Of a stretch of 64,000 nucleotides of DNA, positions 1-64,000 are shown piece by piece (the stretch's first letter is position 1; each line of letters starts with the position of its first letter). This stretch comes from Prevotella sp. GTDB taxonomy: Bacteria > Bacteroidota > Bacteroidia > Bacteroidales > Bacteroidaceae. The translations under genes and the position numbers were made by a program. The stretch spans positions 1 through 64,000 of the forward strand of contig JAFZIZ010000015.1 in NCBI GenBank assembly GCA_017554145.1, written 5' to 3'. The notes beneath the pieces were generated by a model. That model was not told the origin of the DNA, ran no database searches, and worked only from the letters and a program-made list of their open reading frames with translations.

Positions 1-183
1 AATAATATATATAAATATATAGATATATTTATTTTGCTTATAGTTCAATCTCCCCATTTTTCTTACTGTCAAACTGTAAAACTGTCAAAAGTCGTACTGA
101 AAAAGTTGACGTTTACCCCTGAGTTAGTTGCCCCTTTTCCTAAGAAAGTTGACTCTTTTCCTAAGATAGTTGACATACACAAA

Positions 184-225
184 CTGTGATCTGTGATTTG
201 TGACGATTGCTATCTGAGATTTGAG
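184..225. repeat. Degenerate 7-bp tandem repeat
   Basis: Six 7-bp units in register: two identical CTGTGAT units, then TTGTGAC, GATTGCT, ATCTGAG and ATTTGAG. The unit length is the same as in the other heptamer arrays of this window although the sequence differs. Confidence 0.6.
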
Positions 226-375
226 ACTGAGATTTCGCAAACTGAAAATCGCGTTTAAGCGAGTACAGACCAAGCTTGCTTGAAGCCTGTCGAGCGTGAG
301 CGATATGGACGAAGTAAAAAAAATAACTGAAATAACTGAAATCTGAAATTTGTTTGCGAATCAAATCGATGGCAT

Positions 376-562
376 CGATGACGATGACACCGATGACAGT
401 GGGGGGTATTTATTTTTCAAACGGTGGTGTGTTTTATTTGTCTATTTATCATAATTGAAATAAATATATAATAATAAATATATAATAGATAATATAATAT
501 TCTCTATTCCTGCTTGACGATGAAATAAATAAGGGTGGGTGTCATCGGTGTCATCGTCATCG
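376..562. repeat. 23-bp perfect inverted repeat with 141-bp spacer
   Basis: The arm at 376-398 (beginning CGATGACGATGACACC) is the exact reverse complement of 540-562. Matching stops sharply at both ends. The arm itself is built from GATGAC-like words. The spacer is AT-rich and codes for nothing recognisable. Confidence 0.8.
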
Positions 563-649
563 CTTGCTAGTAGTCCAGATAGACAAAATTATTTAGATCA
601 CGTTAGATCGGTTTTTGAATCATTAGATCAATTATTTCTCAACAAAAAC

Positions 650-680
650 TTGTATGGACCAAAGAAAAACATTATCTTTG
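650..680 (+). promoter_or_regulatory. Bacteroidota-type promoter of the nuclease-helicase gene
   Basis: TTG at 650-652 and TATCTTTG at 673-680 are separated by 20 bp, matching the -33/-7 pattern of Bacteroidota. The start codon at 703 is close behind, so the leader would be about 15-20 nt. No Shine-Dalgarno sequence is visible. Confidence 0.65.
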
Positions 681-702
681 TATCGAGATATAAAACTATA
701 TC

Positions 703-2778
703 ATGCCAAGGTATTTCTACTATTCCGATATACAGACGTTTCTAAATGAGAGCTTGGAAGAAATTTTTGGTAAGCTTTCAAAGAACGATGAATACGATAC
801 AGCTGCCACACAGAAATTTGCGTGGGAGCAAGAAATAGTAGTAATGAAGCAGGTTCTTGATGTATATAAGAATGAGCCTGGATGGATAATCTTTGAATAT
901 ACAATTCCTCGAATAGGTAAACGAATAGATGTTGTTCTGTTGCTAAGAGAACGCATTTTTGCCATTGAGTTTAAAGCTGGCGAAGAGGAAATCAAACACG
1001 TAGATGTTGACCAAGTATTGGATTATGCATTAGATTTAAAGAACTTCCATCAAGGAAGTGCCGACCGCATGATAGTGCCTATTCTTGTACCAACAGAGAA
1101 TGATAAGACGTCAACAGTATGTCGTCTTTCACATTATGATGATGGTATTTACGAGCCAATGATAGCCAATAAGGCTTCTTTAGGCTTGGTTCTTAATAAA
1201 GTTTTAGAGCAAGAAATCCAAGAAATAAATTACAAGGTATCGCTAGAGAATTGGGTTCGTAGTCGTTATGCGCCTACGCCAACAATAGTTGAAGCCGCAA
1301 GTGCACTATATACTCAACATAGCGTAGCAGATATTACTCGCCACGAGGCTGAAGGTGAACAACTTGAACGTACAACGAAGTATGTGATGGATGTTATTCA
1401 TGAAACCAAAAAGAATAAAGGCAAGAGTATCTGTTTTGTTACTGGTGTACCAGGAGCTGGTAAAACACTTGTGGGCCTAAATGTGGCCATCCAACAATCA
1501 GACCAAGATGAAGAAGGAAAGCGAGATTTGGCTGTATATCTTTCTGGCAACGGTCCTTTAGTAGCTGTGCTTACTGAAGCTTTGGCACGTGACAAACAGC
1601 GACAAGAGCAAGAAAAAGGCAATAAGTATAACATAACTACAGCTCGTCGTGAGGTTTCGCAATTTATCCAGATAATCCATCGTTATCGCGACCAGATGCT
1701 TGGTAAGTTACGAACTCCTGTTCGCGACGGAAAGATTGAGATAGACCCAGAAAAAGAATTACGGGATAAACATGCAGGATTTGCAGAAGTAGAGAATATT
1801 GCTATTTTTGATGAAGCACAACGTTCGTGGGATCAAGAACATCTCTCGGCTTGGCTAAAAAGAAAGAAAGGTTTCAATGATTTCCCTATGTCTGAAGGAG
1901 AATTTCTTATTTGGTCGCTCGACCAACGTGAGGACTGGGCTGTTATTGTTTGTCTTGTTGGCGGTGGTCAGGAAATAAATACTGGCGAGGCAGGAATAGG
2001 AGAGTGGGTAAGAGCCATGAACGAAACTTTCCCCAATTGGAAGGTATATATATCAAACCAATTGACCGAAAAAGAATATGCCGAAGGTCAAGTAGCAGAA
2101 ATGCTTTCAGAACATCAAAATGTGGTATTTTCCAATAATCTTCATCTGGCAGTATCTATGCGTTCGTTCCGTGCTGAAAGTCTTTCGCGAATGGTTCACC
2201 ATTTACTTGATGGAAATGCTGATATGGTGCGTCAGGTTTATCAGGAAATAAGAGAGCGTTATCCAATAGTTCTTACTCGTAACTTAGACATAGCAAAGGA
2301 TTGGCTTAGACAAAAAGCTCGTGGTAGTCGTGAGAGATATGGATTGTTGGTGTCTTCTAAAGGTTATCGCCTTAAGCCTTTAGCTATAGACGTACGCTGC
2401 AAACCAGATACGGTCCATTGGTTCCTTGATGATGTAAACGATGTACGTTCTTCGTTGTTCTTGGAAGATGCTGCTAGCGAGTTTGATGTGCAGGGATTAG
2501 AGTTGGATTGGACATGTCTTGTTTGGGATGGCGATTTTCGCTATATTAATGGTGCTTGGGATTACTACGAATTTAATGGTGGTAGTCGTTGGAATCGCAT
2601 TAAGAAACCAGAGCGTCAGGCTTATCAACTTAATGCCTATAGAGTTCTTCTTACTCGTGCCCGTCAAGGAATGATTATCTGTGTTCCTGAGGGTAATCCA
2701 GAAGACCACACACGCTTACCTGAATTCTATGATGGTACTTATCAGTATTTGAAATCTCTTGGATTAGAGGAGATATGA
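703..2778 (+). CDS. DUF2075 / Schlafen group 3-type helicase with N-terminal PD-(D/E)XK-like nuclease region
   Basis: Predicted 691-residue cytoplasmic nucleic-acid enzyme. Residues about 65-95 show a PD-(D/E)XK-like pattern: Asp76 in RIDVVLL and Glu89-x-Lys91 in AIEFKAG. The superfamily 1 helicase part starts with Walker A GVPGAGKT (248-255) and continues with Walker B IFDEAQR (368-374), VGGGQEIN (419-426) and a C-terminal block with EFDVQGLE and YRVLLTRARQG (593-656), as in UvrD-like and DUF2075 proteins. The NUDIX gene overlaps its stop by 4 bp, so the two are co-transcribed. DUF2075 proteins are widespread and often found in accessory or defence-like settings. The biological role here is not known. 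A nuclease-helicase acting on foreign or damaged nucleic acid is an inference. Confidence 0.85.
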   Translation: MPRYFYYSDIQTFLNESLEEIFGKLSKNDEYDTAATQKFAWEQEIVVMKQVLDVYKNEPGWIIFEYTIPRIGKRIDVVLLLRERIFAIEFKAGEEEIKHVDVDQVLDYALDLKNFHQGSADRMIVPILVPTENDKTSTVCRLSHYDDGIYEPMIANKASLGLVLNKVLEQEIQEINYKVSLENWVRSRYAPTPTIVEAASALYTQHSVADITRHEAEGEQLERTTKYVMDVIHETKKNKGKSICFVTGVPGAGKTLVGLNVAIQQSDQDEEGKRDLAVYLSGNGPLVAVLTEALARDKQRQEQEKGNKYNITTARREVSQFIQIIHRYRDQMLGKLRTPVRDGKIEIDPEKELRDKHAGFAEVENIAIFDEAQRSWDQEHLSAWLKRKKGFNDFPMSEGEFLIWSLDQREDWAVIVCLVGGGQEINTGEAGIGEWVRAMNETFPNWKVYISNQLTEKEYAEGQVAEMLSEHQNVVFSNNLHLAVSMRSFRAESLSRMVHHLLDGNADMVRQVYQEIRERYPIVLTRNLDIAKDWLRQKARGSRERYGLLVSSKGYRLKPLAIDVRCKPDTVHWFLDDVNDVRSSLFLEDAASEFDVQGLELDWTCLVWDGDFRYINGAWDYYEFNGGSRWNRIKKPERQAYQLNAYRVLLTRARQGMIICVPEGNPEDHTRLPEFYDGTYQYLKSLGLEEI

Positions 2779-3158
2779 AGCAAATCGAAGTCGTAGCAGC
2801 AATCATTCAGAAGGAGGGGCGCATCTTCGCTACTCAGCGAGGGTATGGCGATTTCAAAGATTGGTGGGAGTTTCCTGGCGGAAAGATGGAAGCTGGGGAA
2901 ACGCCCGAGGAAGCCCTGAAGCGTGAGATAAACGAGGAGCTTTCGACGGAAATAAGTGTAGATAAGTTCCTCTGTACGGTGGAATATGATTATCCGAAAT
3001 TCCATCTCACGATGCATTGTTATCTCTGCTCATTGCTGACGGAAGCATTACACCTGAACGAGCATGAAGCGGCTCGCTGGCTCTCAAAAGATGAGTTGGA
3101 TAGCGTGAAATGGTTGCCTGCGGATTTGGAAGTTGTTTCAACCATTCAGCAGGATTAG
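2775..3158 (+). CDS. NUDIX hydrolase (MutT-like)
   Basis: 127 residues, the usual size for MutT-like (deoxy)nucleoside triphosphate pyrophosphohydrolases. The NUDIX box is complete: Gly36, five residues, Glu42, seven residues, then REINEE (50-55). The sequence WWEFPGGKMEAGE just before it is typical of the 8-oxo-dGTP/CTP pyrophosphohydrolase group. The ATG overlaps the TGA of the nuclease-helicase gene (ATGA), implying translational coupling. The substrate could be an oxidised nucleotide or a modified nucleotide linked to its partner's function; the sequence does not decide. Confidence 0.88.
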   Translation: MKQIEVVAAIIQKEGRIFATQRGYGDFKDWWEFPGGKMEAGETPEEALKREINEELSTEISVDKFLCTVEYDYPKFHLTMHCYLCSLLTEALHLNEHEAARWLSKDELDSVKWLPADLEVVSTIQQD

Positions 3159-3176
3159 CAATATGATAGAAATCTT

Positions 3177-3207
3177 TTGCTTAATCAAAAACTTTTGCTT
3201 AATTTTG
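3177..3207 (+). promoter_or_regulatory. Bacteroidota-type promoter of the secreted protein gene
   Basis: TTG at 3177-3179 and TAATTTTG at 3200-3207, spacer 20 bp. It lies just after the NUDIX stop codon, so the next gene probably has its own transcript. It also supports the start at 3229. Confidence 0.6.
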
Positions 3208-3228
3208 CAGCGCACATTAAATATAAAG

Positions 3229-3918
3229 ATGATGAAGAAGTTTCTTTTACCGGCAATCATTGCACTCATTACCTGCACGACAGCAGCAGGGCAAAACATG
3301 TTCAGCGGCTCAACAGACCTGAAAATAATAGCTAACGAATGGGAAAAGACAACCCTGAACGGTGTAGCCAATGGTTCACTCGTTACTATGCTTGACTGCT
3401 TCAACCAGAAATGGCCCACATGGATGCTCAATGCAGCCGTCAAGACCATGAAAAAAGGTGTGGCGGGCAGAGACACTTATAACAATGAACAGATTGTGGT
3501 GCACAACAATCCTAAGAACGGTTTTGTACAGGTAAACTGGTGGGGCAACGCCGAACGCCACGAATTCATGAGGGCATGTTACTGGAAGCGTTCCAATGGC
3601 AATCGCCTGCTCGGAATATACTTTGGCGGGACAGACGACTACCCCAACATACATTTCGTATGCTTCTACAACTACGACACCAAGCGTCACATCCTTACTC
3701 CAGAGCCACAGATTATTGACGGCTTCCGAACGACGGAAGATACAAAATACTACTACGACTTGCCAGAGGAAGGCAAGGAACTCAAAATTACTGAATCTGG
3801 GCCAAAAGGTCACTTCATACACACTTTCAAATGGGACGGGATGAAGCCTGTGCTATCTCATAGCGAGAAAATAGAAGACGAAGCTGACGGCGAACACTGC
3901 GATGACGAAGAGGAGTAA
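3229..3918 (+). CDS. Secreted protein of unknown function
   Basis: 229 residues from the Met-Met-Lys-Lys start at 3229. This start is preferred over the upstream in-frame ATG at 3133 because it begins a clean signal peptide (MMKKFLLPAIIALITCTTAA, cleavage likely before GQN) and lies just behind a promoter. The mature part has many aromatic residues (NWWGN, YYYDL, FKWDG) and an acidic tail (EDEADGEHCDDEEE). No known domain was recognised. Export to the periplasm or surface is inferred from the signal peptide only. Confidence 0.7.
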   Translation: MMKKFLLPAIIALITCTTAAGQNMFSGSTDLKIIANEWEKTTLNGVANGSLVTMLDCFNQKWPTWMLNAAVKTMKKGVAGRDTYNNEQIVVHNNPKNGFVQVNWWGNAERHEFMRACYWKRSNGNRLLGIYFGGTDDYPNIHFVCFYNYDTKRHILTPEPQIIDGFRTTEDTKYYYDLPEEGKELKITESGPKGHFIHTFKWDGMKPVLSHSEKIEDEADGEHCDDEEE

Positions 3919-3950
3919 GGTGATATAGAGATAGTAAAACTACATAACAC

Positions 3951-3987
3951 AAAAATACCGCCCATGGCTATGACAGTCATGGGCGGT
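3951..3987 (-). terminator. Intrinsic terminator of the xylan operon
   Basis: A 10-bp perfect stem (3957-3966 with 3978-3987), extendable to about 13 pairs, lies just beyond the GH43 stop codon. On the minus strand it is followed by a U-rich run (complement of 3951-3955). Confidence 0.7.
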
Positions 3988-4005
3988 CCGTTAATAGTTA
4001 AAGTT

Positions 4006-5043
4006 CTATTCGTTGATTACTTTCTGTATCGTTCCATCCTCGTTGTAGAAGAGGCGCTGAACCTTCAGGCTACGGAGGTGGGTGATGTCGTTGGAAGGTA
4101 CACAGTCGTGATAGAACAGATACCACTGTCCCTTATACTCTACGATACTGTGGTGAGTGGTCCAACCAACAACAGGCTCTAAGATGACGCCCTGATAGGT
4201 GAATGGTCCATAAGGATTGTCGCCGATGGCATAGCAGAGGAAGTGGCTATCACCAGTAGAATAACTGAAATAGTACTTGCCGTTGTACTTGTGCATCCAT
4301 GAAGCCTCGAAGAAACGATGGGGATCACCTGCCTTCAAAGGCTCACCATCCTTATCCAGAATGATGACAGGACGAGCTGCCTCTGCAAACTGCATCACAT
4401 CGTCGCTCATAAGGACCACATTGCTGGGAACAGCAGGTGCATCAGGCTTGGCAAAGAGCTGGGTCTTGTGATCAGGGGCGGGGCCGAGATCTATCAGACC
4501 ATTGTCGTCGCCATACTTGCCAGGGATAGGTGCATAGCCATGATAAAGCGTGCGCCACCACTGGAGCTGTCCACCCCAGAGTCCGCCGAAATAGCAGTAG
4601 ATCTTTCCGTCATCGTCCTTGAACATACAGGGGTCGATAGAGAAAGAGCCACGAATCGGCTGTGCCTGAGGAACAAACGGACCTTCTGGCTTGTCTGCAA
4701 CAGCGACACCGAGGTGGAAGACACCATCATAGCCCTTTGCAGAGAAGATGAGATAGTACTTGCCGTCTTTCTCAACGACATCATTGTCCCACATCTGCTT
4801 TTCAGCCCAGGGGACATCCTTCACGTCGAGAATCACACCATGATCGGTAGCGTCGTCATTCTCGATATCATTCCATGACAATACATGATAGTCCTTCATC
4901 TGGAAGTGACCACCATCATCATCGAAACACTCGCCTGCGTCCCAGTCGTGGCTGGGGTAGACATACAATCTTCCGTTAAACACATTGGCTGAAGGGTCAG
5001 CCATGTAATCACTCGGGAAAAGATAACGTGGTAATTTTGCCAT
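4006..5043 (-). CDS. Glycoside hydrolase family 43 (beta-xylosidase / arabinofuranosidase type)
   Basis: 345 residues, a five-bladed propeller enzyme of the size of single-domain GH43 proteins. The expected catalytic residues are visible: Asp16 in ADPSANV (general base), Asp137 in SIDPCMF (pKa modulator) and Glu246 in FFEASWM (general acid). There is no signal peptide, so it should act in the cytoplasm on short xylo-oligosaccharides brought in by the symporter of the same operon. It lies 35 bp behind the GH10 gene. The xylanase, xylosidase and symporter set resembles the xynA/xynB/xynD cluster described in Prevotella bryantii. GH43 covers several specificities, so xylosidase versus arabinofuranosidase remains open. 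Confidence 0.88.
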   Translation of the reverse strand: MAKLPRYLFPSDYMADPSANVFNGRLYVYPSHDWDAGECFDDDGGHFQMKDYHVLSWNDIENDDATDHGVILDVKDVPWAEKQMWDNDVVEKDGKYYLIFSAKGYDGVFHLGVAVADKPEGPFVPQAQPIRGSFSIDPCMFKDDDGKIYCYFGGLWGGQLQWWRTLYHGYAPIPGKYGDDNGLIDLGPAPDHKTQLFAKPDAPAVPSNVVLMSDDVMQFAEAARPVIILDKDGEPLKAGDPHRFFEASWMHKYNGKYYFSYSTGDSHFLCYAIGDNPYGPFTYQGVILEPVVGWTTHHSIVEYKGQWYLFYHDCVPSNDITHLRSLKVQRLFYNEDGTIQKVINE

Positions 5044-5078
5044 AGTCAGTAGTTGGTTTAAATGAATACTATTGTTAA

Positions 5079-6338
5079 TTATTTCTTGCTCTTTTTTGTT
5101 TTCTTCGTCTCTGTGGGTTGAGGACTTACCAGTTCTATCAATCTCTGTACAAAGGGCTTAATCTGGCTCTGACGGTCAAACAGCGTAGCATAATCGGTAC
5201 GTCCCTTGATGGGGAAGTCGTTACGCCAAGAGTCAGCATCGTTCAAACACCAGAAATTGACACGCAGGATATCCTTATGATGGGGTATCAACATCTTATA
5301 GAAGTCCACCCAGAATTGTCCGACCTTCTCTTCCTGTTCCTTTGTCAGCCCATCCTTATAAGGATCCATCTCGGGGCGATAGGAGAACTTGTCACTGATA
5401 TTCGCACCAGAGAAGCCATAGGGGTTAGGCAGTGCCGACAGGTCGAGTTCAGAGAAGAACGTGGGGACACCTACGGATGCTATCGTCTCGATAGCGTGTT
5501 CATACTGCTTGATGACACTGTTGTCGACATTATCTTCCAGAATCATGTGGCCTTGCATACCAATCGCCGTAATAGGCAATCCCTGCTGTATCAAGGGACG
5601 GAAGAAGTTTGCCACACCTTCTACTTTGGTTGCCTTGTTCATCGAGAAGTCGTTATAGAACAACTGGATAGTAGGATCTGCCTCGTGGGCATACTGGAAG
5701 GCAAGGGGGATATAGTCGGTGCCTAATATCTGATAGAACAGACTCTTACGTGGAGAGCCGTCATCCTCAAAAGCCTCGTTGACAACATCCCAGGCATCTA
5801 TCCTTCCCTTGAAATGGTTGACAATCGTAAAGATATGCTCACGCATACGCTTCTTCAGTACTTCTGGGGATACCAGATTACCCTTCTCGTCGAAATGGAA
5901 CCAAGGAGCACACTGGGAATGCCAGATAAGACAGTGTCCCTGTACCTTCAGTCCTGCTGCCTTTGCCTTGTCGACAAACTGGTCGGCAAGGGTGAAGTCA
6001 TAAACACCTTCTTGAGGGTGTATCACCTCGCATTTCATACAGTTCTCTGCCACCACCCAGTTGAAGTTCTTGACAATAATAGGCCAGTCGGCAGTCTGGT
6101 CGTTACTCACTTGTCCAGTCACATCGTGTATATTAGCGCCCGTTTCATCGGCCTTTACCTGCCATTGGTTCACACTGACACCTGTGTACCAGTATTTCTG
6201 ATAAGCATCTTTTAAGGTCGGAGTCGTATTGCCGCAGCATTGCCCCTCCCCGCATTTCTGCGAGGATTGGGCAAATACCTCAGTGGTCATCACCGAAAAC
6301 AATACAACTACTAACCTAAGAAATTTCGTCATATTCAT
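5079..6338 (-). CDS. Endo-1,4-beta-xylanase, glycoside hydrolase family 10
   Basis: 419 residues with a signal peptide (cleavage probably after VFA near residue 23), then a single GH10 barrel. The acid/base Glu188 is in WDVVNEAF and the nucleophile Glu297 in FFSELDLS. HCLIWHSQ (135-142) is the usual GH10 substrate-binding strand. A Cys-rich patch (KCGEGQCC) follows the signal peptide and a Lys-rich tail (KKTKKSKK) ends the protein; neither is part of the GH10 fold. It is the exported enzyme of the operon and should cut the xylan backbone outside the cell or in the periplasm. ATG at 6338 or 6332 are both possible starts. Confidence 0.93.
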   Translation of the reverse strand: MNMTKFLRLVVVLFSVMTTEVFAQSSQKCGEGQCCGNTTPTLKDAYQKYWYTGVSVNQWQVKADETGANIHDVTGQVSNDQTADWPIIVKNFNWVVAENCMKCEVIHPQEGVYDFTLADQFVDKAKAAGLKVQGHCLIWHSQCAPWFHFDEKGNLVSPEVLKKRMREHIFTIVNHFKGRIDAWDVVNEAFEDDGSPRKSLFYQILGTDYIPLAFQYAHEADPTIQLFYNDFSMNKATKVEGVANFFRPLIQQGLPITAIGMQGHMILEDNVDNSVIKQYEHAIETIASVGVPTFFSELDLSALPNPYGFSGANISDKFSYRPEMDPYKDGLTKEQEEKVGQFWVDFYKMLIPHHKDILRVNFWCLNDADSWRNDFPIKGRTDYATLFDRQSQIKPFVQRLIELVSPQPTETKKTKKSKK

Positions 6339-6367
6339 ATCTCTTGATTGATGTTTAAGTTAAAAAT

Positions 6368-7870
6368 CTATTGTTTGACCATCCGTCGACGTGCCGACAA
6401 TTCTGCCTGCATATTCTCATTGTAGGTCTTCGAAATCGGATAAAACAGCATGACTATCACGCCGATACCAAAGAGGATGGCTGGTATGATGGAACTGACA
6501 AGACGAATACCTTGCATGGCACTCGCCGACTGGACACTGACAGCACCAGACGCATAACCGAAACAGGAAAGGATGACGCCAGCCAGAGCACCCCCCAAAC
6601 CAAGTCCTGCCTTCAAAGCAAAGGAGATGCCTGAGAAACAGAAACCTGTGGCTCGACGATGATTCATATATTCTACATGATCTGCCACATCACCAATCAT
6701 TGCCCACAACAACGGGATGGTTGGTGCATACGCCAAGGATTTGAAGACACAAAGTCCAAAGACGAAACTGACATCTACAGGTGAGGGCAGATAGAACATG
6801 GCAGTGAAGATGGCTGTCAATGCCAAGCATACGACAAACGTCTGCTTCTTACCGTATTTGTTAGCCAAATATTGTGACAAGAAGACGATTCCCAACAACT
6901 GTACGACAGCGTTAGTCATATTAAACAAGGAGAAACCTATGAAATAGGCATCTGCTGGGCTATAGGCGATCAGATGGAAGGTGCTAAGGATAAATGCCCC
7001 TACACCTGTCTTTTCGTGATTCGGGTCAGTCAGTCCCAACTTTCCTAAGAAGTCATATAGTGACTGTTGGTCAAGGTCGTGTTGGAAATAGAAATTCATC
7101 GAGGCGCCCCACATCGATATGGTGATAAAGATAAACAATACCACAAAAAACATACACCGCCAGGGGATACTGGAAATGGTGCTACGAATGTCTTCACGTA
7201 AGTTCTTTTGTTGGGTAGGTGGGGGCTGAATACGTTCACGGGTAGACAGGAAGGTAATCACCAGAAAGACAAAGGCCACCAAGGCAAACAATGTTATCGT
7301 CATCGTCCATCCCTGTTGCATGTCTCTTTCTTCACCACTGAACTTATTCACCAACGGAAGAGTCAGTCCTTGAACGACAAACTGTGCAATACTCACTGCC
7401 ACAAAGCGAACGGCATTAATACTGGTGCGCTCTTTGATATTGCCAGTCATCACGCCCCCTAACGAAGAGTAAGGGATGCTGTTGAAAGCGTAAAGGATAA
7501 TCAATAGGACATAAGAGACAGTAGCATACAAAGCCACTAAACCTTTCTCTTCAATGCCAGGATTGTAGAAGGCAAGAATATAAAAGACACTAAACGGAAG
7601 GGCTGTCCACAATACCCATGGGCGATATTTTCCCCAACGTGTCTTTGTACGGTCGCATATCACACCTACCAGAGGGTCAAAGCATGCCCCAATGAAACAG
7701 GCAATCAAGAAGACAGAACCAGCCACAGCACCTTCCAGTCCGAAAACATCGGTATAGAACTTCAACTGGAAGATCAACATGATCTGGAATACCAGATTGG
7801 CAGCGACGTCTCCCAGTGAATAGCCGACTTTTTCACCGAATGAAATTTTTTGTAAGGCTAGTTCTCTCAT
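6368..7870 (-). CDS. GPH (MelB-type) sugar:cation symporter, xylan operon
   Basis: 500 residues with about 12 hydrophobic segments. Typical glycoside-pentoside-hexuronide family features are visible: FGEKVGYSLGDVAANL at the start, FDPLVGVICDRTKTRWGKYRPW in the 2-3 loop region, and a second half around GDVADHVEYMNHRRATG. It is the first gene of the operon, 29 bp ahead of the GH10 gene, and most likely imports xylo-oligosaccharides through the inner membrane. A homologous symporter (xynD) is part of the P. bryantii xylanase cluster. The exact sugar and coupling ion cannot be read from the sequence. Confidence 0.88.
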   Translation of the reverse strand: MRELALQKISFGEKVGYSLGDVAANLVFQIMLIFQLKFYTDVFGLEGAVAGSVFLIACFIGACFDPLVGVICDRTKTRWGKYRPWVLWTALPFSVFYILAFYNPGIEEKGLVALYATVSYVLLIILYAFNSIPYSSLGGVMTGNIKERTSINAVRFVAVSIAQFVVQGLTLPLVNKFSGEERDMQQGWTMTITLFALVAFVFLVITFLSTRERIQPPPTQQKNLREDIRSTISSIPWRCMFFVVLFIFITISMWGASMNFYFQHDLDQQSLYDFLGKLGLTDPNHEKTGVGAFILSTFHLIAYSPADAYFIGFSLFNMTNAVVQLLGIVFLSQYLANKYGKKQTFVVCLALTAIFTAMFYLPSPVDVSFVFGLCVFKSLAYAPTIPLLWAMIGDVADHVEYMNHRRATGFCFSGISFALKAGLGLGGALAGVILSCFGYASGAVSVQSASAMQGIRLVSSIIPAILFGIGVIVMLFYPISKTYNENMQAELSARRRMVKQ

Positions 7871-7902
7871 TTCTTAGGTAGTGTTCCTTATTTTTCTTGT
7901 TG

Positions 7903-7910
7903 CAAAATTA
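7903..7910 (-). promoter_or_regulatory. Putative -7 element of the xylan operon promoter
   Basis: On the minus strand this reads TAATTTTG, matching TAnnTTTG, 32 bp before the symporter start. No clear TTG lies at the correct distance upstream, which would fit an activator-dependent promoter. No regulator gene is nearby. Confidence 0.4.
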
Positions 7911-8016
7911 ACGATTTATTTGAAAAACGTTATTTCAGAATGTTACAGAAAACATCAAATTTGTGTCATGACAGAATAAAATCTTCCATTTTTATCCTTT
8001 TCATCGGATTTTTTCT

Positions 8017-8024
8017 TAAATTTG
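8017..8024 (+). promoter_or_regulatory. Putative -7 element of the esterase gene
   Basis: TAAATTTG lies 29 bp before the ATG at 8054. The -33 region is weak. Confidence 0.4.
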
Positions 8025-8053
8025 CATCATTAGAAACAACAAATAATAGGCTT

Positions 8054-10006
8054 ATGAAATACAGATGGGCAACAATCATCACATTCGTGCTCTGTGCCTT
8101 TTTCACGGTTAACGCGAAAGTTCAACTTCCTCAGTTATTCCAATCGGGAATGGTCGTTCAACGTGGAAAACCTGTTCCTGTATGGGGAAAGGCAGATGCT
8201 GGCGAGAAAATCATGATCCGTATCAACAAGTATCAGGTAGCTACTGTTGCTGATGCCAATGGACATTTCCGTGCTGACCTTCCTGCCATGAAGGCTGGTG
8301 GTCCTTATACCATGATGGTAGGGGACGTCGTACTTACCAATGTCTATGTAGGTGATGTCTGGCTATGTTCTGGTCAGTCGAATGTCGATGTCACTATCGA
8401 GCGTGTCTATCCACAATATACGGAAGAGATTGACCGTCTTGACAATGAGAAGATTCGTCTGTTCCGTGTACAGAATGAGACGTGTACGCATGGGGTGAAA
8501 GAGGATATCCGTCCGACATCCATCAACTGGAAACCACTCAACAAGCAGAATGCATGGTTGTTTTCTGCCCTTGGCACCTTCCTTGGGAAACGAATGTATG
8601 AACAGACAGGCGTTCCTCAGGGTATTATCGTAAACAGTTGGGGTGGTACACCCATTGAGGCATGGATCTCTGCCGATTCGCTCATGACAGACTATCCCAT
8701 GCTGATAACAAAAACGGCTTTCTATCAGAACGACAATTATGTACGTGCTCAGATGCAGGCGAACAACGAAGCCAACAGGGGATGGGATGAACTGCTTAAC
8801 AAACTTGACGGCACACAACTTTATCCTCTTCCCTCCTGTCAAGATGATGACTGGAAGACCATCAACCAAAACGGTTGGAGTTGGCGAGGAACGGGTACTG
8901 TCTGGCTCCGTCAACATATTACTGTCGACAAGGCTCATGCAGGAAAACCAGCACGACTGCTATTGGGAACACTCTTCGATCAGGATATCACCTATCTGAA
9001 TGGTAAAGAGATAGGTCATACTTACTACCAATATCCGCCACGCCGTTACGATATTCCTGAAGGACTGCTTCGTGAGGGCGATAACGTGATTGCCATCCGT
9101 TTCATCAATAAATACGGTGCTGCGCATTTCATTCCAGAAAAGCCCTATATGATTGCTTTCGGAGACGACCGTTTCTCGCAGAATCCTATGCCGAAAGATG
9201 TTATTCCGCTTAGTGATACGTGGAAGTTCCATGTAGGTGCAGAGATGCCTTCGTGCCCCAGTACTGATATCTCACTACAGAATCTGCCAACGACCTTATA
9301 TAATGCCGTTGTATATCCTCTTGCACCCTTTGCCATCAGTGGTGTTATTTGGTATCAGGGCGAGTCGAATACGGGTAATCCAGCCCCATACGCTGACTAT
9401 CTGAAGAAGATGATGGGGTGTTGGCGTGACTGTTGGAAAGACCCAAAGATGCCTTTTGTCATCGTTCAGTTGGCTAACTATGACGGACGTCAACAAACGG
9501 GCTTCCCTCGTCCAATAACCCCACAGACAGAACCTGCGAACAGTGGATGGGCTCAGTTGCGTGAAGCCCAACGACAGGCGGCTATTAATGATTCTCGTGC
9601 AGAACTTGCCGTAGCGATTGATTTGGGTGAGACCGTTGATATCCACCCGTTACGTAAGAAAGAGGTGGCTGAACGCATTGGTCTCTGCTTAGACCGTCTG
9701 GTATTTGGCAAGAAAGGTTCTCTTTCGCCCCAACCTGTTCGTGCAACAATGATGGGCAATCAAGTTGTTGTCACTTTCGACCAAGCACTCAAAGAGGGCG
9801 ACCAAGGCGAGTTTGAATTGGCTGGTGACGACAAGAGGTTCGTGAATGCGAAGGCTGTCGCTAAGGGAAGTCAAGTGTTTATTGATGCTCCAATAGCAGT
9901 ACCTTCTTTTATCCGTTATGCCTGGAAAGACAATCCTACGCAGGCTCATCTCTATTCTCCTAAGGGACTGCCTGCTGCTCCCTTTGAACTAGTAATCACG
10001 AAGTAA
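8054..10006 (+). CDS. Sialate O-acetylesterase-type SGNH carbohydrate esterase
   Basis: 650 residues from ATG 8054. This start is preferred over 7940 because it opens a signal peptide (MKYRWATIITFVLCAFFTVNA) and follows a TAAATTTG element at 8017-8024. The catalytic Ser109 is in LCSGQSN, WYQGESN forms a second SGNH block, and DIHPLRKKE holds the Asp-x-His pair. A beta-sandwich insert lies between the two halves of the esterase (about residues 270-420), as in the sialate O-acetylesterase/CE6-like family. Divergent from the xylan operon, it probably removes acetyl groups from xylan or another hemicellulose; sialic acid is the alternative substrate suggested by the family name. Confidence 0.87.
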   Translation: MKYRWATIITFVLCAFFTVNAKVQLPQLFQSGMVVQRGKPVPVWGKADAGEKIMIRINKYQVATVADANGHFRADLPAMKAGGPYTMMVGDVVLTNVYVGDVWLCSGQSNVDVTIERVYPQYTEEIDRLDNEKIRLFRVQNETCTHGVKEDIRPTSINWKPLNKQNAWLFSALGTFLGKRMYEQTGVPQGIIVNSWGGTPIEAWISADSLMTDYPMLITKTAFYQNDNYVRAQMQANNEANRGWDELLNKLDGTQLYPLPSCQDDDWKTINQNGWSWRGTGTVWLRQHITVDKAHAGKPARLLLGTLFDQDITYLNGKEIGHTYYQYPPRRYDIPEGLLREGDNVIAIRFINKYGAAHFIPEKPYMIAFGDDRFSQNPMPKDVIPLSDTWKFHVGAEMPSCPSTDISLQNLPTTLYNAVVYPLAPFAISGVIWYQGESNTGNPAPYADYLKKMMGCWRDCWKDPKMPFVIVQLANYDGRQQTGFPRPITPQTEPANSGWAQLREAQRQAAINDSRAELAVAIDLGETVDIHPLRKKEVAERIGLCLDRLVFGKKGSLSPQPVRATMMGNQVVVTFDQALKEGDQGEFELAGDDKRFVNAKAVAKGSQVFIDAPIAVPSFIRYAWKDNPTQAHLYSPKGLPAAPFELVITK

Positions 10007-10014
10007 ATAAAGAA

Positions 10015-10045
10015 GGCTGCTTCCTCATCAGAAAGCAGCCCTTTA
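10015..10045. terminator. Bidirectional terminator between convergent genes
   Basis: GGCTGCTT (10015-10022) pairs with AAGCAGCC (10033-10040). T-rich sequence follows on the plus strand and, read the other way, on the minus strand. It separates the esterase gene from the convergent symporter gene. Confidence 0.6.
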
Positions 10046-10066
10046 TTATGTTAACGTAGGAAGTGA

Positions 10067-11464
10067 TTATTCCTCAGCCTTACTACGCTCTTCAATCTTC
10101 TTGTTGATATCATCGATGACATCATCAGTCAGTTCATACTTCGAGATGATGAATATCGCTAACATCAAGAGGATGGCAGGAATGACACATACCAACCAGA
10201 GGATACCCTCTTCAGCGAAAGGGGTCTGGTCGATGATCTCGCTGTTATAACCAACGTATGCCAAAACAGCAGGACCAACAATACTTCCGAAGGTCATACC
10301 AGCCTTGAAGAACAATCCTGTCAAGGCATTTACAATACCAGAGATACGACGACCTGTGGTGTACTCACCATAGGAAATAACCTCAGGAACCAATGCCCAC
10401 ATGTAACCTGTAGCAACAATGACACCTGTACTCTTGATGAACTGAGCCACGTAGATCATCATCATACTCGGTTGCTCCATCTTGGAAATGAAGTAAAGCA
10501 TGGCCATACCGAGGATAGCAGCACCCAAGAAGATATAGAACATATTCTTCTTTCCGACCATACGCTTGAACCAAGGTACAAGTGGCATGAACAAGAAAGC
10601 AGGAATAGAACCTAAAGCCATGAAGATAGACAGTTCCTGAGCAGAGCCGTGCAGATTACTGTTCATGAAGTAAGCGCCTGCAGCATTACCGACTGACATC
10701 ATGGCAAAGGCAGTGATGAAGAAGAAGGCAAGAACACGCAAGGGACGGTTACGAAGGAACTCCATCCAAAGGTCGCTGACCTTCACAGTCTCTGTGGCTT
10801 TTGCATCCATCACCACGCGCTCCTTACACTGTGTGAAGCAGAAGAAGAGCAGGCAGAAACCGATGATGGCATAAATGGTCATTGTGGTGAACCAGGCACC
10901 AGAGTCTTTGGGAAGACTGTCTGAAGGTGCACCTGCAATCAGAGCGATAAACAGTGGTAGACCAGAGTTTACTGCCAAACCACCGAGGTTAGCCATGAAC
11001 ATACGTACTGAAGTGAGTACGGTGATTTCGTGGGTGTCACGTGTCAATGAAGAGTTCAGTGCTCCGTAGGGTACGTTGATGAACGTATAGAGCAACTGCA
11101 TGGAAATATAGGTAACATACGCATAAATCAGCGATGGTGCAAAACCGTTATAGAAGCATAAGATGGCGAAACCCGAAAGTGGAATACCTACATAAAGCAG
11201 ATAGGAACGGTATTTTCCGAAACGAGGGTTACTCTTGTCGATTAATGCACCCACGATGGGGTCCCAAATCACATTTGCCACATTACCTACTAAGAACATG
11301 ACAGCCACTGCTGACGGCGTAAGTCCGTAGATATCAGTGTAGAAAAACAACAGGTAAGTACAGATTACCTGAAAAATAAGATTCTGTGCAAGGTCACCAG
11401 AACCGAATCCGATTCGTTGCACCCATGAGAGCTTGTAAAAGCCTTTTGTTTCGTTTGTTTCCAT
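10067..11464 (-). CDS. GPH (MelB-type) sugar:cation symporter, second copy
   Basis: 465 residues from the ATG at 11464 (METNETKGFYKLSW); the frame is open further upstream, but this start has the family's usual short N-terminus. About 12 membrane segments. Conserved GPH sequence includes GFGSGDLAQNL near the start and IWDPIVGALIDKSNPRFGKYRSY. It is related to but clearly different from the symporter at 6368-7870. It stands as a single gene next to the xylan genes and the esterase, which suggests uptake of a plant oligosaccharide. A TATCTTTG element lies at 11510-11517 on the minus strand. The substrate is unknown. Confidence 0.86.
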   Translation of the reverse strand: METNETKGFYKLSWVQRIGFGSGDLAQNLIFQVICTYLLFFYTDIYGLTPSAVAVMFLVGNVANVIWDPIVGALIDKSNPRFGKYRSYLLYVGIPLSGFAILCFYNGFAPSLIYAYVTYISMQLLYTFINVPYGALNSSLTRDTHEITVLTSVRMFMANLGGLAVNSGLPLFIALIAGAPSDSLPKDSGAWFTTMTIYAIIGFCLLFFCFTQCKERVVMDAKATETVKVSDLWMEFLRNRPLRVLAFFFITAFAMMSVGNAAGAYFMNSNLHGSAQELSIFMALGSIPAFLFMPLVPWFKRMVGKKNMFYIFLGAAILGMAMLYFISKMEQPSMMMIYVAQFIKSTGVIVATGYMWALVPEVISYGEYTTGRRISGIVNALTGLFFKAGMTFGSIVGPAVLAYVGYNSEIIDQTPFAEEGILWLVCVIPAILLMLAIFIISKYELTDDVIDDINKKIEERSKAEE

Positions 11465-11595
11465 TGTTATTGAGTTAATATTTAAGTATTGGCAAAACGC
11501 AATTTGGTGCAAAGATAGTTATTTTTTATTTCGTTCTTGACGGCTAACGATACCTTTAACATTTATAAACACGTTTATCCGTCCAAGAAAGGCTT

Positions 11596-12294
11596 CTAAA
11601 GATAGAAGATGGCTTCTGGTCCCATACAAAAGAGCAGGTCGAGAATGGAAAGATTAGGTTGAAAACCATAACGGTGCTGGAATACTTGCCAATAAGGATG
11701 AGGCTCAAAATCAGCATCTGCCTGAGGATGCTTGGCATGAATGACTTCTCGGAAGTCGGTGATAGGTGAAAGGCTACGGGTAGGCGCGTCAGCGGGAATT
11801 GGGTGTTGGGTGATAGATGTTGGGTGAAGGTATTCCGTCGTATATTCCACCTCAGGATGGATATCTATCAATTCGCAGATTTTCTGTCGGATTTCCTCGT
11901 TGAAATCTATCAAAAACTCATACTTACGTTCATAGAAAGGACGGATATCATCTACATAATATTCAAAGAAAGGACTCTCGCTATAAGCACTTTGTAAGGC
12001 ATTCCAATGAATGCGTCGCCATTGGTTATGGTCACTGATGCGGAGATCTTTGGTGAGTGGATTCCCGCTTTCGCGCCTACCCGTAGCCTTTGAGTGGTGA
12101 GTGGTGAGTGGTGAGTGTTCTACAGGCACGGTTAGGGCTTGCAAACCATTTGCTGTGGCAATGACACAACGGTTACGATAGGTTTGTTTTTGGTAGGAGT
12201 CATACTGTTCGATAAGACAATGGTCATAGCGATACAGTTTCTGATACCATTGTACGGGACCGAAATAGGTAGTCTGCAATAAGGCGGTAGTCAT
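11596..12294 (-). CDS. WbqC family protein, interrupted in frame by two repeat insertions
   Basis: 232 residues of the WbqC family, a conserved protein of uncertain function often near polysaccharide genes; MTTALLQTTYFGPVQWY and NQWRRIHW are typical. Start is coupled to the upstream gene (ATGA overlap at 12291-12294). The coding sequence contains two copies of a 31-bp element in opposite orientation (11769-11799 and 12061-12091), each beside a 7-bp tandem array (11799-11826, 12092-12119). They encode low-complexity stretches about residues 59-79 (including SPLTTHHSKATGRRESGNP) and 155-177 (including HPTSITQHPIPADAPT). The conserved blocks stay in frame, so the protein is probably made. Confidence 0.8.
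   Translation of the reverse strand: MTTALLQTTYFGPVQWYQKLYRYDHCLIEQYDSYQKQTYRNRCVIATANGLQALTVPVEHSPLTTHHSKATGRRESGNPLTKDLRISDHNQWRRIHWNALQSAYSESPFFEYYVDDIRPFYERKYEFLIDFNEEIRQKICELIDIHPEVEYTTEYLHPTSITQHPIPADAPTRSLSPITDFREVIHAKHPQADADFEPHPYWQVFQHRYGFQPNLSILDLLFCMGPEAIFYL
11769..12091. repeat. Inverted pair of a 31-bp repeat inside the WbqC gene
   Basis: AAAGGCTACGGGTAGGCGCG at 11769-11788 is the exact reverse complement of 12072-12091. Including the next two unmatched bases and AGCGGGAAT (11791-11799, matching 12061-12069), the repeat spans 31 bp with two mismatches. The core CTACGGGTAG is itself a palindrome, as in REP-type elements. Confidence 0.85.
11799..11826. repeat. 7-bp tandem repeat (TTGGGTG) in the WbqC gene
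   Basis: Four units in register: TTGGGTG, TTGGGTG, ATAGATG, TTGGGTG. The array is directly next to one arm of the 31-bp inverted element. The same TTGGGTG word forms the array between acpP and fabF. Confidence 0.75.
12092..12119. repeat. 7-bp tandem repeat (GAGTGGT) in the WbqC gene
   Basis: Three identical GAGTGGT units and a variant GAGTGTT directly beside the second arm of the 31-bp inverted element. A single related GGTGAGTGG lies on the other side of that arm (about 12052-12060). Confidence 0.75.
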
Positions 12295-12824
12295 TGCAAA
12301 ATCCTTTCTTCACGATAACCTTCCCAGAAATCCCTTTGGTCGTCATGACTGTATAGTATCGTCACCACCCTGCCAATGATATTTCGCTCGGAGATAAAAC
12401 CAAAACATCTGGAGTCTGCAGGATTCTTCGGATAGATAGACTCCAGCCAATAATAATCAGCATCGGCACAGTCTTTCAAACCAGGAATCACCACCATTCT
12501 GTTCTGTACCTGTATGGTATCACCAGGCACCGCCTTACAACGGGCAATGAACTCTCCTTGAATGGTGTCGTTGGGAAGGTCGAAAAGTACGATATCACCA
12601 CGCTGTACAGGTTTTCGGAGCATGCGACTATAAGGTATGATACCTCCTCCGTCAATCCGTAAACCATAACTCCATTTGTTCACCAATAGGCGATCGCCAC
12701 TGATATAAACAGGTTGTAAGCCCTTTCCTTCAACAGTATAGACAGAAAAAGCCAAAGCACGGAAAGCCAACATCAGCACAAACGCTGATGCGAAGGCTAT
12801 CGCGAACTTCAGCCAGTTAGGCAT
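12291..12824 (-). CDS. Signal peptidase I paralogue lacking both catalytic residues
   Basis: 177 residues with one N-terminal membrane segment (about 7-27) and the S26 fold signature (ISGDRLLVNKWSYG, RGDIVLFDLP, AVPGDTIQV). Aligned with the neighbouring lepB product, the catalytic Ser is replaced by Gly35 (in VEGKGLQP) and the catalytic Lys by Ala94 (FIARCKAVPGD in place of the YVKRCVGLPG type). The fold-forming Gly-Asp and Pro-Gly positions are kept, so this is probably an inactive partner or scaffold and not a decayed gene. It sits 3 bp behind lepB and overlaps the WbqC gene by 4 bp. Lys97 could in principle substitute for the lost Lys, but nothing replaces the Ser. Confidence 0.82.
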   Translation of the reverse strand: MPNWLKFAIAFASAFVLMLAFRALAFSVYTVEGKGLQPVYISGDRLLVNKWSYGLRIDGGGIIPYSRMLRKPVQRGDIVLFDLPNDTIQGEFIARCKAVPGDTIQVQNRMVVIPGLKDCADADYYWLESIYPKNPADSRCFGFISERNIIGRVVTILYSHDDQRDFWEGYREERILQ

Positions 12825-12827
12825 ATC

Positions 12828-14264
12828 TTACTTGATATTGTCGACGAAACGGAACAGGCGGTTCCAACGGATACCAGAGAAACCTCCACGGTCAGGATCG
12901 CTGCTCCACCAGATGAAGATAGGCTTACCTACGATGTGGTCTTCTGGAACGAAGCCCCAGTAACGGGAATCAAGAGAGTTATGACGGTTATCACCCATCA
13001 TCCAGTAATAATCAAGTTTAAAGGTATAAGAGGTGGCTGCCTTACCATTAATCAGAATCTTTCCGTCTTTTACCTCCAGTGTGTTGCCCTCATAAGTGCG
13101 AATACAACGCTCGTAAATCGGAAGATTCTCCATTGTCAGGTTGATACTCTTACCCTTAGCAGGAATCCAGATAGGACCGTAGTTATCGCGTGTCCAGTGC
13201 ATATTACCATTTAGCGGATAGATATCAAGGTCATTGGCTTCAGTATTGATCTCGATACTCTCCACCAAGTCCTTTCGCTTCGACAATTCTGCCACAGCAT
13301 GTTTTGTCATCGGCATAGCACCAGTAGTATTCAGAGACATGATATCTTCCATCGTGATACCCAAGTCCTTCATGATATCATCATCCAGACGCTGACGCAA
13401 TTTCACCTTATAGGTATATTGCACGTTATCAGGTTCTTTGTTTGCCTTACCATCGAGATAGACGATACGGTTCTTGATTTGTAAGGTCTGACCAGGCAGT
13501 CCTACACAACGCTTCACGTAATTCTCACGACGGTCGGTAGGACGGGTGTCTATCAAACCATATTCTGCCTGATTACGAACAATCTCATTACGACCAGACT
13601 GATAAATAAAACTAAAATACTGCTGACGCTGCTCTACAGTCAGTGAGTCAGGATTAGGACGCTGGGGATACATCTGATACCCCAACGAATAGCACATCTG
13701 ATAGAAGTCGAAAGCCTGATACTGTGGAGCGCTGCACAAAGTGTCGCCTGCCGGATAGTTGAATACGACGATATCGTTCAGTTCTACCTTTCCCAAACCC
13801 TTCACACGACGATAGTCCCAATGGGGCCATTCGATATAACTCTTACACTGGAACAATGGAAGCGTATGCTGGGTCAAAGGCATCGTCAAAGGAGTCTCTG
13901 GGATACGTGGACCATAACTTACTTTCGAGACAAAGAGATAGTCGCCTGTCAACAGACTCTTTTCCAAAGAACTGGAAGGTATCACATAGTTCTGGAAGAA
14001 GAACAGGTTGATGAAGTAAACGGCAACAAGGGCGAATACCAACGCATCGACCCATGACATCACCCACCTGATGGGACCTTCTGAGTCTTTCCACCACTGC
14101 CACTTGATCTTCTTGGAAATATAGACATCATAGATAAAAGGTACTACCAGTAGTCCCCACCATGACTTCACCCAATAAAGGAACAACAGGTAGAGTACCA
14201 ATACGACGATGAATTTCGCCCATTGCACCTTCATATTCAACTTCTTCTTTTCTCTTTTTTCCAT
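12828..14264 (-). CDS. lepB: Signal peptidase I
   Basis: 478 residues, long for the family (E. coli LepB has 324). It has two or three N-terminal membrane segments (about 16-47 and 70-92) and a large periplasmic domain. The catalytic Ser99 is in VIPSSSLEKSLLTGD and the catalytic Lys251 in YVKRCVGLPG, so it should be the active leader peptidase for exported proteins. MMGDNRHNSLDSRYWG is the conserved C-terminal box E. Extra residues between the Ser and Lys boxes account for the length. The order dapB, lepB, inactive paralogue, WbqC suggests one operon. Confidence 0.93.
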   Translation of the reverse strand: MEKREKKKLNMKVQWAKFIVVLVLYLLFLYWVKSWWGLLVVPFIYDVYISKKIKWQWWKDSEGPIRWVMSWVDALVFALVAVYFINLFFFQNYVIPSSSLEKSLLTGDYLFVSKVSYGPRIPETPLTMPLTQHTLPLFQCKSYIEWPHWDYRRVKGLGKVELNDIVVFNYPAGDTLCSAPQYQAFDFYQMCYSLGYQMYPQRPNPDSLTVEQRQQYFSFIYQSGRNEIVRNQAEYGLIDTRPTDRRENYVKRCVGLPGQTLQIKNRIVYLDGKANKEPDNVQYTYKVKLRQRLDDDIMKDLGITMEDIMSLNTTGAMPMTKHAVAELSKRKDLVESIEINTEANDLDIYPLNGNMHWTRDNYGPIWIPAKGKSINLTMENLPIYERCIRTYEGNTLEVKDGKILINGKAATSYTFKLDYYWMMGDNRHNSLDSRYWGFVPEDHIVGKPIFIWWSSDPDRGGFSGIRWNRLFRFVDNIK

Positions 14265-14343
14265 TGTTATAAAATTAATTCACATAGATTTGACGCAACG
14301 GTGCATCTACAAGTTGCGCCTTATTCTTACTTTAACCTACGTT

Positions 14344-15060
14344 TCAGAATTTAAACATATCGCTGATAGTCAGCAGTCCCTGATGCTCTTTGGTATATTC
14401 TGCTGCTAATACAGCACCCAGTGCAAAGCCCTTACGGCTGTGAGCATCGTGGGTAATCGTAATCAAATCGGCGTCTGAGTCGTAACGGATGGTATGAATA
14501 CCAGGAACTTCTCCACGACGGATATGATCCACACGCAGATACTTCTTGTCTGTCGTATCCTCTTTCCAAGCCTCCTTGCGGTCGATATTTTCTACAATCT
14601 CTTCAGCCAGTGTGATGGCAGTACCAGAGGGATGGTCGAGTTTATGCACATGGTGCGTCTCTTCCATCTCTACGTCGTATTGAGGGAACTGGTTCATAAT
14701 CTTCGCCAGATAGCGATTGACGGCTGAGAAGATAGCCACACCGATACTGAAGTTAGAAGCCCAGAAGAGCGTCTTACCACCTTCAGAACATGCCTTACGC
14801 ACCTCATTACCGTGTTCCGTCATCCAACCTGTAGAACCAGAAACTACCTTTACGCCTTTTCCCCAAGCCTTCAGGTAGTTGCCATAGGCAGCCTGCGGTG
14901 CCGTAAACTCAATGGCGACATCGGCAGAGGCAAACGCAGGAGAATCAAAGTCCTCCTGATTATCGATATCAATAATACTCACAATTTCATGGCCACGGTC
15001 GAGGGCAATCTGCTCTATCATCTTACCCATCTTACCATAGCCGATTAACGCTATCTTCAT
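14344..15060 (-). CDS. dapB: 4-hydroxy-tetrahydrodipicolinate reductase
   Basis: 238 residues. DapB reduces hydroxy-tetrahydrodipicolinate with NAD(P)H in the lysine/diaminopimelate pathway in the cytoplasm. The nucleotide-binding GYGKMG is at residues 7-12. The catalytic region EETHHVHKLDHPSGTA (134-148) holds the conserved His and Lys140. Slightly shorter than E. coli DapB (273), as usual in Bacteroidota. It is the first gene of the operon with lepB, 79 bp ahead. Confidence 0.95.
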   Translation of the reverse strand: MKIALIGYGKMGKMIEQIALDRGHEIVSIIDIDNQEDFDSPAFASADVAIEFTAPQAAYGNYLKAWGKGVKVVSGSTGWMTEHGNEVRKACSEGGKTLFWASNFSIGVAIFSAVNRYLAKIMNQFPQYDVEMEETHHVHKLDHPSGTAITLAEEIVENIDRKEAWKEDTTDKKYLRVDHIRRGEVPGIHTIRYDSDADLITITHDAHSRKGFALGAVLAAEYTKEHQGLLTISDMFKF

Positions 15061-15141
15061 CCTTTTTCTATTAATAATGTATTAATACAGGTTGCGAAGG
15101 TACGATAAATTGAGCAAAACACCAAATTTATTTGGTATTTT

Positions 15142-15729
15142 TCAATATCTCCCCTCTATCACAGCCCAGTCGATAATCTGCCAAAGAGCAGCGAGATGAT
15201 CTGGACGACGATTCTGATAGTCGAGATAGTAGGCATGCTCCCAAACGTCGAAGGTCAACAGGGGCTTTAATCCCTTCTGTATGGGGTTGGCAGCATTCGT
15301 CTCCTGTGTGATGATAAGTTTACCATCCTTGTCAGATGATAGCCAAACCCAACCAGAGCCGAATAGGGTAGCGCCCTTCTTTTGAAACTCATCCTTGAAA
15401 GCCTCAAATGAACCGAAGTCGCGAGTAATAGCCTCAGCGAGTTTTCCAATAGGCTTATAGTCTTCCTTAGGTGCACAGAATTGTCCAAAGTAAAGATTGT
15501 GATTCAGAATCTGACCAGCATTATTCAGCATGCCGCCCTCTGCTTTCATCACAATCTCTTCCAGTGGAAGTTCTGCTAACGGACTCCCCTCCAACAGTCC
15601 ATTCAGGTTGTTCACATAGCCTGCAAGATGCTTTCCGTGGTGGAAACCAATCGTCTCACGGCTAATAATCGGCTCTAAAGTCTCTGGTGCGTATGGCAAC
15701 GCCATTAATTCAAATTTCTCCATATTCAT
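15142..15729 (-). CDS. sodB: Superoxide dismutase (Fe/Mn type)
   Basis: 195 residues, normal length. Metal ligands fit His30 (in GFHHGKH), His77 (in LNHNLYF), Asp161 and His165 (DVWEHAYYLDY). It converts superoxide to peroxide and oxygen in the cytoplasm. Iron versus manganese cannot be decided by eye; related anaerobes often have cambialistic enzymes. Start at 15729 or at the ATG two codons later. Its start adjoins the stop of the TfoX-like gene, so both come from the promoter at 16080-16109. Confidence 0.94.
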   Translation of the reverse strand: MNMEKFELMALPYAPETLEPIISRETIGFHHGKHLAGYVNNLNGLLEGSPLAELPLEEIVMKAEGGMLNNAGQILNHNLYFGQFCAPKEDYKPIGKLAEAITRDFGSFEAFKDEFQKKGATLFGSGWVWLSSDKDGKLIITQETNAANPIQKGLKPLLTFDVWEHAYYLDYQNRRPDHLAALWQIIDWAVIEGRY

Positions 15730-16046
15730 TATTTCTTTTTGGGTTTTGGCATAGGCAACTCTTTACATGTTTCGCGTACCAGTGTAGAGAGATAGTCGTG
15801 GTCATCTACGTCAGCGATATAGAAGTAATCCTTTGCCCCTTCGTAGGGAGGACGCATATCTATCACGCGCAACAATTTCCTTCCTGCCTCTGTCGGTTTC
15901 AGGTAGAAGCAGTCGTCACAGATGAGTCCGAAAATCTTTCCGTCACAATAGATTCCATAGTCACCGAACATCTTCTTGATAACTATTTCACCTGCTCCGG
16001 CACACTGGTCAGCGATATACTGTACAAAATCTGCATTGCTTGCCAT
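15729..16046 (-). CDS. TfoX/Sxy N-terminal domain protein
   Basis: 105 residues made only of the TfoX N-terminal domain (KKMFGDYGIYCDGKIFGLI, then DDCFYLKPTEAGR). Full-length TfoX/Sxy proteins regulate competence in gammaproteobacteria, but isolated N-terminal domains are common elsewhere and their role is unknown. A basic C-terminal tail (PMPKPKKK) is present. Co-transcribed with the superoxide dismutase gene. Confidence 0.82.
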   Translation of the reverse strand: MASNADFVQYIADQCAGAGEIVIKKMFGDYGIYCDGKIFGLICDDCFYLKPTEAGRKLLRVIDMRPPYEGAKDYFYIADVDDHDYLSTLVRETCKELPMPKPKKK

Positions 16047-16079
16047 AATTACACTTTCGTCCTTTTATTATCTTGGTTG

Positions 16080-16109
16080 CAAAGATACAATTATGTGGAC
16101 GAAATACAA
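16080..16109 (-). promoter_or_regulatory. Promoter of the TfoX-like / superoxide dismutase operon
   Basis: On the minus strand: TTG (16107-16109), 19 bp, TATCTTTG (16080-16087), matching the Bacteroidota -33/-7 pattern 33 bp before the start. Confidence 0.6.
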
Positions 16110-16154
16110 AAGGAAAATAGAAAAAGTTAATGATTTATTTATTTCTATTTGTTT

Positions 16155-16913
16155 CTATTTGTTTAACCACTCCTGACGTTCCTGTTCCGACATCTTTTCA
16201 ATGGCATAACGGAGCATGGTGCGAGGCATTTCATGGGCATGTTGACGGAGGAACTCGCGAAGAAGATCCATCGAGACGCGCTTACCCATCTCACGGAGCA
16301 TCCAGCCGACCGCCTTATGCATCAAGTCATGCGGATGGTGCAGGTGGATTTCTGCATAGCGTAAGCACCACGAGGGGTCACCCTGCTGTGACGTCTTCCA
16401 CGAACAGACGATACTCATGCGCTGTTTCCACAAACAAGGGCTGGCAGCAAGTTCATCCAATACCTCTATCTTATAGTTGTTGTCGCCTAAGTTGGTAGGC
16501 AACAGCAACCAATTACCTATAATCTTATGTACAGAGAGGTCGACCAAGTCCCAGTTATTCGCCTGCTCGGCATACTTCAGATACATGGTGACAATCTCAT
16601 CGCGCTTCGTGATAGCCTCCGTGTTATTCGCCAGTCGTTTGGTCGCCAACTTATCGAACTTCGCCACGAGAATCAGGAAACCACAAAGACGTACCTCATG
16701 CCATTGGTTCATTAACAGTTCTGGTACTTCACTCAAAGGGAAGTCCTGTCCTGCAGCCTTCACCACCTCACGTGTCTGTGGAACCTTTAGACCTAAGAAT
16801 TCATCGCCAAAACCATACTCGCCTGGGGCAGTCTTAAAGAACCCCATCAATATCTGTCGCTGCTCTTCATTCTGCAGCGATTTCATATATTTAATGATTT
16901 CCTGTGCGTTCAT
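16155..16913 (-). CDS. DNA alkylation repair protein (AlkD-like HEAT repeat)
   Basis: 252 residues, all helical, matching the AlkD family of HEAT-repeat DNA glycosylases that excise bulky or cationic alkylated bases. Recognisable parts are FLGLKVPQTREVVK near residue 42, NNWDLVDLSVHKIIGNW and the C-terminal DLMHKAVGWMLREMGK. The family is well represented in Bacteroidota. It stands alone between the SOD cluster and the DUF1593 gene, both on the same strand. Confidence 0.88.
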   Translation of the reverse strand: MNAQEIIKYMKSLQNEEQRQILMGFFKTAPGEYGFGDEFLGLKVPQTREVVKAAGQDFPLSEVPELLMNQWHEVRLCGFLILVAKFDKLATKRLANNTEAITKRDEIVTMYLKYAEQANNWDLVDLSVHKIIGNWLLLPTNLGDNNYKIEVLDELAASPCLWKQRMSIVCSWKTSQQGDPSWCLRYAEIHLHHPHDLMHKAVGWMLREMGKRVSMDLLREFLRQHAHEMPRTMLRYAIEKMSEQERQEWLNK

Positions 16914-16939
16914 TGTTTCTTTAGTTATGACGTTAGGGA

Positions 16940-18337
16940 TTATTCTATCATCAGGATGATTCTCTGATAGGACTTGAGGGATAAATAGCCTTTGTCTTGA
17001 ACTTCACAGATAAGGTGCAGGTTCTGTCCCACGGCATCGTTAGGAATGGTAATATTGATAACAGACTGTGTAGCATCGGAGATGGCAATCTTAGTTTGTC
17101 CTATCTCAGGCTGTTGCCACCAATGGAAAGCGATGGTATTAAAGTCGGGGTCAGAAGAACCTGAAGCGTCCAGACGAAGAACGTCTCCTGCCTTGACATG
17201 AAGCACTAAAGGCAATGGTCCTTGATGGCCATTCACCACAACGATAGGATTATGGTTACGCTCGCCCTTGTCTTCAATCCACTGCATACGGGCCTCGAAG
17301 TCAGAGATCTCATCTAGATAGAAGCGTTGCTTATAGCCTATACTGATGCTACGTACAGGTTCCTGCCATGAGGTCCAGGCCATAGTGAGCGAGTCGGAAC
17401 AAAGTCCATACTCGTGATAGCCTGCCCAACTACACTGCTTTGGGTCTTCTGGGTCGTTAAGACCGTTGGGCAGCACGTAGAGAAAACTCGGAGTATCGCC
17501 TTCCACGCCCCACTTATAGTTGGGATATACCTTACCCAATGCTCCACAGGTCTGGATGCTCGTCTGATGACGACTCCAGTTCTGCTTGCCCAGTTCGCAC
17601 TGCTCCTGCCACGTGCCCTCGTCCCAGATGAACTGTAGGTCATCCTTGAACTCTTGGCGTAGCCACATATGGGAACTGCGGGCGCGATCCATGCGATGGG
17701 CATAGTCCATGTCTTGATCCGTGATGGTATAGATGCGGAACTTCTTAACGAAGTCAGACACTTTGTCCGCACTACGTGTCTGCTTCACGCGCCATATCGC
17801 TTGTGCCAATGTGTTCGCCCCACCCCATGCTGCCACATAGATAGGTCGTGGGTCATCCTCATCGGCTAAACGAATGAGAAGTTCACTGCCTGGCGAGTCA
17901 TTACCCTCACCGATAGACCTGATACCACCATTGATGCTACCCATCACAGCACGACTGCGCAAATACGCTGCACTGGGCCAATAACCGATTCGCTGTTGTC
18001 CGTTTTCCTCATCAAGTGAAAGGAACGATGTCTGCTCAGAGCGCTTTCTCAGCTTCATAACATCCTTCTCGTATGCATCAATCACTTGCTGCAGATACTG
18101 TGCCCACTCCAGAGGATAAGGATCACAGTTCCAACCCACTGACGTAATCAATGCTTCGATTTCAAACATGTCGGCATAGACCATCAAGTGGACCATTGAC
18201 TCCATATCATCGGGTTCTATATCGGCAGGTGCGATGTCCGTACATACCACCAAACGAGGTTTCAAGTTCGTCTCTTGGGCAATGCTTACCATGAAAACGG
18301 TCAGCATCAAGAGTAGTATCGTTGTCGTTCTTTTCAT
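16940..18337 (-). CDS. Exported DUF1593 / nucleoside hydrolase-like protein
   Basis: 465 residues from ATG 18337 (MKRTTTILLLMLTVFMVSIA), which gives a clear signal peptide; the frame stays open 45 codons further upstream without looking coding. The N-terminal half (RLVVCTDIAPADIEPDDMESMVHL, with an Asp-rich patch like that of nucleoside hydrolases) belongs to the DUF1593 family, some members of which were reported with cellulose-binding (Sde182). The C-terminal part (LRLDASGSSDPDFNTIAFHWW) is an Ig/PKD-like domain. Expected outside the inner membrane, acting on a carbohydrate or glycoside; the substrate is unknown. Confidence 0.8.
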   Translation of the reverse strand: MKRTTTILLLMLTVFMVSIAQETNLKPRLVVCTDIAPADIEPDDMESMVHLMVYADMFEIEALITSVGWNCDPYPLEWAQYLQQVIDAYEKDVMKLRKRSEQTSFLSLDEENGQQRIGYWPSAAYLRSRAVMGSINGGIRSIGEGNDSPGSELLIRLADEDDPRPIYVAAWGGANTLAQAIWRVKQTRSADKVSDFVKKFRIYTITDQDMDYAHRMDRARSSHMWLRQEFKDDLQFIWDEGTWQEQCELGKQNWSRHQTSIQTCGALGKVYPNYKWGVEGDTPSFLYVLPNGLNDPEDPKQCSWAGYHEYGLCSDSLTMAWTSWQEPVRSISIGYKQRFYLDEISDFEARMQWIEDKGERNHNPIVVVNGHQGPLPLVLHVKAGDVLRLDASGSSDPDFNTIAFHWWQQPEIGQTKIAISDATQSVINITIPNDAVGQNLHLICEVQDKGYLSLKSYQRIILMIE

Positions 18338-18419
18338 AATTTGATGTATTTCTGCCGCAAAGGTACGAATTTTCAAAAAAGAATTGTATCTTTGCATCAT
18401 ATTTATTACACTTAAAATT

Positions 18420-18932
18420 ATGAAGAAAGCTATTCTATTATCCGTTTTCATGACATTGACCCTTATTGTCAATGGTCAGACAGAGCCCCCTAAGTTTACA
18501 CCACAGTTAGAATTTGCCCTGCAACTGAAAGTAACGCTGGGAGAGACATATACCTGTGGAGAGACACAACACGGCAGACGTACCATCATTCCCATTACGG
18601 GCGGAACCTTTGAAGGCCCAAACATCAAGGGAACCATCATCAATGGTGGCGCTGACTATCAACTCGCTAATGCTGAGGGGCGCACAGAATTGGAAGCCAT
18701 CTACTCTATCAAGACGGATGACGGCATCTATATCCACGTACGCAATCGCGGCATCATCTGCAGTGCCAAAGACGAAAACGGCAATCCATCCTTCTATTTC
18801 AGGGCAGCCCCTCAGTTTGAGGCTCCCAGCAATAGCAAATATGCATGGATGAATAATGCCCTCTTCGTCTGTGCGCCAGAATTCGGCGGAGACTTCAAGG
18901 GCATTGTGCTTAATGTGTGGAAGGTAAAGTAA
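18420..18932 (+). CDS. Exported DUF3237 family protein
   Basis: 170 residues from ATG 18420 with signal peptide MKKAILLSVFMTLTLIVNG. The mature part matches DUF3237: LEFALQLKVTLGETYTCG, then RRTIIPITGGTFEGPNIKG and NGGADYQLAN. DUF3237 proteins are small beta-barrels of unknown function, often encoded with catabolic genes. It is transcribed divergently from the DUF1593 gene. A TATCTTTG element at 18387-18394 lies before the start. Confidence 0.8.
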   Translation: MKKAILLSVFMTLTLIVNGQTEPPKFTPQLEFALQLKVTLGETYTCGETQHGRRTIIPITGGTFEGPNIKGTIINGGADYQLANAEGRTELEAIYSIKTDDGIYIHVRNRGIICSAKDENGNPSFYFRAAPQFEAPSNSKYAWMNNALFVCAPEFGGDFKGIVLNVWKVK

Positions 18933-18941
18933 TCCTTCGAC

Positions 18942-19748
18942 TTACTTGTTCAGATTCTGAATAAATTGCCATTCGCTCTCATGTGATTTCACCTTGATGA
19001 GCGAATGGTGAGTAACGATATACTCAGACAATCCCTCACGATTGGCCCCGCTATGCCAGTCGTAAGTATAACCTAACTGCGTCCAAGGCAATGGACTGTC
19101 ATCCAAGTAGGCTGACTCGAAACTATAGCGAAACCATTCGCGGAAATTAGTCTCTCCCACTTTATAATTCTCGTTTGCATAGGCAGGGAATTCCAGGCCA
19201 GCAGTTGTTGTCGTGATATCAGGATCGTGGGCAGGACGGAACATATAGGCAGGATCGGCATAGAACTGCACCATGATATTATAATCGCAATCAGGGCTAA
19301 GACCATACATCTGAATCATACGCATGTGGGCTGCAACGCTATCCAATCCCACATAGGCATCCTTCTTACGCAACCAATCAGCAGGGAGTGTTACCCAAGT
19401 ACCCAGTTCACGGTCAATGCGATAAACGCCCTCTTTCCCGAAGAAACGCTGTAGACGACTTGAGTCAACTAATGTTACCAATAGCACCATATCCTTGCCG
19501 TCAATGGTAGCCCACTCCTGACCTGGATAGCCTTTCTTCACAGGCATCAGGTCATGTGACACCTTTGAGGGTGTAGGCTCTTTCGCATCCGCAATAGCTG
19601 CAGTAAGCTCGGCCTGCAACAAAGAGTCATTCTCATACCATGCCGTAGTATCTGCGGCATTCTCTGTCTCATTGGCAGCAGCTTGCTTGTTTTGACAGGC
19701 ACCTGCAACAAATGCCAATGCGACGATTACAATCCATAATTTCTTCAT
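18942..19748 (-). CDS. Lipoprotein of unknown function
   Basis: 268 residues. The N-terminus MKKLWIVIVALAFVAGAC is a lipoprotein signal with the lipobox AGAC, so Cys18 should be lipidated. The mature protein starts with an Ala/Asn-rich linker and has a globular part rich in Tyr and Trp, including PGQEWATIDGKDMVLLVTL. The family appears conserved in Bacteroidales but no domain name was recognised. It converges with the DUF3237 gene, 9 bp away. A TATCTTTG element on the minus strand is at 19791-19798. Confidence 0.75.
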   Translation of the reverse strand: MKKLWIVIVALAFVAGACQNKQAAANETENAADTTAWYENDSLLQAELTAAIADAKEPTPSKVSHDLMPVKKGYPGQEWATIDGKDMVLLVTLVDSSRLQRFFGKEGVYRIDRELGTWVTLPADWLRKKDAYVGLDSVAAHMRMIQMYGLSPDCDYNIMVQFYADPAYMFRPAHDPDITTTTAGLEFPAYANENYKVGETNFREWFRYSFESAYLDDSPLPWTQLGYTYDWHSGANREGLSEYIVTHHSLIKVKSHESEWQFIQNLNK

Positions 19749-19896
19749 ACGTTATTGTTATTTGTAGGTTTAAAGTTTCTTATTCGGGTGCAAAGATACA
19801 AAAATATTTATCAATAATTTAAGATACCTTCTAAAACTTATCGAATATTTCCCGATTTTTTGTATCTTTGTCGCAGGAACACAAAAACGGGAATAA

Positions 19897-20844
19897 ATGA
19901 TGGAACACTATCAAGCAGACGGACATCGTTATGAAAACGGTATGAAATACGAGCGTTGCGGACGCTCTGGTATCTTATTGCCTCAAGTCAGTCTAGGCAT
20001 GTGGCATAACTTTGGTAATGTGGATCCTTACGAGCGTAGCAGAGAGATTATTCGCTATGCCTTTGATCACGGTATCACCCATTTTGATTTGGCAAACAAC
20101 TACGGACCCGCCTATGGCACGGCTGAGGAAACACTGGGACGTGTGATAGATGATGACCTGCGCCCTTATCGTGACGAACTCTTCATCTCGACCAAAGCAG
20201 GTTATGATATGTGGGCTGGTCCTTATGGCGAATGGGGCTCTCGTAAGTATCTGATAGCATCACTTGACCAGAGTCTGAAAAGGATGCATTTGGACTATGT
20301 CGACTTATTCTATAGCCATCGCTTCGACCCCAATACCCCCATGGAAGAGACCCTTCAGGCATTGGTGGATGTCGTCAGAGCAGGCAAGGCACTCTATGTG
20401 GGTATCTCCAACTGGCCTTTAGAAGCAACGAAGTTTGCCATCGATTACCTGAAACAACGAGACACTCCTCTGCTAATCTATCAAGGTAAACTCAATATGC
20501 TGAATCGCGAACCCATCGAAGAAGGTATTCTTTCATGTTGTCAGGAAGCCGGCGTGGGCTTCATCGCCTTCTCGCCCCTCGCACAAGGCTTACTTACCAA
20601 CCGTTACCTCAATGGGATTCCAGAAGACTCACGTATGTCGAAAGGTAAGTTCCTGCGCGAAGAGATGCTGACTCCGGAACTGTTGCAACAACTGCACCAA
20701 TGGAATGAAGAGGCTAAGGAAAACGGTATGAGCCTTGCAGAAATGGCACTTCAATGGATACTAAAGCAACAAGGCGTGACCTCCGTCCTTGTAGGTGCCA
20801 GTTCCACTAAGCAATTGGCACAGAACCTTCAATGCATTAAATAA
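19897..20844 (+). CDS. Aldo/keto reductase, YghZ (L-glyceraldehyde 3-phosphate reductase) type
   Basis: 315 residues with the opening RYENGMKYERCGRSGILLPQ and LGMWHNFG typical of the YghZ/GpR subgroup. Catalytic residues of the family are present: Asp and Tyr in FDLANNYGP, Lys in ISTKAGYDMW, His in FYSHRFDP. NADPH contacts near the end (LVGASSTKQLAQNL) are conserved. Probably reduces small toxic aldehydes in the cytoplasm. TATCTTTG at 19863-19870 is the likely -7 element. The C-terminus is shorter than that of E. coli YghZ. Confidence 0.88.
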   Translation: MMEHYQADGHRYENGMKYERCGRSGILLPQVSLGMWHNFGNVDPYERSREIIRYAFDHGITHFDLANNYGPAYGTAEETLGRVIDDDLRPYRDELFISTKAGYDMWAGPYGEWGSRKYLIASLDQSLKRMHLDYVDLFYSHRFDPNTPMEETLQALVDVVRAGKALYVGISNWPLEATKFAIDYLKQRDTPLLIYQGKLNMLNREPIEEGILSCCQEAGVGFIAFSPLAQGLLTNRYLNGIPEDSRMSKGKFLREEMLTPELLQQLHQWNEEAKENGMSLAEMALQWILKQQGVTSVLVGASSTKQLAQNLQCIK

Positions 20845-20853
20845 AGAGCGTGC

Positions 20854-22275
20854 TTATTCCCAACATTCTATCTCGTCTTCTATCTCAGGCAACTGACTGC
20901 GATGGAAGACGGGTTCTTTGATACCCTGACGCTTCTGTTTTCGATAGTCGTCAAGCAGACGGAAAGCGTAGCGCCCTAACAGGACGATAGCAATGAGGTT
21001 GCAGGCCGTCAGGAATGCCATGAAGAAATCAACGACGTTCCACACCAATTCAAAACTGGCAATGGCACCCCAAAAGACCATCAAGCCACCAGAGCAGAGA
21101 CGATAAATCGTCATCACTTTGGTATTCGGCGTGATGAAGCGGATATTGGCTTCACCATAGTAATAGTTACCTATAATGCTGGAAAAAGCAAAGAGGAAGA
21201 TGGCGACAGCCACGAATATAGGACCAATGCTACCTACCTCATTCTGTAGTGCCGACTGTGTAAGGGCGATACCATTCAGTTCGGGCACTTGGTAGAGACC
21301 GCTAATAAGGATGATAAATGCCGTACATGAACATACTACCAACGTATCAGTAAAAACACCCAGCGCCTGAATAAGTCCTTGCTTCACAGGATGCGTCGTG
21401 GTAGCCGTAGCCGCTACATTAGGTGCACTACCTTCACCTGCCTCGTTGGAGAAGAGTCCGCGCTTGATACCGTTCATCATCGCTGCACCAATACCACCAC
21501 CCGCAATCTGTGAAACACCAAAGGCATCAAGCACGATAACCTTGAAGACATGCGGAATCTGATGGATGTTCATCACGATAATCACTATAGCGAGTACCAG
21601 ATAGCCCACTGCCATCACAGGCACCAGAACAGAACTGACTTGAGCGATACGCTGGATACCACCAAAAACAATGAACAATGCCATTAACGCGAGAATACCT
21701 CCCACCCAAACTGGCGACCAACCAAAGGCTTCCAGCATAGCACCACAGATAGTATTTGCCTGAATGGAGTTGTTGGAGAGTCCAAACTGCAAGGTGATGA
21801 GCACAGCAAACAATATCGCCATCCACCGTTGCTTTAATCCCTTCTGGATATAATAGGCAGGACCACCAATAAACGAATCCTTGTGTTTCTGCTTATACAA
21901 CTGTGCCAGTGTCGATTCTACAAAAGCCGTTGCAGAACCTATCAGTGCGATAATCCACATCCAGAACACTGCTCCAGGACCACCAATGGCAATAGCAGTA
22001 GCAACACCAGCCAGATTACCTGTTCCCACACGAGTAGCGACACTGACGGCAAAAGCCTGAAACGATGATATATGGCGGCTCTTACCCGTTTTCTCCTTCA
22101 CTTGTTCTTCCACCGTATTGACGGCTGACTCCGTGAGCAGGCGAAACATCTCACCCACCATACGGAACTGTACGAAACGAGTGCGCCATGTGAACCACAA
22201 TCCACAGCCCACCAGTGCCACAATCAGCACGTAGCTCCATATCACATCGTTAACAGCAGTAATCCACTCGTTCAT
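20854..22275 (-). CDS. Sodium:alanine symporter (AGCS family)
   Basis: 473 residues with 10-12 membrane segments, the usual size for AGCS carriers. Family signatures include VATRVGTGNLAGVATAIAIG with GGPGAVFWMWI and the GLFSNEAGEGSAPN block. It imports alanine or glycine with sodium through the inner membrane. It lies at the start of a run of minus-strand genes but 11 bp in front of it is the glycosylase gene, which reads first. Converges with the aldo-keto reductase gene. Confidence 0.92.
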   Translation of the reverse strand: MNEWITAVNDVIWSYVLIVALVGCGLWFTWRTRFVQFRMVGEMFRLLTESAVNTVEEQVKEKTGKSRHISSFQAFAVSVATRVGTGNLAGVATAIAIGGPGAVFWMWIIALIGSATAFVESTLAQLYKQKHKDSFIGGPAYYIQKGLKQRWMAILFAVLITLQFGLSNNSIQANTICGAMLEAFGWSPVWVGGILALMALFIVFGGIQRIAQVSSVLVPVMAVGYLVLAIVIIVMNIHQIPHVFKVIVLDAFGVSQIAGGGIGAAMMNGIKRGLFSNEAGEGSAPNVAATATTTHPVKQGLIQALGVFTDTLVVCSCTAFIILISGLYQVPELNGIALTQSALQNEVGSIGPIFVAVAIFLFAFSSIIGNYYYGEANIRFITPNTKVMTIYRLCSGGLMVFWGAIASFELVWNVVDFFMAFLTACNLIAIVLLGRYAFRLLDDYRKQKRQGIKEPVFHRSQLPEIEDEIECWE

Positions 22276-22286
22276 AAGACTTTTAG

Positions 22287-22853
22287 TTATAATAAGGTGT
22301 CAAACACTTTCTGATAGAATGCTGCCTTCTTCTCGATAGCCATCGGATAGGCCCGTGAAGAACTCGGCATGCGATAGAGTCGTAAGGTACGCCCTTCAAA
22401 GTCCACTGGAACGAATGTTCCGACCTTGGGTTCCTCTACACCCATCTGCTGCGCACAGAGTGTCGTAGCCAGTTGTCCTGCAGTGACTATCGTTCTACAT
22501 TGTGGCAAATGGCGCAGCATCACCTTGATGTCAGTTTGCTCCACCACCTGCAGGTCCTTGTCGCTGGCAGTATTCTTCGTACGGATAATCTGCGTACAGG
22601 TATCATAGAGAGCGATACCTCTAGCCGTAAGAAAGCGTTTGAGATCATCCAGTCGATAGTGTTTCCCGTCATCAGCCACGAAATGTTGCTTGTCGCCGAA
22701 GAAGCAATAGCCCACAATGCACCACATATCATTGGTGAAGTTAGGATAATAGAACGGCATCGACCAACGTTTCTCGGCAGGCGGAAACGTACCAAGCATC
22801 AGCATCTGTGCGCCCTCAGGCAGAAACGGTTCGAAAGGATGACTCTCTATCAT
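22287..22853 (-). CDS. Uracil-DNA glycosylase family protein
   Basis: 188 residues of the uracil-DNA glycosylase superfamily (MUG-like branch). The first motif LMLGTFPPAEKRWSMPFYYPN matches the uracil-binding loop position, and TIVTAGQLATTLCAQ and MPSSSRAYPM resemble later motifs of the fold. It may excise uracil or mismatched bases, but the lesion specificity of this branch is uncertain. Its start lies 2 bp behind the bcp stop, so they are likely co-transcribed. Confidence 0.78.
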   Translation of the reverse strand: MIESHPFEPFLPEGAQMLMLGTFPPAEKRWSMPFYYPNFTNDMWCIVGYCFFGDKQHFVADDGKHYRLDDLKRFLTARGIALYDTCTQIIRTKNTASDKDLQVVEQTDIKVMLRHLPQCRTIVTAGQLATTLCAQQMGVEEPKVGTFVPVDFEGRTLRLYRMPSSSRAYPMAIEKKAAFYQKVFDTLL

Positions 22854-22855
22854 GA

Positions 22856-23308
22856 TTATTTCTGCAGAATCTGCTCCGCGTGCTCCTTGGTCTTTACTTG
22901 TTTGCCGACAAAAATCTGCTCGATGATACCTTCTTCATTAATAATAAAGGTAGTGCGGATAGTACCCATCGTTTTCTTGCCATACATTGTCTTCTCGCCC
23001 CAGGCACCCATCGCCTCCATCAAGGTCTTATCCACATCGGCAATCAACGGGAAGGGCAACTCATGCTTCTCCTTGAACTTCACATGCGAAGCAGCAGAGT
23101 CCTTGCTCACACCCACCACTTCATAGCCGGCACCCTGCAATTCCTGATAATGGTCTCTCAGGCTGCAAGCCTCAGCCGTACAACCGCTCGTATTATCCTT
23201 CGGATAGAAATACAGCACTAACTTACGTCCTTTGTAATCACTCAAACGGATATCCCGTCCCTGTTCGTCCTTACCCAAAATCTCAGGCGCCTTGTCTCCA
23301 ATATTCAT
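22856..23308 (-). CDS. bcp: Thioredoxin-dependent thiol peroxidase (bacterioferritin comigratory protein)
   Basis: 150 residues, standard for Bcp/PrxQ. The peroxidatic Cys43 and resolving Cys48 are in SGCTAEACSLRDHY, the five-residue spacing seen in atypical two-cysteine PrxQ enzymes. It reduces hydroperoxides with thioredoxin in the cytoplasm. It leads a two-gene unit with the uracil-DNA glycosylase-like gene. Confidence 0.94.
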   Translation of the reverse strand: MNIGDKAPEILGKDEQGRDIRLSDYKGRKLVLYFYPKDNTSGCTAEACSLRDHYQELQGAGYEVVGVSKDSAASHVKFKEKHELPFPLIADVDKTLMEAMGAWGEKTMYGKKTMGTIRTTFIINEEGIIEQIFVGKQVKTKEHAEQILQK

Positions 23309-23345
23309 AGTAGTATTGTTTTAGATGATGTTGCAAAATTTCCCC

Positions 23346-23678
23346 TTAACAGGGCTCCCATAAGAAACAGGACATATCCACATGACCATTGGACTTGAAA
23401 CGGACACCTTCTTCCTCTAACAAAGCGCGTTGACGACTCCAACCTGGGGCTGTTCGCCCTTCTTTGTTAACCACACGATGACAAGGCAACGCATCTGCCC
23501 CTGGTGTATAGCGGAGTGTACGCCCTACCATGCGTGAATGACTAGGCCACCCTGCTAAGGTTGCAATATGCCCATAGGTTGTCACTCGCCCACAAGGAAT
23601 CTGACTGACAATATTCAGCACGTCGTCACGAAACATCCTTACCTGCTCAGCCGTCATATTGTCGGGATAGTCCTTCAT
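23346..23678 (-). CDS. MGMT-family DNA alkyltransferase (catalytic domain only)
   Basis: 110 residues covering only the C-terminal DNA-binding/methyltransferase domain. The helix-turn-helix region (GRVTTYGHIATLAGWP) and the active-site LPCHRVVN with Cys66 are present. Because the Cys is kept, this is not the Trp-type ATL protein, and it could be an active alkyl acceptor. Short single-domain versions are common in bacteria. Repair of O6-alkylguanine is the expected role. Confidence 0.87.
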   Translation of the reverse strand: MKDYPDNMTAEQVRMFRDDVLNIVSQIPCGRVTTYGHIATLAGWPSHSRMVGRTLRYTPGADALPCHRVVNKEGRTAPGWSRQRALLEEEGVRFKSNGHVDMSCFLWEPC

Positions 23679-23800
23679 CCTATATCAAATTATAATTGAT
23701 AGGGCACAAAGATACAAAATAAATCAAAAGATATAGCATCTTACCTGCGAAATTTTGTAAATCTCTTATATAGATGAGCGTATCCCAAAACTTAGAATGG

Positions 23801-23890
23801 ACTACCCTGCTCTTTATAATAAGTATAATGAATCACTATCTTTGCCTTAATCACCTCGCGGTTTAAGCGAGCGATGTTGCTGATTACGTG
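23801..23890 (-). pseudogene. Remnant of the 3' end of a fumarate reductase iron-sulfur subunit gene
   Basis: On the minus strand this segment encodes [15 protein letters not shown], nearly the same as the C-terminus of the intact gene at 28462-29220 ([15 protein letters not shown]). The DNA similarity continues into the downstream flank (CTTTATAATA and AGTATAATG words in both), so the copy includes 3' non-coding sequence. A gap of roughly 12-16 bp and loss of the stop region mark it as decayed. It sits right behind the stop of the 94-residue gene at 23892. Confidence 0.6.
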
Positions 23891-23891
23891 A

Positions 23892-24176
23892 TTAGCGCCT
23901 TGTTTTTCGATATCGCTTAACAAAATAGAAACACACACTCAAGGCTATCAAAACGACGACGATAGACAATGTCACATCGTCTGGTATTCCTGAGATCAAT
24001 GAAGGAGATGGTGCAATGTCTGCCATTTGCAGGTTATTCCCTGATACATTGAGCGCTGTGGCGACAGTATCTGTCGTGTCTGAAGGTACAGAAGCAGTAT
24101 CAATAACTTCTGGTTTAATGATACGAGGCCTGTGAATGACCTGATGCGGAAGTGAAGGAATGTCTAAAAATACCAT
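23892..24176 (-). CDS. Small single-pass membrane protein, unknown
   Basis: 94 residues. One membrane segment near the C-terminus (VTLSIVVVLIALSVCFYFV) followed by a basic tail (KRYRKTRR), so the N-terminal part should face outward. The N-terminal part is Ser/Thr/Pro-rich without a recognisable domain. It is the last of three minus-strand genes with small gaps. No function can be proposed. Confidence 0.55.
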   Translation of the reverse strand: MVFLDIPSLPHQVIHRPRIIKPEVIDTASVPSDTTDTVATALNVSGNNLQMADIAPSPSLISGIPDDVTLSIVVVLIALSVCFYFVKRYRKTRR

Positions 24177-24203
24177 ACGATAAAGTTTTTATTGGGTTAA
24201 TAA

Positions 24204-24548
24204 TTAAATATATTCAAAAAGTATTATCAAGCTTTGTGCCAGTATTCCTATCAGAAAACTGATGGCATTACACAGAATACTATAGACGAATGCGCGCGAC
24301 AGATTACGGAGGAAGAGAAAATACCATAATGCCTCAATGAACACAATGATGACTTCTGCTATGATGATGGTCATAAAGCTGTCGTCTATATATAAAAGGA
24401 AAAGATTGAGAGAGACATTAGTAAGCATATTGACGACTACAGACGAGCCCAACACCAACCTATTCCGTTCTCCCAAAAGCAGCAAGACCACGAACTCTAT
24501 CAGAATCGTTGCAACGAGTGCAAGTAATAGCATAGGAAGTGTCACCAT
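24204..24548 (-). CDS. Small multi-pass membrane protein, unknown
   Basis: 114 residues, almost entirely hydrophobic, with four likely membrane segments separated by short loops (GERNR, RNLSRAF). It overlaps the end of the preceding transporter gene by 7 bp, implying coupled translation. No family was recognised; it may be an accessory subunit of the transporter-like protein. Confidence 0.6.
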   Translation of the reverse strand: MVTLPMLLLALVATILIEFVVLLLLGERNRLVLGSSVVVNMLTNVSLNLFLLYIDDSFMTIIIAEVIIVFIEALWYFLFLRNLSRAFVYSILCNAISFLIGILAQSLIILFEYI

Positions 24549-25513
24549 AGGCTAAAAACAGCTAATAAATAACCAGGAATCAACGCAGCGGCAAGCAATC
24601 CGAAGGCCAGACCTTCTCGCTGAGGTAATACTACATTGGCCAGATAAAGCGTCACTGGCATCGTACAGTTAACTGCAAACAAGCCTATCAAAATTATCAT
24701 CTTTCCCTGACTTCTAAACACCCAACAGAGAACTGCCAAAAGCACTACAAGCAGCAGCATCTTGACGATACCCAGACTGCGAGCGAGCCATCCGCCAGCC
24801 ATCTTCCCCAACATCGACAAGAGACCTATCAGAAGGATGAAACCACTACTCTTCGAGAGCCCACCAGTAAATGACTCTCCAACAAGCGACCTCAACATGA
24901 CAACCAACATCAGAACCACCAGAGATAATACCACAAACAACTTGCTGAAGTGACAATCTGCTGCCTTATCTACTACTGTCGCAGCATTAGTCCTGAGGTC
25001 GAGATGCATATAAAGCGTCGACAAGAAACAGACAGAAAGCAAGACCACATACAGCAAAGACCACGAGAAGAAAACCATACCTATGGCCAAGCCAAAGGCA
25101 CCGGTAGATACAAAGGTGCCAAGTGCACGAATATCATTACCTGTCTTGATAACTACTTGTTTGCCTCCCCATACATGAAACAACGAATTTCCTATTCCCA
25201 ACAAGACCGCTACAACCACGACACCCCAGGTAGAAAACCCCAAATTGACGACTATCGACGTTGCCAAGACTGCCATCGTCAGTAATACGACAGAGACTAA
25301 CAGCATCCAGTGCTTACGCTCCATCCTGTCTGCCCATAGTCCTGTCAATGGCTGTGTCAGGAATGCCAGTATATTATAAATGAGAAAAACACTTACCAGA
25401 TGCGTCATAGAAAGTAACGATGCCATCAGATAAAGACAGCACACACAAAGTCCGTCTACCAACAAATGCAGCACGGAGCACAAAGCCGTCATCCGTAAAA
25501 GGCTCCTATACAT
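24542..25513 (-). CDS. MFS-type transporter-like protein
   Basis: 323 residues from ATG 25513, chosen because TATATTTG (minus strand, 25527-25534) lies just before it. About ten to eleven membrane segments, slightly fewer than the usual twelve. LTGLWADRMERKHWMLL in the loop after the second or third segment is the MFS signature (G-x-x-x-D-R-x-G-R-like). GKMAGGWLARSLG marks the second half. Substrate unknown. Forms a unit with the two small membrane-protein genes. Confidence 0.72.
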   Translation of the reverse strand: MYRSLLRMTALCSVLHLLVDGLCVCCLYLMASLLSMTHLVSVFLIYNILAFLTQPLTGLWADRMERKHWMLLVSVVLLTMAVLATSIVVNLGFSTWGVVVVAVLLGIGNSLFHVWGGKQVVIKTGNDIRALGTFVSTGAFGLAIGMVFFSWSLLYVVLLSVCFLSTLYMHLDLRTNAATVVDKAADCHFSKLFVVLSLVVLMLVVMLRSLVGESFTGGLSKSSGFILLIGLLSMLGKMAGGWLARSLGIVKMLLLVVLLAVLCWVFRSQGKMIILIGLFAVNCTMPVTLYLANVVLPQREGLAFGLLAAALIPGYLLAVFSLW

Positions 25514-25578
25514 ATTTCTTTGCCTGCAAATATACAAATATATTTCGAATAACCCTTATTTCTATTATAAAAAATAAG

Positions 25579-25606
25579 GAGCGCCGCAGAGATTTCTGCG
25601 GCGCTC
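25579..25606 (-). terminator. Intrinsic terminator after the secreted protein gene of the ECF unit
   Basis: A perfect 12-bp stem (25579-25590 with 25595-25606) and a 4-base loop. Reading the minus strand, the stem is followed by CUUAUUUUUUAU. T residues also follow on the plus strand. The stem shares GCGCCGCAGA with the terminator near 28408. Confidence 0.8.
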
Positions 25607-25666
25607 TTTTAAAAAATATTTAGTCTATAAGAAATCCTTCTGGATGATTGATGTGTCACGCCTCGT

Positions 25667-27082
25667 TTATTGAAGCGATTTCTCCATTTCCTTGATATAT
25701 TTCTCCAATTGGTCATTCAAGTACTTCTGGAGTTTGCGGGCAGGCTTCGACTCACGGCTATAGCCGAAACTCTTAAAGTACTCGTTAAGCCCCTGGTTCT
25801 GCTCGTTATAGAACTTCAAAATTTCCTTATACAGGCCCGGCAGTTCATCCATCGGAATAGCATAGTCTTGAACCAGAGTGATGAAATCTTGGTACTTCTT
25901 GTCCAGTTCCTTGTTCTGCTTCAGAATGTCCTCGTAGATAGTGCCTATTCTGTAATGGTCGCGCATGCCTTGCATTTCCGCACCGATGGCTTTGTAGCTG
26001 GCCTTAATCTTTTCAATGTTCATCTGAACAAGTTCTGCCTTCAGCTCAATCTGTGCCTTTAGCTGAGGCGCGAGCGAGTTTCTCCAATCCTGAGGTTGGA
26101 CGGCAGTAGCCTTCTGGTATTCTGCGGGCACGACGTCAGCGACTTCAACGGTTTCTGCAATGAGGCTCTTGCCAGACTGGCGACCTACACGGCGCTCATA
26201 GTCCTTATCCTCGTCGTAATAGCCATTATGCACGGTGATGTGATAGGTCTCGCCAGGTACAAAGTCGAGGTCAATCCATGCTGAGCAAAGCGAACCATCA
26301 GGGAAGATGCAGCGCAGGCGACCTACGCAGGGCTTAGTGAGCTCAGTCTGCCACTCGAAGCGCTTATTGACAACGGGGATGCAAGCCACATACTCATGGT
26401 CTTCGAGATTGTAGAGAGCCTCGCGAGATTCGGCAATATAGATATTGTAGAGTGAATCCTTAATCTCATCGCCCACGCGACCTTCAATCTTGAACATCCG
26501 CTTAGAGTAGTCTAAAGGCTTCTCATACTTGTCGGGACGCAGAGAGGTTATCTGATAGATCATTCCATTGACCTTGGTACCTTCCTTAGTGATGACCCAT
26601 TTGATGGCGTAGGCATCGCGCAGTTTGGGATTCTGAGGATTCTTGCAGCACATCAGCCACATCTCCTCTTCGCTATTGTTACGAATGTTATAGGTTTCAC
26701 TCTCTCCGTTTTCATTAACGGCCTTTAAAGAGAATCTCTTGTTGTCGCCAGGTGACAAATGGAGTATCTGGTATGACTTGGGCTCATCATCCTTAAAAGA
26801 TTTGCTGATGACGGAGGTGTTCAGGTATGTTTTACCTGCCATGTGGGGAAACTTGTCGTTATCGGCAGAGAAGGTGGTAATCCTTACACTCGACTCTATC
26901 TGGTTGGTTTCAGGATTCTTGTTAACCGAATATACCTCATTAGGATCTCCCCAAGTCTGGATAATGGTCCAGAAAAGTGACTTTACATTAAAAGGCACAT
27001 TGTCCTGCTTGCCCTTCTGCTGGGCACTGATGGTTGTGAATGCGCTGCAAGCGATGAGCAGCATGATGAATATACGTTTCAT
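25667..27082 (-). CDS. Exported protein with DUF4369-like region, partner of ECF unit
   Basis: 471 residues with signal peptide (MKRIFIMLLIACSAFTTISA). The middle (about 195-290: FKIEGRVGDEI through CSAWIDLDFVPGETYHI) resembles the DUF4369 domain often found before thioredoxin-like domains in Bacteroidota, but no thioredoxin domain follows. Instead the C-terminal third is helical and charged, likely coiled coil (LKAQIELKAELVQMNIEKIK and onward). It lies 26 bp behind the putative anti-sigma factor gene and is probably part of that transcript. Location periplasmic or outer surface; function unknown. Confidence 0.72.
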   Translation of the reverse strand: MKRIFIMLLIACSAFTTISAQQKGKQDNVPFNVKSLFWTIIQTWGDPNEVYSVNKNPETNQIESSVRITTFSADNDKFPHMAGKTYLNTSVISKSFKDDEPKSYQILHLSPGDNKRFSLKAVNENGESETYNIRNNSEEEMWLMCCKNPQNPKLRDAYAIKWVITKEGTKVNGMIYQITSLRPDKYEKPLDYSKRMFKIEGRVGDEIKDSLYNIYIAESREALYNLEDHEYVACIPVVNKRFEWQTELTKPCVGRLRCIFPDGSLCSAWIDLDFVPGETYHITVHNGYYDEDKDYERRVGRQSGKSLIAETVEVADVVPAEYQKATAVQPQDWRNSLAPQLKAQIELKAELVQMNIEKIKASYKAIGAEMQGMRDHYRIGTIYEDILKQNKELDKKYQDFITLVQDYAIPMDELPGLYKEILKFYNEQNQGLNEYFKSFGYSRESKPARKLQKYLNDQLEKYIKEMEKSLQ

Positions 27083-27108
27083 ATGGCGTTCTTTTTAAAT
27101 GTTCAATG

Positions 27109-27753
27109 TTATTTTTGGGCTGTTTGTTCTAAATTATATTTAGCGATTTCGAGTTCCAACTGCGCCCATTTCAGATATGCTTCATTAGCTTGTTTCTTCA
27201 TCAGGGCGAGTTCCTCGGGAGTGTATTTGTAGTTCTCTGGGCGAGTAATGGGGATGTCGCGCTCTGTCAGTGTTACGGACTTCTCCTCAGGTTTTACTGT
27301 CTCAACAGCTGCCAGGTCGGTAGTAGGCTCTGCGGCTTGGGTAGTCGGCGTAATCGGAGTATTCATTGTTTCCTGATTTCTCTGAGCTCTCTTTCTGACC
27401 TTCACTTGAGCGACTGCAGGCTTTTCTACTTCAGGCTCAACTTTCGCCACTTGGGGTTCTTCCACCTTTTTATTATCTGTTGGCTGTTTGACGACAGTGC
27501 GTTCTGCTACGACATCCGTTGGTGTTTCCTTAGGTGGCGTCAGCCATATCATCATCACGCCTGCCGCGCAAGCAGCAGCAATCCAAGGCCAGATGACAAC
27601 GCGACGTGGTTTCTTCTGCTCTTTAGCCACACGCTGCATCAGTCGCTCATTGAGGTTGGCAGGCATTTGCGGCCTTTCAGCCTCGTCCTGCCTGATGGCG
27701 TCGCGCAGGTTGATGTCTGCTTGTCGTAATGCGTTTAATTTCTCCTCTGTCAT
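27109..27753 (-). CDS. Putative membrane anti-sigma factor
   Basis: 214 residues. A cytoplasmic N-terminal segment of about 52 residues (NLNERLMQRVAKEQKK) is followed by one membrane segment (VIWPWIAAACAAGVMMIW) and a long Val/Pro/Glu-rich, then Thr-rich, periplasmic linker. The ATG overlaps the sigma factor stop (27750-27753), the usual arrangement of ECF sigma and anti-sigma pairs. No conserved anti-sigma motif was recognised, so the call rests on context and topology. Confidence 0.65.
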   Translation of the reverse strand: MTEEKLNALRQADINLRDAIRQDEAERPQMPANLNERLMQRVAKEQKKPRRVVIWPWIAAACAAGVMMIWLTPPKETPTDVVAERTVVKQPTDNKKVEEPQVAKVEPEVEKPAVAQVKVRKRAQRNQETMNTPITPTTQAAEPTTDLAAVETVKPEEKSVTLTERDIPITRPENYKYTPEELALMKKQANEAYLKWAQLELEIAKYNLEQTAQK

Positions 27754-28307
27754 GATTGCAACATTTTGATGATTTTACATAATTTCTTTCTCGTTCTGCT
27801 CAGCTTCGAGGCCACCGTCGTTGGTATTGATTCCGTCACGTAGGCTATCTCCTTCAGACTGAGCTCCTCGTAGTAGAACATGGTGATGATGGCGCGCTCA
27901 TCGGGTGGTAGATGCTTCAGGGCTGCCCTTATTAACTGCACCGTTTCTGGATTCGGTTGTCCGAATGTCGCCTCCACCTCGTTTTCAGAAAGCTTTTCTG
28001 CCTCACCCTCGCGATCCTCGTAGTAGATTACTGGCATGCTCTTGTGCCTAAGGAAACTGATGGACTCGTTGTAGGCGATTCGTGAGATCCATGTCTTCAA
28101 CGACGATTTCTCCGCGTCGTACTTATTAATATTCTTGAAGACCTTGACAAACACGTCCTGATACACCTCCTCTGCATCTTCTACTGCTGGCAACATCCTC
28201 GCCACTTGTGCGAAGACATCGTTGCCGTAGCGTTCGAGCGTCTGCCTTTGAGCTTTGGGACTTTGTTCCCGCAGTCCCAATATCAGGTTTATGTCTGTTT
28301 CTGTCAT
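27750..28307 (-). CDS. RNA polymerase ECF-type sigma factor
   Basis: 185 residues with sigma region 2 (AEEVYQDVFVKVFKNI and LKTWISRIAYNESISFLR) and region 4 (LPPDERAIITMFYYEELSLKEIA, then a helix-turn-helix). It directs RNA polymerase to a specific gene set, probably including its own operon. First gene of a three-gene unit with a putative anti-sigma factor and a secreted protein, suggesting response to an envelope signal. There is no SusC/FecA-type receptor beside it, unlike many Bacteroidota ECF systems. Confidence 0.92.
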   Translation of the reverse strand: MTETDINLILGLREQSPKAQRQTLERYGNDVFAQVARMLPAVEDAEEVYQDVFVKVFKNINKYDAEKSSLKTWISRIAYNESISFLRHKSMPVIYYEDREGEAEKLSENEVEATFGQPNPETVQLIRAALKHLPPDERAIITMFYYEELSLKEIAYVTESIPTTVASKLSRTRKKLCKIIKMLQS

Positions 28308-28405
28308 TCTATTTTCTTAACCTTTTACTAATATATACGAGCAAAACATCAAAAACATTGCAAGATAAGATAAAATTTTTGATTTTTCGTATTATATATC
28401 CAAAA

Positions 28406-28433
28406 GAGCGCCGCAGAATAATCTACGACGCCC
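28406..28433 (-). terminator. Intrinsic terminator of the fumarate reductase operon
   Basis: Arms 28408-28417 and 28422-28431 pair fully only in the minus-strand RNA, where the two odd positions become G-U pairs; in the plus-strand RNA they would be C-A mismatches. A U-run (complement of 28402-28405) follows. This polarity fits the minus-strand operon. Confidence 0.7.
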
Positions 28434-28461
28434 TTTATAATAGTATAATGTATATACTACA

Positions 28462-29220
28462 TTAATCTGCCATCTTCGCCTTAATCATCTCGCGATTCAG
28501 GCGAGCGATGTTGCTGATGGTCTCGTTCTTCGGGCATACTGCCTCGCAGGCGCGAGTGTTGGTGCAGTTACCAAAGCCGAGTTCATCCATCTTGGCAATC
28601 ATGTTCTTCACACGACGGGCAGCCTCTACGCGACCCTGAGGAAGCAGGGCGAGCTGAGAAACCTTGCTGGATACGAACAGCATAGCAGAACCGTTCTTAC
28701 AAGCGGCTACGCAAGCGCCACAACCGATGCAAGATGCGCAGTCCATAGCCTCGTCGGCATCCTCCTTAGGAATCAGGATAGCGTTGGCATCCTGAGCCTG
28801 ACCTGTGCGGATCGTAGTATAACCACCAGCCTGGATAATCTTATCGAAGGCACCACGGTCTACCATACAGTCCTTGATTACAGGGAAAGCAGCACTACGC
28901 CAAGGCTCAACAGTGATAACATCGCCATCGTTGAAACGGCGCATGTAGAGCTGACAAGTAGTAGCACCACGCTCTGTCTTACCATGAGGTGTACCGTTGA
29001 TATAGAGTGAGCACATACCGCAGATACCCTCGCGGCAGTCATGGTCGAATACGAAGGGCTCCTTGCCTTCGTTGATGAGTTCCTCATTCAGGATGTCAAG
29101 CATCTCGAGGAAAGAGGTATCATCGGGGATGTCCTTCATCTCATGGGTATCGAAGTGTCCCTGGTCCTTGGGGCCATTCTGGCGCCAGAACTTTATAGTA
29201 AAGCTGATATTCTTAGCCAT
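28462..29220 (-). CDS. frdB: Fumarate reductase / succinate dehydrogenase iron-sulfur subunit
   Basis: 252 residues. The [2Fe-2S] ligands are in [12 protein letters not shown] and the later Cys of ATTCQL. The two 4Fe/3Fe cluster motifs are [15 protein letters not shown] and the [13 protein letters not shown] block. It carries electrons between the membrane cytochrome b and the flavoprotein. In anaerobic Bacteroidales the complex works mainly as a fumarate reductase, ending in succinate. Six bp separate it from the flavoprotein gene. Confidence 0.95.
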
Positions 29221-29226
29221 AATTCC

Positions 29227-31206
<1,980 letters not shown>

Positions 31207-31232
31207 AATTCTTAGAAATTAAATATTGATAA

Positions 31233-31910
31233 TTAGCAAAGGCTTGGAGCGCACTTGAATGCAAAAGCCAAAACTACTACGAGGAAAGCCAAGAAAAGCA
31301 GCGTCACATAGATGTTGCCAATGACCTTCCAACGCTGGAACCAAATCTTACCACTAATACCCAGTGTCTGCATGGCAGACCAGAATCCGTGAGTGAGATG
31401 GAACCAAATGGCGCAGAGCCAAATCACATAGAGAATCACATAGACAGGATTGCCAAACGTGTCGACGATGAAGGCAAAACCATCTGAAGGTAGATGACCA
31501 TTCGTAAAGCCAGCAATCTCTGCAAACATCATGTTGTACCAGAAATTGAACAGATGGAGCAACAAGCCCAGCACAACAATGATGCCGAGCACGAGCATGT
31601 TCTGTGATGCCCACTCTACCTTGGCAGGTTTGTCTGTTACCGCATAACGCTCAGAGCCACGGGCAGTACGATTCTGTGCTGTCAGGATGAACGCAAAAAC
31701 GATGTGAATCACAGCCAGGGCTGCCAGACCAAGGGTTGCAACAACAGCATACCAGTTGGCACCCAGCAATTCGCAAATCATGTTGTAAGCCTCGCCCGAG
31801 AACAGCGCAACAATGTTCATGCATCCGTGGAATGTCAAGAACAAAATCAGCGCGATACCCGTTACAGACATCACAACCTTACGACCAATTGATGAATTGA
31901 TTAACCACAT
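31233..31910 (-). CDS. frdC: Fumarate reductase / succinate dehydrogenase cytochrome b subunit
   Basis: 225 residues with five membrane segments, matching the diheme cytochrome b558 family used by Bacteroidota and related to Wolinella FrdC. His residues for heme are in FLTFHGCMN, in the helix with LLLHLFNFW, in IWFHLTHGFWSAMQ and in AVIHIVFAF. It anchors the complex and exchanges electrons with menaquinone. First gene of the operon, directly behind the promoter at 31977-32006. Confidence 0.93.
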   Translation of the reverse strand: MWLINSSIGRKVVMSVTGIALILFLTFHGCMNIVALFSGEAYNMICELLGANWYAVVATLGLAALAVIHIVFAFILTAQNRTARGSERYAVTDKPAKVEWASQNMLVLGIIVVLGLLLHLFNFWYNMMFAEIAGFTNGHLPSDGFAFIVDTFGNPVYVILYVIWLCAIWFHLTHGFWSAMQTLGISGKIWFQRWKVIGNIYVTLLFLAFLVVVLAFAFKCAPSLC

Positions 31911-31976
31911 AAAATTATAGTATTAAATTAAAATGAATTTACTCATTATTAAGTACGCATGCGCACAATGGGGCTA

Positions 31977-32006
31977 CAAATTTACTACAAAATTATGAAA
32001 TCGCAA
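31977..32006 (-). promoter_or_regulatory. Promoter of the fumarate reductase operon
   Basis: Minus strand: TTG (32004-32006), 19 bp, TAAATTTG (31977-31984). The start codon is about 67 bp downstream, leaving an untranslated leader longer than most in this window. Confidence 0.6.
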
Positions 32007-32027
32007 ACGTTTTCGTAAGAAATTTAT

Positions 32028-32035
32028 TATTTTTG
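32028..32035 (+). promoter_or_regulatory. -7 element of mnmG, nearly leaderless
   Basis: TATTTTTG ends 4 bp before the ATG at 32040, so transcription should begin at or next to the start codon. No good TTG is seen at the usual distance. Confidence 0.45.
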
Positions 32036-32039
32036 CAGC

Positions 32040-33935
32040 ATGATTCTGAAATACGACGTACTGGTCATCGGAGGCGGGCATGCTGGATGTGAGGCAGCAT
32101 GTGCTTCTGCTAACATGGGGGCGAATACTTGTTTAGTAACTATGGACATGAACAAGATTGCGCAGATGTCATGCAATCCTGCCGTTGGTGGCATTGCCAA
32201 AGGACAGATAGTCCGTGAGATTGATGCCTTAGGAGGACAGATGGGACTTGTTACTGATGCCACCGCCATCCAGTTTCGTATGCTCAATCGCAGCAAGGGA
32301 CCTGCTATGTGGAGTCCTCGAGCCCAATGTGATAGAGGAAAATTCATCTGGCAATGGAGAAGTACGCTCGACCATACGGACAATCTCGATATATGGCAAG
32401 ACCAAGCAGACGAACTACTTGTAGAAAACGGAGAGGCTGTAGGTGTGAAGACCATCTGGGGTGTTGAACTCAGGGCTAAGGCTGTCATTGTAACTGCTGG
32501 CACTTTCCTTAATGGACTGATGCATATCGGACGAAAGATGGTTCCAGGCGGACGAATAGCAGAACCTGCCGTTCCCCATTTCACAGAAAGTATTACGCGT
32601 CATGGTATTCGTTCAGAGAGAATGAAAACGGGTACACCTGTCCGCATTGATAAGCGCTCCGTTCATTTTGAAGATTTAGAGATTCAGGAAGGAGAACATG
32701 ACTTCCATCAGTTCTCTTATATTAGTGAGCCTCGCCCATTACCCCAACTGACCTGTTGGACTTGTAATACCAATGCTGCCGTCCATGAGACATTACGCTC
32801 AGGACTCAAAGACTCTCCTCTTTATAATGGACAGATTCAATCTATCGGACCACGCTATTGTCCTTCGATAGAAACGAAACTCATGACTTTCCCTGAACGA
32901 GAACAACATCCGCTTTTTTTGGAGCCAGAAGGAACTGATACCAACGAATTGTATCTAAACGGTTTCTCATCGTCGCTTCCGATGGATGTACAGATATCCG
33001 CTTTGAAACACATCCCTGCTTTCAGAGACCTAAAAGTATATCGTCCTGGCTATGCTATCGAATACGATTTCTTTGATCCCACCCAACTGAAACACTCGTT
33101 GGAATCGAAAATCATCAACGGATTATTCATGGCAGGACAGGTGAATGGAACCACGGGTTATGAGGAAGCGGGAGGACAAGGAACAATTGCAGGCATCAAT
33201 GCTGCTTTATATGCAGGAGCAGCAGGTTGCGATTCCGTTGCAACAGATAAGACCTTTGTTCTCCACAGAGACGAAGCTTATATCGGAGTTTTAATTGACG
33301 ATCTGGTAACGAAAGGAGTGGATGAACCATATCGTATGTTTACTTCTCGAGCAGAGTATCGTATTCTGCTACGTCAGGATGATGCTGATGCAAGACTGAC
33401 AGAAAAAGCATACCATTTAGGCATAGCCAAGAAAGATAGATACGACTTGTGGATGCAGAAAAAAGAAGCCATCGAAGAAATCGAAACTTTCTGCAAGACC
33501 TATCACATCAAACCAAAAGTCATCAATGGTGCTTTAGAAGCGTTGGGCAGTACCCCACTCGTCTATGGCTGTAAGTTAGAAGACTTAGTAGCACGTCCTG
33601 AATTAAACTTTGCCAAACTGGAAGAAGTGATTCCAGAATTGAAAGAAACCCTGAATCGTCCTACTTCGCGAAAAGAAGAGATTGCAGAAGCAGCAGAAGT
33701 GCATATCAAATATAAAGGATATATTGAACGAGAGAAAGTCGTAGCCGATAAGATGCATCGCTTAGAGAACATCAAAATCAAGGGGCACTTTAATTATGGC
33801 GAACTGCAACAACTGAGCACAGAAGCTAGACAAAAATTGACTGCAATAGATCCAGAAACTTTGGCACAAGCTAGTAGGATTCCTGGCGTTTCACCCAGCG
33901 ATATCAACGTTTTGTTGGTATTAATGGGTAGATAA
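32040..33935 (+). CDS. mnmG: tRNA uridine-5-carboxymethylaminomethyl modification enzyme MnmG (GidA)
   Basis: 631 residues, full length. The FAD site is VIGGGHAGCEAACASANMG at the N-terminus; NPAVGGIAKGQIVREIDALGG and the PRYCPSIE and GYEEAGGQG blocks are diagnostic. With MnmE it modifies U34 of certain tRNAs. In many bacteria gidA lies near the replication origin and par genes; here a parS-like site begins directly after its stop and a DnaA-box cluster lies 8.7 kb away. No mnmE, parA or parB is in the window. Confidence 0.96.
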   Translation: MILKYDVLVIGGGHAGCEAACASANMGANTCLVTMDMNKIAQMSCNPAVGGIAKGQIVREIDALGGQMGLVTDATAIQFRMLNRSKGPAMWSPRAQCDRGKFIWQWRSTLDHTDNLDIWQDQADELLVENGEAVGVKTIWGVELRAKAVIVTAGTFLNGLMHIGRKMVPGGRIAEPAVPHFTESITRHGIRSERMKTGTPVRIDKRSVHFEDLEIQEGEHDFHQFSYISEPRPLPQLTCWTCNTNAAVHETLRSGLKDSPLYNGQIQSIGPRYCPSIETKLMTFPEREQHPLFLEPEGTDTNELYLNGFSSSLPMDVQISALKHIPAFRDLKVYRPGYAIEYDFFDPTQLKHSLESKIINGLFMAGQVNGTTGYEEAGGQGTIAGINAALYAGAAGCDSVATDKTFVLHRDEAYIGVLIDDLVTKGVDEPYRMFTSRAEYRILLRQDDADARLTEKAYHLGIAKKDRYDLWMQKKEAIEEIETFCKTYHIKPKVINGALEALGSTPLVYGCKLEDLVARPELNFAKLEEVIPELKETLNRPTSRKEEIAEAAEVHIKYKGYIEREKVVADKMHRLENIKIKGHFNYGELQQLSTEARQKLTAIDPETLAQASRIPGVSPSDINVLLVLMGR

Positions 33936-33951
33936 TGTTCCACGTGAAACA
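33936..33951. other. parS-like centromere site 1
   Basis: TGTTCCACGTGAAACA, identical to the 16-bp parS consensus known from Bacillus subtilis, starting at the base after the mnmG stop codon. ParB/Spo0J would bind it in chromosome segregation. Confidence 0.8.
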
Positions 33952-33980
33952 ATAATATTTATAATATAAAACTGATCGTA

Positions 33981-34511
33981 ATGAACAATCCTGTACTATT
34001 AGAAAACCTTCGTTGTATTCCTGATTTTCCACAAAAAGGAATTAACTTTAGAGATGTAACGACTCTCTACAAAAGTGCTGAATGTCTAAAGATTATGCTC
34101 GACGAAATGTATGAGCTATATAAAGACAAAGGCATCACAAAGATTGTTGGTATTGAAAGCCGTGGTTTTATCATGGCATCTGCACTTGCTGCACGTTTAG
34201 GTGCAGGTGTTGTATTAGCGAGAAAACCAGGAAAGCTACCCGCAACGGTCATTAAAGAATCGTATTCGAAGGAATATGGTGTTGATACCATTGAGATGCA
34301 TATCGACTCTATCGATGAGAATGATGTGGTTTTAATCCATGATGATTTGCTTGCAACAGGTGGAACAGCATTAGCAACTTACAAACTTGTGAAGAACTTT
34401 AACCCCAAGAAGGTTTATATGAATTTCATCATTGAGATTACAGACGAGGGGTTGCATGGTAGAGATGTGTTTAAGGGATTAGTGGACGTAACTACACTAT
34501 TAACCATCTAA
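33981..34511 (+). CDS. apt: Adenine phosphoribosyltransferase
   Basis: 176 residues, standard length. It makes AMP from adenine and PRPP in purine salvage. The opening IPDFPQKGINFRDVTTLYK and the PRPP loop VVLIHDDLLATGGTALAT are diagnostic. The gene is bracketed by two parS-like sites, one 29 bp before its start and one 1 bp after its stop. Confidence 0.96.
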   Translation: MNNPVLLENLRCIPDFPQKGINFRDVTTLYKSAECLKIMLDEMYELYKDKGITKIVGIESRGFIMASALAARLGAGVVLARKPGKLPATVIKESYSKEYGVDTIEMHIDSIDENDVVLIHDDLLATGGTALATYKLVKNFNPKKVYMNFIIEITDEGLHGRDVFKGLVDVTTLLTI

Positions 34512-34512
34512 C

Positions 34513-34528
34513 TGTTTCACGTGAAACA
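34513..34528. other. parS-like centromere site 2
   Basis: TGTTTCACGTGAAACA, a perfect 16-bp palindrome matching the general bacterial parS consensus. It lies between the apt stop and the uvrC start and is 577 bp from site 1. Confidence 0.82.
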
Positions 34529-34534
34529 AATAAT

Positions 34535-36355
34535 GTGACTAAGGAAGAGAACGAAGTAAGGTTAGCAAGGCTAAAAGGCATTGTCAGCGCTATGCCAGAG
34601 AAGCCTGGCAGCTATCAGTATTATGATGCTGAAGGTACTATCATCTATGTTGGTAAGGCCAAGAACCTCAAAGCTCGTGTCTCTTCATATTTCCATAGCG
34701 AAGTCGATCGTTTCAAGACAAAGGTTCTAGTCTCTAAAATTCACGATATCAGTTATACCGTTGTGAACACTGAAGAAGATGCATTACTCTTGGAGAATGC
34801 GCTCATAAAGAAATATAATCCAAGGTATAATGTGCTGCTGAAAGACGGTAAGACCTACCCCTCTATTTGTGTCACCAAGGAATATCTACCTCGTATCTTT
34901 TCCACGCGTACCATCAATAAAAAATGGGGCACCTATTTTGGTCCTTATAGTCATGTAGGAGCTATGCATGCCCTACTCGATCTCATCAAGAAGTTATATC
35001 ATCCACGCACTTGTCGTTTCCCCATTACCAAGGAAGGAATAGAACTAGGAAAACACCAGGTTTGTTTGGAATATCACATTAAAAATTGTGCAGGACCATG
35101 CGTTGGAAAGCAGTCGTATGAGGATTATCAAAAGAACATCTTACAGGCTCGAGAGATATTGAAAGGCAACACGCGTGAGGTACTTCGAGCGATGAAAGTT
35201 GAGATGATGCGATTGGCTGAAGAACTCCGTTTCGAAGAGGCCGAAGAAGTGAAAAGGAGATACCTGCTGATAGATCAGTTTGTCGCTAAGAGTGAAGTCG
35301 TCAGCCATACCATCGACAACGTCGATGTGCTCTCTATCACCAACGATGAGAAAGTCGCTTTCATCAACTACATCCACGTCTCAAATGGTCAGATTAACCA
35401 GAGTTTTACCTTCGAATATAAGAAGAAACTCGACGAGACAGATGCTGAATTATTGCAGTTAGGAATTGTGGAAATGCGCGAGCGATTCCATAGTAAAGCA
35501 AAGGAAATCATACTGCCTCAGGAGATCAATCTCGACCTTGAAGGCGTAACCATTACAGTACCTCAGCGAGGCGATAAAAAGACGCTACTTGACCTCTCTT
35601 TGATGAATGGAAAACAGTATAAATTCGATCGTCTCAAACAAGCAGAGAAACTCAATCCAGAGCAGAAAAGCGTTCGATTAATGAAAGAGCTACAAGACCT
35701 GTTGCATCTACCCAAACTACCCTATCAGATTGAATGTTTCGATAACTCAAATATCTCTGGTTCTGATGCGGTGGCTGCCTGTGTCGTATTCAAAAAAATG
35801 AAGCCTTCTAAGGCAGATTATCGCAAATACAACATCAAAACGGTTGTAGGTCCAGATGATTATGCGTCGATGAAAGAGGTGGTTTATCGGCGCTATAAAC
35901 GGCTTTTAGAAGAAGAACAGCCTCTTCCTGACCTCATAGTAGCAGATGGTGGAAAAGGACAAATGGAAGTCATCCGACAGGCTGTTCAAGACGAACTCAA
36001 CCTTGATATCCCCATTGCCGGATTAGCTAAAAACGATAGACATCGTACCAACGAACTGCTTTATGGTTTTCCTGCAAGAGTAATTGGTATGAAGACAGAG
36101 TCAGAACTGTTCAGAGTACTCACCCACCTACAGGATGAAGTACACCGTTTTGCCATCACCTTCCATCGTGACAAGCGTTCCAAGCATGCCTTACATTCTG
36201 AGTTAGACGATATCAAGGGTATCGGACCTAAGGCGAAAGAAACGTTGTTGAAAGCTTTTAAGAGTGTGAAACGTATCAAGGAAGCAGATATTGAAGCCCT
36301 TGAAGAAGTAATCGGAAAGTCGAAAGCTAGCCTTGTTTATCAATATTTCCATTAA
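34535..36355 (+). CDS. uvrC: Excinuclease ABC subunit C
   Basis: 606 residues. UvrC makes both incisions in nucleotide excision repair. Domains in order: GIY-YIG nuclease (GSYQYYDAEGTIIYVGKAKN), Cys-containing region (CLEYHIKNCAGPCVGKQSYEDY), UVR motif (AEELRFEEAEEVKRRY), RNase H-like nuclease (IECFDNSNISGSDAVAACVVF with the catalytic Asp) and C-terminal helix-hairpin-helix (LDDIKGIGPKAKETLLKAF). The start is GTG at 34535: the nearby ATG at 34533 is in another frame and is at once followed by TGA. The start is 6 bp behind parS-like site 2. Confidence 0.96.
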   Translation: MTKEENEVRLARLKGIVSAMPEKPGSYQYYDAEGTIIYVGKAKNLKARVSSYFHSEVDRFKTKVLVSKIHDISYTVVNTEEDALLLENALIKKYNPRYNVLLKDGKTYPSICVTKEYLPRIFSTRTINKKWGTYFGPYSHVGAMHALLDLIKKLYHPRTCRFPITKEGIELGKHQVCLEYHIKNCAGPCVGKQSYEDYQKNILQAREILKGNTREVLRAMKVEMMRLAEELRFEEAEEVKRRYLLIDQFVAKSEVVSHTIDNVDVLSITNDEKVAFINYIHVSNGQINQSFTFEYKKKLDETDAELLQLGIVEMRERFHSKAKEIILPQEINLDLEGVTITVPQRGDKKTLLDLSLMNGKQYKFDRLKQAEKLNPEQKSVRLMKELQDLLHLPKLPYQIECFDNSNISGSDAVAACVVFKKMKPSKADYRKYNIKTVVGPDDYASMKEVVYRRYKRLLEEEQPLPDLIVADGGKGQMEVIRQAVQDELNLDIPIAGLAKNDRHRTNELLYGFPARVIGMKTESELFRVLTHLQDEVHRFAITFHRDKRSKHALHSELDDIKGIGPKAKETLLKAFKSVKRIKEADIEALEEVIGKSKASLVYQYFH

Positions 36356-36364
36356 GGAAAAGTT

Positions 36365-36448
36365 ATGTTCAGAATTTGTGAATATATGTTCATAAATTGT
36401 AAACATGTGTTCGCAAATTGAGAACATAAGTTTTTAAATTAGGAAAAT
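36365..36448. repeat. Four 21-bp degenerate pseudo-palindromic tandem repeats
   Basis: Units begin at 36365, 36386, 36407 and 36428. The first three share the pattern (A/G)TGTTC, a central AATTTG or AAATTG, and an end like GAACAT, so each resembles its own reverse complement. The fourth is more diverged. They fill the gap between uvrC and the dtd promoter. Confidence 0.75.
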
Positions 36449-36480
36449 AAATTTCCTACAATAGAAAATACGAATTATAT

Positions 36481-36511
36481 TTGGTTTTCTTTTCGCTTAA
36501 TTGTAACTTTG
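36481..36511 (+). promoter_or_regulatory. Promoter of dtd, nearly leaderless
   Basis: TTG (36481-36483), 20 bp, TAACTTTG (36504-36511). The ATG is at 36516, so the transcript should start at or next to the start codon. Confidence 0.65.
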
Positions 36512-36515
36512 CAGC

Positions 36516-36968
36516 ATGAGAATCGTTATACAGCGAGTAACGCATGCCAGTGTCACCATCAATGGAGAGGTGCATTCGAGTATCGGAATGGGTTATCTGA
36601 TCCTGTTAGGCATCTGTGAGGAAGACACCAGCGAGGATGTTGACTGGCTAGTGCATAAGGTGGTTGGACTACGTGTTTTCGACGACGAGAATCACGTCAT
36701 GAATCGCTCTATCATGGATGTTGATGGCAATATCTTAGTAGTAAGTCAATTTACCCTCTATGCCAGTTATAAAAAAGGAAATCGTCCTTCCTGGTTAAGA
36801 GCGGGTAGTCACGAGCATTCGATACCTCTCTACGAGGAGTTTTGCAACAAACTCACTGATGCTATTGGCAAACCTGTAGGCACTGGAGTATTTGGGGCTG
36901 ACATGAAGGTTGAACTCCTGAATGATGGACCTGTAACTATATGTATGGATACTAAAAATAAGGAATAA
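36516..36968 (+). CDS. dtd: D-aminoacyl-tRNA deacylase
   Basis: 150 residues, normal size. It frees tRNA from wrongly attached D-amino acids. Diagnostic motifs are VVSQFTLYASYKKGNRPSW and, near the end, LLNDGPVTICMDT. The gene starts a plus-strand run with the MazG-like gene (1-bp overlap) and deoC. Confidence 0.95.
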   Translation: MRIVIQRVTHASVTINGEVHSSIGMGYLILLGICEEDTSEDVDWLVHKVVGLRVFDDENHVMNRSIMDVDGNILVVSQFTLYASYKKGNRPSWLRAGSHEHSIPLYEEFCNKLTDAIGKPVGTGVFGADMKVELLNDGPVTICMDTKNKE

Positions 36969-37291
36969 TGACTATACGAGAAGCCCAAGACGCTGTAGAT
37001 CAATGGATTAAGAAATACGGAGTGCGCTATTTCTCAGAACTGACGAATATGGCTGTACTGACGGAGGAAGTTGGTGAACTCGCTCGTGTTATTGCCAGGA
37101 AATATGGTGATCAGAGTTTCAAGACTGGTGAGAAAGACAACCTTGGTGAAGAGATGGCGGATGTACTTTGGGTATTAATTTGTCTTGCCAACCAGACAGG
37201 CGTTGATCTCACAGAAGAACTGCATAAAAGCATTGAGAAAAAGACACTACGAGACAAGGAAAGACATCTGAATAACGAGAAATTAAAATAA
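36968..37291 (+). CDS. MazG-like nucleotide pyrophosphohydrolase
   Basis: 107 residues, a single all-helical MazG domain. The metal-binding acidic motifs are visible: LTEEVGELARVIARK and EEMADVLWVLICL. Such enzymes cut abnormal nucleoside triphosphates to monophosphates. The ATG overlaps the dtd stop by one base, and deoC starts 6 bp after its stop, giving a compact three-gene unit. Confidence 0.88.
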   Translation: MTIREAQDAVDQWIKKYGVRYFSELTNMAVLTEEVGELARVIARKYGDQSFKTGEKDNLGEEMADVLWVLICLANQTGVDLTEELHKSIEKKTLRDKERHLNNEKLK

Positions 37292-37297
37292 GATATT

Positions 37298-38260
37298 ATG
37301 ACAGAACATCATCATCACGACCACGAGCACGAGTGCTCTTGCGGACACGAGCATCATCACCACCATGATGAGCGTCCAGAGAATATGTATGAACAGGCTT
37401 TGAGCCTCTACAACTGTAATATATCCGACGAGGAAGTACGCGAAGCTGTTAAGAAAATCATCGCTGAGAAAGTACACGAGAATGATACGCCAGAGGTGAA
37501 GAAATTCTTGATGGGCAGTGTGGAACTTACCACCCTGAAAACCACAGACTCTGAAGAGAGTGTGATGGCTTTCACGGAGAAAGTCAACCAATTCGACGAT
37601 ACCTACCCTGACCTACCCCATGTGGCTACCATCTGCGTCTATCCATGTTTTGCCAAGACAGTGAGCGAGACTTTAGAGGTTGACGGTGTAGAAATAGCCT
37701 GTGTATCAGGCAGTTTCCCTTCTTCACAGACTTTCCCGGAAATTAAAATCGCAGAGACGGCATTGGCCATTAAGGATGGGGCCACAGAGATAGATATTGT
37801 CTTGCCTGTAGGTAAGTTCCTGAGTGGCAATTACGAGGATGTTGCTGATGAAATCGCAGAACTGAAGGCCGTCTGTGGAGAGCATAAGATGAAAGTGATT
37901 CTGGAAACCGGTTGTCTGAAGACTGCCAGCAATATCAAGAAAGCAGCTATCCTCGCCATGTATGGTGGAGCCGATTATATCAAGACCTCTACAGGTAAGT
38001 TAGAGCCTGCAGCTACTCCAGAGGCAGCTTACGTGATGTGTCAAGCTATCAAGGAATACTTCACCAAGACGGGTATACAGATAGGTTTCAAACCAGCAGG
38101 TGGCTTGAACAGTGTGATGGATGCACTGATCTACTATACCATCGTCAAGGAGGTATTGGGCGAAAAATGGCTCACCAATCAGTGGTTCCGCATGGGTACT
38201 TCACGACTGGCCAACCTACTTTTGAGTGAGATTGTTGGAGAAGAGACGAAATTCTTCTAA
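37298..38260 (+). CDS. deoC: Deoxyribose-phosphate aldolase with His-rich N-terminal extension
   Basis: 320 residues, longer than the roughly 220-260 of most DeoC proteins. The barrel is complete: ATICVYPCFAK carries the conserved Asp/Cys region analogue and GGADYIKTSTGK the Schiff-base Lys. The first 28 residues are extraordinary: about 13 His plus Cys, Asp and Glu (EHHHHDHEHECSCGHEHHHH), a likely metal-binding tail. ATG 37298 is well supported, lying 6 bp behind the previous stop. DeoC splits deoxyribose-5-phosphate into glyceraldehyde-3-phosphate and acetaldehyde. The 3' end overlaps the convergent prenyl synthase gene by 4 bp. Confidence 0.93.
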   Translation: MTEHHHHDHEHECSCGHEHHHHHDERPENMYEQALSLYNCNISDEEVREAVKKIIAEKVHENDTPEVKKFLMGSVELTTLKTTDSEESVMAFTEKVNQFDDTYPDLPHVATICVYPCFAKTVSETLEVDGVEIACVSGSFPSSQTFPEIKIAETALAIKDGATEIDIVLPVGKFLSGNYEDVADEIAELKAVCGEHKMKVILETGCLKTASNIKKAAILAMYGGADYIKTSTGKLEPAATPEAAYVMCQAIKEYFTKTGIQIGFKPAGGLNSVMDALIYYTIVKEVLGEKWLTNQWFRMGTSRLANLLLSEIVGEETKFF

Positions 38261-39234
38261 AGTTTACGCTGAATCACGTAATCTACATAGGCAGTCAAGG
38301 CATCCTTGACTGTCTTTTCTTTCACGCTACTTTCGATGTAATCCATACAGAGCTGACTGAATTCCACCATACGTTTCTCTGCATATTCAATACCACCATG
38401 TTGTTTTGTGAACTCCACCAACACAGCGATTTCATCAGGATTAATCGTGCCTGCCTTCACCTTCTTGGCAAGTGTTTGCATCGACTCATAATTAGAGTTG
38501 TTCAACGCATAGATAACAGGTAGCGTCAATTTACCCTCAGTCATATCATTACCAGTGGGTTTACCTATCTCTTTTGAGTCATAATAATCGAAGATATCAT
38601 CACGAATCTGGAACATAATACCCAGATTCTGACCAAACTGTCTGGCCTTCTGCACTTCTTCATCAGAAGCACCTGCAGACATTGAACCAATGGCAGCACA
38701 AGCTTCAAAGAGGGCAGCAGTCTTTTGTTTGATTACTTGATAATATACTTCCTCGCTAATCTCCTGATTCTGGATATTCGAGAGTTGCAGAATCTCGCCG
38801 GCAGCCAAAGTGCGACCTAGTTCTGCCAAGTATTCAATGATACGCTGATTACCAGTCTGCGCCACCTTCAATAATGCTGTAGAAAGGATATAATCACCTA
38901 CCAATACAGCCACTTTATTATTATAGGTAGCATTGACAGAGGCCTGACCACGACGCTCTTCACTCTCATCGACGACATCATCATGAACCAACGAAGCCGT
39001 ATGTAAAAGTTCCAATCCAACGGCAGAATATTGAGTAACGTTTGATACACCTCCATAGTTCTTGGCTGTCAGTAACATCAAGATGGGACGCATGCGCTTA
39101 CCACCCCGCTGACGGATATGCGACAAGACGTTTGAGAGCAAGCCGTCCTCATAGGTCAAACTCTGATTGAACAACTCGATAAAATCGTTCAAATCCTTTT
39201 CGATTGGTTGCTTAATGAGTGATAAATAATCCAT
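38257..39234 (-). CDS. Polyprenyl diphosphate synthase (long chain)
   Basis: 325 residues of the trans-isoprenyl diphosphate synthase family. The two aspartate-rich motifs are LVHDDVVDESEERRG and IRDDIFDYYDSKEIG. It elongates isopentenyl units to the side chain of menaquinone (octaprenyl or longer); the small residues before the first motif (GLELLHTAS) fit a long-chain product, but length cannot be fixed by eye. Single gene on the minus strand between deoC and polA. Confidence 0.92.
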   Translation of the reverse strand: MDYLSLIKQPIEKDLNDFIELFNQSLTYEDGLLSNVLSHIRQRGGKRMRPILMLLTAKNYGGVSNVTQYSAVGLELLHTASLVHDDVVDESEERRGQASVNATYNNKVAVLVGDYILSTALLKVAQTGNQRIIEYLAELGRTLAAGEILQLSNIQNQEISEEVYYQVIKQKTAALFEACAAIGSMSAGASDEEVQKARQFGQNLGIMFQIRDDIFDYYDSKEIGKPTGNDMTEGKLTLPVIYALNNSNYESMQTLAKKVKAGTINPDEIAVLVEFTKQHGGIEYAEKRMVEFSQLCMDYIESSVKEKTVKDALTAYVDYVIQRKL

Positions 39235-39321
39235 TCTACATGAAATTTGTTACAAAAATAGTGAAAATATCGGGATATTGGAAAATATTTTAGTAATTTT
39301 ACGCAGAAAATAAATATTGTT

Positions 39322-42087
39322 ATGGATAAACTCTTCCTTTTAGACGCTTACGCACTGATCTATCGGTCGTATTACGCCTTCATCAAAAACCCTCGTATCA
39401 ACTCGAAAGGACTGAATACATCAGCCATTGTGGGGTTTGTGAATACTCTTCAAGAAGTGCTCACCAAAGAACAGCCCACCCATATCGGAGTGGCCTTCGA
39501 TCCCCATGGACCAACCTTCCGTAGTGAGGCATTTCCTGAATACAAAGCACAACGCGAAGCAACTCCAGAAGATATCCGCAAGGCTGTACCTATCATCAAG
39601 GATTTGTTGAAAGCGTGGAATATCCCCATTCTACAAGTCGACGGCTATGAAGCAGATGATGTCATCGGTACCTTGGCAACAAAAGCAGGAGCCCAAGGAG
39701 TTACAACTTATATGTTGACCCCTGATAAAGACTATGGACAGTTGGTAAAAGATAATGTCTTCATCTTCCGTCCTCGTCATGGTGGAGGTTATGAGACGAT
39801 GGGTATAGAAGAGGTAAAAGCAAAATACAGCATTCCATCGACAGCAGCCGTCATCGATCTCTTAGCACTCATGGGTGACTCTGCTGATAATTTCCCTGGC
39901 TGTCCTGGTGTCGGAGAGAAAACAGCAGTTAAACTCATCAACGAGTTTGGTAGTGTTGAGAATCTGATCAGTCGTACCCAAGAACTCAAAGGTGCACTCA
40001 AGACAAAAGTAGAGGAACATATTGACGATATCAAGATGTCGAAATTCTTGGCGACCATCAAAACGGATGTTCCTATCGAACTGAATCTTGACGAATTGAA
40101 ACTTTCAGAACCTAATGAGGAAGAACTAGGAAAACTTTTGGCTGAATTGGAGTTTAAGACCCTTGCAACCAAGATTCTTAAAAAACCTGAAAAAGTATTA
40201 ACGCCCGTCAACGGTCAACTTGATTTGTTTGCAGAATTTGCGACCGAGGGGACGGCTGAGCTAGAATTTTCGAATCTAGAGACGTTAAAAACCATATCTC
40301 ACGACTATCAACTTATTGATAATGAGGAAGGTTTTAGGAAATTAACTGACTTTTTCTTGACAAAAGAAATTCTCTGTCTAGATACGGAAACCACTTCTAC
40401 CAACCCTATTGACGCAGAATTGGTAGGATTGAGCTTTGCTGTAGAAGAACATAAGGCATTTTATGTTCCTATTCCCTCTTCTCGAGAAGAAGCCCAAAAA
40501 GTGGTCGATATTTTCCGACCTGTTTATGAAAACGAGAAAATTCTGAAGATTGGTCAGAATCTGAAATATGATTTAGAGGTACTCCGTAACTATGGCATTG
40601 AGTTGAAAGGTAAAATGTGGGATACCATGATTGCCCATTATCTAATCCAACCAGAACTTCGTCATAACATGGATTATATGGCAGAGATTTACCTTCACTA
40701 TCAGACCATCCATATCGATGAACTGATTGGACCAAAAGGAAAGAGTCAGCGTTCTATGCGTGACCTCTCCCCTACTGATGTCTATGAATATGCTTGTGAG
40801 GACGCAGATATCACCCTTCAACTGAAGAACAAGTTGGAACCAGAATTGAAGAAACACGAATGCGAAAAACTTTTCTATGAGATAGAAATGCCCTTGATGC
40901 CTGTCTTGGCAGAAATGGAAATGAATGGAGTATGTATCGATACGAATTCTTTGGCTGAAACATCCACTCAACTTACCCAACGTATGTTGGAAATTGAGAA
41001 ACGTATTTATGAACTCGCTGGTGAACAATTCAATATCGCTTCGCCTAAACAAGTGGGTGATATCCTTTTTGGTAAGATGAAGATCATTGAGAAACCCAAG
41101 AAGACAAAGACAGGACAATACGTCACCAATGAAGAAGTATTACAACAACTTCGCCATAAGCATGAGATTGTTGACAAGATACTGCAACATAGAGGTTTGA
41201 AGAAACTGTTGGGTACTTATATCGATGCACTTCCAAAATTGATAAATCCACATACAGGACATATTCATACCTCTTTCAATCAAACTATTACTGCTACTGG
41301 GCGACTGAGCTCAAGTGATCCTAACCTTCAAAATATCCCTGTTCGTGGTGAGGATGGAAAGGAAATCCGTAAGGCTTTCATTCCTGAGCCTGGTTGCTTA
41401 TTCTTCTCTGCAGACTATAGTCAGATAGAATTACGTGTAATGGCACATCTTTCTAATGATGAGAATATGATTAATGTATTCCGTGAAGGTAAAGACCTGC
41501 ATGCTGCCACGGCTGCTAATATCTATAAGAAAGATATTTCAGAAGTTACTCGTGATGAACGAACCAAATCAAAACGTGCCAACTTTGGTATTATTTATGG
41601 TATTACTGTCTTTGGTTTAGCAGAACGTTTGGATATTGATCGCGCAGAGGCTAAACAACTGATAGATGGTTATTTCGAGACATTCCCACAGGTACGTGAC
41701 TATATGGAAAAGTCGAAAGAGATTGCCAGAAAACAAGGTTATGTCACTACTCTATTTGGTCGTCGTCGTTATCTACCGGATATCAATTCTGCCAATTCTG
41801 TTGTTCGTGGTTTTGCAGAACGTAATGCTATCAATGCACCTATTCAAGGAACAGCAGCAGATATTATCAAAGTAGCTATGATTCGTATCTTTCAACGATT
41901 TAAAGCAGAGGGTATCAAGAGTAAGATGATATTACAAGTACACGATGAACTCAACTTTTCTGTTTTCCCAGAAGAGAAAGAAAAAGTAGAACGTATTGTT
42001 ATTGAAGAAATGCAAGGAGCTATTGATATGAAAGTTCCTTTGGTAGCAGATAGTGGTTTTGGTACTAACTGGTTAGAAGCACATTAA
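39322..42087 (+). CDS. polA: DNA polymerase I
   Basis: 921 residues, three domains: 5'-3' exonuclease (about 1-290, LLDAYALIYRSYYAF and VDGYEADDVIGTLA), proofreading 3'-5' exonuclease (CLDTETTSTNP with the Asp and Glu intact) and polymerase (FSADYSQIELRVMAHLS, KRANFGIIYGI, LQVHDELNF). Used for gap filling and Okazaki fragment processing. The following RNA methyltransferase gene starts 2 bp after the stop. It lies just before the proposed origin. Confidence 0.97.
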   Translation: MDKLFLLDAYALIYRSYYAFIKNPRINSKGLNTSAIVGFVNTLQEVLTKEQPTHIGVAFDPHGPTFRSEAFPEYKAQREATPEDIRKAVPIIKDLLKAWNIPILQVDGYEADDVIGTLATKAGAQGVTTYMLTPDKDYGQLVKDNVFIFRPRHGGGYETMGIEEVKAKYSIPSTAAVIDLLALMGDSADNFPGCPGVGEKTAVKLINEFGSVENLISRTQELKGALKTKVEEHIDDIKMSKFLATIKTDVPIELNLDELKLSEPNEEELGKLLAELEFKTLATKILKKPEKVLTPVNGQLDLFAEFATEGTAELEFSNLETLKTISHDYQLIDNEEGFRKLTDFFLTKEILCLDTETTSTNPIDAELVGLSFAVEEHKAFYVPIPSSREEAQKVVDIFRPVYENEKILKIGQNLKYDLEVLRNYGIELKGKMWDTMIAHYLIQPELRHNMDYMAEIYLHYQTIHIDELIGPKGKSQRSMRDLSPTDVYEYACEDADITLQLKNKLEPELKKHECEKLFYEIEMPLMPVLAEMEMNGVCIDTNSLAETSTQLTQRMLEIEKRIYELAGEQFNIASPKQVGDILFGKMKIIEKPKKTKTGQYVTNEEVLQQLRHKHEIVDKILQHRGLKKLLGTYIDALPKLINPHTGHIHTSFNQTITATGRLSSSDPNLQNIPVRGEDGKEIRKAFIPEPGCLFFSADYSQIELRVMAHLSNDENMINVFREGKDLHAATAANIYKKDISEVTRDERTKSKRANFGIIYGITVFGLAERLDIDRAEAKQLIDGYFETFPQVRDYMEKSKEIARKQGYVTTLFGRRRYLPDINSANSVVRGFAERNAINAPIQGTAADIIKVAMIRIFQRFKAEGIKSKMILQVHDELNFSVFPEEKEKVERIVIEEMQGAIDMKVPLVADSGFGTNWLEAH

Positions 42088-42089
42088 CG

Positions 42090-42623
42090 ATGAGAAAGAT
42101 TAGAACCATAGAGATGAATCGCCTCAGTATTGAGGAGTTTCAAAAAGCAGATAAACTACCCCTTATTGTTGTACTCGATGATGTACGTTCCATGTATAAT
42201 GTAGGTAGTGTTTTTCGTACTTGTGACGCCTTTAGAGTAGAGGCAGTATATCTGTGTGGTATTAGTTGTACTCCCCCTGCTACTGAAATACATAAGACTG
42301 CTTTAGGTGCTGAAGATGCTGTTAATTGGAAATACTTTAAAACTGCATTAGAAGCAGTTGAAGAACTCAAAATACAAGATTATCATGTACTATCTGTTGA
42401 ACAAGTAGAACACTCTACTAAACTACAAACATTTATACCTCAAAAGAACCAAAAGTATGCTGTTATTTTAGGTAATGAAGTAAAAGGTGTTCATCAGGAA
42501 GTTGTTGACGCCTCTGATGGTTGTCTGGAAATACCTCAATTAGGTACAAAACACTCTATGAATGTAAGTGTCACAGCTGGTATTATCATTTATAAATTTG
42601 CTGAACAATTAATATTAAAATAA
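42090..42623 (+). CDS. TrmH/SpoU family RNA 2'-O-methyltransferase
   Basis: 177 residues with the three SPOUT motifs: VRSMYNVGSVFRTCDAF, VILGNEVKGV and IPQLGTKHSMNVSVTAGI, so a knotted methyltransferase of the SpoU branch with no extra substrate-binding domain. It methylates ribose in tRNA or rRNA; the target base is not evident. Probably co-transcribed with polA. The gap after it carries the DnaA-box cluster. Confidence 0.9.
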   Translation: MRKIRTIEMNRLSIEEFQKADKLPLIVVLDDVRSMYNVGSVFRTCDAFRVEAVYLCGISCTPPATEIHKTALGAEDAVNWKYFKTALEAVEELKIQDYHVLSVEQVEHSTKLQTFIPQKNQKYAVILGNEVKGVHQEVVDASDGCLEIPQLGTKHSMNVSVTAGIIIYKFAEQLILK

Positions 42624-42990
42624 CTGTGGATAAGTATGTGTATAACTGTGTGAATATTGATATGGGAATAAACAAATACTACTTCCCTACTCTTTCCATT
42701 TGTGATTATAATGTATAAAATATAATAGTACTCATCACTTTTCCACTCAATTTTAATGAAAAAAAATATAAACTTATTATATTTGCACCAAAATTGAGAA
42801 ATGTGGATAAACTACTTACTCATCTCAAAATCAATAAGAAATAATCCACAGAATATGTGAAATAGTACGAATCACAAGTGAATAAGTAAACTTGCAAGAA
42901 AAAGACGAAAAAGTTTTGCACTTGTCAACAGTATATCATCATATTCATTTCATTTTTAAAGAAAAAATAAAAAGAAAATATAATAATATT
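42624..42990. other. Candidate chromosomal replication origin (oriC) with DnaA boxes
   Basis: A 367-bp AT-rich gap without genes. DnaA boxes (TTATNCACA) read on the minus strand: TGTGGATAA 42625-42633, TGTGTATAA 42637-42645, a one-mismatch TGTGAATAT 42649-42657, and TGTGGATAA 42802-42810; on the plus strand TAATCCACA 42842-42850 has one mismatch. The first three are spaced exactly 12 bp. A/T-only stretches (about 42758-42784 and 42953-42990) could be unwinding elements. Two parS-like sites lie 8-9 kb away. Confidence 0.7.
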
Positions 42991-43983
42991 ATGGTGTTGA
43001 AAAAGGAATGGCTTAAACAAGGTTTTATAGACGAACCTGTTGCTGAAGGTATTGATCTTCAAAAAGAAATTCGTAGAATAGCTGAAGAAAAGAATGCTGT
43101 GATATTGGCACATTACTATACGAGAGGAGAAATACAAGAGATAGCAGATTTTATTGGTGATTCTCTTGCTTTGGCTCGTAAGGCTGCAGAAACAGATGCT
43201 AAAATCATAGTGATGTGTGGTGTTCATTTTATGGCTGAGACTTGTAAGATACTTTCTCCTGATAAACTAATATTATGTCCTGATTTAAATGCTGGTTGTT
43301 CTTTAGCAGATAGTTGTAAGGCAGAAGACTTGAAAAAATACAAGAAAGAACATCCTGGTTATCAAGTAGTAAGTTATGTAAATACTACTGCTGCTGTAAA
43401 AGCATTGACCGATGTAGTAGTAACCAGTGGTAATGCAAAGAAAATCATTGATACTTTCCCTCAAGATGCTAAGATTATCTTTGGTCCTGATTATAATTTA
43501 GGATCATATATCAATGATATTACAGGAAGAAAAATGTTATTATGGAATGGTGGATGTCATGTACATGAGCGTTTTTCAGTACCTGAAATTATTAAATTAA
43601 AAGAAGAACATCCTAAAGCATTAGTATTGGCACATCCAGAATGTAAAGGTCCTGTACTTGCTGTAGCTGATATAGTGGGCTCTACAGCCGTTATTTTGAA
43701 GTATGCGGTAGAACACCCCACTGAAGAGTATATAGTGGCTACAGAGGCCGGAATATTGCATGAGATGCAACGTCAATGTCCTCATACCAACTTCTATCCT
43801 GTTCCACCAGAGATATCAGAAGGTAGTATAGGTTGTCATTGTAATGAATGTGACTATATGAAAATGAATTCTCTTATAAAGATTTACAATGCTTTGAAAT
43901 ATGAATGGCCAACTGTTGAAGTAGATCCTAAGATAGCAAAGAAAGCAGTAAAACCAATAGAAAGAATGCTGGAGCTAAGTTAA
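42991..43983 (+). CDS. nadA: Quinolinate synthase
   Basis: 330 residues from ATG 42991 (MVLKKEWLKQGF); the frame is open upstream but only with a TTG start and low-complexity sequence. NadA condenses iminoaspartate and dihydroxyacetone phosphate to quinolinate for NAD synthesis. The [4Fe-4S] Cys are within VVMCGVHFMAETCK-type, CPDLNAGCSLADSC and GSIGCHCNECDYMKMN blocks. HYYTRGEIQEIADFIGDSLAL is diagnostic. It is the first gene to the right of the proposed origin. Confidence 0.95.
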   Translation: MVLKKEWLKQGFIDEPVAEGIDLQKEIRRIAEEKNAVILAHYYTRGEIQEIADFIGDSLALARKAAETDAKIIVMCGVHFMAETCKILSPDKLILCPDLNAGCSLADSCKAEDLKKYKKEHPGYQVVSYVNTTAAVKALTDVVVTSGNAKKIIDTFPQDAKIIFGPDYNLGSYINDITGRKMLLWNGGCHVHERFSVPEIIKLKEEHPKALVLAHPECKGPVLAVADIVGSTAVILKYAVEHPTEEYIVATEAGILHEMQRQCPHTNFYPVPPEISEGSIGCHCNECDYMKMNSLIKIYNALKYEWPTVEVDPKIAKKAVKPIERMLELS

Positions 43984-44006
43984 TATATATCTTTCATTTA
44001 TTTATA

Positions 44007-45539
44007 ATGAAGTTATCAAATTTATTTATAAAGAAGAATATTTTACCTTTAGCAATGTTTGTTTTTTTTATAACATTGTTTTATGGTTTTACATTCATTC
44101 TAATAGATTTTATTGATACTCCAGTAAATAGTTTTATAGATATATTAGTTATTGTATCCAAATGTGGATATATGATTATTATGACATATATATTATTGTA
44201 TTTTATTTCTTCAAATAAATATATATTTGCTTTTATCTTTCCTTTATTATCAGTCTTGTGTAGTATATTATCATATTATAAACTTACTCTACATGTAGAG
44301 TTAACACAGATGATAATAGATTTAGCCATGACAAATGATTTTCGTACAAGTTTTGATGCTCTATCATGGCAACTAGTATTAATTATATTATTAATATTTT
44401 TTATTTCAATTTGGATAGTATATTATAGGTTTAAAAAGATAATTATTAAATATAGCTGGATACATTTTATTATAGCATTTTTCATTTTATTATTAATTAA
44501 TAGCACATACATTCTTTATGGACCATTAGAAAGACATACTCCATATTCTATTTATTATTCTTTTCAGAGTTATTTTGAAAATAGACGTATTATAGTTGAA
44601 GAACGTCCTCTATTTAATAATAATGCAATATGTCATAGTGATTCAGTAATAGTAGTATTTGTTTTAGGGGAATCTCTTAACGCTAAAAATATGCAATTGA
44701 ATGGTTATCATCGCCCTACTACACCATATATTATTAAAGAAAAAAATGTGATATCTTTGCCTCATATATATTCTGAATATGCTTATACACATGAAAGTGT
44801 ACCTTATATTCTTACTCGTGCTGATCATCAACATCCTGATTTAGCATATCAAGAACGCTCTTTTATAAGTATTTTCAAACAAGTAGGTTATCGAACAATT
44901 TGGTTAGCTAATCAAGAATCGGTCAATACTTTCGTATATTTCATGAATGAATGTGATTCACTTATTAATGTAAGTAACGGTAAATCTTTATTTATATATA
45001 GCAAATGGTTGGATGAAGATATTCTACCACATTATAAAAATGTTTTATCAGAATTATATAATAATAAATTATTAATAGTACACACTATAGGTTCTCATTG
45101 GTATTATAATAATCATTATCCTGATAGTTTTACATATTTTAAGCCTATTATTCAAAGTAAAGTAATATCTTCAAATAGTCATGAGGAAATGGTTAATTCT
45201 TATGATAATACTATTTTATATAGCGACTATATTTGGTATTTATTGATAAATGAATTAAGAGATAAGAAAGCTATTTTGATATATTTGGCAGACCATTCTG
45301 AGAACATGGGTGAAGATGGTCATTATACTCATGGTGATGGAGATTGGCCAGCACAACATTATCCAGGATGTTTTATTTGGTATTCTGATAAATATCTAAT
45401 GGCTTATCCTAAAAAAATTGAAGCCTTGAAGGAAAATAAAAATAAAAAATATAATACATCTTTTCTTTTTCATTCAATTTTGGATGCAGCAGACATACAG
45501 TCAAATTATATAAATCAATTAGAAAATATATTTAGATGA
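44007..45539 (+). CDS. EptA/LtaS-type membrane phosphoethanolamine transferase-like protein
   Basis: 510 residues. Five N-terminal membrane segments (about 13-35, 43-67, 72-90, 120-140, 150-170) are followed by an alkaline-phosphatase-fold domain outside the membrane. The nucleophile position is Ser223 in VLGESLNAKNMQLNGYHRPT, where EptA enzymes have Thr. Metal ligands fit LADHSENMGEDGHYTHG. It may add a phosphoethanolamine or similar group to lipid A or a glycan. The gene is strikingly AT-rich and overlaps the acyltransferase gene by 4 bp. Both look acquired or fast-evolving relative to the neighbours. Confidence 0.8.
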   Translation: MKLSNLFIKKNILPLAMFVFFITLFYGFTFILIDFIDTPVNSFIDILVIVSKCGYMIIMTYILLYFISSNKYIFAFIFPLLSVLCSILSYYKLTLHVELTQMIIDLAMTNDFRTSFDALSWQLVLIILLIFFISIWIVYYRFKKIIIKYSWIHFIIAFFILLLINSTYILYGPLERHTPYSIYYSFQSYFENRRIIVEERPLFNNNAICHSDSVIVVFVLGESLNAKNMQLNGYHRPTTPYIIKEKNVISLPHIYSEYAYTHESVPYILTRADHQHPDLAYQERSFISIFKQVGYRTIWLANQESVNTFVYFMNECDSLINVSNGKSLFIYSKWLDEDILPHYKNVLSELYNNKLLIVHTIGSHWYYNNHYPDSFTYFKPIIQSKVISSNSHEEMVNSYDNTILYSDYIWYLLINELRDKKAILIYLADHSENMGEDGHYTHGDGDWPAQHYPGCFIWYSDKYLMAYPKKIEALKENKNKKYNTSFLFHSILDAADIQSNYINQLENIFR

Positions 45540-46546
45540 AACGCTTAATATGGATAGATAATGCTAAAGCAATTGGTATTTTTCTGGTAATATTAGCACA
45601 CACTCAGATTGTGAGTAGTGTAGTTGATTGGATTTCAGTATTTCGAATGCCATTATTCTTCTTTCTTTCTGGTTGTCTGTTTTCTTTTCAGCGTAATCCA
45701 AATTTTCTTTTGTTCTTTAAAAAACGTTTTCGTCAAATAGTTATTCCGTATATTCTTATCAATGTAATTACGTATTTATTTTGGTTATTAGTGAGTCGTC
45801 ATTATGGTATCTCTTCAGTTGAAGAAACAATACCATGGTATAGTCCTTTAAAAGCTATTTTGTTATGTAATGGTAAAGAAATGATCCATAACATTCCATT
45901 ATGGTTCCTATTATGTCTGTTTTTGGTAGAGATTATCTATTATGTGGTTTATAAGTCTCTATTAAGATGGCAAAAATGGTTAGTAACGTTTCTTTTTTGT
46001 TTTCTCGGATATATTAATTATAAATTTGTTCCTTTTGTATTACCATTTAGTTTAGGAACAGCTTTTGTAGGTATAGTATTCTATTTTCTAGGTAATGAGT
46101 TTATAAATAATACCAAATCCTTTAGTTTATCACTTTCATTAAACCTTGTTGTTTTAGTTATTTCAGTAGTTTTAGTAACTTATTTTTCTATTGCAAATAG
46201 TCGTGTTTATCTATATTGTAATCAATATGGTAATTATTTATCTTTTTTATTTGCCGCTTTATGTGGTATATGTATGATGTATATTTTCACAAATATCCTT
46301 TCCAGATGGTTGGGATCAAACAAAATAATAGAGTATATATCCCGTAATACATTAACGATATGTGGTTTTCATTTGATGACATATACTTTCCTAAAAGGAA
46401 TAGCAGTATATATAATAGGAATTCCATTAGAGTCATTTAATGGTGCTGTTTTACTTAATATCGTATTAGCAGCAATAGGAATGTCTATATGCTGTATGAT
46501 TGCTTATTTATTAAATAAATATTGTCCTATCCTATTAGGAAAATAA
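45536..46546 (+). CDS. Acyltransferase 3 family membrane protein
   Basis: 336 residues with about ten membrane segments. The family signature is at the start: RLIWIDNAKAIGIFLVILAH with the catalytic His, then FRMPLFFFLSGCLF and the RxR-like FKKRFRQIVIPY. It transfers acyl groups, typically acetyl, onto a surface sugar. ATGA overlap with the transferase gene implies joint action on lipopolysaccharide or another envelope glycan. Very AT-rich like its partner. Confidence 0.85.
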   Translation: MKRLIWIDNAKAIGIFLVILAHTQIVSSVVDWISVFRMPLFFFLSGCLFSFQRNPNFLLFFKKRFRQIVIPYILINVITYLFWLLVSRHYGISSVEETIPWYSPLKAILLCNGKEMIHNIPLWFLLCLFLVEIIYYVVYKSLLRWQKWLVTFLFCFLGYINYKFVPFVLPFSLGTAFVGIVFYFLGNEFINNTKSFSLSLSLNLVVLVISVVLVTYFSIANSRVYLYCNQYGNYLSFLFAALCGICMMYIFTNILSRWLGSNKIIEYISRNTLTICGFHLMTYTFLKGIAVYIIGIPLESFNGAVLLNIVLAAIGMSICCMIAYLLNKYCPILLGK

Positions 46547-46552
46547 ATCCAA

Positions 46553-48565
46553 TTATTTGATAATAGCAATCTTACATACCACTCCTTTATTTCCATCATT
46601 TGTAGCAGTGATGACATTATAAACACCACTGGCAACACGATGACCACTTTTGTCTTTACCATCCCATGTAAATAATCCACCATTGCTTCGTCCTTCATTG
46701 ATTAGGAAACCTGCAGCATTAGTAATTTTTACATCAGCATTAAAGGTAAGCCCAGTAATAGTAATAAGTCCAGTATAATTGTTTAAATCAACAGGATTGG
46801 GATATGCATATACATTATCTTCAGTCATTTCTTCTGAAGGTTCTACAGCATCACTGATATAAGAACATAATCCTTGATTCGTACCAAAGAAAACTTCACC
46901 TGTTTGCTGATTAATGGCTATGGATTCGATAACATCACTCAATAGTGGACTATTGGTTGTTGTGAAATGCTGTATTTGTGTATTATTATCTGCACTAATT
47001 AGATAAACACCATTGCCATTCGTACCAAACCATTTACGTCCAGCACCATCAATAGCCATACTTGTGATATCTATTCCAGCAAGCAGATAATCCGCATAGT
47101 CACTACCATCATTTCTGGGTACTTTATACTGAATAACGCCACGTGATGGGTCTTCTAATTCAGCAGAAGTAAGATATACAGGACCTTTATCAGTTCCCAC
47201 CCAGATATTACCGTCTTTGTCTTCACAGATACATTCTGCCCATACATTACCCAAACTTACTCCATCTTCATTCGTAAAATTATCGTATTTATATATCTCG
47301 TTATTTTGATAATCATAACAGAAGAAAGAGGGATGATCGCTATGAGCATTGACAAACCACATTAATCCACGACTATCCATCATCGAGCCTTTCATGACAC
47401 GCATAGCATGATCAGGTTTATCAATAAGGGCTTTATTCATGAATCCACTCCACTTACCATCACTACTACGTTTAATAATACCAGTCTTTGAACTACTATT
47501 CAAACAATAAAGATTACCTTCCTGATCGTATATGATACCATCAGTACGAACATAATTAGGATCTCCATTACTGGCAGCAGACTCAAAATAATCAGTATTT
47601 CCAGCTGTATAGTTGCTTTTGAATTTTCCATCAAGGAATTCGTATACTCCTGAACAAGAGGCAACCATTACATGATTCTCATTCAAAGGATCAACAGCAA
47701 TAGAATTGACATCTTGATACTTTGGAGCAAAAGCAGGTTTGATATCGTCTTGATAGATGGTCCATTCTCCGTCTTCATTTAATACCTGAATAGTTCCTGG
47801 TCTTTTAAAATTATCAAACTGATACCATCCGCCCCCTACCGTATAAAGTTTACCTAGATGCATCTTCATATTGAAGAAGAAATTGTGTTTGGGTCCTCCA
47901 GGATTCAGTTTCTTAACCGTTTCTATATAGGTATTATAGTCTTTGTTATCATCATCAAAAGAAGGAGATGTTGTTGCTTTTTGCCAGTTATTAGGATCTA
48001 TCAGATTCTTACTCATCGAACCACAAATCACACCATCGTCAGTCTTGGCATAAAGCATGTTGTTTTCAATACTGATATTCAGGATATTCTGATTGAGCAT
48101 ATATGACTCGCTGATTTCATGATTCTGAACATCCAGTTTAACGATACCAAATCCACATGCCAGATAAGCATATTGTTCGTGAATTGTGATATAATTAATC
48201 TTTTTATCACCCGTAATGACCTTGGCATAAAGGTCACTGATATTAATGACATCATTCTCAATACTAACTAAATCAATATTGGAGTTCTGATAGGCGACAA
48301 TCAGGTATTTGGCTGATGGACACCATTTGATATGTGTGATATAGGTATCACTCATACCATTGGTTTTGTCGTATGTATAGATTGTCTGGTCGTTGAGATT
48401 ATACTGATAGAGGTCATTGCTTGCCATCACGAATAGATCATCACCAGCTTTCTGTATCTGTTGCACATCATGGTAGGCCATATATGCCTTCCATGTTCCA
48501 ATCTGGCTAAAAGCTAAATGCCAATAGCTAAATGCCAATAACAGGATGATGACAAGCTTCTTCAT
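46553..48565 (-). CDS. porZ: PorZ-like beta-propeller protein of the type IX secretion system
   Basis: 670 residues: signal peptide, two beta-propeller domains with many WVGTDKG and VMASCSG-type blades, and a C-terminal sandwich (YAYPNPVDLNNYTGLITITG to VCKIAIIK) like type IX sorting domains. In Porphyromonas gingivalis PorZ sits on the surface and helps attach A-LPS to cargo. The opening IGTWKAYMAYHDVQQIQK is typical of PorZ. Five bp behind rdgB in the leuS-yitT-rdgB-porZ unit. The signal peptide (LAFSYWHLAFSQ) is encoded by a 7-bp tandem array (48506-48540). Confidence 0.85.
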   Translation of the reverse strand: MKKLVIILLLAFSYWHLAFSQIGTWKAYMAYHDVQQIQKAGDDLFVMASNDLYQYNLNDQTIYTYDKTNGMSDTYITHIKWCPSAKYLIVAYQNSNIDLVSIENDVINISDLYAKVITGDKKINYITIHEQYAYLACGFGIVKLDVQNHEISESYMLNQNILNISIENNMLYAKTDDGVICGSMSKNLIDPNNWQKATTSPSFDDDNKDYNTYIETVKKLNPGGPKHNFFFNMKMHLGKLYTVGGGWYQFDNFKRPGTIQVLNEDGEWTIYQDDIKPAFAPKYQDVNSIAVDPLNENHVMVASCSGVYEFLDGKFKSNYTAGNTDYFESAASNGDPNYVRTDGIIYDQEGNLYCLNSSSKTGIIKRSSDGKWSGFMNKALIDKPDHAMRVMKGSMMDSRGLMWFVNAHSDHPSFFCYDYQNNEIYKYDNFTNEDGVSLGNVWAECICEDKDGNIWVGTDKGPVYLTSAELEDPSRGVIQYKVPRNDGSDYADYLLAGIDITSMAIDGAGRKWFGTNGNGVYLISADNNTQIQHFTTTNSPLLSDVIESIAINQQTGEVFFGTNQGLCSYISDAVEPSEEMTEDNVYAYPNPVDLNNYTGLITITGLTFNADVKITNAAGFLINEGRSNGGLFTWDGKDKSGHRVASGVYNVITATNDGNKGVVCKIAIIK
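48506..48540. repeat. 7-bp tandem repeat encoding part of the PorZ signal peptide
   Basis: Five units in register on the plus strand: GCTAAAA, GCTAAAT, GCCAATA, GCTAAAT, GCCAATA. In the minus-strand gene they encode the end of the signal peptide. Confidence 0.75.
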
Positions 48566-48570
48566 ATACT

Positions 48571-49182
48571 CTATAGCGTTTTTAGATACTCAGCCAACTT
48601 TTGGGTGGCTCTTGCACGATGACTAATCGTGTTCTTGATATCTACCCCCAGTTCAGCAAAAGTCTTGTCGTAGCCTTCTGGTTGGAAGATAGGGTCGTAG
48701 CCGAAGCCCTCCCCTCCCCTTTTCTCACGGATGATTTCACCCTCTACGATACCTTCAAACTGACTGACTTTCTTGATACTGGTGCAGCCACAAGGACACA
48801 CATCTTTTTTCTCTATTAACGCAATGACAGTACGGAATCGTGCCTTACGGTTGTTATTATTTCCTAATTCACGCAACAATTTTGCCATATTCGCCTCACT
48901 ATCATGGCCTTCGCCACCAGCATAGCGAGCAGAATAGACACCAGGTGCACCATTAAGTGCATCCACTTCCAGACCAGTATCATCCGCAAAACAACTCACA
49001 TGATAGTGGTCATACACATATTGTGCTTTCTGCAAGGCATTTTCTTCCAATGTCTTACCAGTCTCTGGAATATCCTCGTCACAACCAATCTCATGAAGGG
49101 AAACAACCTCAAATTTGTCTCCTAAGATACTTCTGATTTCCTCTAATTTGTGTTGATTGTTAGTGGCGAATACTATCTTCAT
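48571..49182 (-). CDS. Non-canonical purine NTP pyrophosphatase (RdgB/HAM1 type)
   Basis: 203 residues, normal size. It removes dITP, XTP and similar from the nucleotide pool. [16 protein letters not shown] at the start and [24 protein letters not shown] are diagnostic; the late [10 protein letters not shown] motif is present. A Cys-rich insertion ([14 protein letters not shown]) replaces a normally short loop. It overlaps the yitT gene by 23 bp. Confidence 0.94.
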
Positions 49183-50116
49183 GATTCTTCTTCTCTTGCT
49201 TAATCTTTACCTTCATCTCGTCAAATCCTTCACCATAGACACCAATGACAGCACTCTGGGAAACAAAAGCCTGTGGGTCAATCATCTTGATCAAACGGAA
49301 GATATAGACGCTCTCACGCTTCTTGGCGAGGATACAGAGTACTTTGATTTCCTGTCCTGTATACCAGCCGTGACCATCCAAAATCGTAACGCCATGGTTC
49401 ATCTCTGTACCAATAGCATTGGCTATCTCTTGCCATTTACGAGTGAAAATAAGGAACTGTACAGACTCCCTTCGAGCATTCATCACATAGTCGAGCACGA
49501 AGTTCTCCATCGCCATCACACAGAAACCGAACATCACCTTATGGGCACGCTCGATATAGGTACCAAATTGTGGGAAGAACATACAGGAACCGATGATACA
49601 GAAATCGACGGCAATGAGTACGGAACCCAGCGATACGTTATGGTATTTGTTGATACTGGCAGCGATGATATCCGTACCTCCTGTCGATCCGTTATGCAAG
49701 AAGACGGTGGCTAATCCAATACCCGTCAAGGCACATCCTATAATCATCGACATAAAGTCCTGCCCTTCTCCCAAGAGTTTGATGGGCAGTCCGTTCTCTT
49801 GAGTCGGCAAGGCGTTTTGTGCGAATATCAACAGGAAATAAAGGGCGAAGATGGCATAGATGGTTTTCACCATGAACTTAAAGCCCAATATCTTCAATGC
49901 CACCACCAATAGAATACCGTTAATGATGATATAGGTATTCTCCAAGTGGAAACCAGTAGCATAGTAGATGATAGCGGAAAGACCCGTGACACCTCCTGCC
50001 ACAATCTGATAAGGCATCAGAAAGACGGTGAAGGCGATGGTATACATCACAAGTCCAAGGGTTATAAAGAAATAATCCTTGAACTCGTTCCAGATGATTT
50101 TGTGATTGACTGTCAT
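49160..50116 (-). CDS. YitT family membrane protein
   Basis: 318 residues. Five to six membrane segments in the first 200 residues (including [27 protein letters not shown] and [20 protein letters not shown], the YitT signatures), then a cytoplasmic DUF2179 domain ([20 protein letters not shown]). Transport function is suspected for the family but the substrate is unknown. Shares one base with the leuS stop. Confidence 0.9.
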
Positions 50117-52965
50117 TACTTACCTAATACGATGTTCACCATACGCTTAGGGACGATGATAACCTTTACAATAGCTTTGCCGTCGATGTATTTGGTAGAG
50201 CGCTCGTCAGCCAGTACCGTCTTCTCAATCGTAGCATTGTCGGCATCAGCAGGGAACTCCATATCGAAGCGCGTCTTACCATTGAAGGCAACACCCAGTT
50301 TCACATTGTTCTCTACGAGGTATTCCTCATTCCATGCAGGCCATTTCGAATCGCAAACACTACCCTGCTCTCTCAGTGCCTCCCATAGTTCTTCTGCGAT
50401 ATGGGGTGCAAATGGCGCAATCAGGATGACGAGTGTCTTCAAAGCCTCACGACTCTTACACTTCTGCTGAGCCAACTCGTTGACGCAGATCATAAAGGCA
50501 GAGATAGAGGTATTATATGAGAACACTTCGATGTCTTGCGACACTTTCTTGATGAGTTTATGAACACTCTTTAGATTGTCCTTCGTGGGTTCACTATCAT
50601 CTACTAACAACTTGCCCTCAGCATTATCACGAGCGTTGCCATAGAACAAAGCCCAGAACTTCTTCAGGAAGCGATGACAACCGTCAATACCGTTGGTGTC
50701 CCAAGGCTTCGACTGCTCAACAGGACCTAAGAACATCTCGTAGAGACGCAAGGTGTCTGCACCATATTTCTCGACAATCATATCTGGATTGACCACGTTG
50801 AACATCGATTTTGACATCTTCTCAATCGCCCAACCACAGATATATTTACCGTTCTCAAGGATGAACTCAGCATTATTATATTCAGGACGCCAAGCCTTGA
50901 AGGCATCGATGTCGAGCACATCGGCAGAAACGATATTCACATCCACGTGGATAGGTGTTGTGGTGTACTTGTCCTTCAAGCCGAAACTTACGAACTTACC
51001 TTTATCGGCACCCTCGTCCTCGATACGATAGACGAAGTTAGAGCGACCTTGAATCATACCCTGGTTCACGAGTTTCTTGAAAGGCTCGTCCTCACATGAG
51101 TAACCAGAATCATAGAGGAACTTATTCCAGAAACGAGAATAGATCAGGTGACCTGTAGCGTGCTCTGTACCTCCTACATAGAGGTCCACATTACGCCAGT
51201 ACTCGTCGATATCCTTATTCACCAGTGCCTTCTCGTTCTTTGGATCCATATAGCGCAGATAATAAGCCGATGAACCAGCGAAACCAGGCATCGTGTTCAA
51301 CTCCAACGGGAAGACAGTCTTGTTGTCAATCTCGTCCTTGCTGACCACCTTGTCGAACTTGGTGTCCCAAGCCCACATCTTGGCGCGTCCTAATGGGGGC
51401 TCACCTGTTTCTGTTGGCTTGTACTCGTCAATCTCAGGCAACTCCAGTGGCAGACACTCCTTAGGAATCGTATAAGGCATATCGTCCTTGTAGTACACAG
51501 GGAACGGCTCACCCCAATAACGCTGGCGAGAGAAGATGGCATCACGCAGGCGATAGTTTACCTTCACACGACCCAAGCCTTGCTCTGTGACGAACTTCTT
51601 CGTGGCAGCAATGGCCTCCTTCACAGTGAGTCCGTTGAGGCTGAACTTACTGCTTGCAGAGTTGCACATGATACCTTCCTTGGCATCATAACTCTCTTCA
51701 CTGACATCTGCACCCTCAATCAATGGGATGATAGGCAGGTTGAAGTGCTTGGCGAAGGCATAGTCGCGACTATCGTGAGCAGGTACTGCCATGATAGCAC
51801 CAGTACCATATCCTGCCAATACATATTCTGCAATCCAGATGGGGATCTTCTCGTCGTTAAATGGATTGATGGCGTAACTTCCAGAGAACACACCCGTTAC
51901 CTTGTGGTCCATCTGGCGATCACGCTCTGTGCGCTTCTTCACATAGTCGAGATACTTGTCTACTTCAGCCTTCTGTTCTGGGGTAGTCAATTCTGCTACA
52001 AGTTCACTCTCAGGTGCCAGTACCATAAACGTCACACCAAACATCGTGTCAGCACGCGTGGTGAAGATGGTGAAGTGCTTGTCGCTGTCAGCCACCTTAA
52101 ACTCAACCTCAGTACCCTCTGAGCGACCAATCCAGTTACGCTGTGTCTCTTTCAAAGAGTCTGTCCAGTCGATCTCCTCGAGACCATCCAACAGACGCTG
52201 TGCGTATGCGGAAACACGCAGACACCACTGGCGCATCTTCTTCTGTACAACAGGATATCCACCACGAACGGATACGCCGTCGACAACCTCATCGTTAGCC
52301 AATACGGTTCCGAGTTTAGGACACCAGTTCACCATTGTATCAGCGAGATAGGCGATACGATAGTTCATCAGCACCTCCTGCTTTTTCTTCTCAGAGAAGG
52401 CTGCCCAGTCAGAAGCCGTAAAGTGCAACTCCTCGGTACCCAGAGCACCACAGTTTTCTGTTCCCATCAATTCAAAGTGCTCAATGAGTTTGATGGTGGG
52501 TTGTGCCTTCTGTGAGGAAGTGCTATAATAACTCTTGAACATACGTTGGAACGCCCATTGTGTCCACTTATAGTAGATGGGGTCACAAGTGCGTACCTCA
52601 CGTTCCCAGTCGAACGAAAAACCAATCTTATCCAACTGACTACGATAGCGGTCGATGTTTTCAAAGGTGGTCTTCTCAGGGTGCTGACCTGTCTGGATAG
52701 CATACTGCTCAGCAGGCAGTCCATAGGCATCATAACCCATGGGGTTCAGCACGTTATATCCCTGCTGACGCTTATAGCGGGCATAGATATCACTGGCGAT
52801 ATAGCCGAGTGGATGACCCACATGCAAACCTGCACCAGAAGGGTAGGGGAACATGTTCAGTACGTAGAACTTTTTCTTTGTAGGATCCTCCTTTACGCGA
52901 TAGGTCTGCATCTCCACCCATCGCTTCTGCCATTTCTGTTCAATGTCTCTAAAATTGTACTCCAT
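50116..52965 (-). CDS. leuS: Leucyl-tRNA synthetase
   Basis: 949 residues, class I synthetase. The HIGH motif is [16 protein letters not shown], the KMSKS motif is EKMSKSMFN, and an editing domain (around [17 protein letters not shown]-like [13 protein letters not shown]) is inserted. It charges tRNA-Leu in the cytoplasm. First gene of the leuS-yitT-rdgB-porZ unit, with its own promoter at 53028-53058. Confidence 0.96.
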
Positions 52966-53027
52966 TGTATCTTGTTTTTATTTATGTTTCTTGCCTTCAG
53001 CCACATCAAAGATGTGGGGCTAAAGTG

Positions 53028-53058
53028 CAAAGATAGACAAAAGAAATGAATTGAGCAA
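53028..53058 (-). promoter_or_regulatory. Promoter of the leuS operon
   Basis: Minus strand: TTG (53056-53058), 20 bp, TATCTTTG (53028-53035), the Bacteroidota -33/-7 pattern, about 60 bp before the leuS ATG. Confidence 0.65.
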
Positions 53059-53082
53059 AAAAATACACAACATTTTTGTTCT

Positions 53083-53428
53083 AATGCCTTCTTTCACTTG
53101 AAGAAATGCCTCCTTAGGGGGTAAAGGAAGGCCTCCTTTCACTCATACTAGGCTTTAGTATAAGGTATTCCAAGCCCTCGAACAAGTGATAGAAGGCATT
53201 CCTTTGTTTGAGTCCAACTTTTGAGGTTCACTTCAATTACGAATGCAAAACAGATAGGTTGCATTTTTTCCTCCTCTTCGGAGCAGAACTTTTTTCTCTT
53301 CGGAGGAAAAAGTTTTCCTCTTCGGTCTAGTAAAAACGCTTAAGAAAAGTATATAGTTTACGAGTGCTAAGTATATAGTTTATGCTTGCTAAGTACTATA
53401 CTTACGAGTGCTAAACATATTGGTTTTG
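53083..53428. repeat. Degenerate 22-bp tandem arrays
   Basis: Three blocks. Near 53083-53214 similar words (AATGCCTTCTTTCACTTGA, AATGCCTCCTTAG, AAGGCCTCCTTTCACTCAT, AAGGCATTCCTTTG) recur at multiples of about 22 bp. TCTTCGG starts at 53275, 53297 and 53319, exactly 22 apart. Three 22-bp units starting near 53346 (AAGTATATAGTTTACGAGTG, AAGTATATAGTTTATGCTTG, AAGTACTATACTTACGAGTG) follow, each with (A/T)TGCT(A/T)-like ends. Confidence 0.7.
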
Positions 53429-53461
53429 AATTATCCTTCATCTGCTGTTCTCTTGCGCCCC

Positions 53462-54271
53462 TTATTCTATGCCGTAGAACTTGATAGCTTCAGATGAAAG
53501 GATGCTCTTATAGTCGATATTGTATTCTTTGCATAATTTGATTGTTCTTGCTGCGTCTGATTTGGCATCTTCAATATCTTTCTTGCTTATCAGGCTAGGG
53601 TCTTTTTTCCAATAATTATAATAATTTCTCATTTCATTTAATGAATAATTAAGATTCTTTACAATCTCCTGTCTGTACTCTGCCGATCGCTGTTTTGCCT
53701 CTGCCGATCGCTGTTTTGCCTCTGCCGACCGCTGTTTTGCCTCTGCCGACCGCTGTTTTGCTTCTGCCGACCGCTGTTTTGCCTCTGCCGACCGCTGTTT
53801 TGCCTCTGCCGACCGCTGTTTTGCTTCTGCCGACCGCTGTTTTGCTTCTGCCGACCGCCGTTGCATATAATTGATGATACCATTCTCATAATTATCAGAG
53901 AATGTCAATATCTTTTTCGAATTTTTTGCATATTCAATCTTTCTCGATTTATTCTCGTCATTAAGAAAATCATAGAATTTCTCTCTCGTGACACGATGAT
54001 AAATATTACTCCATATAAACAGGTATTGGTTATCTTTGCTGATGCCCCAGTCTTCCTTCATCTGCTCTTTGATGAATTGTTCTGTAAAACCATCATCATT
54101 AAGAAGAACTTTCTGCATCGTTTCGTTATTCCTCATGATGTTTTTGTACTCCGCAGACAGCGACACTCCCAATGCGTTGTCGAGACGATCAAAGATGTCC
54201 TGCGCCGATACCGTCGTGGCGGCAAGCAGCATCATCAGAAAAAGAATAGATTTTTTCATAAGCTTCATCAT
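53462..54271 (-). CDS. Exported protein with KQRSAEA heptapeptide tandem repeat
   Basis: 269 residues. Signal peptide MMKLMKKSILFLMMLLAATT (cleavage likely after VSA), an N-terminal domain of unknown type (to about residue 135), then nine copies of a 7-residue unit KQRSAEA (about 136-200), and a helical C-terminal part. The repeat is charged with Ala at regular places and should form one long helix or coiled coil. Its DNA is a near-perfect 21-bp tandem array. No family was recognised for the rest. ATG 54271, or Met2 or Met5, could be the start. Confidence 0.75.
   Translation of the reverse strand: MMKLMKKSILFLMMLLAATTVSAQDIFDRLDNALGVSLSAEYKNIMRNNETMQKVLLNDDGFTEQFIKEQMKEDWGISKDNQYLFIWSNIYHRVTREKFYDFLNDENKSRKIEYAKNSKKILTFSDNYENGIINYMQRRSAEAKQRSAEAKQRSAEAKQRSAEAKQRSAEAKQRSAEAKQRSAEAKQRSAEAKQRSAEYRQEIVKNLNYSLNEMRNYYNYWKKDPSLISKKDIEDAKSDAARTIKLCKEYNIDYKSILSSEAIKFYGIE
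53680..53866. repeat. 21-bp minisatellite (VNTR) in a coding sequence
   Basis: Copies begin with CTGCCGA at 53680, 53701, 53722, 53743, 53764, 53785, 53806, 53827 and 53848; eight are complete and the ninth is partial. Copies differ at only about two positions (GATCG/GACCG and GCCT/GCTT), so expansion is recent and copy number is likely to vary between strains. Confidence 0.9.
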
Positions 54272-54346
54272 CGTTTTATGGTTGCGAAGATACGAAGTAT
54301 TTCCGAAACTGCCAAAGAAAAAAGTCGGAAAAGTGACAAATTTGTT

Positions 54347-54376
54347 TTGTACTTCTCTCGTTTTTTCGTAACTTTG
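54347..54376 (+). promoter_or_regulatory. Upstream promoter of mutS
   Basis: TTG (54347-54349), 19 bp, TAACTTTG (54369-54376). It is one of two similar promoters before mutS. Confidence 0.5.
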
Positions 54377-54419
54377 GCTACGCCGAACTTACTCTGCACT
54401 CAGAAAAGCTCAAATAAAT

Positions 54420-54450
54420 TTGGCTTTTCCTTCGTTTTTGAGTAACTTTG
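54420..54450 (+). promoter_or_regulatory. Proximal promoter of mutS
   Basis: TTG (54420-54422), 20 bp, TAACTTTG (54443-54450). It lies 26 bp before the mutS ATG and repeats the sequence pattern of the promoter 74 bp upstream. Confidence 0.6.
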
Positions 54451-54476
54451 CCAACGATATTGAGTAGGATCAAGCA

Positions 54477-57092
54477 ATGGCAAAGAAGGAACTGACTCCG
54501 ATGATGAAGCAATTCTTCGACTTCAAGGCGAAATACCCTGAAGCGTTATTGCTATTCCGTTGTGGTGACTTCTATGAGACCTATTGCGAGGATGCTATTA
54601 TTGCCTCACAGATATTGGGTATCACGCTGACGCGTCGTAATAACGGGGCAGGGGCGAGAGGCGACGAGATGGCTGGTTTTCCACATCATGCCCTTGATAC
54701 TTATCTTCCCAAACTGATTCGTGCTGGTAAGCGTGTGGCTATCTGCGACCAATTGGAAGATCCGAAACTCACCAAGAAACTCGTTAAACGTGGTATCACA
54801 GAATTGGTAACGCCAGGTGTTGCCTTGCAAGACAATGTACTGAACTATAAGGAGAATAACTTCCTGGCGGCAGTGCATTTCGGAAAGGGAGCCTGTGGCG
54901 TGTCGTTCCTTGATATCTCAACGGGTGAGTTCCTGACAGGTGAGGGCACTTACGACCATGTAGAGAAATTGCTGGGTAGTTTTCAACCCAAGGAGGTATT
55001 GTATGACCGTCAGCACAAACAAGACTTCCTGAAGTATTTCGGCTCGCGCTATTGTACCTTTGAACTTGATGACTGGGTATTTACGGAACAGGCTGCCCAT
55101 CAGAAACTGCTCAAGCACTTTCATGTGAAGTCGATGAAGGGCTTTGGCGTGGATCATCTGAAAAACGGAATGATAGCCTCTGGTGCTATTTTGCAATATC
55201 TCGACCAGACTTTACACACTCAGGTGGCTCATATCACCTCTCTGACTCGTATCGAGGAGGAACGCTATGTACGCTTGGATAAGTTTACGGTACGTTCTTT
55301 GGAACTATTAGGTACGATGCAGGAGGGAGGAAAGTCGTTGTTGGACGTTATCGACAAGACAGTATCGCCGATGGGTGGTCGTCTGTTACGTCGTTGGCTG
55401 ACCTTCCCTTTGAAGGAAGTAAAACCTATCAACGACCGTCTGGATATCGTAGATTATTTCTTCCGCGAGCCTGATTTCCGCCAGTGTGTCGATGAACAGT
55501 TGCATCGCATTGGCGATTTGGAGCGTATCATCTCTAAAGTGGCTGTGGGTCGTGTGACTCCTCGTGAGGTGGTGCAACTGAAGACGGCCCTGCAAGCCAT
55601 CCAACCTATCAAGGCTGCTTGTTTGGCTGCTACCAACGATTCGCTGAAGCGGGTAGGGGAGCGCTTGAGTCTTTGTGAGACCATCCGTGACCGTATCGAG
55701 CGTGAGATTACCAACGACCCTCCTCAGTTAGTGGCAAAGGGTGGAGTGATTCGCGACGGAGTGAATGCAGAACTCGATGACTTGCGTCATATTGCCTATT
55801 CGGGTAAGGACTATCTGATGACCATTCAGGAGCGTGAGACGCAGGCAACAGGTATCGCCTCGCTAAAGATTGGCTATAACAATGTGTTCGGCTATTATCT
55901 GGAAGTACGTAACACCTATAAGGATAAGGTGCCTTCCGACTGGGTACGCAAGCAGACGTTGGCACAGGCAGAGCGTTATATCACACAGGAGTTGAAGGAA
56001 TATGAGGAGAAGATCCTGGGTGCAGAAGACAAGATTCTCTCTTTGGAGCAGCGTCTCTTCAACGACCTGGTCGTTGCCTTGCAGGAGTTTATCCCACAGA
56101 TACAAACCAATGCCGTTATCATTGCCCGTCTGGACTGTCTGCTTTCCGCAACGAAGACAGCAGAGGAAAACCATTATATCCGTCCACAGATAGACGAGAG
56201 TAACGTGATAGACATCCATCAAGGTCGCCATCCTGTCATTGAGACACAATTGCCTATCGACGAGCGTTATGTGCCTAACGATGTGATGTTGGACAACGAG
56301 CGTCAGCAGATTATCATCATTACAGGTCCGAATATGGCTGGTAAATCGGCTCTGTTGCGCCAAACAGCCCTCATCGTACTGCTTGCCCAGATTGGTTCTT
56401 TCGTGCCAGCAGAAAGCGCCCGTATTGGTTTGGTGGATAAGATATTCACGAGGGTAGGAGCTTCTGATAATATCTCTTTAGGTGAATCGACTTTTATGGT
56501 GGAGATGACCGAGGCTGCGAATATCCTGAATAACGTCACCCCTCGCTCATTAGTGCTCTTCGATGAGTTAGGAAGAGGCACGTCAACTTACGATGGTATC
56601 TCTATTGCTTGGGCGATAGTAGAGTATCTGCATGAGCATCCTAAGGCACAGGCACGTACACTTTTCGCCACCCACTATCATGAACTCAACGAGATGGAGA
56701 AGACGTTCAGTCGCATCCGCAACTATAACGTCAGTGTGAAAGAGGTCGATGCCAAGGTTATTTTCCTGCGTAAACTGGAGAAAGGTGGCTCAGAACACTC
56801 GTTTGGTATTCATGTGGCAGATATCGCTGGTATGCCGAAGTCTATCGTAAAACGTGCCAATGTCATCCTCCAGCAGTTAGAAGCCGATAATGCACAAGTA
56901 GGACGTGTGGGTAAGCCGACAGCAGAGATTGCCCAGAGTCGTGAGGGCATGCAACTTTCTTTCTTCCAGTTGGAAGACCCTGTGCTCTGTCAGATCCGTG
57001 ATGAGATATTAGGTTTGGATATCAACAACCTCACCCCTGTCGAGGCGCTTAACAAGCTCAACGAAATCAGAAAGATTGTTTCCGGAAAATAA
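54477..57092 (+). CDS. mutS: DNA mismatch repair protein MutS
   Basis: 871 residues, full-length MutS1. The mismatch-reading motif near the N-terminus is intact ([11 protein letters not shown], the Phe-x-Glu motif). The ATPase has Walker [14 protein letters not shown], Walker [16 protein letters not shown] and the [12 protein letters not shown] switch. [11 protein letters not shown] precedes a short C-terminal dimerisation helix. Its stop is 1 bp from the end of the convergent lgt gene. Confidence 0.97.
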
Positions 57093-57093
57093 A

Positions 57094-57951
57094 CTATATA
57101 CTTTTTTTCCTAGCTCCTATCATACACCAAACCCCAAGCAGGATAAACGGGATAGAGAGTATCTGTCCCATATCGATGGGAAGGGATGCTTCGAAGGCTT
57201 CCTGTATCTCTTTCGTGTATTCGATGAAGAAACGGAAGGTGAAGATATAGGTGAGACAGAAACCGAAGTACCAGCCTGTACCGACTTGGGGACCTTTGGC
57301 TATTGGTCCATTAGTACATTTTTTATAGATGCCCCACATCAGAAAGAACAGAAGAGCATAGGCAATGGCCTCGTAGAGTTGTGCTGGATGACGAGGCATC
57401 TGATCTACGCGTTCGAAGATAAACGCCCAGGGCACTTCCGTTACCTTACCGATAATCTCTGAGTTCATCAGGTTACCTAAGCGGATGAAGCAGGCCATCG
57501 AGCCTGTAGCTATAGCGATATTATCAAGAACGGTCCAGATGCTTAGCTTGGTCTTCTTGACATAGAGCCAAAGGGCTATCATCAATCCAAGGGTGCCTCC
57601 ATGTGAGGCGAGTCCCTCATAGCCAACGAACTTCCAACCGCCTTCCGCCAGAAAACGGATAGGCAGGAACATCTCTATGATACCCTTTCCACTGGTCAGG
57701 AAATAGTCGGGCTCATAGAAGATACAATGACCTAAGCGAGCTCCTATCAGAATACCAAAGAAACAGTAGACGAAGAGAGGATCGAAGAGTTCGTCTTTGA
57801 TCTTCTGTTCGCGATAAAGTCGTCGTACCAACAGGAATGCAGCAGCAAAGCCCAAGAGCCAGCAGAGTCCATACCAGCGGATGACTATTGGACCTAAATG
57901 GAGTAACTCCAGATTCGGATTCCAATTGATATATAGAAGTTCCCAATTCAT
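57094..57951 (-). CDS. lgt: Prolipoprotein diacylglyceryl transferase
   Basis: 285 residues with about seven membrane segments. Lgt adds diacylglycerol to the lipobox Cys of prolipoproteins at the inner membrane. Signature pieces are [38 protein letters not shown]-type ([17 protein letters not shown]) and [35 protein letters not shown] is the conserved His-containing motif. Starts 2 bp behind the ychF stop. Confidence 0.95.
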
Positions 57952-57953
57952 CT

Positions 57954-59054
57954 TTATACGTTGAAGCGGAAGTGCATGATATCACCGTCTTGAACGACGT
58001 ATTCCTTACCTTCGATGCCCATCTTACCAGCCTCACGGACAGCTGCCTCAGACCCATACTGGATATAGTCGTCGTACTTGATGACCTCAGCACGGATGAA
58101 ACCCTTCTCGAAGTCGGTATGGATAACACCTGCACACTGAGGAGCCTTCCATCCTTTATGGTAAGTCCACGCCTTAACCTCCATCTCACCAGCCGTGATG
58201 AAGGTCTCGAGGTTCAATAGCGAGTAGGCTTTCTTGATGAGGCGATTGACACCACTCTCTTCCAAACCGAGTTCCTCTAAGAACATCAGCTTGTCTTCAT
58301 AACTCTCGAGTTCAGCGATATCCTCTTCTGTCTTTGCAGCGATAATCATCGTCTCTGCACCTTCCTCTTTGGCAAGCGCCTCTACCTTCTTCGTGAAATC
58401 GTTGCCGTCCTTCGCATCCGATTCGCTGACGTTGCAGACATAAAGCACGGGCTTGGCCGTCAACAGGAAGAGGTTGCGAGCGCAATCCTGTTCGTCCTTG
58501 CTCTCAAACTCCACGATACGGGCATTCTTTCCCTGGTCGAGCACTTCCTTATAGGCTTTCAATACGGAGACTTCCAACTTGGCATCCTTATTGCCTGCAG
58601 CTGCAGCTTTCTCCGTCTTAGCGAGTCGTCCCTCAACGGTTTCGAGGTCTTTCAATTGCAACTCCGTATCGATAATCTCCTTGTCACGGATGGGGTCGAT
58701 GGTGCCGTCGACATGTGTGATGTTATCGTCTTCGAAACAACGCAACACATGAATAATGGCATCCGTCTCACGGATGTTTCCCAAGAACTTATTACCCAAT
58801 CCCTCACCCTTGGAGGCTCCTTTTACGAGTCCTGCGATATCAACAATCTCACAAGTAGCAGGAACGATACGCCCAGGATGAACAATCTCTGCGAGCTTCG
58901 TCAGTCGCTCGTCAGGAACAGTAATCACTCCCACGTTGGGCTCTATCGTACAAAAAGGAAAGTTGGCTGCCTGTGCCTTTGCACTTGACAGACAATTGAA
59001 CAAAGTGGACTTACCAACGTTTGGTAGTCCAACAATACCACATTTTAATGACAT
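57954..59054 (-). CDS. ychF: Redox-regulated ATPase YchF
   Basis: 366 residues, the Obg-family P-loop protein that prefers ATP. Walker A is [12 protein letters not shown], switch regions [11 protein letters not shown] and [17 protein letters not shown] follow. The usual NKxD guanine motif is replaced by NVSESD, as expected in YchF. A C-terminal TGS domain ([22 protein letters not shown]) is complete. Lies between the rubredoxin gene and lgt on the same strand. Confidence 0.96.
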
Positions 59055-59075
59055 TCTTTATTATATCTTTTATAT

Positions 59076-59237
59076 CTATTCTTCTACGGAGAAGTCGTCT
59101 TTGCCGACTCCGCAAATGGGACATACCCAGTCGTCTGGAATATCCTCAAAGGCTGTACCTGGCTCGATTCCGCTATCGGGATCGCCAATCTCTGGGTCAT
59201 ACACATAACCACATACGTCGCAAATGTACTTTTTCAT
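59076..59237 (-). CDS. Rubredoxin
   Basis: 53 residues, the standard rubredoxin size. The two Cys pairs that bind the single iron are [18 protein letters not shown] and [12 protein letters not shown], and the DDW(V) residue before the second pair is typical. A small cytoplasmic electron carrier, in anaerobes often serving oxygen or peroxide reduction. It lies 21 bp ahead of ychF. Confidence 0.95.
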
Positions 59238-59258
59238 ACGTTCAAATTGATTTAGTTA

Positions 59259-60335
59259 TCAAATAGGTTTGTTTTTATCCTTGTTATTGAGAACGTGTTC
59301 GATACGCTCTACAATAGTCTCGGGAGCAATATTGTTCATACAGGCATAGTCGCCTCGCATACAGGGCTTTTGTCCGTAGATGCTGCATGGACGGCATTCG
59401 AGTGGAACCTGAATGACATTATCCGGATCTTGGTTCCAACCCATAAACCCTGCATAGGGATGCGTAGCTCCCCAAATGCTGACAACAGGGATGGCAACCA
59501 GTGAAGCAAGGTGCATATTGGCGGAATCCATAGAGACCATCACATCCAAATGACTCATCAGAATGAGTTCTTGATACAGCGTTTCTACCTCGTTGCTCAC
59601 ATGCACACACTGCTTATATTGCTCACACCACTGCGTAAACTGCTTGTCTTCCTGTTCGCCTTTACCAAAGAGAAGGATACGGGCTTCAGGGTATAATGCG
59701 ATAACCTTTTCCAAGACTTGCTGCATTTTGGGCAAAGGATAGATTTTTCCTTCATGCGCAGCAAAAGGAGCGAGACCGATAAGTTGGCTGTTGGCTGTTA
59801 GCTGTTGGCTAATAGCTTCTGATGGCAACAAACTCAGATCTCCACCTCCCTCAGGGAAGATAGAATGGAATTCCAGTTTGATGGGATAACCCAATCGAGC
59901 CAACACATCGGCATAGTTCTGGAAAGAAGAGGGTTGTTGCTCCATCAGTTTGTTGGCAAGAGAAGTCAAACGGCGACGTCCCTTGCGATGCTTGTCAACA
60001 TGTGCTACCTTATAGCGTCCCATATTAAAGCGGACACGAAGGAATTCAGAGCGTAGCACATTATGTAGGTCGGCAACAGCAGTAAACTGCTTAGCCGTCA
60101 GTCTGCGATAGAGAGCATTGAGTCCCTTGATACCATGATATTCTCGTTTCAAATCGGCCTCCATGAATCCTACATTGGGTGCCAGATTCTCAAAAAGAGA
60201 ACGTGCGAAGGCACGACTCAATACCGTTATCCTCACATTGGGATATTGATGTGCGAGGGAATAAACCACAGGCACTGCCATTGCGACATCGCCCAAGGCC
60301 GAGAAACGAATAATGAGTATATGCTCTTTCTTCAT
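59259..60335 (-). CDS. Glycosyltransferase family 9 (heptosyltransferase-like)
   Basis: 358 residues with the GT9 pattern: ILIIRFSALGDVAMAVPVV at the N-terminus, and the sugar-nucleotide site around DVMVSMDSANMHLASLVAIPVVSIWGATHP. It probably adds a sugar to the lipopolysaccharide core. A C-terminal Cys cluster (ECRPCSIYGQKPCMRGDYAC) is seen in this subgroup. The segment SEAISQQLTANSQLIG (about 173-188) is encoded by a 7-bp tandem array and looks inserted between the two Rossmann domains. Confidence 0.9.
   Translation of the reverse strand: MKKEHILIIRFSALGDVAMAVPVVYSLAHQYPNVRITVLSRAFARSLFENLAPNVGFMEADLKREYHGIKGLNALYRRLTAKQFTAVADLHNVLRSEFLRVRFNMGRYKVAHVDKHRKGRRRLTSLANKLMEQQPSSFQNYADVLARLGYPIKLEFHSIFPEGGGDLSLLPSEAISQQLTANSQLIGLAPFAAHEGKIYPLPKMQQVLEKVIALYPEARILLFGKGEQEDKQFTQWCEQYKQCVHVSNEVETLYQELILMSHLDVMVSMDSANMHLASLVAIPVVSIWGATHPYAGFMGWNQDPDNVIQVPLECRPCSIYGQKPCMRGDYACMNNIAPETIVERIEHVLNNKDKNKPI
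59784..59818. repeat. 7-bp tandem repeat inside the GT9 gene
   Basis: Five units in register: TTGGCTG, TTGGCTG, TTAGCTG, TTGGCTA, ATAGCTT. The array is in frame and encodes Ala-Ile-Ser-Gln-Gln-Leu-Thr-Ala-Asn-Ser-Gln in the interdomain linker. Confidence 0.75.
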
Positions 60336-60336
60336 A

Positions 60337-60371
60337 TCTTACCTCTTACCTCTAATCTCTTACTTCTTATA
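60337..60371. repeat. 7-bp tandem repeat between GT9 and DUF4254 genes
   Basis: Five units in register: TCTTACC, TCTTACC, TCTAATC, TCTTACT, TCTTATA. The array starts just upstream of the GT9 start codon and runs over the stop codon and last codons of the DUF4254 gene. Confidence 0.75.
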
Positions 60372-60962
60372 TAGTATCGGATTCGTAGCGGGATCGTTGT
60401 ACATCTTCATCTGGCGATACACTTTCATGTATTTGCGTCCAGCTTCGATATCGTCCAAAAGTTGGTCGATAGCCGTACTCAGGTCAACCTGCTGTTCTTT
60501 CAGCACTTCCAGCTTTATCTGGCATTTCTGAATATGCTCAGGTTCTGCATCCTGACGGTCTACCTGCTCCTGCATATGCCATATCTTTAGCGCGAGAATC
60601 GACAGACGATCTACTGCCCAGGCAGGACTCTCTGTGTTCAGACGTGCTTCAGGAAGAGGTTTTACATCCTCGTATAACTTGCGAAAATAAGAATCAATCT
60701 CCTCTACCAAGTCCGTACGGTCTTGATTGCTACGATCAATGCGGCGCTTTAGGGCAAGGGCATCCGTTGGGTCGATATGCGGATCACGGATGATATCTTC
60801 CAAGTGCCACTGAACCGTATCTATCCAGCACTTCAGATAGAGATCATATTCTATACTCTCACGCTCATAGGGATTGGCTATAGGGGTATCTACATGGTCC
60901 TTCAGGTGATAGTCACGTATCGCCTGATTAAAGACCAGATTTGCTTTTTCTGTAAATGACAT
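60360..60962 (-). CDS. DUF4254 domain protein
   Basis: 200 residues, helical and charged, matching DUF4254, a family common in Bacteroidota and usually placed beside glycosyltransferase genes. IANPYERESIEYDLYLKCWIDTVQWHLEDIIRDP is conserved but its role is unknown. It precedes the GT9 gene by 24 bp and was probably made to work with it. The stop codon and last residues fall inside a 7-bp tandem repeat. A TATCTTTG element lies at 60988-60995 on the minus strand. Confidence 0.85.
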   Translation of the reverse strand: MSFTEKANLVFNQAIRDYHLKDHVDTPIANPYERESIEYDLYLKCWIDTVQWHLEDIIRDPHIDPTDALALKRRIDRSNQDRTDLVEEIDSYFRKLYEDVKPLPEARLNTESPAWAVDRLSILALKIWHMQEQVDRQDAEPEHIQKCQIKLEVLKEQQVDLSTAIDQLLDDIEAGRKYMKVYRQMKMYNDPATNPILYKK

Positions 60963-61003
60963 CTTTAGAATAGTATTGTTATGGATGCAAAGATACTACA
61001 AAT

Positions 61004-61031
61004 AATTGATAATTGATAATTGATAATTGAT
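61004..61031. repeat. 7-bp tandem repeat (AATTGAT) in the DUF4254-pdxB promoter region
   Basis: Four identical AATTGAT units with partial units on both sides. The last unit supplies the TTG of the pdxB -33 element. Confidence 0.85.
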
Positions 61032-61056
61032 AATTTAAATAAAATTTGTAACTTTG
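61027..61056 (+). promoter_or_regulatory. Promoter of pdxB
   Basis: TTG (61027-61029), 19 bp, TAACTTTG (61049-61056). The ATG at 61065 follows after 8 bp, so the leader is very short. Confidence 0.6.
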
Positions 61057-61064
61057 CCCTCTGT

Positions 61065-62099
61065 ATGAAGATAGTTGTAGACGATAAGATACCTTATATA
61101 CAGGAGAAATTGAGTCTTCTGGCAGACGAATTGGTCGCTATCGGCGGCTCTGAGATATCGGCTACTGATGTGAGGGATGCCGATGCGCTGATTGTCCGTA
61201 CACGTACTCATTGTGATGAGTCATTACTTGCAGGCAGCAAAGTACGTTTCGTGGCAACAGCGACTATTGGTTTCGACCATATCGATGTCGACTATCTTCA
61301 GCGTGCAGGAATTACCTGGATCAATTGTCCTGGTTGTAATGCAGGTTCTGTTGCACAGTACGTAGAGTCTTCGTTGTTGTTGCTACAGCAGGAGAAAGGG
61401 TTGACACTCTCCCATGCTACGATAGGTATTGTAGGTTGTGGTCATGTGGGTTCGAAAGTCAAAGCAGTGGCAGAACGCTTGGGAATGCGTGTCCTCATTT
61501 GCGATCCACCATTAGAACAAAAGAATGCTAATAGCAAACAGCCAACAGCCAATAGTTTTGTATCAATGGATATGATAGAACTGCAGGCAGATGTCATCAC
61601 TTTTCATGTACCATTGACCAAGGAAGGAGAATATGCTACTTGGCATATGGCAGATGAGGCATTCTTCCATCGTCTGTCTCACGCACCTTATATAATAAAT
61701 ACGAGCAGAGGAGGGGTCGTTGACAATCAGGCCTTGCTTTCTGCTTTGCACGACGGACGAGTACGTGATGCCGTTATTGATGTTTGGGAAAGAGAGCCGG
61801 ATGTGAATCCGGAACTGCTCCAGCGCGTGTTTATTGGTACCCCACATATCGCTGGCTATTCAGCCGATGGGAAAACAAATGCTGACAATATGGTGATAGA
61901 TGCCTTGTGTCGCTATTTCCATTTACCCCATCCCGGAAAGATTGCCCCTCCAAGCCTCCCAACAGACTTCCATTATACAGGCAATCCGTTGGAGTTATAC
62001 AATCCCATGGAGGACAGTCGCGCCTTGAAGACAACTCCCTCAAATTTCGAATATTTACGTAATCATTATCCATTAAGAAGAGAACATTTTGAAATATGA
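61065..62099 (+). CDS. pdxB: 4-phosphoerythronate dehydrogenase
   Basis: 344 residues from ATG 61065 (MKIVVDDKIPYIQEKL), preferred over 61020 because the promoter lies between the two. PdxB oxidises 4-phosphoerythronate in pyridoxal phosphate synthesis. The NAD site is IGIVGCGHVGSKVKAVAERLG; the substrate/catalytic region includes NTSRGGVVDNQALLSAL and the late PHIAGYSADGK with the catalytic His. A Gln/Asn/Ser-rich stretch (QKNANSKQPTANSF) after the NAD-binding strand is encoded by a 7-bp tandem array and is not part of the family. Confidence 0.94.
   Translation: MKIVVDDKIPYIQEKLSLLADELVAIGGSEISATDVRDADALIVRTRTHCDESLLAGSKVRFVATATIGFDHIDVDYLQRAGITWINCPGCNAGSVAQYVESSLLLLQQEKGLTLSHATIGIVGCGHVGSKVKAVAERLGMRVLICDPPLEQKNANSKQPTANSFVSMDMIELQADVITFHVPLTKEGEYATWHMADEAFFHRLSHAPYIINTSRGGVVDNQALLSALHDGRVRDAVIDVWEREPDVNPELLQRVFIGTPHIAGYSADGKTNADNMVIDALCRYFHLPHPGKIAPPSLPTDFHYTGNPLELYNPMEDSRALKTTPSNFEYLRNHYPLRREHFEI
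61527..61554. repeat. 7-bp tandem repeat inside pdxB
   Basis: Four units in register: GCTAATA, GCAAACA, GCCAACA, GCCAATA. The array is in frame and encodes a low-complexity loop in the NAD-binding domain. Confidence 0.75.
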
Positions 62100-62124
62100 A
62101 GATGTCAAAACGCCCTTTTCTTAT

Positions 62125-62175
62125 CTCAAAAATTGCACAAGTGGGGGTGGTCTGTGCAGTTTTGAGTGTTTTTTT
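62125..62175 (+). terminator. Intrinsic terminator of pdxB
   Basis: CTCAAAAATTGCACA (62125-62139) pairs with TGTGCAGTTTTGAG (62153-62166) with one bulge; TGTTTTTTT follows. Confidence 0.8.
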
Positions 62176-62186
62176 ATTAATTTTAT

Positions 62187-62217
62187 TTGCGTAACTCAAT
62201 AAAAATGCGTTACTTTG
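62187..62217 (+). promoter_or_regulatory. Promoter of acpP
   Basis: TTG (62187-62189), 20 bp, TTACTTTG (62210-62217). The leader before the ATG at 62294 is about 70 nt, longer than most here. Confidence 0.55.
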
Positions 62218-62293
62218 CACCCGCTAAGCGACAATTTTGTGGCTGGCTATCATTAAAAAGGAATCAATTATTAACATTTTAAAGTAAAAGATT

Positions 62294-62530
62294 ATGTCAG
62301 AAATTGAAAGCAAAGTAAAGGCAATTATCGTAGACAAACTTGGTGTTGACGAGGCAGAAGTTAAGCCAGAGGCAAGCTTCACAAATGACCTTGGTGCAGA
62401 CTCACTGGATACAGTTGAGCTGATCATGGAGTTCGAGAAAGAGTTCGGTATTTCTATCCCCGACGACAAGGCTGAGAAGATTGGTACTGTTGGTGATGCT
62501 ATCGCTTACATCGAGGAGAACGCAAAATAA
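62294..62530 (+). CDS. acpP: Acyl carrier protein
   Basis: 78 residues, normal size, strongly acidic. The phosphopantetheine Ser is in [17 protein letters not shown]. It carries growing acyl chains in type II fatty acid synthesis in the cytoplasm. fabF follows 112 bp downstream; the linker between them is made of heptamer repeats. Confidence 0.97.
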
Positions 62531-62539
62531 ATCACTTAG

Positions 62540-62567
62540 GTGATAAGTGTTGGGTGTTGGGTGTTGG
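62540..62567. repeat. 7-bp tandem repeat between acpP and fabF
   Basis: GTGATAA then three identical GTGTTGG units. A partly complementary stretch at 62610-62628 (CCCCCAACACTTGTCATCC) can pair with 62539-62554, so the acpP-fabF transcript may form a hairpin here. Confidence 0.75.
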
Positions 62568-62642
62568 TTGCATTTCTACCAATGTTCAACACCCAATTAG
62601 TAATAACAACCCCCAACACTTGTCATCCAATAATAATCAATT

Positions 62643-63905
62643 ATGGAATTAAAAAGAGTAGTAGTAACTGGGCTTGGTGCCGTTACGCCAGTAGGAAATA
62701 ATCCTGAGGAGACTTGGAAGAATCTTCTGGCAGGAAAGAGTGGTGCTGCTCCTATTACGCTTTTCGATGCTTCAAAGTTTAAGACTCAGTTCGCCTGTGA
62801 GGTGAAGGACTTGAACGTGAACGACTTCATCGACCGTAAGGAAGCCCGTAAGATGGACCGTTACACTCAGCTGGCAATCATCGCAGCCAAGCAGGCTGTT
62901 GAGGATTCAGGCATGGATCTCGAAAAGGAGAACAAAGACCGCATCGGTGTGGTTTATGGCGTAGGTATCGGTGGTATCAAGACTTTCGAAGAGGAAGTGA
63001 TGTATTATGGTGTTCATGAGGCAGACGGTCCTAAGTTCAATCCATTCTTCATTCCGAAGATGATTGCCGATATCGCTGCAGGTCAGATTTCCATCATGTA
63101 TGGTTTCCATGGTCCTAACTTCATCACCTCTTCTGCTTGTGCTTCTTCAAGTAATGCACTGGCTGATGCCTTTAACCTCGTTCGTCTGGGTAAGGCAAAT
63201 GCTATTGTTGCTGGTGGTGCTGAGGCTGCTATCTGCGCTTCTGGTGTAGGTGGCTTCAATGCGATGCATGCACTGTCTACACGTAACGATGAGCCAGAGA
63301 AGGCGAGTCGTCCTTTCAGTGCCAGCCGTGATGGTTTCATCATGGGTGAAGGTGCCGGTTGCTTGATTTTGGAGGAACTGGAGCATGCTAAGGCTCGTGG
63401 TGCAAAGATCTATGCAGAGATGGTTGGTGCAGGCATGAGCGCTGATGCTCACCATATCACTGCTTCTCATCCAGAAGGTCTGGGTGCAAAGCTCGTGATG
63501 CAGAACGCTTTGGAGGATGCTGGTTTGAAACCTGAGGATATCGACTATATCAACGTACATGGTACATCCACTCATGTGGGTGATATCTCAGAGGCTAAGG
63601 CTATCAAAGAGGTCTTTGGTGATGCTGCCTATAAGTTGAATATCTCTTCTACCAAGTCGATGACAGGTCACCTGCTGGGTGCCGCTGGTGCCGTAGAGGC
63701 TATGGCCACAGTACTTGCTGTTCAGAATGATATCATTCCTCCTACGATTAACCATGAGGATGATGATCAGGATGAGGAGATTGACTACAACCTCAACTTC
63801 ACTTTCAACAAGGCTCAGAAGCGTGAAGTACGTGCAGGACTCAGCAATACCTTCGGCTTTGGAGGTCACAACGCTTGCGTAGTATTCAAGAAGTATGCTG
63901 AATAA
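62643..63905 (+). CDS. fabF: Beta-ketoacyl-ACP synthase II
   Basis: 420 residues, normal size for KAS II. The active Cys is in SSACASSSNALADA; the two His are in NVHGTSTHVGD and SMTGHLLGAAG. It elongates acyl-ACP with malonyl-ACP. Probably co-transcribed with acpP, as in many bacteria. A terminator follows at 63922. Confidence 0.97.
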   Translation: MELKRVVVTGLGAVTPVGNNPEETWKNLLAGKSGAAPITLFDASKFKTQFACEVKDLNVNDFIDRKEARKMDRYTQLAIIAAKQAVEDSGMDLEKENKDRIGVVYGVGIGGIKTFEEEVMYYGVHEADGPKFNPFFIPKMIADIAAGQISIMYGFHGPNFITSSACASSSNALADAFNLVRLGKANAIVAGGAEAAICASGVGGFNAMHALSTRNDEPEKASRPFSASRDGFIMGEGAGCLILEELEHAKARGAKIYAEMVGAGMSADAHHITASHPEGLGAKLVMQNALEDAGLKPEDIDYINVHGTSTHVGDISEAKAIKEVFGDAAYKLNISSTKSMTGHLLGAAGAVEAMATVLAVQNDIIPPTINHEDDDQDEEIDYNLNFTFNKAQKREVRAGLSNTFGFGGHNACVVFKKYAE

Positions 63906-63921
63906 CTCGAATTTCTTCGAT

Positions 63922-63967
63922 AGAATAAGGCTCCCTTTCCGTAAGGAGAAGGAGCTTTATTCTTCTT
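63922..63967 (+). terminator. Intrinsic terminator after fabF
   Basis: AGAATAAGGCTCC (63922-63934) pairs with GGAGCTTTATTCT (63951-63963), with one G-U pair; the loop can form additional pairs. TCTTTAT follows. Confidence 0.65.
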
Positions 63968-64000
63968 TATACCAAATTCTCGGCTTTTATCCTCGTAACA

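Follow-up and report, generated by a model that had tools for sequence, protein, structure and literature searches.

Two palindromes beside mnmG as predicted chromosomal parS sites near a candidate replication origin of Prevotella

Two 16-bp palindromes flanking the apt gene of a Prevotella genome are identified here, with high confidence on the basis of their sequence and its conservation, as chromosomal parS sites, which form the centromere of a ParABS system. As putative docking sites of the ParB protein they are almost certain, and together they probably serve the main chromosome as its predicted ParB loading zone. The pair likely lies near the replication origin. The gene that matters in this arrangement is mnmG, and the reason for the location is most likely the origin. 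The window denotes below the whole stretch of DNA that was analysed (64,000 nucleotides). The sites and the genes around them are as follows:

32040..33935, plus strand: mnmG (gidA); TIGR00136, 760 bits (cut-off 525)
33936..33951, no strand given: predicted parS site 1, TGTTCCACGTGAAACA, between mnmG and apt; linked to mnmG and conserved more widely than site 2
33981..34511, plus strand: apt, adenine phosphoribosyltransferase; NF002636, 194 bits (cut-off 125); between the two sites
34513..34528, no strand given: predicted parS site 2, TGTTTCACGTGAAACA, a perfect palindrome between apt and uvrC; the second site, partly limited by lineage
34535..36355, plus strand: uvrC, with a GTG start; TIGR00194, 516 bits (cut-off 285); the right-hand flank

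With TIGR01090, the Apt protein scores 184.3 bits, just below the cut-off of 185.85. The first base of site 1 is the base right after the mnmG stop, and site 2 is placed between the apt stop (34511) and the uvrC GTG start (34535). Both 16-mers occur where the first-pass annotation had located them, and its claim of a full consensus match is borne out, as both agree with the 16-bp inverted repeat TGTTNCACGTGNAACA at all specified bases. Site 1 breaks the symmetry of the palindrome at position 5, a position that is left free in the Bacillus subtilis consensus TGTTNCACGTGAAACA (PMC7022226, table).

The parS core, GTTNCACGTGNAAC, occurs twice in the whole 2,797,331-base assembly of 38 contigs; both copies are those of this locus, 577 bp apart, and are thus not scattered round the genome. 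The reversed core, used as a control, gives 0 matches in the same assembly. By chance, 0.15 core copies would be expected per genome (from the base composition of the window), and 6.4 Mb of Markov sequence contains 0, in keeping with the earlier claim that two close matches are improbable by chance. Looser searches are less informative. When the full 16-mer is allowed up to 3 mismatches, the next best places in the genome carry 2 mismatches, and the pattern yields 14 matches vs 17 for the control; with 3 mismatches, at least 2 matches per window are found in 12/100 shuffles, and a pair of matches in one window would then be unremarkable. Since loose matches are no better than the control, the case rests on exactness and conservation, and on near-exact sites only. 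A chance origin of the pair is ruled out by the copy number of the core, by the Markov and composition expectations, and by the family-wide occurrence of the 16-mer with a reversed control of 0, described below.

Conservation was assessed in the 80 apt loci closest to the window's own Apt, which comprise 651 kb in total and in which up to 2 mismatches to the inverted repeat were accepted. Among named genomes, the 80 top-ranking Apt relatives belong mostly to Prevotella, Prevotellaceae or Bacteroidaceae, and many come from ruminants. The site upstream of apt is present in 77/79 loci (one of the 80 begins at apt) and the downstream site in 70/80, and the rest of the same 651 kb holds 7 further sites at this threshold. 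Two of the 80 loci (L100 and L112) have no site in either gap. Across 147 sites, which were picked for likeness, positions 2-4, 6, 10, 11 and 13-15 are invariant, positions 7, 8 and 9 show 1, 4 and 2 exceptions, respectively, and positions 1, 5, 12 and 16 are variable. Three loci without a site in the downstream gap carry a parS-like site within the long open frame 3' of apt, which is uvrC by position (L045:5554, L047:5212 and L073:5563). These are possibly centromere sites inside a coding sequence.

At the level of the family, the exact 16-mer is found in 124 of 201 genomes, and the reversed control gave 0 throughout. From the 77 genomes lacking the exact 16-mer, 26 were probed and 24 yielded an mnmG locus, among which 22 have a site with 1-2 mismatches adjoining mnmG. 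The remaining two, both of genus g21 (L179 and L180), show no parS-like site at that locus. In the phylum, the core is present in 274 of 296 Bacteroidota genomes, mostly in two copies and in up to ten, and absent from 22; in this search, the reversed core gives 1-2 matches in about 40 of the 296. One genome (G407) has nine copies inside 2.5 kb. In P. communis, two places match the 16-mer with at most 1 mismatch; they are 617 bp apart, and the next best place has 3 mismatches.

The genes beside the sites indicate what the sites follow. For this purpose, 54 family loci were pooled (30 fetched by the 16-mer and 24 from genomes without it), 49 of which have both mnmG and uvrC. Where apt lies between these two genes (39 loci), the mnmG-apt gap carries the site in 39/39 and the apt-uvrC gap in 8/39. 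Another 10 loci have no apt between the two genes, which are separated by 25-223 bases and so leave no room for it; here the site is kept in 9/10, including 5/6 of the apt-less loci that were not fetched by the 16-mer. In L179, apt is present, uvrC was not seen in the locus, and there is no site. A second set comprises 27 parS loci drawn from five further families in the class, with 1.5 kb inspected on each side and restricted to loci returned by the phylum search. Here, mnmG adjoins parS, at its 5' or 3' side, in 21/27 loci: 8/8 in family f3, 7/7 in f9, 5/5 in f5 and 1/2 in f10. In family f6, mnmG is near parS in 0/5 loci.

Because the site stays in 9/10 apt-less loci and 21/27 loci of other families adjoin mnmG, the link to apt is incidental, and the sites follow mnmG. 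In addition, the apt-uvrC site, and with it the bracketing of apt, is a partly lineage-limited addition, since it is present in 8/39 apt-bearing family loci but in 70/80 of the closest loci. The idea of a ParB loading zone around a purine salvage gene, as first proposed, is therefore retained as regards the predicted parS sites, while the purine salvage gene itself proves incidental. These data also bear on another explanation, namely that the palindromes are operators of a transcription factor controlling apt or the mnmG-apt-uvrC genes. Palindromes with a CACGTG core are frequent targets of regulators, and the sites do occupy the gaps on both sides of apt. This explanation is nevertheless extremely improbable, given that the site persists without apt, which rules out apt regulation, and that in other families of the class it adjoins mnmG at either end. 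Moreover, the core copies in the genome number just two and match the ParB consensus at all specified bases, and clusters such as the nine copies of G407 fit parS, not an operator.

A parS site presupposes its cognate proteins, and a search for parB, which the first-pass annotation had suggested, finds the gene present. The assembly is a draft Prevotella bin of 2.80 Mb in 38 contigs, 83.5% complete and 5.13% contaminated, and it contains two parA-parB loci, L006 on contig C14 and L007 on contig C22. A similar gene lies downstream of both diverged loci, which share four pieces (about 4.5 kb in total) in the same order at 68-75% DNA identity; the two ParB proteins are 72% identical. One of the two loci thus probably stems from another Prevotella in the bin, and C22 is the likelier foreign contig. 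The C22 locus was also considered as a sign of a second chromosome, which is less likely than contamination in view of the DNA identity, the shared order, the similarity of the ParBs and the contamination level of the bin. As the earlier reading had it, the sites lie away from parAB: both loci are on contigs other than that of the window. A parB gene is present in 10/10 other Prevotella genomes checked, and the distance from parB to parS is about 1.12 Mb in P. communis (parB at 2402 kb), 0.76 Mb in G005 (on one contig) and 0.51 Mb in G056 (with the contig taken as circular).

ParB passes the NCBIfam parB_part model (198.8 bits, cut-off 58.45). ParA stays below every NCBIfam cut-off, and its name is based only on its sequence and gene position. 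The solved Spo0J chains 1vz0 and 6sdk are among the matches of ParB, and 226 residues align to the ParB chain 6t1f, which we take to be Caulobacter ParB; an offset of 10 between the chain and the native residue numbers was derived from the R, T, A, G pattern. At the four specificity positions, the C14 ParB has R, Y, K and G, and the C22 ParB has F at the second; the same positions hold R, T, A and G in Caulobacter ParB and Q, K, K and R in Noc. R173 and G201 (Caulobacter numbering) are present in both own ParBs and in 9/10 relatives; the tenth (L217), for which the frame-picking motif returned no ParB sequence, falls outside this count. According to the sections of PMC7383237 consulted, these two residues are absolutely conserved in ParB and separate it from its paralogue Noc, and a lysine at 179 or 184 is termed permissive. 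The ParB of this genome has the permissive K at position 184.

R173 and G201 speak against an alternative in which a Noc-like nucleoid-occlusion protein, and not a segregation ParB, would bind the sites. The Noc model gives ParB its best NCBIfam bit score (236.8 bits), yet this is below the cut-off of 315, and the protein carries R and G at the positions where Noc has Q173 and R201. The sites are accordingly not Noc-binding sites (NBS) by the residues of their cognate protein. Furthermore, the parB gene adjoins parA, and the sites are two in number and close together, whereas in Firmicutes Noc sites occur in large numbers and are scattered. Binding by a Noc-like protein is thus highly improbable, and the palindromes are best regarded as predicted parS sites of a segregation ParB.

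The placement of the pair is most likely explained by a likely oriC, absent from the first-pass annotation, that is situated 8.1 kb from site 2 in an A+T-rich gap between a SpoU-family gene and nadA:

42090..42623, plus strand: SpoU-family RNA methyltransferase; flanks the candidate oriC on the left
42624..42891, no strand given: candidate oriC, the A+T-rich SpoU-nadA gap; DnaA boxes at 42625, 42637 and 42802 (minus strand)
42892..43983, plus strand: nadA, quinolinate synthase; flanks the candidate oriC on the right

The three DnaA boxes of this gap fall in 186 bases, and a cluster as tight arose in 2/500 simulated windows. GC skew of the 64-kb window alone is uninformative. Since the own genome is a draft, skew was examined in relatives.

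One such relative is P. communis E15-14, which has a complete chromosome (3.55 Mb). At 3547.6-3547.9 kb, its homologous gap holds a box cluster that lies 25 kb from parS (3522.4-3523.0 kb); the 312 kb that were scanned contain no other. From 0 to about 1.5 Mb the sampled GC skew has positive values, and between about 2.0 and 3.5 Mb it is negative, with the exception of a stretch at 3.30 Mb with positive skew (+0.112) inside the negative arm. Cumulative skew reaches its lowest value at the junction of the record, which lies 29 kb from parS, and dnaA is at 757 kb, 0.79 Mb from parS. In G005, the cumulative skew is noisy; its lowest part, at 2.62-2.72 Mb, is next to parS (2.63 Mb) and not to dnaA (0 Mb). 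The region 5' of nadA was inspected in 10/12 genomes where nadA was found. Five of these (the own genome, G164, G005, G150 and G075) have three or four boxes within 460 bases 5' of nadA, at 8-49 kb from parS. No such cluster 5' of nadA is found in G032, G043 and G008, which are of other genera, or in G056 and G092; in G032, nadA is 21 kb from parS, though without the cluster. Overall, seven genomes have a DnaA-box cluster 8-49 kb from parS.

That an origin lies next to dnaA is the textbook rule, and it could be supposed that the sites are genuine parS, that their proximity to a working origin is coincidental and that oriC is by dnaA. The skew scan of G150 (10 stretches), in which no clear minimum was seen, is compatible with this. 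However, the supposition is very unlikely in light of the skew minimum and box cluster near parS in P. communis and of the lowest skew in G005, each at a distance from dnaA. The published record points in the same direction: origins and dnaA do not systematically coincide, according to passages of PMC10197239, where dnaA is treated as an unreliable origin marker. Likewise, the predicted oriC of P. intermedia OMA14 has multiple DnaA boxes far from dnaA, as here, a situation described as common in Bacteroidetes in the relevant part of PMC4755523, where parS is not mentioned. It is concluded that the parS pair is likely near the replication origin.

A possible mode of action can be outlined by analogy with characterised ParB proteins. 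ParB dimers would load on each 16-bp site by way of their helix-turn-helix domain, turn into closed, CTP-bound clamps and then slide across the mnmG-apt-uvrC region. The resulting partition complex would be used by ParA to part freshly copied origins. In such a scheme the sites would act in trans to parAB, and what they would need is closeness to the origin, which the candidate oriC between the SpoU methylase gene and nadA would satisfy. Of the two sites, the one on the mnmG side is widely conserved, and the other would provide an additional loading point, gained or kept in only part of the family.

Both parS and its consensus, as well as its clustering near origins, are already known (PMC7022226 and PMC10197239, in the portions consulted). 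The sites resemble those of B. subtilis, where ParB is Spo0J, in having the same 16-bp palindrome and the same ParB family. B. subtilis, however, has 10 sites, 8 of them in the ori domain (PMC7022226, table), vs two sites 577 bp apart here, where parAB and dnaA lie away from them. Another comparison is offered by the gut Bacteroidales Bacteroides caecimuris and Muribaculum intestinale, members of the same phylum with the same consensus, whose parS cluster served as the marker of ori in a Hi-C study (PMC10197239); the consulted text of that paper does not name the neighbouring genes, an mnmG link or Prevotella. The name Prevotella occurs 0 times in PMC13342612.

The element is of an ordinary kind in an informative place, and its evolutionary pattern is modestly interesting. 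A linkage of mnmG and parS in Bacteroidota was not found among the literature matches listed (titles, abstract starts and passages); Livny et al. 2007 may reportedly already list such sites. That parS is repeatedly linked to mnmG, while dnaA and parAB change place, points to selection for holding the centromere, and not its genes, at the origin. In practical terms, the sites offer a way to locate by sequence the centromere and the probable origin in Prevotella. In this genus, which is common in the gut and rumen, dnaA is a misleading guide to the origin, and metagenomic estimates of growth rate hinge on a correct origin.

A further aspect concerns Prevotella with two replicons. Genome G056, presumably P. 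melaninogenica, consists of two contigs of 1,796,408 and 1,371,874 bases. Its contig C1 has parS at 62.9 kb, parB at 1344.8 kb and a DnaA-box cluster at 16.6-16.8 kb, and its skew is roughly chromosome-like (16 stretches). The cluster lies near relatives of the window genes 57954, 59259 and 60360, which are beyond the window's candidate oriC; the SpoU gene was not found near it. The other contig (C2) carries dnaA and nadA but lacks both core parS and a TIGR00180 parB, and it shows no clear skew over 14 stretches. The same split is observed in G092, where parS and parB are on one contig, and dnaA and nadA are on the other, where neither core parS nor a TIGR00180 ParB is present; the two sites of G092 are 829 bp apart, as in G056, and the reversed control of this genome also gives 2 core matches. 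For the second chromosome of P. intermedia, the corresponding part of PMC4755523 reports no clear skew transition and an unknown origin. The confinement of parS and parB to one contig of a two-contig Prevotella was not found among the literature matches listed.

These observations allow a broader proposal, which is tentative and, taken as a joint claim, stays somewhat short of probable. In much of the class, family f6 excepted, the mnmG-parS unit would be what stays in place in the origin region, with dnaA and parAB moved by up to about 1 Mb and with parS beside oriC in Prevotella. In two-chromosome Prevotella, oriC, parS and parB would reside on one chromosome only, and the dnaA-bearing other one, without canonical parS or ParB, would have to rely for its segregation on hitchhiking or on an undescribed system. 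A two-replicon Prevotella with one recognisable ParABS raises a testable question about the segregation of second chromosomes.

Two features of the surroundings of the window's candidate oriC were also recorded. Beside it, positions 44007-46546 are of very low G+C (0.26-0.33) and contain a sulfatase/phosphoethanolamine-transferase-like gene and an acyltransferase gene; a comparison with 72 kb of P. communis gives no match for them. In addition, the candidate oriC itself lies in a 17-kb segment of the window (42090-59054) that is inverted relative to P. communis.
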